IMG/VR virus record: IMGVR_UViG_3300006805_000056
Span: 1-41,561 of that record
Direction: 5' to 3' (one strand)
DNA from: a virus
DNA: 41,561 bases
The stretch's first letter is position 1; each line of letters starts with the position of its first letter. The notes under the pieces are model-generated. The model was not told the DNA's origin. It saw only the letters and a program-made list of their open reading frames with translations, and ran no database searches. Position numbers and translations under genes: made by a program. This document shows positions 1 to 41,561 of the stretch, piece after piece.

Positions 1-85
1 AGGAAGTGCCTTCAAATTTCTGCTTAGCTTCTTCCATATTGACGATGGGTTTCCACTTAAGCAGTGCTTTTCCGTTAACAAACAT
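1..85 (-). CDS. start of an unidentified gene, cut by window edge
   Basis: The frame opens with ATG at 85 and stays open to the window edge, giving 28 residues beginning MFVNGKALLKW. It starts 13 nt after the stop of the VWA gene and has a purine-rich stretch (AAGAAAG) upstream that could serve as a weak ribosome binding site. It would be the next gene of the same leftward operon. Too little is visible to assign a function. Confidence 0.55.
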   Translation of the reverse strand, partial: MFVNGKALLKWKPIVNMEEAKQKFEGTS

Positions 86-98
86 GAGGTTATCTTTC

Positions 99-1313
99 TT
101 AGGAGGGAATGAGGTACACGTTTCCGTAAATATTGGGTGGGATGTGTACGTTCTTTTCAGGGACCAACCAAATGGTTTCCCAAGTTGGTTGAGGGGGGAT
201 TGTCACTTCGAGGTCTGTAAAGATAACAAGTGCTTCAGGATCTAGGATTTCTGTCCTTCGGTAGACATCCGTAAGATTTGTCCCACCTCCAGCCTTGATC
301 TGAATCTCTCCGTACTTGTCTTTGTCTGTGAAGGTTTTTTCGAGCACAATGCGAGTATCGAAAAACAGGACTGTGAGCTTTTCAGGGTTTAAAAGCTCTT
401 TGATCGTCCGTACTGAGTCATGAAACTGTTGTCTCATCTTCGGTGTAATGGAACCCGAGACATCCAGTGCATAAACCAGATGGGTGAGCCTGTTCAAGTG
501 GCCACGTTTGGGATACCGACCTGGAAGGATAAGTTTCTGTCCCTTCATTCCATGGGATCGTCTGTTAGGACGCATGAATGTACGGTTTCCTCCACTGAGT
601 GGGTCAGTGAGGTAGTCTTTGAAAATCTCCTTGTAGGTTGAGCCAATGATAAGAACTTGGGTCTTTGTCATGTCGAGCAAGATTCCAGCATAACCTGGGG
701 CAGTACCTGCTTGTTTCCCCATGGTTTCCACGTCTTTATCAGCTTGGGCTTTTTGCTGATCAAGGCTTGTACCGTTTCCAATCTGGTCTAAAGCATCTTG
801 GATATGGTCAAGAATGGTTTCTCTGGACACATGGTTTGGGTTAGGAACTTGAGGTTGTTCCTCACGTTTTTCCCAGATGATGTCGTAGATCTCATCCGAG
901 GACATGCCTCTGTACTTCGGATCTTTGTAGGGATTAGTCCCTTCAAAAGTAAACCCATTGTCTTCCAAATCGTTGTTGATCACATGGTCCTGAGCTATGT
1001 TACTTATCACAGGATCCATGTTTACGCTTCGTTCAAGGTGCTTCAAGATCAAGTGCCAAACTTCATGTGCAAGCACAGTTTTCTGAGATTCCTCTGGGAT
1101 ACTGTTGTAGAAGTCTGGATTGAAGAAGATAAACCCATGACCAGCACAGGCAGTTTTGATCCTGGTGGACCAGAAAAACTCGATGTTGACGATGTATCGA
1201 GCTAGACCAACAAACCGAGGATCAGTCTGAATGATGTTGTCTACCACCGCTTTCAAGGTGGTAGCTCTCCATACAGTTGGAGTATCTGAGGCTGGAGTTT
1301 GGTTAGTGTCCAT
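99..1313 (-). CDS. VWA-like protein with metallopeptidase-like N-terminal domain (N4 gp25 type)
   Basis: The 404-residue protein has two parts. The N-terminal half contains HEVWH (residues 83-87), a zinc-peptidase-like motif as found in the DUF2201 N-terminal domain. The C-terminal half is a von Willebrand A-like fold with metal-site residues DVSGS (284-288), GGTN (343-346) and TDLE (366-369). The ATG at 1313 was chosen because AAGGAG precedes it; an upstream in-frame start would lie deep in the previous gene. It overlaps the end of the MoxR-type ATPase gene by 11 nt, so the two are probably translationally coupled. MoxR-type ATPases commonly act with VWA partners as a chaperone-like pair. 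N4 has the equivalent neighbours gp24/gp25, thought to be middle genes. The exact target is unknown, and peptidase activity is not established for this family. Confidence 0.85.
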   Translation of the reverse strand: MDTNQTPASDTPTVWRATTLKAVVDNIIQTDPRFVGLARYIVNIEFFWSTRIKTACAGHGFIFFNPDFYNSIPEESQKTVLAHEVWHLILKHLERSVNMDPVISNIAQDHVINNDLEDNGFTFEGTNPYKDPKYRGMSSDEIYDIIWEKREEQPQVPNPNHVSRETILDHIQDALDQIGNGTSLDQQKAQADKDVETMGKQAGTAPGYAGILLDMTKTQVLIIGSTYKEIFKDYLTDPLSGGNRTFMRPNRRSHGMKGQKLILPGRYPKRGHLNRLTHLVYALDVSGSITPKMRQQFHDSVRTIKELLNPEKLTVLFFDTRIVLEKTFTDKDKYGEIQIKAGGGTNLTDVYRRTEILDPEALVIFTDLEVTIPPQPTWETIWLVPEKNVHIPPNIYGNVYLIPS

Positions 1314-2553
1314 ATTCAGGTGCTCCTTGCACACCCTTTCCTTTGAAAGGATTATTGAAGTTGGCAAACGCAGGGTCAGCCCCATTAACTGGATCGGTTG
1401 AATCAGGCACAGCTTTAGCTGGATCCAGCAGCTGTACTTTCAGACGCTTCTTGATGTCATCAATGAGACGACGATCACTTGCAGTGTCACCGATTTTCTC
1501 AGCAATAATCTGAGCGAATAGTCCTGCATGTTCTCTATCCATCCGGTTCATGTACTGAAGGATGGCATCCCGAGATTGTTCTTGAGTGTCGATAAAGTGT
1601 TCTGCAAGATCAGCAGTCAGCTTTGCTTTGCCGATGGTTGAGCCAGGGATCCGAGCTGAACCAGGAGACTGAGCTACTTCCCATGGGTAAGGCAGGGAGA
1701 TCGACTCGTCATAGTGCTCTTGGAAGCTCTTGGCAGCAGTCGTACCAACAGCTGCATTGATGATGAACTGGATCTCTGGGCTGATGATAGCTCCATCAAT
1801 TGAAGGTGCTCCTCCTACAGGGAGACCAGCTGGATCCTTGCGAGTGATCTTCTTGGATTGGCTGAGCTTCTCATGGAGATGTACAGCTTTGAAGACCTTG
1901 GCCCAACCACGAGGTGTAGGATAGGTCTCAAGCTCCTCACGTTTGCTGTGATCAATTGTGGTGTGAAGAAGATCCGGGTACTTGGTGATGAAATCAACTA
2001 CTGGTTCTGCCGAATTGACCTTGGGCTGACATGCCCAACGAATCCAGTCTTTGGCGTTAGTCACCATCTCGAATGGAAGCATCCGAGTGATCAGAGTATC
2101 GGGCAAAGCTCGTGCGATAGCAGAGTCTGTGGACCTGTTACCAGCTGCCACGATAAGAGCTTTAGGGTGGACTTTCTTACCACCTACAGTGTGACCCAGC
2201 AGCAAGCTGTAGATAGCTGCCATGATCTCTTCAGAGCTGGATGACAGCTCATCCAGGAAGATCAACCAACCGTCATAACCATCTGGCACTTTATCAGTGG
2301 CCATAGGGAAGGTGTCGAAAGGATTGTACTCAGCTTTGCCAGTCTTTTCATTGAGGCTGGGAAGACCAGTAAGATCTTCGGGAAGTTTCTGGCTCAGACG
2401 GATGTCGAGCAACATCAGATTAAAGTCGTCAGCAACCTGAGCAACAATGTCTGATTTTCCAATCCCTGGGGCACCAGAAATGTATGGAATTTCCTTAATT
2501 CGCAGAGCATTAGTGATGAACTCAGTGGCTTGCGATGGAGTAAGGGCCTTCAT
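1303..2553 (-). CDS. MoxR-type AAA+ ATPase (N4 gp24 type)
   Basis: The 416-residue protein is an AAA+ ATPase of the MoxR class. Walker A is GAPGIGKS (27-34), Walker B is LIFLDE ending at D101-E102, and sensor 1 lies in AAGNRSTDS. An arginine-containing stretch (ARALPDTLITRM) follows in the position expected for the arginine finger. A strong TAGGAG site precedes the ATG at 2553. ATP hydrolysis by MoxR proteins remodels partner complexes, and the VWA gene that overlaps its 3' end is the likely partner. It follows a small gene downstream of the terminator at 2814-2850, so this group (2794 leftward) probably belongs to the middle class and is either read through that terminator or has its own unseen promoter. 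Confidence 0.9.
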   Translation of the reverse strand: MKALTPSQATEFITNALRIKEIPYISGAPGIGKSDIVAQVADDFNLMLLDIRLSQKLPEDLTGLPSLNEKTGKAEYNPFDTFPMATDKVPDGYDGWLIFLDELSSSSEEIMAAIYSLLLGHTVGGKKVHPKALIVAAGNRSTDSAIARALPDTLITRMLPFEMVTNAKDWIRWACQPKVNSAEPVVDFITKYPDLLHTTIDHSKREELETYPTPRGWAKVFKAVHLHEKLSQSKKITRKDPAGLPVGGAPSIDGAIISPEIQFIINAAVGTTAAKSFQEHYDESISLPYPWEVAQSPGSARIPGSTIGKAKLTADLAEHFIDTQEQSRDAILQYMNRMDREHAGLFAQIIAEKIGDTASDRRLIDDIKKRLKVQLLDPAKAVPDSTDPVNGADPAFANFNNPFKGKGVQGAPEYGH

Positions 2554-2602
2554 GGTAATCTCCTATTGAAATATCCAGTTCGAAAGAACCAAACAGAAAA
2601 AG

Positions 2603-2794
2603 TTAATCTGGCATCGGCCTAAGTCGAAAGCCTTCTGAGACTTTGCCGTCTTTGAGAAAGACAGCAGCTGCCATTGCTGGTTTGGGATTGTTGGATGAAC
2701 CTAACATAATTAGGCTATCCCAATTCTCTGGAAGAGTTTCACCGTGGTAGATGATTTTGTTGTTGTCATCATACAAATAATATCGTTCAATCAT
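2603..2794 (-). CDS. small unknown protein, 63 aa
   Basis: The ATG at 2794 has AGGGTAA upstream at good spacing. The product (MIERYYLYDDNNKIIYHG at the start) has no recognised domain, no membrane segment and no cysteine motif. It sits between the terminator that ends the RNAP2 operon and the ATPase gene, and would be the first gene of the downstream group. Function unknown. Confidence 0.7.
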   Translation of the reverse strand: MIERYYLYDDNNKIIYHGETLPENWDSLIMLGSSNNPKPAMAAAVFLKDGKVSEGFRLRPMPD

Positions 2795-2813
2795 TGAGTT
2801 ACCCTAGTGTGTT

Positions 2814-2850
2814 TGAAAAAAGAATGGCCTACCCCTAAGCGGGGTAGGCC
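2814..2850 (-). terminator. rho-independent terminator after RNAP2
   Basis: A perfect 10-bp stem (2826-2835 with 2841-2850, 5-nt loop) lies 7 nt after the RNAP2 stop. On the minus strand it is followed by ATTC and six T. It closes the early operon that starts near 9075. Confidence 0.9.
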
Positions 2851-2856
2851 GATTGA

Positions 2857-5056
2857 TTAGGCTAACATGTAATTAGCCTCAAGGATCGTATTACGGGAGA
2901 TCTTCCCATACTTCTTGATCTTGATCCTCTTGTTGGCAACCTGACATGCCATTGAGGTGAGGATGGTGGAGTCATTGATGTCAGCCATGATGGTATTGTA
3001 CTGACGACGCAGATCATTCCCGTAGTTAGGATGACAGCGGAAGCAGTCATGGTTTGAAACCAATTGGAATGGTTTCTTGGGAAGGGTTGCAATCAAAGCT
3101 TTGATTACATCATGGTCAACCAAACCAATGGTATCATCAAAGAGGTAATCAAGGATCCTGACAGACAGGAATCCTGTCTCTTGGTAGTGGCCCCATAGTT
3201 CTTGTACTCTTGGTGCAGATTGGAATGTGATTCCTTTTACTGGGTACTTCATTGCATGTTCTACACGAGCAATGGTCTGGGGATTGTACATGCAGCGGCG
3301 ATACATCTCACGTACCACCATACCATCAATGGAGTGGATGAGGTTAGGTCCTAGTCCCTTGTGGAACTCAGGCCGACCATCGATTTTCTTGGGTACAGCA
3401 TGGTCCTTGTCCATGAAGGTGAATGGGACTAAGACCTTCGTCTTGGTTTCGATACAAGCATGGAAGTTGTCAGGCAAGACCCAAGTGTAGGTGGATCCAG
3501 AGATCTTGTGCCACAGCTCTTGGAGTCCAAGGTTGAGATCCCATGCACCAGGAGCCATGGTCTCCATGGTTTCATAGAAGAGATCTACGTTACCAACGAA
3601 GGTCTTCTCAGGGGTCGAGGTAGAGCCATAGAGCGAGGTCATGATTGCATTCTTGACCTGTTTACGGGTTAACTTGTCACCAAGCTCCATGGATTCGTAG
3701 ATCGTGGTGTATGAGTCCACACACTGGTCAGACACACCTCCACAGAGGTCGAAGCTCTTGGGGCAGGATACCAGCAAGGAGAGGATCTGTAACATTTATC
3801 TTCGTTTTGATTTGTTAAATCAAAACCGTCTTAAAGATTACCAAAAGTCCATCCTTTGAGGGGAAGTGTTTTGGCTTCTTTATGTTCATTTGTGTAATGA
3901 AAACGATGACCAAGCTGCCTAGGTGTGACACCTAATTTAGCACCATAATCTTGTTTTGATTCACTATGAACCTCAACTCTTACATCTTCTGGTGTAATGT
4001 AATACCAAGGATTGAAGCCATTATTTGTTGAACCAGAAAGCCCTTTAGCAGGGTTTTTAATTCCACGAATTTTGTCTCCAGCAGACTTATCACCAGCCTT
4101 TTGAGCTGGTGTTCTTCCATCACCGGAATACTTTTGTCCGTATAAGACTCTAGATCTTCCTTTTTGGGTTTTGGAAATTTCTGCTTTATGTTCTTCAGTC
4201 AAAGACGATCCATGTTTATCATGGGTTTTTAGTCTTTGATTGTAGAATTCCCCAGAATCAACCGCATCGTATTCTTTGATGAGTTGTATCTCTAAGTCTA
4301 CAGCTTCTTGACGATTATCAAACACTTGCACAATCTTCTTTTTGCAAGTTTGATTTGTTCTTCCCTTAGGAAGACCAGATCCTGAACCAAGATAACAAGT
4401 ATCTAAGTCTGGTTTGATATTCGTAGAATGCAGTCCGATGTATTTCATTCCATCTGTAAACTGCAATGTGTAGACATAGTGGTATTGCATTTGAGTTCTC
4501 CTTGTCATCTGACTTACAGATTGTAACACGGAGGATGAGAGACTGCTATACCTTTCGGCATAGATGAGACTATATCTTCAACCTTTTACAAAGGTTGTTC
4601 CGCATTTCGGATCACTTGACCCTACTCCCGAAGGATAGTCGTTGAACCTTCTTCCTATAAGGAAGCTTGGCTGCTGATTGCCCAATTCTGTTCATTGTCA
4701 AACCGTGGCTTTGCTTTACAGCTCGCAGTGGTTGAACAGACTCTAAGGGGTTTCCAGCAATTAACGGAATGTTCGATGACCGTTACCGATCAAAGGGGCA
4801 TACATTTACCCGAAGAACAAGCATCCAGTGAGACCATGTACCCAGTGGCCTCACCCCTCTGTGTGGCTTCCAGGGCCAGTACAGCAGCTCGCAGGCCGAT
4901 AGGGTTAGATGCTTGCTTGTAGGTCTTGGAGTTCTTGAGATCGAGGGTAGCAAAGTGGGTGAGTCTGTCCTTCCAGATTGCTTTCTCAAAGGCTTTGTCA
5001 TGCTTGCAGGCGATTTCAGCTTGAAGGTACTGGAGGCCAGTGAGCTTCTCGAACAT
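2857..5056 (-). CDS. RNAP2: catalytic subunit of heterodimeric T7-like RNA polymerase, split by an intron
   Basis: Two exons, 5056-4808 (83 codons) and 3792-2857 (311 codons plus stop), join in frame to a 394-residue protein, close to the size of N4 gp16. With RNAP1 it should form the phage RNA polymerase that transcribes middle genes. Catalytic residues of the single-subunit RNA polymerase family are all present: D78 in motif A (SLDACSSG, at the exon junction), R126, K130 and Y138-G139 in motif B (spacing K to Y of 8, as in T7), and H331-D332 in motif C. The ATG at 5056 has CTAAGGAAC upstream and follows the previous stop closely. Unspliced mRNA would end at an in-frame stop 6 codons into the intron, before motifs B and C, so the gene depends on splicing. 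Unlike N4, the RNAP1 gene is not adjacent but about 2.9 kb upstream. Confidence 0.93.
3793..4807 (-). mobile_element. group I intron in RNAP2
   Basis: The 1015-nt insert separates polymerase motif A from the rest of the protein. The upstream exon ends in GGGT and the intron ends in G, as group I introns require. A GCCC 10 nt into the intron can pair with the exon GGGU as P1. Typical core segments occur in order on the minus strand: AATTGCTGGAAACCCC (4762-4747), CAATCAGCAGCCAAGC (4680-4665), TTCAACGACTATCC (4647-4634) and AGATATAGTC (4577-4568); the last two provide the P7 pairing. A 10-bp hairpin (3804-3826) sits just before the 3' splice site where P9 is expected. Exact boundaries are inferred from protein continuity and these rules. 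Confidence 0.9.
3831..4490 (-). CDS. GIY-YIG homing endonuclease inside the intron
   Basis: The 219-residue protein begins MQYHYVYTLQF and has the GIY-YIG signature in the form YVY then KYIG near residues 5-19. A NUMOD3-like stretch (LTEEHKAEISKTQKGRS) lies in the middle, followed by a basic region that probably binds DNA. ATG 4490 was preferred over the earlier in-frame start at 4529 because AAGGAG precedes it. The gene lies entirely in the intron, between the P7 segment and the 3' splice site. Such enzymes cut intron-less alleles at the insertion site, so the likely target is the RNAP2 motif A coding sequence of related phages. Confidence 0.92.
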   Translation of the reverse strand: MQYHYVYTLQFTDGMKYIGLHSTNIKPDLDTCYLGSGSGLPKGRTNQTCKKKIVQVFDNRQEAVDLEIQLIKEYDAVDSGEFYNQRLKTHDKHGSSLTEEHKAEISKTQKGRSRVLYGQKYSGDGRTPAQKAGDKSAGDKIRGIKNPAKGLSGSTNNGFNPWYYITPEDVRVEVHSESKQDYGAKLGVTPRQLGHRFHYTNEHKEAKTLPLKGWTFGNL

Positions 5057-5067
5057 TTGTTTGTTCC

Positions 5068-5352
5068 TTAGGAGAATGCGATGAGGTTGACTCGTTTTAC
5101 ACGAGCAATTGCACAAATCTTTTTGAGTCGATTTGTGTAGTTAGTGCTAGGAGCCTTGTCCAAAGCTGATTCAAGAACCTTAATGGGCATTTGTCCGGGG
5201 ACTTTATCCATCCAAAGACCCATTTTCATAGTGTCTACTAATGAGTAGAAGTTTCCATTAGCGATATTGAGAGTGGATTCGTTATCCCAATTGTCGGCGT
5301 GACAAATACACTTATGCTCATCTAGATAAGCTGGATAGATGTTAACGCTCAT
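5068..5352 (-). CDS. unknown protein, 94 aa
   Basis: The start ATG at 5352 overlaps the previous stop (ATGA) and has TGGAG upstream. The protein (MSVNIYPAYLDEHKC start) is soluble, with three cysteines and a basic C-terminal third. It ends 11 nt before RNAP2, whose ribosome site overlaps its stop codon, so it is directly co-translated with the polymerase. No family recognised. Confidence 0.75.
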   Translation of the reverse strand: MSVNIYPAYLDEHKCICHADNWDNESTLNIANGNFYSLVDTMKMGLWMDKVPGQMPIKVLESALDKAPSTNYTNRLKKICAIARVKRVNLIAFS

Positions 5353-5852
5353 AATACATACTCCAAATCATAATCGTCATAGAAGTCAGAGAGGATGTCA
5401 TCGTAAAGTTGATCATCCAAATCCATGTCTTGGATGTAATCCTCCATGTAGTAATTGCTGATGTATTCACTCAGCAACTGACGTTGTTCTTCACGATCCA
5501 TCTTATCAAATAGATCTTGAGTAGGATCATAGATGTCCAAGTCATCTTGGACACTTTTCATGTAATCAAACAGCGCCTCAGCAATAGTGGTTTTTGCATT
5601 ACGACGCTGAAGACGACGATTGGATTTCTTGATCGTCTTACGACGAGCAGTCCCAACTTCGTCGGTCCAATAGTTTTCAACACACTTGATCTTGAGAGCG
5701 GTGTGCTGGTGTCCACCGGGACGATCACGGTTGTAGTGCTCAATGGTATCCAGATCAGCGCGCTGCCAACCCATGTTTTTGCAGCCAGCAATTACATTGA
5801 TGAGATCTTCAAGTGCCCACTTGAGACGTCTGTTCTGACGGGCTTTCTGCAT
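5349..5852 (-). CDS. unknown protein with basic N-terminus and very acidic C-terminus, 167 aa
   Basis: The frame is open from a TTG at 5963, but the ATG at 5852 is preceded by AGGGGAA at 8-nt spacing. The stretch upstream of it encodes another small gene in a different frame, so 5852 is the better start. The first half is rich in Arg and Lys (QKARQNRRLK, RRKTIKKSNRRLQRRN). The last 60 residues are dominated by Asp, Glu and Tyr. This charge split is typical of small DNA-mimic or nucleic-acid-associated phage proteins, but no function can be assigned. It overlaps the next gene by 4 nt. Confidence 0.75.
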   Translation of the reverse strand: MQKARQNRRLKWALEDLINVIAGCKNMGWQRADLDTIEHYNRDRPGGHQHTALKIKCVENYWTDEVGTARRKTIKKSNRRLQRRNAKTTIAEALFDYMKSVQDDLDIYDPTQDLFDKMDREEQRQLLSEYISNYYMEDYIQDMDLDDQLYDDILSDFYDDYDLEYVL

Positions 5853-5865
5853 TGTAGTAATTCCC

Positions 5866-6033
5866 CTAATGAAGCAATTGAGTGGAATGGTAGATCCAGG
5901 GTTTTCCTTTTTCAGTGTGTGGATTGCCATTCTGAACAAGCCAAGGAACTGAGACTCCAACAAGCCTTGGTTCTTCTTCGGTGTGTTTGGGGTGAGAGAA
6001 GATTACGATTACTCGACTGACTGCATCCGTCAT
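5866..6033 (-). CDS. small unknown protein, 55 aa
   Basis: A short frame from ATG 6033 to TAG 5866 encodes a protein starting MTDAVSRVIVIFSHPKH. It has AAGGATAAG as ribosome binding site, which overlaps the stop of the gene before it, and it ends 13 nt before the next start. It fills an otherwise empty gap in a tightly packed operon. No known family recognised. Confidence 0.65.
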   Translation of the reverse strand: MTDAVSRVIVIFSHPKHTEEEPRLVGVSVPWLVQNGNPHTEKGKPWIYHSTQLLH

Positions 6034-6037
6034 TTTC

Positions 6038-6196
6038 TTATCCTTGATTGGAAAGTGGTTTGCCTTCTTTAATCCATGTTTGATTAGAGTATTTCACCAA
6101 TCCAATAAATTTGCAGTCTTTCTCACATGGTTCTTTTGTAACCATGATTTGACCATTTAACATGATGGTTACACCGTTGGTAAGAAGTTCGCTCAT
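6038..6196 (-). CDS. small unknown protein, 52 aa
   Basis: The frame from ATG 6196 to TAA 6038 encodes a protein starting MSELLTNGVTIMLNGQIM. Its start overlaps the stop of the preceding gene as ATGA, and its end carries the ribosome site of the next gene. The product has two cysteines spaced CEKDC and no membrane segment. Function unknown. Confidence 0.65.
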   Translation of the reverse strand: MSELLTNGVTIMLNGQIMVTKEPCEKDCKFIGLVKYSNQTWIKEGKPLSNQG

Positions 6197-6636
6197 TTCC
6201 GTTTCGCCTTTTTCTTGGCCCTACGAGCTACACGATTGGCTTGATTTGGTGTGGATTCAACAGAGTCCATTTTTCTGTAAGGATGGTCTTTCGGAATCCA
6301 TAACTCATCAGGCTTGATGTGATGGCACTCATCTATGATCACAAGATCTGGACGATCACCAGTATAACGAACAGAGTGTTGAGTTTTAATTGGGTACTTG
6401 CTCAAGATCTCATGGATGATGCTTCTTGAGTACGGATCATGACGGATTGGTGTTCTGTCTGCCATGTCAAAGTCAGAGTACATCTCATCATAGCTTAGAC
6501 CATCTCTGGTTAAGCGATCAGTCTTTGGTTTGAGGAGTGTTCCTGCTTTGAGTTCAGCTTTGACCTCCTCAGAGATCCTTTGGAGTCGTGCTTTGCACTC
6601 CTCCAAGGTCTCTTCGTCGTAAGGATTATCATTCAT
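6193..6636 (-). CDS. unknown protein with an isolated DECHH motif, 147 aa
   Basis: ATG 6636 overlaps the end of the preceding gene by 8 nt and fits operon packing better than the longer frame from 6735. The protein has an acidic N-terminal part, a middle segment, and RPDLVIIDECHHIKP near residue 100. That looks like motif II (Walker B) of superfamily 2 helicases. No Walker A or other helicase motif is visible and the protein is far too short for a helicase. The C-terminus is strongly basic (RVARRAKKKAKRK). It may be a derived or decoy ATPase fragment, or the resemblance may be chance. Confidence 0.7.
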   Translation of the reverse strand: MNDNPYDEETLEECKARLQRISEEVKAELKAGTLLKPKTDRLTRDGLSYDEMYSDFDMADRTPIRHDPYSRSIIHEILSKYPIKTQHSVRYTGDRPDLVIIDECHHIKPDELWIPKDHPYRKMDSVESTPNQANRVARRAKKKAKRK

Positions 6637-6850
6637 TAGTTGGTCCACAGAATTGAGTGACTCGGGTTGCTGGGGCGTTGTTGTCCACATAGTCCTCAGT
6701 GATGACCATGCAGGTATCATGCTTGAATCGTTCACGTTCAGTGGAATTGATTATGATAGTTATGAACCAAATTATGATTGAGATGAAGCAGGATCCAATT
6801 AGGATCCATGCTCCAGTCATGATGAAAGCATCAGATTGCTCCTTATTCAT
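6629..6850 (-). CDS. small membrane protein, 73 aa
   Basis: ATG 6850 overlaps the previous stop (ATGA) and has GGAGGATGGAG upstream. Residues about 9-35 (FIMTGAWILIGSCFISIII) form a long hydrophobic segment, long enough for one transmembrane helix, followed by a charged soluble tail with two cysteines. It probably sits in the host inner membrane. Its role is unknown. Confidence 0.75.
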   Translation of the reverse strand: MNKEQSDAFIMTGAWILIGSCFISIIIWFITIIINSTERERFKHDTCMVITEDYVDNNAPATRVTQFCGPTNE

Positions 6851-7077
6851 ACTCCATCCTCCATATGCTCACAGCGTTCCACATGCTTGTCACATCCAGA
6901 GCAGAATACTGTTGTGGGTTTTTCTTCCTGTTCAGCAGTCAGACAGAATAAGCCAACAGTTGCCCATTCACCACGTTCATAGTTTCCCCAGGTTTCGTTA
7001 CTGAGGAACATGGCCTTCGAGGCGGGTGGAAACCACTCCTGCCACTGTTGATTCCTGAACACCCATTTCTTTGTCAC
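6847..7077 (-). CDS. small protein with Cys/His cluster, 76 aa
   Basis: The open frame extends to 7227, but a GTG at 7077 has TAAGGAG 7 nt upstream and is taken as start; no ATG in the frame has a comparable site. The start lies inside the end of the preceding gene, an overlap of about 80 nt. The C-terminal part carries FCSGCDKHVERCEHM, a compact CxxC...C.H arrangement suggesting zinc binding. Function unknown. Confidence 0.65.
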   Translation of the reverse strand: MTKKWVFRNQQWQEWFPPASKAMFLSNETWGNYERGEWATVGLFCLTAEQEEKPTTVFCSGCDKHVERCEHMEDGV

Positions 7078-7267
7078 TTGGTTTCTCCTTAGAGATTTGA
7101 GTTGGAAGGTATTTGGAGACCTGTAGAGCTTGCCATTGCACCTCGGCCTCAGATTTGGATTTGCCCCACTCATGGGACATCTCATCGTAGTCACGCCAAA
7201 GACCAGTTCCGGGTTTGCTCCCAGCATCTGGAATTTTGATCCAACGTTTGGTGTTACTCGTTGTCAT
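6998..7267 (-). CDS. unknown soluble protein, 89 aa
   Basis: Two ATGs in tandem (7270 and 7267) follow GGAG; spacing favours 7267. The protein (MTTSNTKRWIKIPDAGSKPG start) has a Trp-rich N-terminal part and a charged centre. It overlaps the preceding gene by 14 nt and the following one by about 80 nt. No family recognised. Confidence 0.65.
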   Translation of the reverse strand: MTTSNTKRWIKIPDAGSKPGTGLWRDYDEMSHEWGKSKSEAEVQWQALQVSKYLPTQISKEKPSDKEMGVQESTVAGVVSTRLEGHVPQ

Positions 7268-7400
7268 CATCAGCTCCAATGTTTCCGTTTGAAAAATGTT
7301 CAGAGTATTGCATCAGTAATCCAAGTCCTAGAATGGTCAGGATTCCAAGAATAGCGATGATAGGGTGGACTGAAGCTCCGATACTATCTGGAGGGAACAT
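7254..7400 (-). CDS. small membrane protein, 48 aa
   Basis: ATG 7400 is preceded by AAGGAAC. The earlier in-frame starts lie well inside the preceding gene and lack a ribosome site. The product has one clear hydrophobic segment (HPIIAILGILTILGLGLLM, residues about 12-30) and an acidic tail. Likely a single-span membrane protein of unknown role. Confidence 0.7.
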   Translation of the reverse strand: MFPPDSIGASVHPIIAILGILTILGLGLLMQYSEHFSNGNIGADDDNE

Positions 7401-7557
7401 GGAATAGTTCCTTGTATTGTCGCTCAAGCATGAGGCGACGGTTTTTGTGATGATCGTACATGGTGTAGTTGTGACGCTTTTGGTGGAATTCCTCCCAACC
7501 ACCTTCATCTGCGATTTCTAGTCCGAGTTCACGACGATCTACTTTCTTAGTTTCCAT
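7384..7557 (-). CDS. small unknown basic protein, 57 aa
   Basis: The frame could start at ATG 7575 or ATG 7557. Neither has a strong ribosome site; 7557 gives the smaller overlap with the preceding gene and is used here. The protein is rich in Arg, Lys and His (FHQKRHNYTMYDHHKNRR). It overlaps the next gene by 17 nt. Function unknown. Confidence 0.6.
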   Translation of the reverse strand: METKKVDRRELGLEIADEGGWEEFHQKRHNYTMYDHHKNRRLMLERQYKELFHVPSR

Positions 7558-7961
7558 CCAATGTTTTGCCACCATAGGTTAGTGAGTTTCTGTTTGATGA
7601 ATCTGAACAACTCAATCTCATCTTTGAGAGACTCATAGTCGTATTCAACATCATCGTCAGTCATCCACCCATCCCCACGAGTCCAGACAACAGTCAGTTT
7701 CTCGATGGTATAGGTGTGACCTTCTTTGAATTGTTCGATGTCGAAACCCAACATCTCTTTGATCAGATAGTCATAGCCAACAGTTTCATTTGCTCCACCG
7801 GCACATCCGTCAGAGTCTTCGATTTCAATCTCGAATACTCCAGGGATGTTCTGTTCAACAAAGAACTTGATGAAGCCTTCACCACTCCAATAGTGGTGTT
7901 CGTCTTCTTCAGAAGGCTCAAATTCAAAATCCCATTCTCCAAGGAGAAATTGTCCACTCAT
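7539..7961 (-). CDS. unknown acidic protein, 140 aa
   Basis: ATG 7961 overlaps the RNAP1 stop codon (ATGA) and has AAGGAAC upstream. The protein is strongly acidic, especially residues 1-50 (EFEPSEEDEHHYWSGEG), and has a Trp-rich basic end (LWWQNIGWK). Coupling to RNAP1 suggests a role early in infection, possibly linked to transcription. That is inference from position only. Confidence 0.75.
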   Translation of the reverse strand: MSGQFLLGEWDFEFEPSEEDEHHYWSGEGFIKFFVEQNIPGVFEIEIEDSDGCAGGANETVGYDYLIKEMLGFDIEQFKEGHTYTIEKLTVVWTRGDGWMTDDDVEYDYESLKDEIELFRFIKQKLTNLWWQNIGWKLRK

Positions 7962-8767
7962 TGCACCAGTTCCTTGTTTGCGAGTTGTAAACAGCTTTTA
8001 CGATAGTCATCACCTTGAGTAGAGACGTGGTAGCCAGAGGCGTAGACACGGCCTCTACGGTCGTATCTGTGAGTGAGGTAGATCTCATCACTGAGACCAT
8101 CCACGGTAGCCATTACCTCCAGGGATTGGGTGTAGAAGGTATTGGCTTGACGTACTCGCTTTTGGAACTCTTCGAAATCCTCTCCGATAGCTCGGACAGG
8201 TTTTATGAACTGAGCTTCTACAGAATTGATAACTTCAAAGTCCATAACGAGTGCTACGGAATTTGCACGATTCAGGTGATCAAGGCACATGTCCTTGTCA
8301 TCGAAGTACTCAGAGCCATTCAACACCACAGGTGTGTGGATAGTCAGGTATCCTGAGTCATGGTTATTCTTCACAGGCAGAGGCTTTGTGACCATGGGCA
8401 GAGGATACTGGTACAAATCCAGCATGGCTTTGATGTCATCAGAGACATCGTATTTGACCATGAAGCGTTCAGCTTCAGGATCGTAATCGAGGTAGTCTTG
8501 CAGGACCAGGATCAGCAGCTTATCAGCTACGATCTGAGGCTCACCATATTTGGGTGAGAGGATCCCAACCATCGTTGCTGGGTCAGCTTGTCGATGTAGA
8601 TAGATCTGAACCAGGGCTTCAGTTGCCATGGCTGGAGGCACTCCAAGATCTTCCATTATCGTGGGACTGACAATGGTAGCAAATTCTTCCCTGAGTACTG
8701 GAAGCAGTTGGTACTTGGAGAACAGGGTTTCCAGATCCTTCTGGGTTTCTTTGGTTGGCTGTTTCAT
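7958..8767 (-). CDS. RNAP1: N-terminal subunit of heterodimeric T7-like RNA polymerase
   Basis: The 269-residue protein matches N4 gp15 in size and kind. Near its C-terminus it has DRRGR (236-240) within YLTHRYDRRGRVYASG, the T/DxxGR motif that contacts the RNA-DNA hybrid in single-subunit RNA polymerases. The following QGDDYRKSCLQLA corresponds to the T7 polymerase segment just after that motif. The fold is completed by RNAP2, which carries motifs A, B and C. ATG 8767 is used rather than GTG 8770, with GAGGAAAC upstream; it overlaps the preceding stop as TGATG. In N4 the two subunit genes are adjacent; here eleven small genes separate them. Confidence 0.92.
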   Translation of the reverse strand: MKQPTKETQKDLETLFSKYQLLPVLREEFATIVSPTIMEDLGVPPAMATEALVQIYLHRQADPATMVGILSPKYGEPQIVADKLLILVLQDYLDYDPEAERFMVKYDVSDDIKAMLDLYQYPLPMVTKPLPVKNNHDSGYLTIHTPVVLNGSEYFDDKDMCLDHLNRANSVALVMDFEVINSVEAQFIKPVRAIGEDFEEFQKRVRQANTFYTQSLEVMATVDGLSDEIYLTHRYDRRGRVYASGYHVSTQGDDYRKSCLQLANKELVQ

Positions 8768-9027
8768 CACATGGTTTCCTCATGGAGGGTATTTTGCTGC
8801 ATATCCAAGACAGCGTATTCTTCTACGTTGTCATAGGATGAGAGGGAAACTTGTTTCCACTCGGTGACTGTATCTCCAGCGTAGCCGGATTTGTGGAAAT
8901 GAGATTTCACCTCATCCAGGTCTTTGGCTTCAACTACAGCTTGGTATCTGACAGTTGCATCACGAGCCACTTCGACAATGAATTTAGGCACGATAGACTC
9001 CAGTATAAATCCAGCCAAAACCACCAT
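8767..9027 (-). CDS. unknown protein, first gene of the RNAP operon, 86 aa
   Basis: The protein starts MVVLAGFILESIVPKF at ATG 9027 and ends in an ATGTGATG overlap with RNAP1. There is no clear ribosome binding site, so translation may rely on the AT-rich unstructured 48-nt leader that follows the promoter-like element at 9064-9092. The N-terminal part is hydrophobic but short; the rest is mixed and acidic. No known family is recognised. Its place ahead of RNAP1 suggests an early product. Confidence 0.65.
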   Translation of the reverse strand: MVVLAGFILESIVPKFIVEVARDATVRYQAVVEAKDLDEVKSHFHKSGYAGDTVTEWKQVSLSSYDNVEEYAVLDMQQNTLHEETM

Positions 9028-9063
9028 GGTTTTGAATTATTAGGTTCACGTTGTTGGTTTTCT

Positions 9064-9092
9064 GAGTTGATCGCCAAAACTCGCGCAGCGAG
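9064..9092 (-). promoter_or_regulatory. hairpin promoter A, candidate virion RNA polymerase promoter
   Basis: A 5-bp stem with a 3-nt loop (9080-9092; the plus, template, strand reads CTCGC-GCA-GCGAG) is followed on the minus strand by TTTT and then GGCGATCA. N4 virion polymerase promoters have the same plan: 5-7 bp stem, 3-nt GNA-type loop on the template strand, four bases, start at GG. The predicted start is 9075, giving a 48-nt leader to the gene at 9027 and transcription of the RNAP1-RNAP2 operon. Two more copies lie at 9637-9665 and 10881-10909. Confidence 0.8.
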
Positions 9093-9148
9093 GGCAATTT
9101 ACTAGGTGATCAGAAGTCTATTTCCAGGACAAATATCTATCTCATTAA

Positions 9149-9192
9149 AAGCCTCTGGCCTCAACTACCCAGAAGGATAGTTGAGACCAGAG
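9149..9192 (-). terminator. terminator after the 133-aa gene
   Basis: A long stem (9153-9170 with 9175-9192, AGAA loop, one mismatch or wobble near the base and one near the tip) starts 9 nt after the stop of the gene at 9201 and ends in GGCTTTTAAT on the minus strand. It separates that gene from the RNAP operon. Confidence 0.85.
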
Positions 9193-9200
9193 TTGTAGGA

Positions 9201-9602
9201 TCAGCCGCCGAACAGCGCCTTCTCCAGATCGGCAGTTTCCTCCTTGGCAGGAGCAACCTCCGACTCTTCCTGACGACGATAGAGGACAACCTCAAGGTTG
9301 ATCGGGATGGAATCGCCTTCAGCCATCCCAGCACACTTGCTCTGGATGATGGTGATCAGACGGTTCATCAGCGATGCCTGAGCAGCGAAGTCCGGGTCCA
9401 TGGACTCGTAGATCTTGCGCGGCTTCAGATCGCTGACAGCGACGCCACGAGGCAGACGGACGAAGGTGGTCTCTTCGCCTTCGGTGCCCATCTGGACACC
9501 AAGGTTCAGCCAGAAGCCGTCGAACTCGTTGGTTTCCTCAACGGTACGCGATGCTGCACGAGTTGCGGTGGCTTTCTTCGAGACGGTGGTAACAATCGAC
9601 AT
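9201..9602 (-). CDS. unknown conserved-looking phage protein, 133 aa, own promoter and terminator
   Basis: ATG 9602 has AAAGGATC upstream. The protein begins with a basic Ala/Thr-rich tail. A globular core follows (FDGFWLNLGVQMG, then FVRLPRGVAVSDLKPRKIY), with an acidic C-terminus ending EKALFGG. The gene is GC-richer than its neighbours. With a hairpin promoter 46 nt before the start codon and a strong terminator after it, it forms a one-gene unit, which suggests a highly expressed early product. The layout is reminiscent of small ssDNA-binding-type phage proteins, but no motif proves this and I do not assign a function. Confidence 0.85.
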   Translation of the reverse strand: MSIVTTVSKKATATRAASRTVEETNEFDGFWLNLGVQMGTEGEETTFVRLPRGVAVSDLKPRKIYESMDPDFAAQASLMNRLITIIQSKCAGMAEGDSIPINLEVVLYRRQEESEVAPAKEETADLEKALFGG

Positions 9603-9636
9603 GGTTTGATCCTTTCACGGAGATCAAGGGAGTAAC

Positions 9637-9665
9637 GGCATGATTGCCTTAAGGTGCGCAGCACC
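9637..9665 (-). promoter_or_regulatory. hairpin promoter B, candidate virion RNA polymerase promoter
   Basis: The plus (template) strand hairpin is GGTGC-GCA-GCACC (9653-9665). The minus strand continues TTAA then GGCAATCATGCC, with the predicted start at 9648. The first 12 transcribed bases can themselves fold (GGCA with TGCC). It lies 46 nt upstream of the gene at 9602. Confidence 0.8.
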
Positions 9666-9723
9666 CTCTTGGGAGCTACGGGTAAACCCACTCCGCCCTT
9701 CGGGCTTCGTGAGGTAGGTGAGA

Positions 9724-9748
9724 GTCCAAAACAACAGGTATTTTGGAC
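9724..9748. repeat. 8-bp inverted repeat in the 9603-9764 gap
   Basis: GTCCAAAA (9724-9731) pairs with TTTTGGAC (9741-9748) around a 9-nt loop, 17 nt after the stop of the gene at 9765. No T-run follows on the minus strand, so it is not a canonical terminator. It may end or stabilise the upstream transcript. A smaller GCCC-TTCG-GGC hairpin lies just to its left. Confidence 0.5.
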
Positions 9749-9764
9749 CCCCAGAGAGAACGAG

Positions 9765-10016
9765 TCAGAGATCTTTGTAGACGTAACCGGGATTAAGTGA
9801 CTCCCAGTGATCAAGGGCGATACCTTCAAGATCAACGTCAGACTTGTCTTGTACATGAGCTTCACGGAAGTTGGTGATAGCCTCTTTGTCGAAGTCGCTG
9901 AGGTAGTCACCTGTGCCATCCATGATGGCAATAAGCCTAGCAGCCAACATCTTGGTAAACTCAAGTTCAACCTCGATGGTGGTTTTCTTGGTGAGCTGGA
10001 ATTTAAGAGCAGTCAT
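9765..10016 (-). CDS. unknown acidic protein, 83 aa
   Basis: ATG 10016 is preceded by AAGGATAAG and gives a protein starting MTALKFQLTKKTTIEVELEF. The longer frame from 10067 begins with an unrelated hairpin region and was not used. The product is acidic, soluble and lacks recognised motifs. It is the last gene of the unit starting at promoter C. Confidence 0.75.
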   Translation of the reverse strand: MTALKFQLTKKTTIEVELEFTKMLAARLIAIMDGTGDYLSDFDKEAITNFREAHVQDKSDVDLEGIALDHWESLNPGYVYKDL

Positions 10017-10057
10017 TGGCTTATCCTTCGATTGGCACATATGTGCGGAAGATTGGA

Positions 10058-10078
10058 TCCCAGACATAGAGTCTGGGA
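10058..10078. repeat. 8-bp inverted repeat between small genes
   Basis: TCCCAGAC and GTCTGGGA form a perfect 8-bp stem with a 5-nt loop, in the gap between the genes at 10111 and 10016. A 12-nt palindrome GCACATATGTGC lies next to it. No T-run follows, so it may be an RNA processing or stability element rather than a terminator. Confidence 0.5.
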
Positions 10079-10110
10079 CCGAGAGGTTGACCGTTGGTGT
10101 TCATCAACCC

Positions 10111-10239
10111 TTACCAGTCGGCAAGAGGTTGGATGACATGACGATAGGTGATCCCATCAGGGTTCATGCGAACAACGATGGTCTCAACATATTGGTCTCC
10201 ACAGCTGGAGACACGACGAACTTGGATTGCCTTAAGCAT
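10111..10239 (-). CDS. small unknown protein, 42 aa
   Basis: A short frame starts at ATG 10239 with AAGGAAAGAG upstream and encodes MLKAIQVRRVSSCGDQYVE and onward to a stop at 10111. It sits 34 nt after the membrane-protein gene in the same unit. Good ribosome site and packing support it; no family recognised. Confidence 0.65.
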   Translation of the reverse strand: MLKAIQVRRVSSCGDQYVETIVVRMNPDGITYRHVIQPLADW

Positions 10240-10273
10240 CGGCTCTTTCCTTGGTTTTCAGGGTGAAGGTTTT

Positions 10274-10525
10274 TCAGATCGAGCTGTAGATCAGCGTCAA
10301 TATGAGGGTGAGGGTGAGGTCGTACATCAGAGGTCTGATGGACCGGATGAGCAGCCATTGAGGCGCACCAGCGTAGTGGTCGTCATAGGCTTGGATCAGC
10401 TGCATGATGCAGGACATCGCAGCTATGAGCGAATAGATCGCTACCCACCAGTTGAGTGGTGAGTTGGGGAAGTTGGTGTGACCGTAGTCACAGACTATCG
10501 CTAGGATAGCGAATAGAGTAATCAT
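10274..10525 (-). CDS. small multi-span membrane protein, 83 aa
   Basis: ATG 10525 has GAGAGG upstream. Three hydrophobic stretches are visible: MITLFAILAIVCD, WWVAIYSLIAAMSCIMQLI and LMYDLTLTLILTLIY. Two or three membrane spans are likely. It resembles small early phage membrane proteins in size only; function unknown. The in-frame extension upstream to 10597 runs into a hairpin and was not used. Confidence 0.75.
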   Translation of the reverse strand: MITLFAILAIVCDYGHTNFPNSPLNWWVAIYSLIAAMSCIMQLIQAYDDHYAGAPQWLLIRSIRPLMYDLTLTLILTLIYSSI

Positions 10526-10570
10526 GGTAGACCTCTCCGATCCTAGGGATCTATCTATCTGGGTTCTTCT

Positions 10571-10597
10571 TTGGAGTACCCTTGTGGGATACTCCAA
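10571..10597. repeat. hairpin after the 84-aa gene
   Basis: TTGGAGTA and TACTCCAA form an 8-bp stem enclosing CCC/GGG with a one-base bulge and a TTGT loop. It begins 5 nt after the stop of the gene at 10602. It is placed like a terminator, but the following minus-strand bases are purine-rich rather than a T-run. Confidence 0.5.
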
Positions 10598-10601
10598 GTT
10601 G

Positions 10602-10856
10602 TCATGCGAAGAGCTTGACGGATTCTTCGAACAGGGCTTTCAGATCCGCGTCTGCATCAAGTTCTTTCTTGATAAGCAGCGAGTCTCGCGCAATGTCCAT
10701 GGCAGCATTGTTCTTTCCGGTTTCCCGGAGAACTACTGCCTTATTGTCAATCATGGTGGTGCCCATGGTGACGACTTCTTGCGTGGCGATTGCCACTTTA
10801 CCCACAGTATCAAGCGAAGCCTGAACTGCACGGCTGAGGGATGAGAACATGCTCAT
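10602..10856 (-). CDS. unknown small helical protein, 84 aa
   Basis: ATG 10856 has CTGGAG upstream at about 10 nt. The protein (MSMFSSLSRAVQASLDTVGK start) is predicted mostly helical from its heptad-like Ala, Leu and Val pattern. It lacks cysteine and ends with an acidic helix (ELDADADLKALFEESVKLF). It is the first gene after promoter C. A role as a small structural or regulatory early protein is possible but unproven. Confidence 0.75.
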   Translation of the reverse strand: MSMFSSLSRAVQASLDTVGKVAIATQEVVTMGTTMIDNKAVVLRETGKNNAAMDIARDSLLIKKELDADADLKALFEESVKLFA

Positions 10857-10880
10857 GGTGTGTAGCTCCAGTATATGAGG

Positions 10881-10909
10881 GGCATCAGTGCCAAGAGATG
10901 CGCAGCATC
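10881..10909 (-). promoter_or_regulatory. hairpin promoter C, candidate virion RNA polymerase promoter
   Basis: The plus (template) strand hairpin is GATGC-GCA-GCATC (10897-10909). The minus strand continues TCTT then GGCACTGATGCC, with the predicted start at 10892, 37 nt before the ATG at 10856. It shares loop, inner stem pairs, spacer length and start sequence with A and B. Confidence 0.8.
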
Positions 10910-10919
10910 ATACAGGGAG

Positions 10920-11034
10920 GTGTACGTGGTAAGTTGAGGAGTGTACCCTTGGGTAGGACACACCAGTGGGGGGCATGATGTGTACCTGTCAGAAAAGACG
11001 GGGGGGTCACTTTGGTAGAGGACCCCAGGTGTAC
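10920..11034. repeat. four GTGTAC words in a GC-rich non-coding stretch
   Basis: The hexamer GTGTAC occurs at 10920, 10941, 10980 and 11029, within 115 bp. No gene lies between 10857 and 11246. The repeats may be protein-binding sites (iteron-like) next to an AT-rich stretch at about 11055-11145 (for example CTATAAAAAATTATG). Chance cannot be excluded for a 6-base word. Confidence 0.4.
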
Positions 11035-11160
11035 AGGGAGGGGAGGACCTCTCGACACATATGATGATTTTCCTATAAAAAATTATGAAAATTTGGCCCT
11101 TAAGCGCGGCTATCTCTATGAAATATTAGTATTTTATCTCTCCCTGGATACCCGAAGAGA

Positions 11161-11229
11161 GTGAAATTAGGACGAGTAAGTGGGACGTAGGGCGTAGCCC
11201 GAAGTCCTACTTGTGAGGAGTAATTTCAC
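11161..11229. repeat. 69-nt imperfect palindrome
   Basis: GTGAAATTA (11161-11169) pairs perfectly with TAATTTCAC (11221-11229). Further in, AAGTGGGAC pairs with GTCCTACTT (one G-T wobble) and the tip is GGGC-GTA-GCCC. The structure follows the stop of the gene at 11247 but has no T-run. It could be an extruded DNA cruciform, an RNA structure or an origin element. Confidence 0.6.
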
Positions 11230-11246
11230 GATCTGAGGGGGTAAGA

Positions 11247-11411
11247 TTACTTGGCTGTGTCAAACCAAGTCTTCTGGAATGCTTCAGATGTGTGAGTCCA
11301 GCAGGTAACTGATCTCTTGGGGCCGAAGTATCTCTCACCACAGGTGGAACAAGTACACATGTAATTGTTGACTAGGGGCCAGTCACCTGGGTTGAGAATC
11401 GGAGTATTCAT
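11247..11411 (-). CDS. small zinc-finger-like protein, 54 aa
   Basis: ATG 11411 is preceded by CCAGGGAA. The frame upstream begins only with a TTG and enters hairpins. The protein contains CTCSTCGERYFGPKRSVTCW: CxxC followed about 14 residues later by a Cys, in a setting (GERYFGPK) typical of small phage zinc-ribbon proteins. It is the rightmost gene of the leftward block. No hairpin promoter of the A/B/C type was found in front of it. Specific function unknown. Confidence 0.7.
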   Translation of the reverse strand: MNTPILNPGDWPLVNNYMCTCSTCGERYFGPKRSVTCWTHTSEAFQKTWFDTAK

Positions 11412-11836
11412 AAAGGTATTCCCTGGATTATCGAGGAGTTCTTTCCCTAGAAAGGACGACGAGTGCAAGCCCTTTTGTAGAGGGGCGAAGCATTTAATCC
11501 CCTTAGAGAACCGGGGGCCTGGCCCCCTTGGTTCGAGAACAGACCTGTAGCAAGCATGTCCCTTAGCCGGGTTTCGGCCTACCTACGTCCTAGGATTTCC
11601 GAGGTTATCTTGTCAAGTTTTGAAATCAGAACAAAATTCCTACTTTGAGAACCAAGAAGGAAAACGTTCCCATTGGTGTACAACTTCCGGGTAATGTAAT
11701 AGGAAGGTGTTCTGGTTTGGGACTAAAAAGGGTATATCTTCCCTTAATTCATGGAGAATAGTCCCATTGACGTAAGGTTATATGCTGAGCTACCGAAGAG
11801 GCTCTGGATAATTCAAAACAGGTAAGGGAACAGCAC
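11412..11836. other. divergent non-coding region with hairpins
   Basis: This 425-nt gap separates the leftward early block from the rightward H-NS-like gene. It holds a strong inverted repeat at 11507-11533 (GAACC and GGTTC flanking GGGGGCC/GGCCCCC) and a smaller GCCG/CGGC hairpin near 11566-11579. The part from about 11600 is more AT-rich and could hold promoters, for example TTGTCA at 11609 with a loose -10, but none is convincing. No coding frame with a ribosome site was found. Confidence 0.5.
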
Positions 11837-12178
11837 ATGAAGCTCGATCTGAACTCTCTGTCACTGAAGGAACTGAAGGATCTTCAAGTCTCAGTGCAGA
11901 AAGCGATTGTAAATTTCGAAGAACATAAGCGTAGAGAGGCCCTGGCTGCACTGGAAGCCGTGGCTCGGGAGAATGGCTTCAGCCTTGGAGAACTGGTGGG
12001 TGGCGGGTTTCCCCGTGGCTCAAAAGCCAAGAACGAGGTACGAACACCGATTGCTCCGAAGTATGTCAACCCACATAACAAAGCTGACACTTGGTCAGGA
12101 CGAGGCCGAAAGCCTATGTGGTTCCAAGCTGCCCTAGACGCAGGCAAGTCAGCTGATGATATGCTGATCGCTGGATGA
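11837..12178 (+). CDS. H-NS-family nucleoid protein
   Basis: The 113-residue protein has the H-NS plan. Residues 1-55 form an oligomerisation-type coiled coil (LSLKELKDLQ, REALAALEAVARENGFSL). A linker follows, then the DNA-binding tail YVNPHNKADTWSGRGRKPMW (from about 80), which contains the hallmark TWSGRGRKP loop that enters the minor groove of AT-rich DNA. AAGGGAA precedes the ATG. It is transcribed alone, opposite to both neighbours. Such phage proteins may silence or shield phage DNA, or interfere with host H-NS. The Ala/Gly-rich end resembles beta-proteobacterial members. It was probably acquired from a host. Confidence 0.92.
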   Translation: MKLDLNSLSLKELKDLQVSVQKAIVNFEEHKRREALAALEAVARENGFSLGELVGGGFPRGSKAKNEVRTPIAPKYVNPHNKADTWSGRGRKPMWFQAALDAGKSADDMLIAG

Positions 12179-12195
12179 CATCGGGTATGGGGGTT

Positions 12196-12272
12196 TGGTC
12201 TGCCTAGAGGGACTCGAACCCCCAACCTCGGAATTAGAAGTTCCTTGCTCTATCCAGTTGAGCTATAGGCAG
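12196..12272 (-). tRNA. tRNA-Arg (UCU)
   Basis: The minus strand folds into a cloverleaf with a 7-bp acceptor stem (CTGCCTA/TAGGCAG), T-loop TTCGAGT and anticodon loop CTTCTAA, giving anticodon UCU. CCA is encoded at the 3' end (12196-12198). It ends 18 nt from the stop of the convergent H-NS-like gene. It reads AGA and AGG. Confidence 0.93.
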
Positions 12273-12401
12273 ATAGTCCTGGATGTTCAGCACACATGCT
12301 GCGTTCATCGAGACGATAGCTCTCAGAGCCTGCGGGACGGATCCCTTCATTTCTCGATCTATGCCGCTGATGGGTTTCCCCACGAGCCATCCAAGGTAGT
12401 T

Positions 12402-12477
12402 TGGTAGTGGATGGTGGGCTTGAACCACCGACCTACGCCTTATCAGGGCGTTGCTCTACCGACTGAGCTAATCCACT
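12402..12477 (-). tRNA. tRNA-Ile (GAU)
   Basis: Acceptor stem AGTGGAT/ATCCACT, anticodon stem ACGCC/GGCGT with loop CTGATAA (anticodon GAU), T-loop TTCAAGC and encoded CCA. About 130 nt separate it from tRNA-Arg; I see no gene or tRNA in that gap. Confidence 0.93.
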
Positions 12478-12487
12478 AGAGTAGTAT

Positions 12488-12563
12488 TGGTGCCGCTAGT
12501 AAGATTTGAACTTACGACATCCTGCTTACAAGGCAGACGCTCTACCATCTGAGCTATAGCGGC
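12488..12563 (-). tRNA. tRNA-Thr (UGU)
   Basis: Acceptor stem GCCGCTA/TAGCGGC, anticodon loop CTTGTAA (anticodon UGU), T-loop TTCAAAT, discriminator A and encoded CCA. Confidence 0.93.
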
Positions 12564-12578
12564 ACGTATTGAATGAAT

Positions 12579-12655
12579 TGGTCTCCCCGGCAGGATTTGA
12601 ACCTGCGATTTCTAGTACCCAAAACTAGCGACCTACCAGACTGGCCTACAGGGAG
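12579..12655 (-). tRNA. tRNA-Pro (UGG)
   Basis: Acceptor stem CTCCCTG/CGGGGAG with one G-T pair, anticodon stem CTAGT/ACTAG with loop TTTGGGT (anticodon UGG), T-loop TTCAAAT, encoded CCA. Confidence 0.93.
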
Positions 12656-12661
12656 AGATGG

Positions 12662-12781
12662 TTATTGGGTTGGACCTGTTCTGATCCAATTGACTACAGC
12701 AAAGACAGTATCTTTGATCATGATATTGTATTTGACGGGGAGGAAAACTCCTACAACCAGTCCAATAATCAGATAAAACAT
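12662..12781 (-). CDS. tiny membrane protein among tRNA genes, 39 aa
   Basis: ATG 12781 is preceded by CGAGGAGAGG, a strong ribosome site. The product begins MFYLIIGLVVGVFLPVKY, one hydrophobic span, and ends with a short polar tail (NWIRTGPTQ). It lies between tRNA-Ser and tRNA-Pro; its stop is 6 nt before the tRNA-Pro 5' end. Function unknown. Confidence 0.65.
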   Translation of the reverse strand: MFYLIIGLVVGVFLPVKYNIMIKDTVFAVVNWIRTGPTQ

Positions 12782-12802
12782 AACACCTCTCCTCGAATAA
12801 GT

Positions 12803-12893
12803 TGGCGGAAGAAGTAGGATTCGAACCCACGGAACGCTCATCACGTCCTTCAGTTTTCAATACTGCTGCCTTAAGCCGCTCGGCCATTCTTCC
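12803..12893 (-). tRNA. tRNA-Ser (UGA)
   Basis: A 91-nt tRNA with the long variable arm expected for serine. Acceptor stem GGAAGAA/TTCTTCC, anticodon loop TTGAAAA (anticodon UGA), T-loop TTCGAAT, discriminator G, encoded CCA. Confidence 0.93.
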
Positions 12894-12913
12894 GTCTTGG
12901 TTCATTAGAACAG

Positions 12914-12937
12914 AAAAAGCCCCCAAGCAAGGGGGCT
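12914..12937 (-). terminator. terminator after the leftward tail-gene operon
   Basis: AGCCCCC (12918-12924) pairs with GGGGGCT (12931-12937) around a 6-nt loop, followed on the minus strand by a T-run. It lies between the gene at 12985 and tRNA-Ser; some read-through could supply the tRNA transcript. Confidence 0.9.
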
Positions 12938-12984
12938 AATTCCGAGATAGGAGTCACCTCCTTTCGTATTACGGCATTCCAATG

Positions 12985-13971
12985 TTATGCCACAGAAAGG
13001 AATCCTGATTCAATAGCTGAAAGGTCAGACGATACCCACGGAAGAGAAGTCGCGGGATTAAGCTGATAGTCAGTCAGATTGTACTCAAGTGCATTACCCA
13101 ATGGGATGTCAGCACTATCGTAATCAACACCAGAGAGACGAACAGTGTGTTTCATCTTGGTTGGTGAGTTCTGGCCCCGTGTAGTCATTGATGCAGCTAC
13201 AAAGTTGGAGATGTTCGCAGCTCCAACATAGGGAGACAGCACCATGGTTTGCCTTGCCCCAGCTTCAATCGTAGTCATGCCTGAAGTAGTATCATCATCA
13301 GCCAGAGTAGCCAGTGAACCATCCCATTCAGAGTGGGCACCTGTTCCAGCTGGGCGAAGCAGGTTCATTCGAGCATTGCGGGTATCTGTATCAGAGACCA
13401 GGATCTCTGAAAAATGTTGAGCAGCTGCAAGACTGGAAGTGAATGCTGGCCCGAGGATGAAACGATTTGGAGCTGTAAGTACATTAGGGTTGGTTCCAAA
13501 TGAGACTTCACCAACTGGAGCACCATTGAAGAAAATCTCAGCTTTGATCAGCAAAGTGTTCACAGTGATCTTGATGTCCACTCCGTTGTTCTTGTTCTCA
13601 ATCATTGGAAGGGTATTGTTGATCACAATACTGGTTGTTCCATTGTAGAGGGTGGATGTAGTTTCAATCAGTTGCGTGCCTGATTTCTTCATCATCTTGA
13701 AGAGAAGATTGTTCGCAGCATCAAAACACTCGAACATGATCCCAGAACTTCCGCTTGGAATGTTTTGAGGAGGGGATGAGATATAGGTTCTGAAGTGGAT
13801 CCAAGTCACATCACCAACTACTGGGATAAACTTTGGAGAGGACACCAATCCATAGTTTGATAGTGCAAGTGTGTAGGGAACGCGGGTAGCGTCAAAAGTT
13901 CCGACTACAGAGCCAGCCACCGAACCAGGAAAGTGAGCAATGTTGTTTGAGGCAAATACGATTTTAGCCAT
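12985..13971 (-). CDS. probable tail appendage/fibre protein, 328 aa
   Basis: ATG 13971 has AAAGGA upstream. The composition is that of a beta-rich virion surface protein: Asn, Ser, Thr and Gly-rich, few charges, no cysteine cluster. Residues about 30-200 look like a lectin or LamG-type jelly roll (VTWIHFRTYI ... GIMFECFDAANNLLF ... VDIKITVNTLLIKAEIFFNG). A separate C-terminal part follows (NLLRPAGTGAHSEWDG). Position beside two other beta-rich genes and a divergent late operon supports a structural, host-contact role. Fold assignment is inference from pattern. Confidence 0.6.
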   Translation of the reverse strand: MAKIVFASNNIAHFPGSVAGSVVGTFDATRVPYTLALSNYGLVSSPKFIPVVGDVTWIHFRTYISSPPQNIPSGSSGIMFECFDAANNLLFKMMKKSGTQLIETTSTLYNGTTSIVINNTLPMIENKNNGVDIKITVNTLLIKAEIFFNGAPVGEVSFGTNPNVLTAPNRFILGPAFTSSLAAAQHFSEILVSDTDTRNARMNLLRPAGTGAHSEWDGSLATLADDDTTSGMTTIEAGARQTMVLSPYVGAANISNFVAASMTTRGQNSPTKMKHTVRLSGVDYDSADIPLGNALEYNLTDYQLNPATSLPWVSSDLSAIESGFLSVA

Positions 13972-13987
13972 TGGAGAAATCCTTTAA

Positions 13988-15133
13988 TCAGGTGGCTGAC
14001 CACAGTTGAATTGAATGGTTGTCAATCTGCAATCCATTACCAGTATTAGTGGAAACCAGTTCAACTTGGAATCTAATACTTCTTGACAAGGGTGGAAGTA
14101 CATCAGGGATAGAGGCTACAATCGTCCAAGCATCATTCTTATCTTGGGTTCTGATGCGACCATCACATGGGAAAGTCGCAATCACATCATCTGCATCATC
14201 CAGAACTTGGAAGTAACAATTGAAGTAATCATCATTGTACTGAGACGAGTAGGTGTCAAAGGCACACACATAGGTGATGCTGGCAAGGATCTTCCCTGCA
14301 TCCAGGTCAGTCAGGAATTCTGAGGGGATCTCAACATCCTGATGGTACTTGGTAGTACCTGTAGCCGAACCACGGAAGTAGTACGTCCCAGAGGCCGGAA
14401 GCACCGTGCCTACACTGAGAGTCCCCTGTGTGACTGTCCAGCCTGAGTTGGTCCCCAGCTCGGCTCCAGGGTTCACCATCGTAAGGGTCTCAAGGAACGT
14501 GGGGAACATGACTGTGTAGCAGTCGAGGTCGGTATGGGTAAGCGAGTCTTGAATCCCCAGACCCTCAACCACAAAGCCCATATGGGTCATCAGAGTGTTG
14601 TAGTCATCCAGGCTCATACCTGAGACAGCCACACCTCTGAAGAGCATGTTGGTGTGTAGGTCAATCTGTTCGAGTCCAGTGACGACAGTGAAGTATTGTT
14701 CCTCGACCCGGATAGGTTCGACAATACGAACATGGATCTCATTCGAAGTACCTGAAACCATGCCCAGATAATTCAGGGCTTCGACAACACAGGTAATGTC
14801 GGTGTCATCCATGATTCCATCTGTAACCAAGGTGCTGTTGGCTTCACCTGAAAGATCTACGCCATCCATTTTCCATTGATAGGAGTAGCTTGGAGATGGA
14901 GAGCCAGCAACAACACCAGGGTTACAGGTGAGGGTACTTGGAATTGCAGGATCACCAGAGATTGATGGGTTGACCACATAGAAAGGTGCATACCGAGAAA
15001 TTGGTACTGCGGATCTGGGTCCGAACAAGCTTGAGATAACGTTCACCCCCTCCATGAGGGAGGGGTTAATGTGAACAGTATCAATGGCATCGACTTTGAA
15101 TTCGTCTTGAGACTGGGTGTACGTAGTAGGCAT
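13988..15133 (-). CDS. probable tail appendage protein with Ig-like domain, 381 aa
   Basis: ATG 15133 has GAAGGGAA upstream. Residues about 50-140 show a bacterial Ig-like pattern (TLTCNPGVV, SYQWKMDGVDLSG, DDTDITCVVEALN, SNEIHV), with paired cysteines and the typical central Trp. The C-terminal 150 residues (ELGTNSGWTVTQG, GTYYFRGSATG, LQIDNHSIQLW) resemble a carbohydrate-binding jelly roll. Ig-like domains on phage virions often aid weak binding to cell-surface glycans. It ends 16 nt before the next gene. Confidence 0.65.
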   Translation of the reverse strand: MPTTYTQSQDEFKVDAIDTVHINPSLMEGVNVISSLFGPRSAVPISRYAPFYVVNPSISGDPAIPSTLTCNPGVVAGSPSPSYSYQWKMDGVDLSGEANSTLVTDGIMDDTDITCVVEALNYLGMVSGTSNEIHVRIVEPIRVEEQYFTVVTGLEQIDLHTNMLFRGVAVSGMSLDDYNTLMTHMGFVVEGLGIQDSLTHTDLDCYTVMFPTFLETLTMVNPGAELGTNSGWTVTQGTLSVGTVLPASGTYYFRGSATGTTKYHQDVEIPSEFLTDLDAGKILASITYVCAFDTYSSQYNDDYFNCYFQVLDDADDVIATFPCDGRIRTQDKNDAWTIVASIPDVLPPLSRSIRFQVELVSTNTGNGLQIDNHSIQLWSAT

Positions 15134-15154
15134 TTTGAGATTCCCTTCAATTAA

Positions 15155-15451
15155 TTAGCGAAGCGAACCCTCAATGGAGAACGTAGCATCAGCTGTGGCA
15201 ATGATCCGAACATCAGGCATGTTGGCCCGAGGAAGTCGAACAAGGTTTGAAGCCAAGACGGTGTAAGAAGCTTCAGATGGAGTAAACCACTCGTCTTCAT
15301 CGTCTTTGACCTGGAACTGGATATTTCCAGTCTTCACCACACAGGTGATATTCAAGTCAACCGCATGGGGTCCAGCTGCTTTGGCAATAACATCCAGATC
15401 AGCTGCTACGTACCACTTAGGAACGCAGGTGTAATTTGTTGTGCATGTCAT
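15155..15451 (-). CDS. small beta-rich protein of the tail operon, 98 aa
   Basis: ATG 15451 has GGGAAAG upstream and follows a 75-nt divergent promoter region. The sequence (MTCTTNYTCVPKWYVAAD start) is short, beta-rich and has three cysteines. It is the first gene of the three-gene leftward unit; probably a structural or appendage-attachment protein, from context only. Confidence 0.55.
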   Translation of the reverse strand: MTCTTNYTCVPKWYVAADLDVIAKAAGPHAVDLNITCVVKTGNIQFQVKDDEDEWFTPSEASYTVLASNLVRLPRANMPDVRIIATADATFSIEGSLR

Positions 15452-15526
15452 TTGTTGCTTTCCCGTCTACGTTCAGGTTATAGGAGCTAATTATTACGCC
15501 AATACCATTTACGAGGTAATCAATCA
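15452..15526. promoter_or_regulatory. divergent late promoter region
   Basis: Only 75 nt separate the leftward tail operon from the rightward late operon, so both are likely started here. N4 late genes use host sigma-70 polymerase. On the minus strand TTGATT and TATTGG lie 17 nt apart, a loose sigma-70 match; TATAGG on the plus strand is another candidate. Neither is a strong consensus. Confidence 0.4.
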
Positions 15527-16207
15527 ATGCTGACCCTTGGACAAGTACAAGAAACCCTCCCAGCAGGGAACAGAAACAACATTACCCAGGATATGGTGAA
15601 CCAACTCAATGCCTTATCCAAGGATCCAGAGGAAGCTCGGTACATCCGGGATAACTTCGTTTCGTTCGCCCAAGTTCTTCAGGAAGGTCGATTTAAGGTC
15701 GGAGATTACGTTCACGCGGTCATGTATGTGAGCCACAAGGTAATGGGTAAATCCAACCAGGACTCTTACAAAGCCACATTCCCGGATCGCTATGCCTCGA
15801 TGGTCAATGCAGGCAAGCCACAGAAAGACATTGCTTCGATCATCACGGCTTACAACAAAGGCATTCTTGTCACCAAGGTAATGGAGCGGGCAATTGTTCC
15901 TACCTGGATTCTGAACCAAGACATGTTTCAGAGTGCTCTCCAGACCCAGTACGAACTGATGACTGACACCCAGGTTTCAGACAAGGTTCGTTGTGAAGCT
16001 GCAAACAGCCTACTTACCCATCTCAAGAAACCAGAGATCCATAAGTCAGAACTCAAGATCGACATCGCTATGAATGATGGCATGGCAGCTCTTGAAGCCA
16101 GTCTTGTAGATTTGAGTCGTCAGCAACTCCATATGATCGAACATGAGAATGTCCCGGTTCAGGAGATTGCCGGTCGGAAAATGAAAGTGATTGGTAGCAA
16201 TGCTTGA
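15527..16207 (+). CDS. probable small terminase subunit (N4 gp69 type)
   Basis: The 226-residue protein starts at ATG 15527 (GAGGTAA upstream) directly before the large terminase gene, the position of N4 gp69 at the head of the late operon. The N-terminal 120 residues are helical, and DTQVSDKVRCEAANSLLTHLKKPE resembles a segment seen in phage small terminases. The C-terminal part is a probable oligomerisation and linker region. Its end overlaps the terminase start by 8 nt. Small-terminase function is inferred from position and helical makeup. Confidence 0.65.
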   Translation: MLTLGQVQETLPAGNRNNITQDMVNQLNALSKDPEEARYIRDNFVSFAQVLQEGRFKVGDYVHAVMYVSHKVMGKSNQDSYKATFPDRYASMVNAGKPQKDIASIITAYNKGILVTKVMERAIVPTWILNQDMFQSALQTQYELMTDTQVSDKVRCEAANSLLTHLKKPEIHKSELKIDIAMNDGMAALEASLVDLSRQQLHMIEHENVPVQEIAGRKMKVIGSNA

Positions 16208-17828
16208 TTTTGACACTGATTATATTCAGAAAAAGACGGTTGATGATTACCTGAATGAGGTAGACTTCTTGGCTCTGAACTCGCCGGGAAGCTACATTCC
16301 TTCAGAGTTTTCCATGAAATTCATGAACTTCATCAAGCTCGCCAATGGTGATGTTGGTGAAGACAACAAGACCCCAGTCATGCACTTGGCAATGCTGGAC
16401 AAACTCGCAACCAAGAACAAAAAGACAGCAAATTTGTGTGCCCGAGGCACTGCAAAAACTACTTTGTTCTTCGAATATCTGACCTTGTATCTGGCCATGT
16501 TTGGAACTCTTCCCAACTTTGGGGTGGTTTCTGGGATGCTGTATGTATCTGACTCCATGGATAACGGGGTTAAATCTGCCCGTAATTCCATCGAATTTCG
16601 GTACAATAACTCGGAGTTCCTCCAGCATTGGATCCCTGAAGCTAGATTCACTGAGAATTATCTAGAGTTCAAGAACAAGCGTGGCCACCAACTTGGGGTC
16701 AAAATGTTTGGTGCTAAATCGGGTATCCGGGGTACGAAAGTCTTCGGTAAACGCCCTGTACTAGCCATCATGGATGACTTGGTTTCAGATGCTGACTCCA
16801 AGTCTGCTACGGCCATGGAAGCCATCAAGGATACCATTTACTCAGGTGTCCAGTACGCACTGGATCCCACCCGCTACAAGATGATCCTGAATGGCACACC
16901 CTTCAACAAGGGTGACATCGTGTACGAGGCAATCGAGTCAGGAGCTTGGCAGGTTAACGTCTGGCCGATCTGTGAAGCGTTCCCATGCAGCCGGGAAGAC
17001 TTCCGTGGAGCCTGGGAAGACCGCTTCACTTACGACTATGTGAGAGAGCAGTACGACTCTGCCGAGCAGGAAGGAAAGCTAAAGTCCTTCCGTCAAGAAC
17101 TCATGCTGAGGATTACTTCGGATGAATCCAGGTTGATCCAGGAAGCTGAGATTCTCTGGACCCGTAGGGCTGAGATCCTGGCGAACAAGCAGAACTACAA
17201 CTTCTACATCACGACCGACTTTGCCACTTCTTCCAAGCAAACAGCTGACTACGCTGTGATCTCGGTGTGGGCTTATGACGTGAACAAGAAGTGGACTTGG
17301 GTAGACGGCATGTGTGAGCGGCAGCTCATGAACAAGACAATAGACCGTCTGTTCGAGCTGGTGGAGGAGTACCAACCTCAAGGTGTGGGTGTGGAGATCT
17401 CAGGACAACAACAGGGGTTTGTTGCTTGGATCATGAACGAAATGAACTATCGGGAAAAGTATTTCAACCTGACCCACCAAAAAGGTCAGCCCGGTATTCG
17501 TCCAACTACTGATAAACTTTCACGTCTCAACATGGTTGTTCCGTACTTCAAAGCTGGATTGGTTCAATGGCCATTGGAACTCAAAAGTTCCAAGATCATG
17601 GGAACTTTCATGGAGCAGATCTCGTTGGCTACAAAGGATGGAATCAAAGGCAAAGATGACTGCCTCGATACCATTTCGATGCTTCAATACATGAATCCTT
17701 GGACGCCAACTGGTACTGGTCCCGCAATTACTAATGAGAATCCAAATAAGACTGATCAAGTTTGGGGTAGTCATGGACTCCACCAAAGTGATAGTGACAG
17801 TACCAATTACAGCTCATACACGGTGTAA
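16200..17828 (+). CDS. terminase large subunit (N4 gp68 type)
   Basis: The ATPase-nuclease pumps and cuts DNA at the portal. ATG 16200 gives 542 residues; the TTG further upstream is inside the previous gene. The N-terminal ATPase has a Walker A variant CARGTAKTT (80-88) and Walker B VLAIMDDLVSD. The C-terminal RNase H-like nuclease has its acidic residues at D340 (TTDFATS), E399 (VGVEISG) and D486-D487/D490 (GKDDCLD). All motifs needed for activity are present. Confidence 0.95.
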   Translation: MLDFDTDYIQKKTVDDYLNEVDFLALNSPGSYIPSEFSMKFMNFIKLANGDVGEDNKTPVMHLAMLDKLATKNKKTANLCARGTAKTTLFFEYLTLYLAMFGTLPNFGVVSGMLYVSDSMDNGVKSARNSIEFRYNNSEFLQHWIPEARFTENYLEFKNKRGHQLGVKMFGAKSGIRGTKVFGKRPVLAIMDDLVSDADSKSATAMEAIKDTIYSGVQYALDPTRYKMILNGTPFNKGDIVYEAIESGAWQVNVWPICEAFPCSREDFRGAWEDRFTYDYVREQYDSAEQEGKLKSFRQELMLRITSDESRLIQEAEILWTRRAEILANKQNYNFYITTDFATSSKQTADYAVISVWAYDVNKKWTWVDGMCERQLMNKTIDRLFELVEEYQPQGVGVEISGQQQGFVAWIMNEMNYREKYFNLTHQKGQPGIRPTTDKLSRLNMVVPYFKAGLVQWPLELKSSKIMGTFMEQISLATKDGIKGKDDCLDTISMLQYMNPWTPTGTGPAITNENPNKTDQVWGSHGLHQSDSDSTNYSSYTV

Positions 17829-17839
17829 AGGATTTCCCT

Positions 17840-18514
17840 ATGATCAGCTTCATTCAATTCTCGGAAAGACTTGCCCGTGGGCAGCTCAAGAATACCGCAG
17901 CCGTAGAGCAAACGAACCTGGGTGAGATTTGTCCAGAGTACATGTCTACGATTCTAAGCCACACAAATGAGGGTCTGGTAGATCTTTCCACTAGATTTGT
18001 ACTTGCAAAGAAGCGTGTTGATCTAATCTTTCAACCAGATACGTATCTCTACCCTATGGCAGATGCAGGGCTTACGTCATACTTGAGTATTACTCAAACT
18101 GAACCATTTGACGAAGATACCTTCGTAAAGGTGCTCAATATCTGGGATGAGGATGGGATTGATCACCTACACGACACTAATGGCCATATCATCACACCAA
18201 CATATAATTCGTTGCGCTTCACCAAAGCGAAAATGGAACTCCTTGGTTCTAAAGTAAGAATTCAATACCAAGCTAAACATCTGACAATTACTGAATCAGA
18301 TGTGATCGATATTCCACCTAATCTTGAAAACGCCCTACAGTTGTTTGTTGCATCTACATATATATCGAATATGAATGGCCCAGATCATACGGCGAAAGGC
18401 GATGCACTGTACGCAGCCTACCTCCGCCATATCGGTGAGGATGAATCCAGAAATCTCAGCTCTACATCTGAGGTTATGGAAGATACACGCTTTCAAGACA
18501 GAGGTTTTGTATAA
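17840..18514 (+). CDS. probable neck/head-completion protein (N4 gp67 position)
   Basis: The 224-residue protein has AAAGGA before ATG 17840, 12 nt after the terminase stop. No enzymatic motif is visible. A helical N-terminus is followed by a mixed region (YLYPMADAGLTSYLSI) and a helical segment with LQLFVASTYISNMNG, the pattern of head-tail adaptor proteins. Order next to terminase and size agree with N4 gp67. The stop overlaps the next start (TAATG). Confidence 0.6.
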   Translation: MISFIQFSERLARGQLKNTAAVEQTNLGEICPEYMSTILSHTNEGLVDLSTRFVLAKKRVDLIFQPDTYLYPMADAGLTSYLSITQTEPFDEDTFVKVLNIWDEDGIDHLHDTNGHIITPTYNSLRFTKAKMELLGSKVRIQYQAKHLTITESDVIDIPPNLENALQLFVASTYISNMNGPDHTAKGDALYAAYLRHIGEDESRNLSSTSEVMEDTRFQDRGFV

Positions 18515-18843
18515 TGCCAGAAAACACGCCCAACCTGATCTCTGAGGTCTTCAATCAGAGAGCTGCTATTCTGACGTTCTTTGGGATGTTAGGTGGTTCC
18601 GTTCGAGCAGCAGTTCTTAAGACAAGTTGGCGTGAAGGGTTGAGAGTTGTGTTTGTGGGTGGTGCAGTTGCATTTGGTGTCGGGGTAGTTGGTCCAGTGA
18701 TGCTCAAGCCTTGGATTGGGGAACTTCCCGATGGGATGGCTGGAGCTTTGGGAACTCTTACCGCAGCTTCTTTCTTGACAGGACTAGTTGCTGTGACTCT
18801 TGTGGAAAGATTCATTGTTGGTCCAACAAAGAAGGATAGCTGA
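18514..18843 (+). CDS. probable holin, 109 aa
   Basis: Two or three hydrophobic spans are visible (AAILTFFGMLGGSVRAAVL, VVFVGGAVAFGVGVVGPVML, GTLTAASFLTGLVAVTLV), with a charged C-terminus (PTKKDS). Size, topology and placement upstream of the endolysin and spanin genes fit a holin, which forms the membrane lesions that start lysis. No sequence family is claimed. Confidence 0.75.
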   Translation: MPENTPNLISEVFNQRAAILTFFGMLGGSVRAAVLKTSWREGLRVVFVGGAVAFGVGVVGPVMLKPWIGELPDGMAGALGTLTAASFLTGLVAVTLVERFIVGPTKKDS

Positions 18844-18845
18844 TT

Positions 18846-19337
18846 ATGACAGGTTTTCGTAAGACACAAGACAACCGTAATTTGGATGATCTTCGGGTCA
18901 TGGTTATTGGTGTGATGGTTGCAATCCTTCTTCTGGTTGCCACACCAAAATCCATGCAGGTATGGGATTTCTTCGGTGCCACTCGTCCATTCATTACGGC
19001 AACTATTCAGGTTGTTCGTCCTGAGTTCAGTGACAAACCTATGATCTTGTATGATGTGGATGCTACTCAGAACGTCGATGGGTTCTGGATTGCTTCCATT
19101 GTCGATGGGCGAGGTGTTCACATTACCACTCGTCGTGGGCAAGGATCCTATAACTCACGGGCTGATGAACCCAAGCTTTGGACTTGGTTTGCATTCTTCG
19201 ACAATGATAAGGGTCTGAATGATCCAGGGTATCCGAATGTACCATTCAGGGTTTGCGTCAGATACATCATTACTGCTAGAGACTCGGGAGTTTCAGATGA
19301 AACCGACGAATATTGTAGCAATATCTTTTCCCCATAA
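18846..19337 (+). CDS. single-span membrane protein in the lysis region, 163 aa
   Basis: ATG 18846 has GAAGGATAG upstream, 2 nt after the holin stop. One hydrophobic span lies at about residues 18-36 (VMVIGVMVAILLLVATP), preceded by charged residues. This suggests a cytoplasmic N-terminus and a periplasmic domain of about 125 residues with two cysteines (VCVRY and EYCSN) that could form a disulfide. It may modulate lysis or superinfection; function unknown. Confidence 0.7.
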   Translation: MTGFRKTQDNRNLDDLRVMVIGVMVAILLLVATPKSMQVWDFFGATRPFITATIQVVRPEFSDKPMILYDVDATQNVDGFWIASIVDGRGVHITTRRGQGSYNSRADEPKLWTWFAFFDNDKGLNDPGYPNVPFRVCVRYIITARDSGVSDETDEYCSNIFSP

Positions 19338-19349
19338 GCAGGACTTCCC

Positions 19350-19961
19350 ATGCAATTCATTGGTACAGCAAAGCGTTTGGATGATTACGACTTGCCTAAG
19401 ATCGGGAAACTGATTGGTGTTGGTGAGGACGAAATCCATGCAATTCTTGACACAGAAACCAGAGGGACAGGCTTCGATTCGAAGAATCGGCCTATCATTC
19501 TCTTTGAACCGCACATCTTCCATAAGCAACTCTCAGCTCACAAACCAGAGCTGCTCAAGACAGCCATTACTAAAGGTTTGGCCTACAAGACCTGGGGAAC
19601 CAAGAAGTACCCCAAGGACAGTTACCCTGTCCTAGAACAGGCAATCCTGTTGGATGAGGAGCTGGCTCTACGCTCTGCATCATGGGGCCTGGGTCAGGTT
19701 ATGGGCTTCAACCATTCCATGGCTGGGTACGTCTCAGCCAAAGAGATGGTGGAGAAGTTCCGTGAAGACGAAGAAAATCATCTTCTTGCCATGGTTCGTT
19801 TTATCATCGCAGCTGGTCTTGATGACGAACTTCGTGCCCATAACTGGGTTGGTTTTGCTCGTGGCTACAATGGTTCTGGGTTTGCTAAGAATGGCTACCA
19901 TACCAAGCTAGCTGATGCGTATGCCCGTTGGCTCAAGATCAAGGATACCCAATTCCCATGA
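19350..19961 (+). CDS. endolysin, N-acetylmuramidase (DUF3380, N4 gp61 type)
   Basis: The 203-residue protein matches the N4 lysin family that cleaves peptidoglycan glycan strands. Glu36 in ILDTETRGTGF is the likely catalytic residue. The C-terminal half has the family segments SWGLGQVMGFN and FARGYNGSGF. It has no export signal, so it depends on the holin. It overlaps the spanin gene by ATGA. Confidence 0.93.
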   Translation: MQFIGTAKRLDDYDLPKIGKLIGVGEDEIHAILDTETRGTGFDSKNRPIILFEPHIFHKQLSAHKPELLKTAITKGLAYKTWGTKKYPKDSYPVLEQAILLDEELALRSASWGLGQVMGFNHSMAGYVSAKEMVEKFREDEENHLLAMVRFIIAAGLDDELRAHNWVGFARGYNGSGFAKNGYHTKLADAYARWLKIKDTQFP

Positions 19962-20281
19962 TGATCATCAGATACCTTCAGATCGGAGTTGTAGTGGCTT
20001 TGGTCGCTTCTGGTTTCTACATCAAGCACCTTATCGGGGTGCAAGCTGTTTTGAAACACGAGAAGATTGAGCTTGAAGCTCAGATTCAAACCAATGCCGA
20101 CAACCTTAAATTGGTAGTCTCACAGTTGGATCGAGAGATTGAGTATCGTCAGATTGCAGAGAGTGCTTTGAGCGAATTGTACAAGGATGTTCCAGATGTC
20201 GAATACCAAACCACCCTCCCGCCCAACATCCAAGGAGTGTTGGATCGTTTTCATTCTAGGATCCGCCCTAATTCTCCTTAG
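19958..20281 (+). CDS. inner-membrane spanin (Rz-like)
   Basis: Starting at ATG 19958, which overlaps the endolysin stop, the 107-residue protein has an N-terminal membrane anchor (IGVVVALVASGFYI) and then a long helical, coiled-coil periplasmic part (EKIELEAQIQTNADNLKLVV). This is the i-spanin plan. The 3' end overlaps the lipoprotein gene in another frame, as is typical of Rz/Rz1 pairs. Together they fuse inner and outer membranes at lysis. Confidence 0.85.
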   Translation: MMIIRYLQIGVVVALVASGFYIKHLIGVQAVLKHEKIELEAQIQTNADNLKLVVSQLDREIEYRQIAESALSELYKDVPDVEYQTTLPPNIQGVLDRFHSRIRPNSP

Positions 20282-20486
20282 TGGATGTGGGGACAAGCTT
20301 CCCGGCAAAGACCTTTCCAGTGGAATTCCTCGTCAGATTTATGACGAGGTTCCTTTGTATTCAGGGACCATCAATTCTGTTGGAACATTGACACAAGGGT
20401 ATATCCAAAATACTGAGGGTCTACTTACAGCCAATTCACGGCTGAAAACTCTTTGCGTAGCAAACAAGGTTTGTAAGGTGGACTGA
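20196..20486 (+). CDS. outer-membrane spanin lipoprotein (Rz1-like)
   Basis: In the +1 frame relative to Rz, this 96-residue protein has a lipoprotein signal sequence (WIVFILGSALILLSGCG) with lipobox LSGC. The first 80 or so nt overlap Rz. ATG 20196 has AAGGA at 8 nt and is preferred to the ATG three codons earlier. The mature part is about 65 residues, polar, with two cysteines near the end. Confidence 0.85.
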   Translation: MSNTKPPSRPTSKECWIVFILGSALILLSGCGDKLPGKDLSSGIPRQIYDEVPLYSGTINSVGTLTQGYIQNTEGLLTANSRLKTLCVANKVCKVD

Positions 20487-20512
20487 TTGGTTCATGGATT
20501 TAGGAGCTTACT

Positions 20513-22852
20513 GTGCAAGAATTCGAAAAAGCAAATGCAGGCGTAGTAGTTCCTGGTCTCATGAAGAACGACAGTGATTCTGAAACTGTCGATCCCAAGC
20601 AATTGGAGGCTTCTCTCAACAGAGAACAGAAGCTTACTGAGTGGGAAAAAGAACCTCTGATCTCAGATCTCAAGGGCGACCTAGAGTACGCTCGTCAAGA
20701 GAACACAGATCAACGTGCAAACGTTGAAGGTTGGTTGGCTCTGCGTAATGCCACAGGCAACGAGTCTGGCAAGAAGTCAAAACTACCGGGTAGATCCTCA
20801 GTCCAGCCAAAGCTTATTCGCAAGCACAATGAGTGGAGATATCCAGCTCTCTCAGAACCATTTCTGAATGATTACAAGGTTTTCACCATCAATCCGAGAA
20901 CCTTTGAAGACAAGGTTGCATCGGTTCAGAACCAACTAGTGTTGAACTACCAGTTCGATACCAAGATGCACAAAGTTGCATTCATTGATAAGTTCGTCCG
21001 TAAGACAGTTGATGAAGGTACTTGTATTATCCGTGTTGGTTGGAATCGGACTACTGAGAGAGTCATGGTGGAGAAGATCAAGTATGACTACTACCCATTG
21101 AACGACCCTGAGCAGCTGGCCATCTTGGCTCAAGCTACTCAAATGTTCATGGAGGATCCTGATGCCTTCGAAATGAATATGGATATTCCTGATAGCCTCA
21201 AAGCATCGGTAGAGTATTCGGCTGAAAACAGGACTCCTGTTTATGCTCTAGAAAATGGTGTGGAACAGGTCTATGAAGATAAGATTGTCGCCAACCATCC
21301 AAGTGTGAAGATCATCAATGTAGAGAACTTCTTCATTGACCCTTCCTGTGAGGGTAACTGGGAAGAAGCCCAGTTTATGATTCATACTTATGAGTCCACA
21401 AAATCAGAACTCTTGAAGCGCAAGATCTACAGTAATCTTGATGCTGTGAACTGGTCACAGAATGCCATCAAATCTAAACTTGGAGATCCTGATCACAAGT
21501 CCAATAGCCCTCAGATTGATGCCCGTCTGAATACAGACAAGGTGAAGGTCCTGGTTTATGAATACTGGGGCTTGTACGACATCCATGGCACTGGTGAAAT
21601 GGTTCCGATTGTTGTTACCTTCATCGGTGACACGATCATCCAGATGCAAGAGAACCCCTTTCCTGATCGGAAGTTCCCCTTTGTCATCGTTCCGTACATG
21701 CCTATCGACGGCTCTACCTTCGGTGAGGCTGATGCTTCCCTGCTACAGGACAACCAGCGTATCCTGGGGGCCGTTACACGTGGTGTGATCGATCTACTGG
21801 GTAGGTCTGCCAACGGGCAGACAGGCTACGCCAAGGGCTTCCTAGACACTCTCAACCGTCAACGGTTTGGGACAGGTCAAGACTTCGAGTTCAACCCGAA
21901 TGCTGACCCTAGAATAGCCATCCAGCAGATGACCTATCCTGATGTACCTCAGTCGGCCATGCTGGTGATCCAGAACCAGAACCAAGAGGCTGAAGGACTC
22001 TCAGGGGTCAAGAGCTTCTCAACAGGCATCACAGGGGATGCTTTCGGCAAGGTAGCCAAGAACACTGGTGCTGTGCTTGATGCAGCTGGTCAGCGTGAGA
22101 TGAGCATCCTTCGTCGTCTGGCTGAAGGTATGCGTCAGATCGGGAACAAGATGATTTCCATGAACGCTAAGTTTATGGAAAAGAAAGAAGTCATCCGTAT
22201 TACCAACGGTGAGTTTGTTGAGATCCGTAAAGAAGATCTGGCAGGAAACTTTGATCTGATTTGCGATATTGCTTCAGCTCAAGCAGATGAGCTGAAGTCT
22301 CAAGATCTGGGTATGGTCATGCAGACTATTGGTCCTGATATGGATCCTGGTCTACGTGGTGTCATTATGGCTGAGATCTTCGAACTGAAGCGTATGCCAG
22401 AACTGGCTCAACAAGTGAGAAGCTACCAACCACAACCTGATCCAATGCAAGTCAAGATGCAGGAACTTCAAATTGCTTTGCTTGAAGCTCAGATTGCTGA
22501 GGTTCAATCCAAGACTGCGAAGAACCAAGCTGATGCAGAGAATACGGCTTTGGATACAGAGCTGGAAGTTACTGGCACCAAACACCAGAGAAATGTTGAA
22601 ACTCAGGGTGCTCAGGCTAGAGGCAACCGTGATCTGGAAGTTACCAAGGGACTTGTTAAAGGTGAAGCTCCTGCCCAGAATATTGAGGCAGCAGTTGGCT
22701 TTAACAAACTGACTGAAGCAGCTGATGCCCAACAGGCTAAACCAGCTACTCCAGTTATTCCTTGGCAACCTCCGGTAACTCCGGTTCCAATGGCCCCACT
22801 TCAAAGTGCTCAACCACAACAAGTTCCACAGGGACTTGCAATGCCTGTATAA
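20513..22852 (+). CDS. portal protein (N4 gp59 type)
   Basis: The 779-residue protein begins with a GTG preceded by AGGAG at good spacing. Its size is close to N4 gp59. The body has features of large podovirus portals: an N-terminal clip/stem-rich part, a central acidic region, and a C-terminal barrel-like helical tail (MQVKMQELQIALLEAQ, long coiled coil) that projects into the head. The last 50 residues are Pro/Gln/Ala-rich and probably disordered. Dodecameric portal is the DNA gate; terminase docks on it. Confidence 0.88.
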   Translation: MQEFEKANAGVVVPGLMKNDSDSETVDPKQLEASLNREQKLTEWEKEPLISDLKGDLEYARQENTDQRANVEGWLALRNATGNESGKKSKLPGRSSVQPKLIRKHNEWRYPALSEPFLNDYKVFTINPRTFEDKVASVQNQLVLNYQFDTKMHKVAFIDKFVRKTVDEGTCIIRVGWNRTTERVMVEKIKYDYYPLNDPEQLAILAQATQMFMEDPDAFEMNMDIPDSLKASVEYSAENRTPVYALENGVEQVYEDKIVANHPSVKIINVENFFIDPSCEGNWEEAQFMIHTYESTKSELLKRKIYSNLDAVNWSQNAIKSKLGDPDHKSNSPQIDARLNTDKVKVLVYEYWGLYDIHGTGEMVPIVVTFIGDTIIQMQENPFPDRKFPFVIVPYMPIDGSTFGEADASLLQDNQRILGAVTRGVIDLLGRSANGQTGYAKGFLDTLNRQRFGTGQDFEFNPNADPRIAIQQMTYPDVPQSAMLVIQNQNQEAEGLSGVKSFSTGITGDAFGKVAKNTGAVLDAAGQREMSILRRLAEGMRQIGNKMISMNAKFMEKKEVIRITNGEFVEIRKEDLAGNFDLICDIASAQADELKSQDLGMVMQTIGPDMDPGLRGVIMAEIFELKRMPELAQQVRSYQPQPDPMQVKMQELQIALLEAQIAEVQSKTAKNQADAENTALDTELEVTGTKHQRNVETQGAQARGNRDLEVTKGLVKGEAPAQNIEAAVGFNKLTEAADAQQAKPATPVIPWQPPVTPVPMAPLQSAQPQQVPQGLAMPV

Positions 22853-22907
22853 ATAGGGCAGGGAACTCAAACTACTAACTTTAACTTTCAACCAACTGGA
22901 GTTGGCA

Positions 22908-23291
22908 ATGAACCTTTACCAATCAGAATTTGAAGAAGACCAAAGCCCCGAAGTGAATATGACCATGGAGGAGTTTGAAGAACACAAAGCTGCCTGTGAA
23001 GAGTTGCTTGAAAAAGCGAAAGCGGCAGCGAAACTGGTTGATGATCCCAACTTTAAGATGATCGTCATGGAAGACTACTTCACGAAAGAACCTCAGCGTC
23101 TTGGTTCTCTCATGGCTTCCGGGAAACTTACCAAGCAGGGTTTCGATGGTGCAGTGGAAGATCTCCGCTCCATCGGCCATTTGCGTAATTTCCTTCAGGA
23201 CTTCATTGCGAAAGGTAACATCGCAAACGAAGAACTTCAGCAACTTGAGATTGCTCGTCAAGAGATGATTCAATCCCAAGCCATCAACTAA
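22908..23291 (+). CDS. small helical protein between portal and scaffold-like gene (N4 gp58 position), 127 aa
   Basis: ATG 22908 has GGAG 6 nt upstream, so the in-frame TTG at 22902 is not needed. The protein is rich in Glu, Lys and Leu helices (EEHKAACEELLEKAKAAAKL) and lacks recognisable domains. The ribosome site sits in the loop of a small hairpin CCAAC-TGGA-GTTGG. Probably a head-assembly or chaperone-like protein by context. Confidence 0.7.
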   Translation: MNLYQSEFEEDQSPEVNMTMEEFEEHKAACEELLEKAKAAAKLVDDPNFKMIVMEDYFTKEPQRLGSLMASGKLTKQGFDGAVEDLRSIGHLRNFLQDFIAKGNIANEELQQLEIARQEMIQSQAIN

Positions 23292-23325
23292 TCCCCCCTG
23301 ATTTTTCAAACAGAAAGAATTTATC

Positions 23326-24516
23326 ATGCCAGACAATGATCAGATCCAACCCCTCGATCTGGACACTCTTAGCGATGAAGAAGTGATGAAACTTGATCCC
23401 AATCAGGTACATGCTTTGATGAATCCAGGGAGTGAACCAAATGCACAATCACAAGAACCTGCTGTTGAGCCTGGAGATGTTATCGAACCAGCAAATGTGG
23501 ATCCTGTTGTGGTTGTTCCCACACAGGTTTCAGAGCCGGTCCAAGTTGAACCAGCTGTCCAAGTACCCGTTGCAGAAGCAACACCAGTACAACCCACCAA
23601 AGCTCAAGAGCAGAAGCCGGTTGAGAAGCCTACGGAGCCAAAGGCACCAGTAACAGAACCTGCAAAACCAACAACTGATGCAGCTGGGGCAATGGATTTC
23701 TACACCAAAGTTACTGCTCCATTCAAAGCTGATGGAAAAGACATCCAGGTGAGAACTCCTGAGGATGCCATCAGACTTATGCAAATGGGGGTCAACTATT
23801 CCCGCCGTATGCAGGAAATGAAACCCCTACGAGCCACAGACAACCTGCTCAAGGCCCATGGTTTGAATGACCCTGAGAAGTTGAACTTTGCAATCGACCT
23901 CATGAAGGGGAAACCTGAAGCAATTCAGAAGCTTCTGAAGGATCATAAGATTGATCCTATCGACATGGATGTAACCAAACCCACTGGTTACAAAGCTACT
24001 AATTACCAAGTTGATACCAAAGACCAAGCTTTCCAAGATGCAATCGAAACAACTATGGCTGCTGAAGGTGGTAAAGACCTTATTCGGGATATTAACTCCC
24101 AATGGGACGATACTTCTAAAGAAGCTTTGCGGGATCAACCTGATATTTTTCAAAATCTACTTGATCAAAAAGAAAAAGGGATTTATGGAAAGGTTAAGAC
24201 AGAGTTGGAATACCAGCGGACAATGGGTTATTTGACTCATGTTCCCTTCCTACAGGCTTACCATCAGGTAAGTGCTGCGATGCACAAAGCTGGTGTATTC
24301 AATCCTGCTCCTACGACCCAAGTCCAATCAACTGGTATTGCACCAATTGACACTGGCACCCGGAAGGCAGTTCTGCCGAAGACTGAGCAGCCCAATCCAA
24401 GCCTCTCTTCAACAACCCAACCCCGTGTTGTTCCATCAAATGGTGGCAACCAAAATGTCCCGGATTACTCAACCATGAGTGATGCTGATTTCTTGAAACT
24501 GGCACCACCTGGATAA
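23326..24516 (+). CDS. scaffold-like head protein (N4 gp57 position), 396 aa
   Basis: The protein has a disordered N-terminal third rich in Pro, Val, Glu and Gln (VQVEPAVQVPVAEATPVQP). A helical middle follows, then a Pro/Thr/Gln-rich tail ending in a short acidic helix (YSTMSDADFLKLAPPG). The N-terminus has a similar helix (DTLSDEEVMKLDPNQV). Low-complexity ends with a helical core directly before the capsid gene suggest a scaffolding protein. No protease gene is visible nearby. Confidence 0.65.
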   Translation: MPDNDQIQPLDLDTLSDEEVMKLDPNQVHALMNPGSEPNAQSQEPAVEPGDVIEPANVDPVVVVPTQVSEPVQVEPAVQVPVAEATPVQPTKAQEQKPVEKPTEPKAPVTEPAKPTTDAAGAMDFYTKVTAPFKADGKDIQVRTPEDAIRLMQMGVNYSRRMQEMKPLRATDNLLKAHGLNDPEKLNFAIDLMKGKPEAIQKLLKDHKIDPIDMDVTKPTGYKATNYQVDTKDQAFQDAIETTMAAEGGKDLIRDINSQWDDTSKEALRDQPDIFQNLLDQKEKGIYGKVKTELEYQRTMGYLTHVPFLQAYHQVSAAMHKAGVFNPAPTTQVQSTGIAPIDTGTRKAVLPKTEQPNPSLSSTTQPRVVPSNGGNQNVPDYSTMSDADFLKLAPPG

Positions 24517-24553
24517 GAGAATCCTTTGAGAAGTTTGAAAAGGATAATTTGCA

Positions 24554-25996
24554 ATGACTCAGCTTTATAATGCCCCTCCTGGTTCGCCGTCTACGATTGG
24601 CACCCAGTTTAACACCCACTACTGGGATCGTCGGTCTCTGATTGACGCTGCCTGGGAAATGTTCTTCAGCCCTCTGGCTGATGTCCGTTCGATGCCTACC
24701 AACTACGGCAAAGAACTCAAAGTCTACTACTACGTCCCACTGCTCGATGAACGGAACATCAACGACCAAGGTATTGACGCTTCTGGTGTTACTATCTCGT
24801 CAGCTGATTTCATGATCAAGCTGCGGAAGTCCTACTCGTTCGTGGTTGAAGCTGATGCTACGGCAACTGCTGCTGCGATCAACGCTATCCAAGGCTCAGC
24901 TGCCGTCAAGTCCGGTGCTTCTACTCCTTGGCTCGTGACTGTTTCGGATACCACTCTCGTTGCTGCCTCTGCTGCTGAACTGGCTGCTCTGGAAGCTGCG
25001 ATTGATGCTGCTACCAATACTTCTGGTGCTGCTCTGTACCAAGTGGAACAGCGTTCGGGCAACCTGTACGGCTCGTCTAAGGACGTGGGTACTATTGCTG
25101 CTCGTATGCCTGAACTGACTGAAGTTGGTGGTCGTGTGAACCGCGTTGGTTTCACTCGTATCGAACGTTCGGGTACTCTCCAGGAACATGGTTTCTTCAC
25201 TGAATTTACTGAAGACTCCCTGACCTTCGATACCGACTCTGACCTTTATGGTCACATGTCGCGTGAAATGGTGACTGGTGCTAACCAGATCACTGAAGAC
25301 CTGCTTCAGATCGACCTGCTGAACGCTGCTGGTACTATCGTCTACACGGGGACTGCTACCTCGGACGCTACGACCACAGGCCAAGGCGCTGACAAATCTG
25401 TCGTGACCTACTCGGATCTCAAGAAGCTCGGCATTACGCTGGACGACAACCGGACTCCGAAGAACACGAAGATCATCAAAGGTTCGACCATGACTGATAC
25501 CAAGACGGTTAACGCCGCTCGGATCATGTACATTGGTTCGGAGCTGCAAACGACCGTTGAAAACATGGTCGATGGTCTGGGCAATGCTGCTTTCACCCCC
25601 GTGCGTCAGTACGCGGATGCAAGCACAATCATGAACGGTGAGATCGGTACTGTCGCAGACTTCCGCGTCATTGTCGTGCCGAACATGTTCAAGTGGGCTG
25701 GTGCTGGTGCAGACGCTACTGCCAACGCTGGTTATCTGGAAACTGCTGGTAAGTATGACATCTTCCCGATGCTCGTGGTTGGCTCGGAATCCTTCGCTAC
25801 TGTTGGTCTTCAATCTTCAGGCAAAGCCGGTGGCAAGCAGAAGTTCAAGATCATCGTGAAGAAGCCTGGCGAAGAAATGGCCACGGTTCAAGACCCTTAC
25901 GGCAAGATCGGCTTCAGCTCGATCACGTTCTACCACGGCTTCATTGCCCTGCGTTCTGAACGTATCGGCCTCGTGAAGACGGTCGCACCTGAGTAA
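24554..25996 (+). CDS. major capsid protein (N4 gp56 type)
   Basis: The 480-residue protein carries sequences characteristic of the N4-like capsid family: KELKVYYYVPLLDERNINDQ, GNLYGSSKDVGTIAARMPEL and GGRVNRVGFTRI. It has an HK97-type fold by family knowledge. It is about 80 residues longer than N4 gp56; an Ala-rich stretch at residues about 95-175 may account for this. Codon use is strongly biased and GC-richer than neighbours, as expected for the most abundant protein. AAGGATAA precedes ATG 24554, and a terminator follows. Confidence 0.93.
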   Translation: MTQLYNAPPGSPSTIGTQFNTHYWDRRSLIDAAWEMFFSPLADVRSMPTNYGKELKVYYYVPLLDERNINDQGIDASGVTISSADFMIKLRKSYSFVVEADATATAAAINAIQGSAAVKSGASTPWLVTVSDTTLVAASAAELAALEAAIDAATNTSGAALYQVEQRSGNLYGSSKDVGTIAARMPELTEVGGRVNRVGFTRIERSGTLQEHGFFTEFTEDSLTFDTDSDLYGHMSREMVTGANQITEDLLQIDLLNAAGTIVYTGTATSDATTTGQGADKSVVTYSDLKKLGITLDDNRTPKNTKIIKGSTMTDTKTVNAARIMYIGSELQTTVENMVDGLGNAAFTPVRQYADASTIMNGEIGTVADFRVIVVPNMFKWAGAGADATANAGYLETAGKYDIFPMLVVGSESFATVGLQSSGKAGGKQKFKIIVKKPGEEMATVQDPYGKIGFSSITFYHGFIALRSERIGLVKTVAPE

Positions 25997-26013
25997 TCTC
26001 CTCAGGCTCTACA

Positions 26014-26042
26014 GGAGGGGGGCTTCGGCCCCCCTTCTTTTT
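26014..26042 (+). terminator. terminator after the capsid gene
   Basis: GGGGGGC-TTCG-GCCCCCC (26017-26034) extends by further pairs at its base and is followed by TTCTTTTTA. It lies 18 nt after the capsid stop, so most late transcripts may end here and downstream internal virion proteins are made from read-through or another promoter. Confidence 0.93.
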
Positions 26043-26073
26043 ATCTACCCACAACAACAACAGGAAAAGCACC

Positions 26074-26754
26074 ATGACCAAAATTACAAATCTCGGTATT
26101 GATGAAGCTATTAAAGCAGTTCAAGCCATGGATACCATCGAAGAAGTTCGGACTGTTGCTACAGATCTGGACATCAAATTCTCAGGCAATACTGGTCTAG
26201 AGACTTTGAAAACCAAGATCGTCAATACACTGAGTGTAATGCCTAGTCTTGAAATCAAATCAGAAATTGACTTCGGTGGTCAGGATGAAGAGATCGAAAT
26301 TGCGAAGCCAATTGTGAAACAGGATCTTTCAGTATCCAAGCTTCTGACAATGGATCCGACTCTTGAGAAGAATCCCAACATTCGTCGGCAGATCATCCGT
26401 GCTCAAGCTCTCAAGCTGGTTCGTGTGAAGATCACCAACCTGGATCCAAGTGATGCCATGTTGAGTGGTGCAATCATCTCTATGCAGAGCAAGTACACAG
26501 GTAAAGTCGCCAAGTATGTGCCCTTCGGTGATGAATCGGAAAATGGGTATCACATTCCCCAGATCATCTATGACCACATCAAAGGTCAGAAGTTTGCTCT
26601 TCGTAAAGAAGCCAAGGGTGGACGGTTTGGTGTGAAGACCTACAAGACTACTATGGTCAATAAGTTTGCCATTGAAGTTCTGCCACCACTTAGCCGTCAA
26701 GAGTTTCAAGAACTGGCCGCTCATCAAAGGGCGTCTCAAGCTATCGACATCTAA
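26074..26754 (+). CDS. virion protein downstream of capsid (N4 gp55 position), 226 aa
   Basis: The protein begins with a helical 60-residue part (LGIDEAIKAVQAMDTIEEVRT) that looks like a compact helical domain. A linker and a mixed C-terminal domain follow (QALKLVRVKITNLDPSDAMLSGAI, RFGVKTYKTTMVNKF). No catalytic motif is seen. Position right after capsid and terminator matches N4 gp55. The exact role, for example capsid accessory or internal protein, is unknown. Confidence 0.7.
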   Translation: MTKITNLGIDEAIKAVQAMDTIEEVRTVATDLDIKFSGNTGLETLKTKIVNTLSVMPSLEIKSEIDFGGQDEEIEIAKPIVKQDLSVSKLLTMDPTLEKNPNIRRQIIRAQALKLVRVKITNLDPSDAMLSGAIISMQSKYTGKVAKYVPFGDESENGYHIPQIIYDHIKGQKFALRKEAKGGRFGVKTYKTTMVNKFAIEVLPPLSRQEFQELAAHQRASQAIDI

Positions 26755-26803
26755 GTGTAGGTTCTATACGTAGAGCCTTATTGTAATTGAGAGAGGTATT
26801 CAG

Positions 26804-28126
26804 ATGACGGTATATACCGACGACCAGATTGTTGATGATCTGGCTAATCAACTGTTTACCTCTCTCGTTGCAGATGCTCCCGCTCCTCCAACAGTAGACT
26901 TCACAGATCCAGATTTCTCATTCCTGAAGGATGAGACCTCTGAACTCTATAAAGACCAGAAGGTTGTTTCCCTTGAACAGCTGACTGAAGTTTCTCTTGA
27001 TGGTAATGGCGTATTCGACAGTCTCATGCGGACTGTGGATCTGCATATTGCCAGAGAATTCAAAGGCAACCGGATCACAGGTGATCAGTATGCCAAGGTT
27101 TACACTGAAGTCATGACTGGGACTCTGGGCGTATCTGTCCAGTTCCTCCTTCAGAAAGATCAAGCCAAGTGGGCTGCAATCACTGCTCAGATGCAAGCAA
27201 GGGTCGCTGCGATTCAGGCTGTACAAGCTTTGATCGAGCTTGAGAAAGCCAAGGCTGAAACCCAAAAGATGATCTTCGATATGAAGAACTCTGGTGCAAC
27301 CTACGCTCTGACCAAGATGCAGATTGCAAGTGAGAATACCAAGTACTTTCTCATGGAAGCCCAAACCAGAGGTGAGAACTACAAGAATGAATTCTTGCTC
27401 CCAGCTGAGTTGGCCATTCAACAGTATCAGCGGATGGAGGTTCTTCCTTCGACTGTGAATATCAACAAGGTCCAGTCGGATCGTATCCTTCCTGCTGAAG
27501 CTGCAATCAAGGAATACACCAACAACCATATGCAGCCTATTGAGAAGGCAACTGCGGCTTACAATCTGGAAGTCTCATTGCCAATCAAAACAGACATTGA
27601 TGTCTTCCAGCGTGACTCCTTGCTGCCAGTTACTCTGGCTCAAGAGCAGCATAAACTGAACCAACAGATGCCTGCACAGACCAACCTTCTGAAGGAACAG
27701 CATGAGAGCCAACGTGCTCAGACCCTGGACACTAGGTCGGATAACATTACCTTGGTTTCAGGTCTCCTTGGAAAACAGAAGCAATCTATTGCCCTGGATG
27801 TTGATACCAAGCAATTCAACTTGGATGAGACTATGCCAATCCAGCTCGATCTGGTGAAAGAGCAGCGTGAGAGTGAACGGTCGAAGACCCTGAATACCAG
27901 AACTGATGGTGAGACTGTCGTTGGTTCAGTTGGTAAGCAGAAGGATCTGTACACTCAACAGATTGACTCCTTCGTTAAGGATGCCAAGTACAAGACAACC
28001 AAGATGTATCTGGATGGATGGATCACTCAGAAGACTTTGGATGAAGGTCTGATTGCTCCTACGGAACTTCAGAATGCTGCCATCAACTCTGTTCTGGAAG
28101 CCAACAGAGCAGAAAACGATCTCTGA
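26804..28126 (+). CDS. helical virion protein (N4 gp54 position), 440 aa
   Basis: GAGAGAGG precedes ATG 26804. The protein is almost wholly helical with coiled coils (residues about 130-180, QMQARVAAIQAVQALIELEKAKAETQ). It has repeats of the kind LPAELAIQQYQ / LPAEAAIKEYT / LPVTLAQEQHK, about 30 residues apart. Such repeating helices suit an internal, rod-like virion protein. The stop codon is 14 nt before the next ATG. Confidence 0.7.
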   Translation: MTVYTDDQIVDDLANQLFTSLVADAPAPPTVDFTDPDFSFLKDETSELYKDQKVVSLEQLTEVSLDGNGVFDSLMRTVDLHIAREFKGNRITGDQYAKVYTEVMTGTLGVSVQFLLQKDQAKWAAITAQMQARVAAIQAVQALIELEKAKAETQKMIFDMKNSGATYALTKMQIASENTKYFLMEAQTRGENYKNEFLLPAELAIQQYQRMEVLPSTVNINKVQSDRILPAEAAIKEYTNNHMQPIEKATAAYNLEVSLPIKTDIDVFQRDSLLPVTLAQEQHKLNQQMPAQTNLLKEQHESQRAQTLDTRSDNITLVSGLLGKQKQSIALDVDTKQFNLDETMPIQLDLVKEQRESERSKTLNTRTDGETVVGSVGKQKDLYTQQIDSFVKDAKYKTTKMYLDGWITQKTLDEGLIAPTELQNAAINSVLEANRAENDL

Positions 28127-28140
28127 TCGGGAGATCGTTT

Positions 28141-30879
28141 ATGGGTATTTTCAGTGCCAAGAAGACAGTCGTGGTCTCATCTACAGTCTACAATATGGCT
28201 GGAGATGAGGAGCCAAGACCTAATTTCTTGAAGACCAGCATGTTCTCTGCCGTGATGTCTCCCTACAAGAAATACTTGGGGGAGACACTGGTTACGAATT
28301 ACTTGACAGGACCAGGTATCAAACAGCGTCAGGTTTTTAGCTGGGCTGTGAGAAACAACTTTGCTGGATTGCCTACCTTCAACGTCAGACAGTCAGCCCC
28401 GATTGATCTTAGCATAGTCAAAGCTGAGATCCCTGTTCCTGGTTCACCTTCTGGTTTGGTCACTGAGATCCAAGACGCATTTGTGTCTGATGGGGATTAT
28501 GAATACTTCGTAGAGAAGTACGTGCTGGATAACCACCCTCTTCTGTACAACACAGACTACGTTTCAGAGTACGATAAGGCTACCCATGAGATCACCATCC
28601 AGTTCGATGGTGGTGCCACTGAGGTGTTCTCTGCTGGAGACTACGACTCCAACTCCCGGTACGTGGTTGCCCATTACTACCATCAGCTCCCAGGCTCTCT
28701 ACAGGCTCTGGTTACAGGCTCTACGACCACAGGTGTCCTGGCTGGGGCACTGCCCTCTAACAGTGGCTACACGCTCATTACGACCGAAGATACGACCTCT
28801 GTTGACTATGACCTTGAGCAGGAAGTGGTTGAGACCAAAACCTACTCCAATGGGGATCCTACTGTTGTCACGACAACGAACCCAGATCCGACCATCGCTT
28901 TCATGGGGGTTCACAGGCTTAGAACCAAGACGGTCTACAATGGCAACACTGACGGCCAGACTGAAACCAAGGAGACAGAACACTTCTACCATACCTACGA
29001 GTATCGGGAGATCTACACCTCCAGTCAGACTGTGGTGGTGGTTAACGATCTTGGAGGAGGTGTCACCGAGACTGTGACGACAGAGACTACAGGGGATTTC
29101 CTGCGGCCTGTTTATGACTATCGGATCGATACTCAGGTGAATGTACTGGGTGAGGTTATTGGTGGAGCACAACTGTTCATCTACAAAACCGGGACAGGTA
29201 ATGTTGTTCTGGATGCTTTGGATGTGTCTGTTGGTTCACCAGTAACTGCTGAGTTTTACCCATTCATTCCAGTACGTTTGGATAACGTCTCGATCACTGC
29301 ACCAGTGTATGTGGATAATGGTCTGCTGGCTGACTGCAAGAAGATCTACAAGAAAGCTACTGGGAAACAGAAGTTTCTGGATTTGGTAGAAGAAGTTGAA
29401 GAGAACGAGGATCTTGAGGAAATCGACTATGCTTATGTTCAGTATGGAGCAACACTCAATACTACAGACAAAAGCTGTCAGAAGTACCTCTACCGCTTCT
29501 TTAAGGATCTGATTCCCTATCAGAATACTGATGGGAGCTACATTGCCTCATACCAAACCCAAATCAATAACTACCAAGATGCAGTCGAAGACTACATTGC
29601 TTGGCAGTACGCACAGGAAGATTCTGGACTCCCTTTGTATGGAGCAGCTCGCCCACCTGTTCCAGGATTGGCAGCTCCAAAGACTACGACAATTCAGTTG
29701 AAAACAGCTGATCCTCGTCTTCAGGATTCAGATACCAGAATTACTTGGGTGACAATTACTGAGACAAATCATAGTGGTCTTGGAAGAACTGGAGCCAAGA
29801 AGGATGACATCTGGTTTGTGAAACAGACCCCAATTACTTGGGATGTGTTTTCTGGCATCAAGAAGACTACAAGCCTTGGGGGTGATGCTACTCTTGGTGA
29901 GCCAAAGTTCACGGCTAACAAGATCGAACAGGTGTACATGTATCACCAGACTGGTGCTTCAACGTACTCTCGACTTCGGATCTATGGTCTAACCCACCAA
30001 AACTTCATCTATGGTGGGAAGGCTGTAACCGTAACAGCTGTAGAAGCCATTGATGATCCTGATAACTCAGGCTTCCTGGTTCCCCTGCATAATCCCACAT
30101 TGAAAGAACTGGGGCTTGTCCACTCAACTCAGATGGCTACAGCCAACACATTCATCGTGTTTAACTGCTACAAGGTCTTCAAGAAGAAGTGGTATCAGAC
30201 ATTCCTTGGGATGCTGTTTATTATCTTTGTGGTCATTGTTGTTGCTGCACTTGTGGCACCAAACTTCGTGGGAGGTCTCTCAGGTGCTCTCGGAAACAAC
30301 GCTACCTTGGGTGCTACACTTGGATTCTCAGGTACTCAGGCTGTCATTGCTGGGGCATTTGTGAATGCTCTGGCCGGTACTATTATTTCGATGGCTCTGT
30401 CAGAAGTCTCTACTAAGATCTTCGGTGCAAAGTGGGGTGCTCTGATTGGATCGTTGATCAGCTTTGCGTTTACATTCATGGCTGGTGGTGGGCTGAGCAA
30501 TCTCTCATCCATCTTTACTCCAGCCAATCTACTCTCATTGAGTTCAGCATTGGCCAATGGATACTCTGGTTATGTTCAGGCTGAGATCGGTGAGATGCAA
30601 ACTGAAATGTTCGAGAATCAAAAAGAATACGATGCTCAAATGGAAAAGCTTCAGAAGATGATCAATGAACTAGGGGGCAATAACAGTTTGTATTTTAACC
30701 CCATGGAGCTTACAGATAGCGTCAAAGGCAATGGTTCTGGACAGACTCGTGGCAGTTACATGCCCGAGACTCTCGATGAGTTCATCCACAGAACGACCCT
30801 AACGGGTTCAGACATCGTAGAAATTACCCTGTCTCTTGTCACCGATTTCGCAGACATCAATTTGAAAGCACTTGAATAA
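28141..30879 (+). CDS. large virion protein with C-terminal membrane segments (N4 gp53 position), 912 aa
   Basis: The first 650 residues are beta-rich and include a Thr-rich stretch with acidic, repeat-like text (TTTNPDPTIAF, ETVTTETTGD). Residues about 690-810 are strongly hydrophobic (GMLFIIFVVIVVAALVAPNF, VIAGAFVNALAGTIISMALS, WGALIGSLISFAFTFMAGGG), three or four spans, followed by a helical segment. This may insert in the host membrane during DNA ejection. In N4 several internal proteins in this position are injected with the virion polymerase. GGGAG precedes ATG 28141. Confidence 0.7.
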   Translation: MGIFSAKKTVVVSSTVYNMAGDEEPRPNFLKTSMFSAVMSPYKKYLGETLVTNYLTGPGIKQRQVFSWAVRNNFAGLPTFNVRQSAPIDLSIVKAEIPVPGSPSGLVTEIQDAFVSDGDYEYFVEKYVLDNHPLLYNTDYVSEYDKATHEITIQFDGGATEVFSAGDYDSNSRYVVAHYYHQLPGSLQALVTGSTTTGVLAGALPSNSGYTLITTEDTTSVDYDLEQEVVETKTYSNGDPTVVTTTNPDPTIAFMGVHRLRTKTVYNGNTDGQTETKETEHFYHTYEYREIYTSSQTVVVVNDLGGGVTETVTTETTGDFLRPVYDYRIDTQVNVLGEVIGGAQLFIYKTGTGNVVLDALDVSVGSPVTAEFYPFIPVRLDNVSITAPVYVDNGLLADCKKIYKKATGKQKFLDLVEEVEENEDLEEIDYAYVQYGATLNTTDKSCQKYLYRFFKDLIPYQNTDGSYIASYQTQINNYQDAVEDYIAWQYAQEDSGLPLYGAARPPVPGLAAPKTTTIQLKTADPRLQDSDTRITWVTITETNHSGLGRTGAKKDDIWFVKQTPITWDVFSGIKKTTSLGGDATLGEPKFTANKIEQVYMYHQTGASTYSRLRIYGLTHQNFIYGGKAVTVTAVEAIDDPDNSGFLVPLHNPTLKELGLVHSTQMATANTFIVFNCYKVFKKKWYQTFLGMLFIIFVVIVVAALVAPNFVGGLSGALGNNATLGATLGFSGTQAVIAGAFVNALAGTIISMALSEVSTKIFGAKWGALIGSLISFAFTFMAGGGLSNLSSIFTPANLLSLSSALANGYSGYVQAEIGEMQTEMFENQKEYDAQMEKLQKMINELGGNNSLYFNPMELTDSVKGNGSGQTRGSYMPETLDEFIHRTTLTGSDIVEITLSLVTDFADINLKALE

Positions 30880-30897
30880 TTCTGAGAGGATTCACCC

Positions 30898-31314
30898 ATG
30901 TATGATTTTAATGATCCAACAACTTACTCTATGGGTGCAGATATGGCACCTCTTCAAGCTACGGCTGTAAATGCTCAAGGCTTTAATCCTTCACCCACAG
31001 GTGTTTCGACAGCTGCTGGAGCGGCTACTGGTGGAGCTGCTGGAGCTGGAGTCAAGACAGGCTTTTGGCAACCCGGTGGTGGGGCAAGTCTGGCACTAGG
31101 TGCTATTCAGACTCTTGGTTCACTTTGGAATAGCTTCCAACAGAACAAGCTGGCTAAGAAATCTCTGGCTCTTCAGGAAAGAGCGTTTGAGACAAACCTG
31201 AAAAACCAGACACAGACATATAATACTGCTCTGGAAGATCGTATCAATGCACGTTATGCGACTGAAGGTCGTACGCAGGAAGCTGCTTCGTATATTGAAA
31301 AGAACAAACTCTAA
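30898..31314 (+). CDS. virion protein (N4 gp52 position), 138 aa
   Basis: GAGAGGA precedes ATG 30898. A Gly/Ala-rich N-terminal half with a hydrophobic centre (GAATGGAAGAGVKTGFWQPG, GASLALGAIQTLGSL) is followed by a helical charged tail (ARYATEGRTQEAASYI). Small, probably membrane-interacting internal virion protein. Function not known. Confidence 0.65.
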   Translation: MYDFNDPTTYSMGADMAPLQATAVNAQGFNPSPTGVSTAAGAATGGAAGAGVKTGFWQPGGGASLALGAIQTLGSLWNSFQQNKLAKKSLALQERAFETNLKNQTQTYNTALEDRINARYATEGRTQEAASYIEKNKL

Positions 31315-31330
31315 TTGATTGGAGCTTTCC

Positions 31331-33301
31331 ATGGCACGTCTTACAATTGAACAAGTTGCAGCTCCTGACTTTTCCAGCACTTCCCAGATCTTGGCGAATG
31401 CTGCGAAGTCGTTTGACTCAGGTATGGAAAGTGCAAAAGGTCTTCTTGGAAAATACCAAGAAGGTCAAATGGCTAAGGCTGATAATGCCATCTTGAATGA
31501 CATTGCCAAGCTTGGTTCAGAGGATGAACTTAACGCTTACCTTGCCAGTGATGCTCTGATGGGGAAGTCGTTCTCTCCAAAGATGCAAGAAACTATCATG
31601 GGTCTTAGAAAAGGTGTGTTGGGTTATGGTCAAGATCGAGCAAACATCGACTCAACTACATCTGCTACAGGTCGTGCTAATGCCGCTGAAGGCCGCACTG
31701 CTGCTGAATACCTGGATGCTACTAACGCTCGGAGTGAGCGTCGTAGCCTCACTGGCGAAGTAATCGCTGCCTCTGAAGAGGGCAGAACTTATGGTGATAC
31801 TCGTTGGGGTGGTACAGGGATCTCTGACGATCCTCAGTGGCAAAAGGATAATCTTGTCTCAATCGAGTCTGGCAACGGTGAGTCATGGCAGGTTAACAAG
31901 GGTGCTGCTGAAGCATTCCAAGGTTTTCTTACAGAACTTGAAGGCACTGGTTATGGGATCAAATCCAGTGGTGGTTTCAATTATCGTCCTATTCGTGGTT
32001 CGAAGACTGGCAAGCTTTCTGAGCATGGCAAAGGTCTAGCTGTCGACTTGAATGCTGAAACCAATGGTCTCGGTAGCGAGACTACTGACTTGCCTCCGAA
32101 CGTCAGTGAGATTGCTGCCAAGTATGGCCTCAAGTGGGGTGGTGACTTCAAGGGTCGTAAAGACCCTATGCACTTTGAGTACATTGTTCCAGGTGGTTCT
32201 CAACCAGTTAGTGAAAACCCTGCTGGAGCTGGTGGTCCTGCTGCTGCTCGTCTTGCAGATGCAATAAAGAACTCTCTCTACATGGATCCCGCTGATGGTC
32301 TTAAACTCATGCAGACTGCATGGGATTCACAATCTGCCGGTCAAACTGCAATCGACACTGCTGAAGCCAAGCGTGTAAGTGAAGTTACTGCTGCTGGTAC
32401 ATTGGCTGCTATCCAAGATCCAGGAAACATCACTGGTGTAGGTGTTCAACAGGATGTGCTCAGAACTCCTGGGGTGCCAGCTGCTGCTGCCCTAGCTGCG
32501 GCTGAGGAAGCCGGTAGACTGGCTAATGGGCCTATGGCTGGTGTGGTTGCACCTCCCACAGTTGCTGACCCTCTGGTGGCCGCTTCTATGGCTGCTGCGA
32601 ACCAAGCAGATGCAAACTCTGCTGCTAAGGATCAAGGGTTTGCTGCGGTCCAAAGAGCTGATGGGTATGAGGCTTCAGGTGATGTTGCCCAAGCCTTGAT
32701 TGATGATGTCGGTGGACTGACTGAAGGTTCAGGTCTGTCAAAGAATTACGTTCAAACTCAGATCGAGCGTATTGCAGAAACCACTGGTGTTACTGTTCCT
32801 CAAGCTGCTGCCACTCTGGCAGATATGAAAGATAGTGGCGTTTCACTTGAGGATATGCTCAACGGGGTTAATCCAGAAATGGATGCTCAAATCGCCAAAA
32901 GGGCACAATCACTCTACAGTGAAGATACTCTCAAGGGTGTGTCCGAAAGAAAGATCGAGCTTGATAAAGCTTCAGCCAGTAGGGCTGCTGCTGAGTTGTC
33001 TTTGACAACTGCACAGACAAAAGCTGCCAAACTTCCTGAAGGATCTCCTGAAAGAGAAGCTGCTGATGCACAGATTGCTCAGCTGAAAGATACTCTTTTG
33101 GTTCAGAAAACCCCTCAAGAAATGGACAAGATGTTCACGGATTACATCCGTAATACTGGCATGGCTTCACGTCTTGATGGTCTTTCACCTGACAGTGCTG
33201 AATTCTTTAAAGCCATGTCAGACTTGGAGAATACGATTATGGGAGATAAGTCTTTGTCTCCTGGAGAGAAAGAGCTTCTAATTAAGAAGGTAAGAGGCTA
33301 A
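31331..33301 (+). CDS. internal virion protein with M15 peptidase domain (N4 gp51 position), 656 aa
   Basis: ATG 31331 has GGAG upstream; an earlier TTG at 31319 was rejected. Residues about 1-150 are helical. Residues about 180-290 form an M15 (VanY/L-Ala-D-Glu type) peptidase: SEHGKGLAVDLN supplies zinc ligands H232 and D239, and KDPMHFEY supplies H281 with Asp278 just before it. The remaining 350 residues are Ala-rich helices. The protein would locally open peptidoglycan so the other internal proteins and polymerase can enter the cell. The TAA stop overlaps an ATG before the polymerase gene. Confidence 0.85.
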   Translation: MARLTIEQVAAPDFSSTSQILANAAKSFDSGMESAKGLLGKYQEGQMAKADNAILNDIAKLGSEDELNAYLASDALMGKSFSPKMQETIMGLRKGVLGYGQDRANIDSTTSATGRANAAEGRTAAEYLDATNARSERRSLTGEVIAASEEGRTYGDTRWGGTGISDDPQWQKDNLVSIESGNGESWQVNKGAAEAFQGFLTELEGTGYGIKSSGGFNYRPIRGSKTGKLSEHGKGLAVDLNAETNGLGSETTDLPPNVSEIAAKYGLKWGGDFKGRKDPMHFEYIVPGGSQPVSENPAGAGGPAAARLADAIKNSLYMDPADGLKLMQTAWDSQSAGQTAIDTAEAKRVSEVTAAGTLAAIQDPGNITGVGVQQDVLRTPGVPAAAALAAAEEAGRLANGPMAGVVAPPTVADPLVAASMAAANQADANSAAKDQGFAAVQRADGYEASGDVAQALIDDVGGLTEGSGLSKNYVQTQIERIAETTGVTVPQAAATLADMKDSGVSLEDMLNGVNPEMDAQIAKRAQSLYSEDTLKGVSERKIELDKASASRAAAELSLTTAQTKAAKLPEGSPEREAADAQIAQLKDTLLVQKTPQEMDKMFTDYIRNTGMASRLDGLSPDSAEFFKAMSDLENTIMGDKSLSPGEKELLIKKVRG

Positions 33302-33305
33302 TGGT

Positions 33306-33333
33306 ATCCTCAGAATTATTTTATTCTGAGGAT
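33306..33333 (+). promoter_or_regulatory. hairpin covering the ribosome site of the virion polymerase gene
   Basis: ATCCTCAGAAT (33306-33316) and ATTCTGAGGAT (33323-33333) form a perfect 11-bp stem with a 6-nt loop. The 3' arm contains GAGGA, the likely ribosome site 9 nt before ATG 33342. A U-rich stretch follows (TTTCATTTC). It could limit translation, act as a partial terminator, or both. Confidence 0.75.
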
Positions 33334-33341
33334 TTCATTTC

Positions 33342-36300
33342 ATGGTTGATGCTCCGACCTATGCCAATTCACCTTTGGCTAATGCCGATTTTCTCGCAAC
33401 TGTTCGTCCAGTAGCAAAACCTCAACTCACGGATGCTGAAAGAGAAAATCAGCTCCGTGGGCAAAGGGCTGCTGTTCGTGCAAGAGATGCCAATGAGATT
33501 ATTGGTGATGCTCTGTTGTCAGCCGGTGCTGGTTTTGAGTCCATGGTTGGGTCTGTTGCCAGCCTCAGTATGCGAGGAATTGGTAAGGGCATTGAAGCTG
33601 TCAGTAAGAAGGACTCTCTTGGAGCTGACATCGGTAGCTTGGTTTCTGATTATGGTGTTGGTCTGGCTCAAGCTACTGATAAGACTGTTGAAAACATTGG
33701 AAGCCTTAAATCTGCACCCTCACAAGAAACTGCTGATCTGACTGGACAAATCAGCCAGATCAAGAGTGCAGAGAGTGAAGCCCAATATGCAAAAGACATT
33801 GCTGATGGGGATTCCTCCTTCATTGCTGGACTAACCAAGGTTGGCCGTGATGTCATCAACTTTGGTGAAGTTACCTTGAGTGATAGCTCTGCTACGGCAG
33901 ATCTGGTCACTGGTGCTCTTGGTTCACTGGCTCCAAGTGCTCTCATTGCCAAGACTGGGACCAAGCTCACAATTGCTGGTGCTGAACGCCTTGGAATGAA
34001 AGCTGGCACGAAGGGTGCCAAGATTGCTGAGACTATCGGTAGTGCCGCTGGTATAGGTGTAGTCGAAGCTTCATCGGCCTATCAATCCACAGTTAATGAA
34101 GTGATGGGGATGACCCATGAGGATCTTCTTAACTCGTCTCAAGAGTATATCGATCTTCTGAATGAAGGTCTGTCTACTGAGAATGCCAAAACCAAGCTTG
34201 CCGATAGTGCAGGGATGCAGGCGTTTGAGACGCAGCTTCCTCTGGCTATGGCTGCTGGTCTGACAACTGCCAAGTTCAACGCTAATCCCCTTACAGCCTT
34301 TGGTGATAAGAATCTGATAGATGGACTGAAGGAAATTGGTAAGCAGACAGTAGAAGAAAGCTTCCAAGGTGGTACTGGTCAATACAGCCAGAACACTGCG
34401 ATCCGGGACCAAGTGGATTCCACCAGAAGCCTTACTGAAGGTGTTGGTGATCAGATTGCTGGTGGTGCTATCGGTGGCTTCGGTATGGCCGGTGCTATTG
34501 ATGTGGCTGATACTTCAGTTCGTGTAGCCAAGCTTCCTGCGAAGATTGCAGCTGCTGGTATTGATCTAGCCTCCAAGGTTCCTGCTGGAGACATTCTCAG
34601 CAAAGCTCTGGACGTTGGATCCTCTGGGATTGGTGCTGCTGCTTCCTACGCTGCTGAGGCAGTTAAGAAGGCAGCTCCGACGATCACTGGTGGCATCGAG
34701 ACACTCAAGGCGTCTGTGGCCCCTGCCATGGAGTCTGTGAAGGCATTCACAGAGAAACCAAATCCCAAGATCCAGACTGATAATATCGACGCTGGTGTTA
34801 AGGCTTCGATCCTGGCTCAGGAAACTCTGACCAATGCACCCGATCAGGTTTCTGATGGTCTTCGTAAGTTCTCACAGGACGTAGATACTACTCCTGTTCC
34901 TGAGACATTTACTGAGAATGTGGCTGAAGGATCTAACCTCATCGACACTGTAACAGGTGTGATGAAGACTTTCGCCAAACCAGAAGTATCGATTGCTCGT
35001 CTAAGCGATAGCGATATCCTCTATGCTTCAAAGAAGTTCAATGAACTCCAGTCAATTGTTGGAGATCTTCCTTCTGAAATTCAGAATGAAGTTACCAAGG
35101 TTCTGGCTTCCCCTGACTTTGTTAGAGTGCAGAAGCGTGCTGCTCGGATTGATCTCAATGAGTCTGTGGCTCCTGATGCAGCTGTCACACCAGATGTGAA
35201 AGCAACCACGGTTTCTGTGGCTAGAACCAATCCGGCCAACGTTAACCCAGATGTGATTAACAAGATCCTGGAACAGGATGATCGTACTGACCTGACTGAA
35301 GACGACATCAAGTACATGGGTACTGCTGCCAAGATTGCCAGAACGATTAATGATCGTGTTGGTCGTATGGTGGAGATTTCCAGAGAGACAGAGGTTGCTC
35401 TGTCTTCCAAGTCTGGAAACACAACCCCTGCAAAAACAGCAGACCAAGTTTCACGTTCTATCCTGGTTTCTGGGATGAATGGTGCTGATGGGTCCAAACT
35501 CCCTTCGATCAATGACTACGCTGCTGACATCTTCAAAGGTGTCCAATCTTCAAGTGGCACAGTCACAGACAAGAATGGAATTGCTGTTCCTGTTGGTTCG
35601 GTTGCCAAACAAATGGGTATGTTTGTTCAGCATATGAAGAACAAGGTGGAAGCCTTGAATACTTCCTATGATCAGAACGATGCTCGGGGTACTGGTCCTA
35701 CTGTCCCATTTGATACTTTGATCCAGGGACGTGAGATGCGTCCTGCCAATATGGCGGGATCTTCATCGGCCTACTACCACCGCAAGAGTGAGAAGAGTGT
35801 TGAACAAGCAAAGCTTACCCATGCTGATGCTGTGGCCTCAGCTGAGGTTTACAATGCTTTGGTAGAGACATTCCCTGAACTGTTTCCTTCAGGAAAAGTG
35901 AAGATACCAACACTCCGCGGTTTGAATGCTCCTGCTGAAGTTGTTGAAACTAAAGCAGAAGTCGAAGTTGAAGAACCTTCGGAAAAAGTTATCGAAAAAG
36001 AAGAAGATAACTCTCAGGATAATTCTGAACCTAAAGAGTCTTCGCTTACTGAAAAAGTAGCGAAGGAAATTGAAGATGGTTTTGATAAACTTGCAGAGGG
36101 TGCAAAGAGAGCTGCTCAGCAAAGAGTAGTGGATCTCATTTCTAGTGGTAAAGAGGTTACCTATCTAAAAGAGGCTTCCATCAATGCAGCTAAGAATGAT
36201 CCTAATCTCAATCTCAGAGAAAATGATGATGGATCAGTCACCGTAGTTGGGATCAAGTTTGATGGAAAGTGGGTGGGAAAAGAACCACAACCACAAACAA

Positions 36301-39300
36301 CGGCTGTCGAGGATGCGATTTCCGCACCAGCGGAAAACGTGGCCGAGCAGACGCCAGAAGTAGAACTGGAAACTGAACGTAATGAGAAGGGAAAGTACCT
36401 TACCTTCAATAATCCGGGTGGTCAGCTTCTGGCTGATAAACAAGCTACGGCTGAGAGCTTGATGAAACAGAAGCATTCTCCTCTCCGGGCTAACCGTGGG
36501 AAGGGCCTGATTGGCCTCACAACTGCTTTCACCAATGAGCCTCTCATGCTGCCTGTGAGTATGCTCAAGGATCTCCCTGGGGCTGCTGATGAGAACCGTG
36601 TGGAAGGTGATGGCAAGTTTGACCGTCTGAATACTCTGGTTCAGAAGTATGGCTTCAAAGAAGACCAGGACGGCAACGCTGTTGTCATTGGTGTGAACCA
36701 CTTGGGTCAGGCTTTCCTGATCGACGGGAATACTCGTACTGCTGTGGCTGCTGCTAACGGTGTGGAAAATATCCGTGCTGAGGTGAAGTGGTTCAATGGT
36801 GGTGAATCTGCTGAAGGTCCTATCACCCCTGAGAGTGTGGCTGCTGCTGTCCAGAAGGAAACTGCTCCCGATTTGTTTGGGCTGGGAACAGACAAGGAAA
36901 TTTTTGATAATGAAATGTCAAAACAGTTTAGAGAAAAATTGACAGATTTTCTGAGTGAGTCTTTTGGTGATGAGCTTGTGGGCTTTGTTTTGGAGAATAT
37001 TACTGGATTCTTTAGCATCTTCAACGAAACAGAAAGTGGTGCAGTTCACTCTTATGGAGGTCAGATGATGCTTGGGTTTGAGCATAGTATAGTTATGGAT
37101 ATGCTTTACAAAGACCTGAACACACAACAAAAACACACAATTCTTCATGAAATTGGTCACATCGTTGATAGTCTCTTTCTTAAAACATCTCTTGATGGTG
37201 AGTCTGTAGTTAAAGAGTGGTACTCAAATGCTTCCTTTTTGAAGGAAGCAGAATCACTTGTATTTAGAGATGAAAACTCAAATATGGCTGAGTTTCTGCT
37301 GTCCTATGCTCTAAGACAAACCAACACGTATAAGAAGAAATCAGAGCTGTTTGCAGAAATGTTTTCTCTTGCAACAAAAGATATGGAAAGGTTGAAAAAT
37401 GAACTCCCCAAAATCGCAGCTTTCTTCGAAAGCTTCATCAAAAGAATCGAAACCGATACTCAAAACGCTTTCGGACCCAAAAACGTTGGGACAAAAAGCT
37501 CCTTGGTAAGTGAGGAAGAATCCTATGTAGAGAACACAAACACTGGAGCTGTTGAGACTCCCAATGATAGTACTCCTGAAGTATTCACGGTCTCTCAACA
37601 GTTCATGGATACTTTTACAGAAAGTGACAAACCCACTGAATACACCAACTCAGATAAGCTGCTAGACTTGGTTTCCAAGCGTGAAGGAACTGAAGCCTAT
37701 GTCGAGTTTGCCAAGCCTTTGGTGAAGACTCTGGTCGAAGGGATGCAGGAACGTCTGCCACTCATCCAGAGCAAGATGTCTCAGAGTGACAAAGACGAAG
37801 GGACTAAGCTGGTCCGCTTCAAAAACATGATGCTCGTGGACCCAACAACGGGCCTCTACAATGAGGCTCTGCTGAGCCTTGGTGCAGTGACCGTGGTGGA
37901 CTGGCTCACCTCTGTGAGAGGCATGGGCGCTGGCCGTCTGAGCGATACTTTGGAAGATCTCGGGCTGACCTCGTTCGATCTCTCCTCAGATGACATTAAG
38001 TCGATCATGAACAGTGTCCCGGTTCGTCAGGCTGTAGAGCAAATGGCCAAGGACATGGTTCGTCTGTGGAACGTGAAGGCAAATACTGATGCCTCTATGG
38101 TGGACATTCGTGGTGCGACTGAAGGTCTGATCAAAGAACTCCTGGTAGTTCTCAGCGAGAATACTGACTTCATCGACATCATCGAAATCAAGGTTGCCAA
38201 GGATGGTGTGGACAACGCAACTGCTGCTGCCATTGACGTTTCTGGTATGAAGGATACCCAGAAAACTCTGGGTATTGTTGGTCAAAACTCAGTACAGAAA
38301 ACTCTGTATCCTGAAGAAACCATCATGGCTTCTATTGGTGAACCAATTCAAGGAACTGATCAAACTCAATCCCGTGGGAATGTGTCTTTGAGCAAGCTGG
38401 AAAAAGCTGCTTTGAAGCGTATGCAGGATACCCCCCATTACGCTGATGATGGGTTTACTGGTTTCCTGAGTGCCATTGGTTTCGAACCACTCTCACATCT
38501 TCTGGGGTGGAAGGATCCTTCGGCTCTTCCTGAGAACCATCCTCTTCGGATCTCTATCGAGGGTAAAAATATCTCGATCCAACGGGACTACGAAGATGCC
38601 ATGATGATGTCTGATGCCATTGGTTCAGCTGGGGGGAATGGTGTTCCCGTGTACTACCCGGTTGGTATTTCCAAAGTGGGTCGTCACCAGATGAAAGGGA
38701 TCAACCCGCAGAACAACAAGATCCTTCGGGCCATGGTTACACCTACATGGAGTGATCTGGACATGACTGTTCAGGCTGACAAAGATGCCTTCTGGCTGAC
38801 TGTTGCGCAAGGCTCTGGCCTTGCAAAGGTCGAAAGCAAGTCTCACACCTTGATCCTGAATACGATCCAGAAAGACTTCAAAGCCACATACAACGATGCT
38901 TTGGATATTGTTGGGAAGTATCTGGAGACAGGTATTCTGGATGCTACGGCTTTGATTACTGCTCTTGGTACTGCTGAGATGGCAGTGATCAAGACTGTGT
39001 TTGCCGTAGCTGAATTGGAGAAAGCTACTCGTGATGGTAAGCTCTCAACCTTCCGTACCTCTCTGAGTTTCGAACTGGACGGCAAGACGGATGGTCCTGC
39101 CAACATGATGTCCAACTTCGGTCAGGGCATGGTGACTTCAGCTGACTACAACAACTTTGCTCGGGTTGGTTTCTTCCTCGGTAGATTGGGGATGACCTTG
39201 AACAAATTCTTCAAGAAGGGTGAGTTAGGTGAAAACGTTGACCTTTACGAAGTCACCTCGAACAAGGGAGATCTCGGTCTCTACAAGATGATCGGTAAAG

Positions 39301-41561
39301 CTAGTGAAACAGAGAAAGCTGTACTCTATGCGGCCCAACGGTTTGCTGGTGTTTTCGGTGACTTCAAGATCAACGAAGATGGCTCCATCACCATGACTAG
39401 GAATACTGCCAAGAACCCTATGACCAAGACGGTTTATGGTTCTGGTGTGAAGGGTGTTGGTGATGGTATCGCACAAGAAATGATGCTGGAGTTCTATAAC
39501 CAACTGGTTCAGCTCCCTGCTGGAACTGATCTGGCTGCCCACTTTAACTACCCTGGGATTGAGAAAGACGTAGAGCTTCTGTTTGGTCAGAAACTCCCTT
39601 CACCTTTGAACGTGAATACCTTCCAGTTTTCCAAAGCTGCTGCGGTCCTCTTCTCTGATGTAGTTACCAAATCAATTGGTACTGTGCTTTCAGAGACTGC
39701 CAAGAGTGTGATTGGTGACAAGATCACAGAGGTGAATGACCTCTTGGTTTTCATCACTGGGGTTCAGACTCAGTTTATCTCTGGCCTGTATCAGAAGAAA
39801 CTCGATGAGCTGGTAGAAGCTCGTGCTGTTGAAGGGAAGATCTCCCGGAACAAGCAGGGCAAGGGTGTAGTCAGAGAACTGTCTCAGCGTGACTACGATG
39901 AGCTGGTGAAGGAACTGCGGTCCTACTCCCCTGTGTACTCTAACGGCTCTCAGACGCTCGCTATTGGCTCGTTCTCAGGCAAGCCCAGCGACATCGAGAT
40001 GTCTTCAACCATGGACGGTAGGCTCCGGGTCAAGGCCACTATGGCTACGCCTGACATCGCTGGTGTGAAGGTGATCCCTTACATCTCCATTGGTCGTGGT
40101 GACGCCATGATGATGAATACCATCTACGGCTCGGAGAATGCTCCTTCGGACACGATCCCAGTGTTTGATGGTATCGATATGCCGATCAGCAAGATCATGG
40201 CCTATGCCAACCAGATCAACGAAGCGGTCATGAACAACTGGGACAGCAATGTGCTAGGCGATATTCTGACAGACTTTGAGAAGTTTATGGGTCAAGTGTC
40301 TGAAAACACTGATCTTCTGGAAAAGGCTTTTGAAGTTGTGAAGAAAACTTCATTTAATTCTACAGTCGTTTCCAGTGGAACCAACACCGCTCAGGAACTT
40401 CTGGAGAAGCTGAAGGAAGCCGTTCGTCAAAACCAAGCCCGTAAGGCAGTGTTCAAGCGTATTGCTGTGTCGGTCGATCACATGGGTGGATCCGGGACTT
40501 CCTACGTCCGTGGGGACAAGGAATACACCCGTGACCAGATCAACCAGATGATTGCTGCAGAACTCGATGGGGTAGTTATCCCTGTTGAAGTCACGCCTGT
40601 AGTTGAGGCTGAGCCTACTCCTGTAGTGACTGAACCAGAAGTGAAGAAACCAGAGGCTGGGAAGTTTTCTTCCCTGGTTACTACAGACACCAACACGATG
40701 TTGACTGCTCTGGAGAAAGAAACTCGGAACAAGAATGTGCGGGAAACTGTGAAGGTTCTTCGTTCGCTCCTGAATGACAACTTCAAGGTTGTCACCGGAT
40801 CTATGGATGACATTCTCGCTTGGAGAAAAGAAAACCTCGGGGATGTAGCTATCCTTCCCAATCGGAAAGGTTTCTTCGATATTGAGAACAAGACAATTTT
40901 CCTGACGGAAAACAATCATGAAACTATCGCCCATGAGATGATCCACCTCGCTACATTTGAGGTGGTACTTGCCCACTACAATGGTGAGCAAAACAAGTAT
41001 GTGGATCGTCTTGAAGAACTCATGGAAGAGTTCCTAGCCATGGATTTCAACGATGTTCCAAAGGAAGTTGCTGATGCAGCAAATTCAGCTCGGGCACAGA
41101 TCCTAAAGAATAGGTTCTCAAGCGAACCATTCTACAAGGCTGTGACACTCAATGAGTTTATGGCTTGGACCTTAACTAATGAGGCTTTGATCAAGACCCT
41201 GAAGAACACCGAAGTGAAGATCCTCTCAAGGTTCACAAAGGGTGCTCTGGCTCTGATCAAGCGTATCCTTGGAATGGATACTGTTCCTTGGGACATGTAT
41301 TCTAATATTCTGTTCAACACTCTGATCATTGGCCAACCTTCAGGAAACACTGGAGATGGTGGTAACGGTGATGGTGGTGGAAACAACAACAATAACTCAG
41401 GTGGGGAAGTAACTCCTCCTGCCCATAACTTCACGAATTTCTGGATTGATCTTGTCAGAGAACGTCTGAACATTGCTAACCAAACTCGTGATGGTAAAGG
41501 CAAGATCAAGCAGCTGAACCGCTATATCAAGGTGGCTGATGATGCTACTACCAAGCTGGAC
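33342..41561 (+). CDS. virion RNA polymerase polyprotein (N4 gp50 type), C-terminus beyond window
   Basis: The frame stays open for 2740 codons to the edge; N4 gp50 has about 3500. The single-subunit polymerase motifs are SKVGR (1777-1781), D1913 in ELDGKTDG (motif A), R2020, K2024 and Y2032 in motif B (K-Y spacing 8; D-to-K distance 111 as in N4), and D2254 in IGRGDAMMM (motif C). The enzyme is injected with DNA and transcribes early genes. Upstream are an Ala/Gly-rich N-terminal region, a ParB-like domain (about 1040-1150, with IDGNTR) and an HEIGH zincin-like domain (HEIGH 1269-1273, ELFAEMF 1335-1341). Downstream are HEMIH (2531-2535) with NEFMAW (E2605), and a Gly/Asn linker (2668-2688). 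GAGGA precedes ATG 33342, in a hairpin. Confidence 0.95.
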   Translation, partial: MVDAPTYANSPLANADFLATVRPVAKPQLTDAERENQLRGQRAAVRARDANEIIGDALLSAGAGFESMVGSVASLSMRGIGKGIEAVSKKDSLGADIGSLVSDYGVGLAQATDKTVENIGSLKSAPSQETADLTGQISQIKSAESEAQYAKDIADGDSSFIAGLTKVGRDVINFGEVTLSDSSATADLVTGALGSLAPSALIAKTGTKLTIAGAERLGMKAGTKGAKIAETIGSAAGIGVVEASSAYQSTVNEVMGMTHEDLLNSSQEYIDLLNEGLSTENAKTKLADSAGMQAFETQLPLAMAAGLTTAKFNANPLTAFGDKNLIDGLKEIGKQTVEESFQGGTGQYSQNTAIRDQVDSTRSLTEGVGDQIAGGAIGGFGMAGAIDVADTSVRVAKLPAKIAAAGIDLASKVPAGDILSKALDVGSSGIGAAASYAAEAVKKAAPTITGGIETLKASVAPAMESVKAFTEKPNPKIQTDNIDAGVKASILAQETLTNAPDQVSDGLRKFSQDVDTTPVPETFTENVAEGSNLIDTVTGVMKTFAKPEVSIARLSDSDILYASKKFNELQSIVGDLPSEIQNEVTKVLASPDFVRVQKRAARIDLNESVAPDAAVTPDVKATTVSVARTNPANVNPDVINKILEQDDRTDLTEDDIKYMGTAAKIARTINDRVGRMVEISRETEVALSSKSGNTTPAKTADQVSRSILVSGMNGADGSKLPSINDYAADIFKGVQSSSGTVTDKNGIAVPVGSVAKQMGMFVQHMKNKVEALNTSYDQNDARGTGPTVPFDTLIQGREMRPANMAGSSSAYYHRKSEKSVEQAKLTHADAVASAEVYNALVETFPELFPSGKVKIPTLRGLNAPAEVVETKAEVEVEEPSEKVIEKEEDNSQDNSEPKESSLTEKVAKEIEDGFDKLAEGAKRAAQQRVVDLISSGKEVTYLKEASINAAKNDPNLNLRENDDGSVTVVGIKFDGKWVGKEPQPQTTAVEDAISAPAENVAEQTPEVELETERNEKGKYLTFNNPGGQLLADKQATAESLMKQKHSPLRANRGKGLIGLTTAFTNEPLMLPVSMLKDLPGAADENRVEGDGKFDRLNTLVQKYGFKEDQDGNAVVIGVNHLGQAFLIDGNTRTAVAAANGVENIRAEVKWFNGGESAEGPITPESVAAAVQKETAPDLFGLGTDKEIFDNEMSKQFREKLTDFLSESFGDELVGFVLENITGFFSIFNETESGAVHSYGGQMMLGFEHSIVMDMLYKDLNTQQKHTILHEIGHIVDSLFLKTSLDGESVVKEWYSNASFLKEAESLVFRDENSNMAEFLLSYALRQTNTYKKKSELFAEMFSLATKDMERLKNELPKIAAFFESFIKRIETDTQNAFGPKNVGTKSSLVSEEESYVENTNTGAVETPNDSTPEVFTVSQQFMDTFTESDKPTEYTNSDKLLDLVSKREGTEAYVEFAKPLVKTLVEGMQERLPLIQSKMSQSDKDEGTKLVRFKNMMLVDPTTGLYNEALLSLGAVTVVDWLTSVRGMGAGRLSDTLEDLGLTSFDLSSDDIKSIMNSVPVRQAVEQMAKDMVRLWNVKANTDASMVDIRGATEGLIKELLVVLSENTDFIDIIEIKVAKDGVDNATAAAIDVSGMKDTQKTLGIVGQNSVQKTLYPEETIMASIGEPIQGTDQTQSRGNVSLSKLEKAALKRMQDTPHYADDGFTGFLSAIGFEPLSHLLGWKDPSALPENHPLRISIEGKNISIQRDYEDAMMMSDAIGSAGGNGVPVYYPVGISKVGRHQMKGINPQNNKILRAMVTPTWSDLDMTVQADKDAFWLTVAQGSGLAKVESKSHTLILNTIQKDFKATYNDALDIVGKYLETGILDATALITALGTAEMAVIKTVFAVAELEKATRDGKLSTFRTSLSFELDGKTDGPANMMSNFGQGMVTSADYNNFARVGFFLGRLGMTLNKFFKKGELGENVDLYEVTSNKGDLGLYKMIGKASETEKAVLYAAQRFAGVFGDFKINEDGSITMTRNTAKNPMTKTVYGSGVKGVGDGIAQEMMLEFYNQLVQLPAGTDLAAHFNYPGIEKDVELLFGQKLPSPLNVNTFQFSKAAAVLFSDVVTKSIGTVLSETAKSVIGDKITEVNDLLVFITGVQTQFISGLYQKKLDELVEARAVEGKISRNKQGKGVVRELSQRDYDELVKELRSYSPVYSNGSQTLAIGSFSGKPSDIEMSSTMDGRLRVKATMATPDIAGVKVIPYISIGRGDAMMMNTIYGSENAPSDTIPVFDGIDMPISKIMAYANQINEAVMNNWDSNVLGDILTDFEKFMGQVSENTDLLEKAFEVVKKTSFNSTVVSSGTNTAQELLEKLKEAVRQNQARKAVFKRIAVSVDHMGGSGTSYVRGDKEYTRDQINQMIAAELDGVVIPVEVTPVVEAEPTPVVTEPEVKKPEAGKFSSLVTTDTNTMLTALEKETRNKNVRETVKVLRSLLNDNFKVVTGSMDDILAWRKENLGDVAILPNRKGFFDIENKTIFLTENNHETIAHEMIHLATFEVVLAHYNGEQNKYVDRLEELMEEFLAMDFNDVPKEVADAANSARAQILKNRFSSEPFYKAVTLNEFMAWTLTNEALIKTLKNTEVKILSRFTKGALALIKRILGMDTVPWDMYSNILFNTLIIGQPSGNTGDGGNGDGGGNNNNNSGGEVTPPAHNFTNFWIDLVRERLNIANQTRDGKGKIKQLNRYIKVADDATTKLD

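Follow-up and report, generated by a model that had tools for sequence, protein, structure and literature searches.

Predicted hairpin promoters with cytosine at position -11 in the early region of an N4-like phage

Results

The stretch of DNA analyzed here, which we call the window, is the 41,561-nt virus record IMGVR_UViG_3300006805_000056. It covers about half a genome and contains these Schitoviridae markers: virion RNA polymerase (vRNAP), RNAP1, RNAP2, gp2-like protein, portal, major capsid and terminase. The closest cultured relatives are roseophages (Rhodovirinae); a tree was also made. Judged by its sequence, this DNA comes from an N4-like phage of the Schitoviridae, near the marine Rhodovirinae. 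Its early region and polymerase genes contain the following features.

10968..11006, minus strand: paired C-runs upstream of promoter 1 (C7 at 11000-11006 and C6 at 10968-10973, 33 nt apart)
10881..10909, minus strand: early promoter 1 (predicted); plus strand GCC-AAGA-GATGC-GCA-GCATC, hairpin 10897-10909, spacer 10893-10896, +1 at 10892
10602..10856, minus strand: first early gene after promoter 1, 84 aa (phrog_14155, unknown function)
9637..9665, minus strand: early promoter 2 (predicted); plus strand GCC-TTAA-GGTGC-GCA-GCACC, hairpin 9653-9665, spacer 9649-9652, +1 at 9648
9201..9602, minus strand: gp2-like gene after promoter 2 (phrog_4099; annotated in relatives as N4 gp2-like protein)
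9153..9192, minus strand: intrinsic terminator with an 18-bp stem, past the gp2-like gene and directly before promoter 3
9064..9092, minus strand: early promoter 3 (predicted); plus strand GCC-AAAA-CTCGC-GCA-GCGAG, hairpin 9080-9092, spacer 9076-9079, +1 at 9075
8767..9027, minus strand: small ORF of 86 aa, downstream of promoter 3 and overlapping RNAP1
7958..8770, minus strand: RNAP1, the middle-gene polymerase subunit (phrog_2166, N4-like RNA polymerase; family match and alignment)
4790..5116, minus strand: N-terminal exon of RNAP2 (phrog_2051 positions 1-80)
2857..3795, minus strand: C-terminal exon of RNAP2 (phrog_2051 positions 81-401)
33342..41561, plus strand: vRNAP (phrog_2206, E=0), 2740 aa read, continuing past the window end
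37683..40535, plus strand: RNA polymerase domain of vRNAP, residues 1448-2398 (predicted model)
37815..37817, plus strand: Arg1492 codon, -11 recognition element (alignment column)
40026..40028, plus strand: Arg2229 codon, equivalent of R904 in N4 mini-vRNAP (alignment column)

A family search gave no match for the small ORF at 8767-9027. RNAP2 is split (2857-5116, minus strand): its two exons are separated by an ORF for a homing endonuclease (3831-4529) and by a group I intron that matches Rfam RF00028 (4546-4817). The minus strand also carries a tRNA cluster at 12196-12893, upstream of the early region, with five genes (Arg, Ile, Thr, Pro and Ser).

The vRNAP lacks its C-terminus in the window and, as read, contains zero cysteine. 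PDB chains of N4 vRNAP match it with an E-value of about 1e-119. The predicted polymerase domain has a mean pLDDT of 85.8 and a TM score of 0.88 to the N4 mini-vRNAP/promoter complexes (3c3l/3c46). Outside this domain, residues 1269 and 2531 mark two metallopeptidase-like HExxH motifs (HEIGH and HEMIH), where a Pfam search was blank.

The first-pass annotation of this DNA had described three hairpins with a 5-bp stem, a GCA loop and GC closing pairs, followed after four bases by GG, and direct reading of the sequence bears this out. At all three the plus strand is the template and the minus strand is transcribed. The inner GC/GC pairs, the GCA loop, the 4-nt spacer and the template CC at +1/+2 are identical in the three copies. 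The three outer stem pairs are different in each copy with pairing intact in all, as had been noted. The start codons placed shortly downstream on the minus strand are there as well, 36, 46 and 48 nt from +1 (10892 to 10856, 9648 to 9602 and 9075 to 9027). In DNA folding the 5-bp, 3-nt hairpin is the minimum at every site, with -2.5 to -3.6 kcal/mol; identical folding parameters give -2.4 to -2.7 kcal/mol for N4 P2 and P1.

The annotation had also proposed a motif scan. We counted C-N4-NNNGC-GNA-GCNNN, with a perfect 5-bp stem required, in the window and in 300 dinucleotide shuffles of it. The window holds three such motifs, all with a GCA loop and all on one strand, which is above chance: the shuffles average 0.047 motifs with a maximum of 1, and the observed count is about 60 times the expectation.

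Hairpin promoters of the N4 vRNAP, with stems of 5-7 bp and loops of 3 nt, are textbook knowledge. Their rules are -10G, -8G, +1C and a fixed spacer; K114 contacts -10G, R119 contacts -11G, W129 is stacked on -11, D901 and R904 touch -9/-10 and -8, and A or G (a purine) is accepted at -11 (PMC4496689). As a positive control, the identical scan of N4 positions 1-9000 returned exactly three sites, at 90, 559 and 4548, which are P1-P3. These precede gp1, gp2 and gp15 and serve gp1, gp2 and the RNAPII genes; in the window the hairpins lie before an early gene, before the gp2-like gene and before the operon of RNAP1. Like N4, the window has a 5-bp template-strand hairpin with a 3-nt loop, a C:G closing pair, -10G, -12A and a GG start. 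Its sites agree with N4 at -8, -9, -10, -12, -13, -14 and +1 and in the 4-nt length of the spacer, whose bases (AAAA, TTAA or AAGA on the template) differ from N4. G is found at -8 in all three, with Arg2229 at the R904 column of a giant vRNAP of the gp50 family. The N4 plan claimed in the annotation is supported by a vRNAP encoded in the window, by equivalent early genes and by base agreement with N4.

Unlike N4, all three window sites have C at -11, and the -11 element of the window polymerase is short and hardly alignable to the K114-W129 segment of N4. The sites are best described as hairpin promoters of the N4 type that carry cytosine at -11 in place of the purine required in N4. Since -11 is not a purine, we term them a variant and not a strict member of the N4 type.

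The Rhodovirinae roseophages (DSS3phi2, EE36phi1, RLP1/RPP1, phiCB2047-B and others) share their early gene order and vRNAP family with the window, and their vRNAPs are 32-37% identical to that of the window over the matched parts. We read the early regions of about 20 Rhodovirinae-like phages, both cultured phages and IMG/VR contigs. A scan restricted to the GC/GC stem of N4 overlooked most roseophage promoters, which were recovered once -8 and the stem were relaxed. Nearly all of the roughly 20 relatives have two to four hairpins at equivalent places, including upstream of gp2; in DSS3phi2 the 5-bp stems are at 1130 and 2587. In all eight near-complete records (R7L, G017, DSS3phi2, G011, G015, G002, AX and G020; 69-76 kb each) the class motif is confined to the early region and always lies on the coding strand. 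The comparison with relatives suggested in the annotation has therefore turned up equivalent hairpins in the same places.

Our catalogue comprises 66 sites from 24 sequences, N4 included. T is present at -4 in 63/66 and at -1 in 55/66, and G at +2 in 51/66; the scan did not impose these three biases, and G at +1 was required for most sites. LIT1, LUZ7, RHEph16, OLIVR1 and JWAlpha have few or odd hairpins and were left out of the catalogue; JWAlpha and OLIVR1 enter the table of -8 against R904 with one hairpin each. A family search for RNAP1 among the vRNAP contigs gained one genome. In the case of G031, polymerase and early region (L017) are taken from two separate contigs of one metagenome, and their pairing is assumed.

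The roseophage promoters differ from those of the window in having G or A at -11 or another loop (GTT in R2C, a tetraloop in RLP1). Sorted by the template bases at -8 and -11, or by their stems, the sites fall into these classes.

-8 G, -11 C: window
-8 A, -11 C: L008
-8 C, -11 C: L020/G015
-8 C, -11 G: DSS3phi2, EE36phi1, R7L, AX, RD-1410Ws-07, L017
-8 G, -11 G: G017
-8 G, -11 A: G004, G011, one site each of G016 and G020
Tandem-mismatch stems: L007/G002, L006/G022, L010, L011/G006, RD-1410W1-01, V13, phiCB2047-B, R2C, one site each of G016 and G020

The template GCA loop with C at -11 is found in L006/G022, L008 and L020/G015 besides the window. With the window this makes at least four lineages, so C at -11 defines a class and is not a peculiarity of one phage. 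L006 and G022 are one genome by their 22-nt overlaps at both ends, so this is a second phage with -11 C for which promoters and polymerase are both known. The contigs L025 and G022 (IMGVR 3300016675_000071 and _000012) overlap by 22 nt at both ends and are apparently one genome of about 74.7 kb.

The tandem-mismatch stems carry C.T/T.C at their two central pairs when read on the coding strand, which equals tandem G.A on the template. Stems of this kind also occur in L041, L037, L004 and L040, and Agrobacterium phage OLIVR1, outside the Rhodovirinae, has one such hairpin (L101 6977-6993). Apparent 4-nt loops are seen in Roseovarius phage RLP1 (TAAC; L003, 364 and 1057) and in Rhizobium phage RHEph16 (TTAC and TTGC; L100, near 62 and 3055).

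Promoter bases were set against polymerase residues in an alignment of 33 vRNAPs. At the R904 column, which was chosen beforehand from the N4 structure, 25 phages could be scored. Arg or Lys occupies this column in 11 of them, all 11 with G at -8, and none of the 10 phages with C or A at -8 has either residue there (Fisher p=5e-4, uncorrected for relatedness). Exceptions with -8G but no Arg/Lys are G006, G022, Pokken and OLIVR1, and V13 is mixed. In its unbiased column scan R904 ranks only about tenth.

For -11 we made an unbiased scan of all polymerase-domain columns against seven residue classes (6986 tests). The best correlate of A versus G/C at -11 is a column two positions from N4 W129, within the -11 element, which is short and gappy in the alignment (p=7e-5; p=7e-4 for the next best column). 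It holds R/K in 11/11 phages with G or C at -11, and D/E/Q in those with A except for one Lys, in G016. In the window this column is Arg1492. G002 and G022 are close sisters on the tree and differ in the -11 base as well as in this residue, with A and D in the former and C and R in the latter. Among the independent pairs (4-6), every change was as expected or there was no difference, and none was opposite; these are too few for a sign test to reach 0.05 for either R904 or the -11 column. Since -11 varies together with the -11 element of the polymerase, we read the C as a change in specificity and not as evidence against promoter function. The annotation had suspected that this polymerase may read a different base at -11, and the covariation in relatives supports it.

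Discussion

We consider it very likely that the three elements are early promoters of an N4-like phage, read by its own vRNAP. The case consists of a rare motif in the right position, a polymerase encoded in the same window, the presence of such hairpins in relatives and the correlation with polymerase residues. How the promoters would work is modeled on N4, from which we carry over extrusion, dependence on SSB and gyrase, binding and the exact point of initiation. First into the cell would come the vRNAP together with the leading end of the genome. Negative supercoiling by host gyrase would extrude the 13-nt inverted repeats, and the vRNAP would bind the hairpin on the template strand. The specificity loop, with Arg2229 in the place of N4 R904, would read -8G, and the -11 element, formed around Arg1492 and the Phe after it and close to the R119/W129 region of N4, may read the central loop base C. 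A 4-nt ruler from the base of the stem would fix +1 at the template CC, so the RNA would begin with GG. The three transcripts would express the early gene, the gp2-like cofactor and an operon whose start lies ahead of RNAP1.

The start of these putative transcripts contains a second inverted repeat. The annotation had included a semi-conserved TCATGCC in the promoter element. This sequence is present at two of the three sites but does not belong to the hairpin; it forms the 3' arm of an inverted repeat beginning at +1, which reads GGCA-AUCA-UGCC as RNA.

10892-10881, minus strand: transcript inverted repeat GGCACUGAUGCC, promoter 1
9648-9637, minus strand: transcript inverted repeat GGCAAUCAUGCC, promoter 2

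The repeat is absent at promoter 3 (9064-9075). N4 P1 (GGACAUGUUGUCC) and P2 also have an inverted repeat at +1. Of the 66 sites, 61% can fold the initial 18 nt of their RNA into a hairpin of four or more base pairs that begins at +1 or +2, versus 20% for shuffled sequence; part of this frequency is due to common descent of the gp2 site. With repeats so common at the 5' end of the RNA, some RNA-level function may exist alongside. One could go further and argue that the hairpins are RNA- or DNA-level sites for another factor, such as an operator or an RNA-stability element, beside host sigma-factor promoters. No sigma-70-like promoter was found before any of the genes, however (alphaproteobacterial promoters can deviate), an Rfam search of the sites gave no match, and such sites would not be expected to match the N4 promoter rules or to correlate with the vRNAP. 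We therefore regard this explanation as very improbable.

Slightly less probable still is that the hairpins are short intrinsic terminators or attenuators of the preceding genes, in which a 5-bp GC stem is followed by a T-rich stretch. Terminators are common at the ends of early phage genes, and the minus strand past the stems reads TTTT, TTAA and TCTT. The same stem-TTTT look is shown by N4 P2, however, which is a proven promoter. Our terminator scan called none of the three hairpins, and the gp2-like gene is already served by an 18-bp terminator of its own (9192-9153), with promoter 3 located past it. Moreover, the stem sequence varies while loop, closing pairs, 4-nt spacer and GG stay constant, and -8 and -11 follow polymerase residues. 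Chance inverted repeats are hardly credible at all: generic 5-bp/3-nt repeats with CC four bases off do number 8 in the window with about 5 expected, but the specific motif far exceeds its expectation, on a single strand and at the right positions, and its conservation across relatives refutes chance.

If the hairpins are promoters read by the vRNAP, the classes among relatives call for an explanation of their own. We lean towards the view that Rhodovirinae hairpins and vRNAPs diverged jointly into mutually exclusive recognition classes. A, G or C at -11 would be read via the -11 element, with R/K where the base is G or C and D/E/Q where it is A, and G versus C or A at -8 via the R904 position. 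Further classes would be formed by the tetraloop and by the tandem-mismatch stems, whose G.A pairs on the template would be sheared. Under this view, natural hairpin promoters on single-stranded DNA and their polymerases would make up an orthogonal set.

Hairpin promoters have been predicted in silico by analogy with N4 upstream of early genes in the Pseudomonas phages LIT1/LUZ7 (PMC3715699), at four sites with N4 P2-like GGA template loops in Klebsiella phage KP8 (PMC6950046) and in the Pectobacterium phages CB1/CB3/CB4, with a central purine described for CB1 (PMC6027278). A LIT1 site in our own data, at position 3287, has a central T (TAC loop). For RPP1/RLP1 the authors report that a promoter consensus could not be identified (PMC4193335). 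In the open literature we searched, proven vRNAP hairpin promoters are those of N4 alone, and the main texts on predicted N4-like promoters include none on Rhodovirinae and none that tie promoter changes to polymerase residues; an earlier description in subscription papers or supplementary tables is possible. Promoters are now proposed for the window and about 20 relatives. The purine demanded by N4 at -11 is no general rule, and residues of the polymerase that vary along with this base can be named. Natural variants thus offer a way to test how a single-subunit RNA polymerase recognizes a DNA hairpin, and they could yield orthogonal promoter-polymerase pairs.

A minor observation concerns the paired C-runs upstream of promoter 1. 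They have no second such pair within the window and lie near the left end of the genome. In most relatives examined, among them L042, L037, L004, L040, L006, L007, L013, L016-L018, L022, L038 and L002, a C7 and a C6-7 separated by about 33 nt precede the first early promoter by some 25-100 nt, and the N4 counterpart is one C9. In G015, the position of the C-run pointed to a third hairpin there, with a 4-bp form, CC-TGC-GG.
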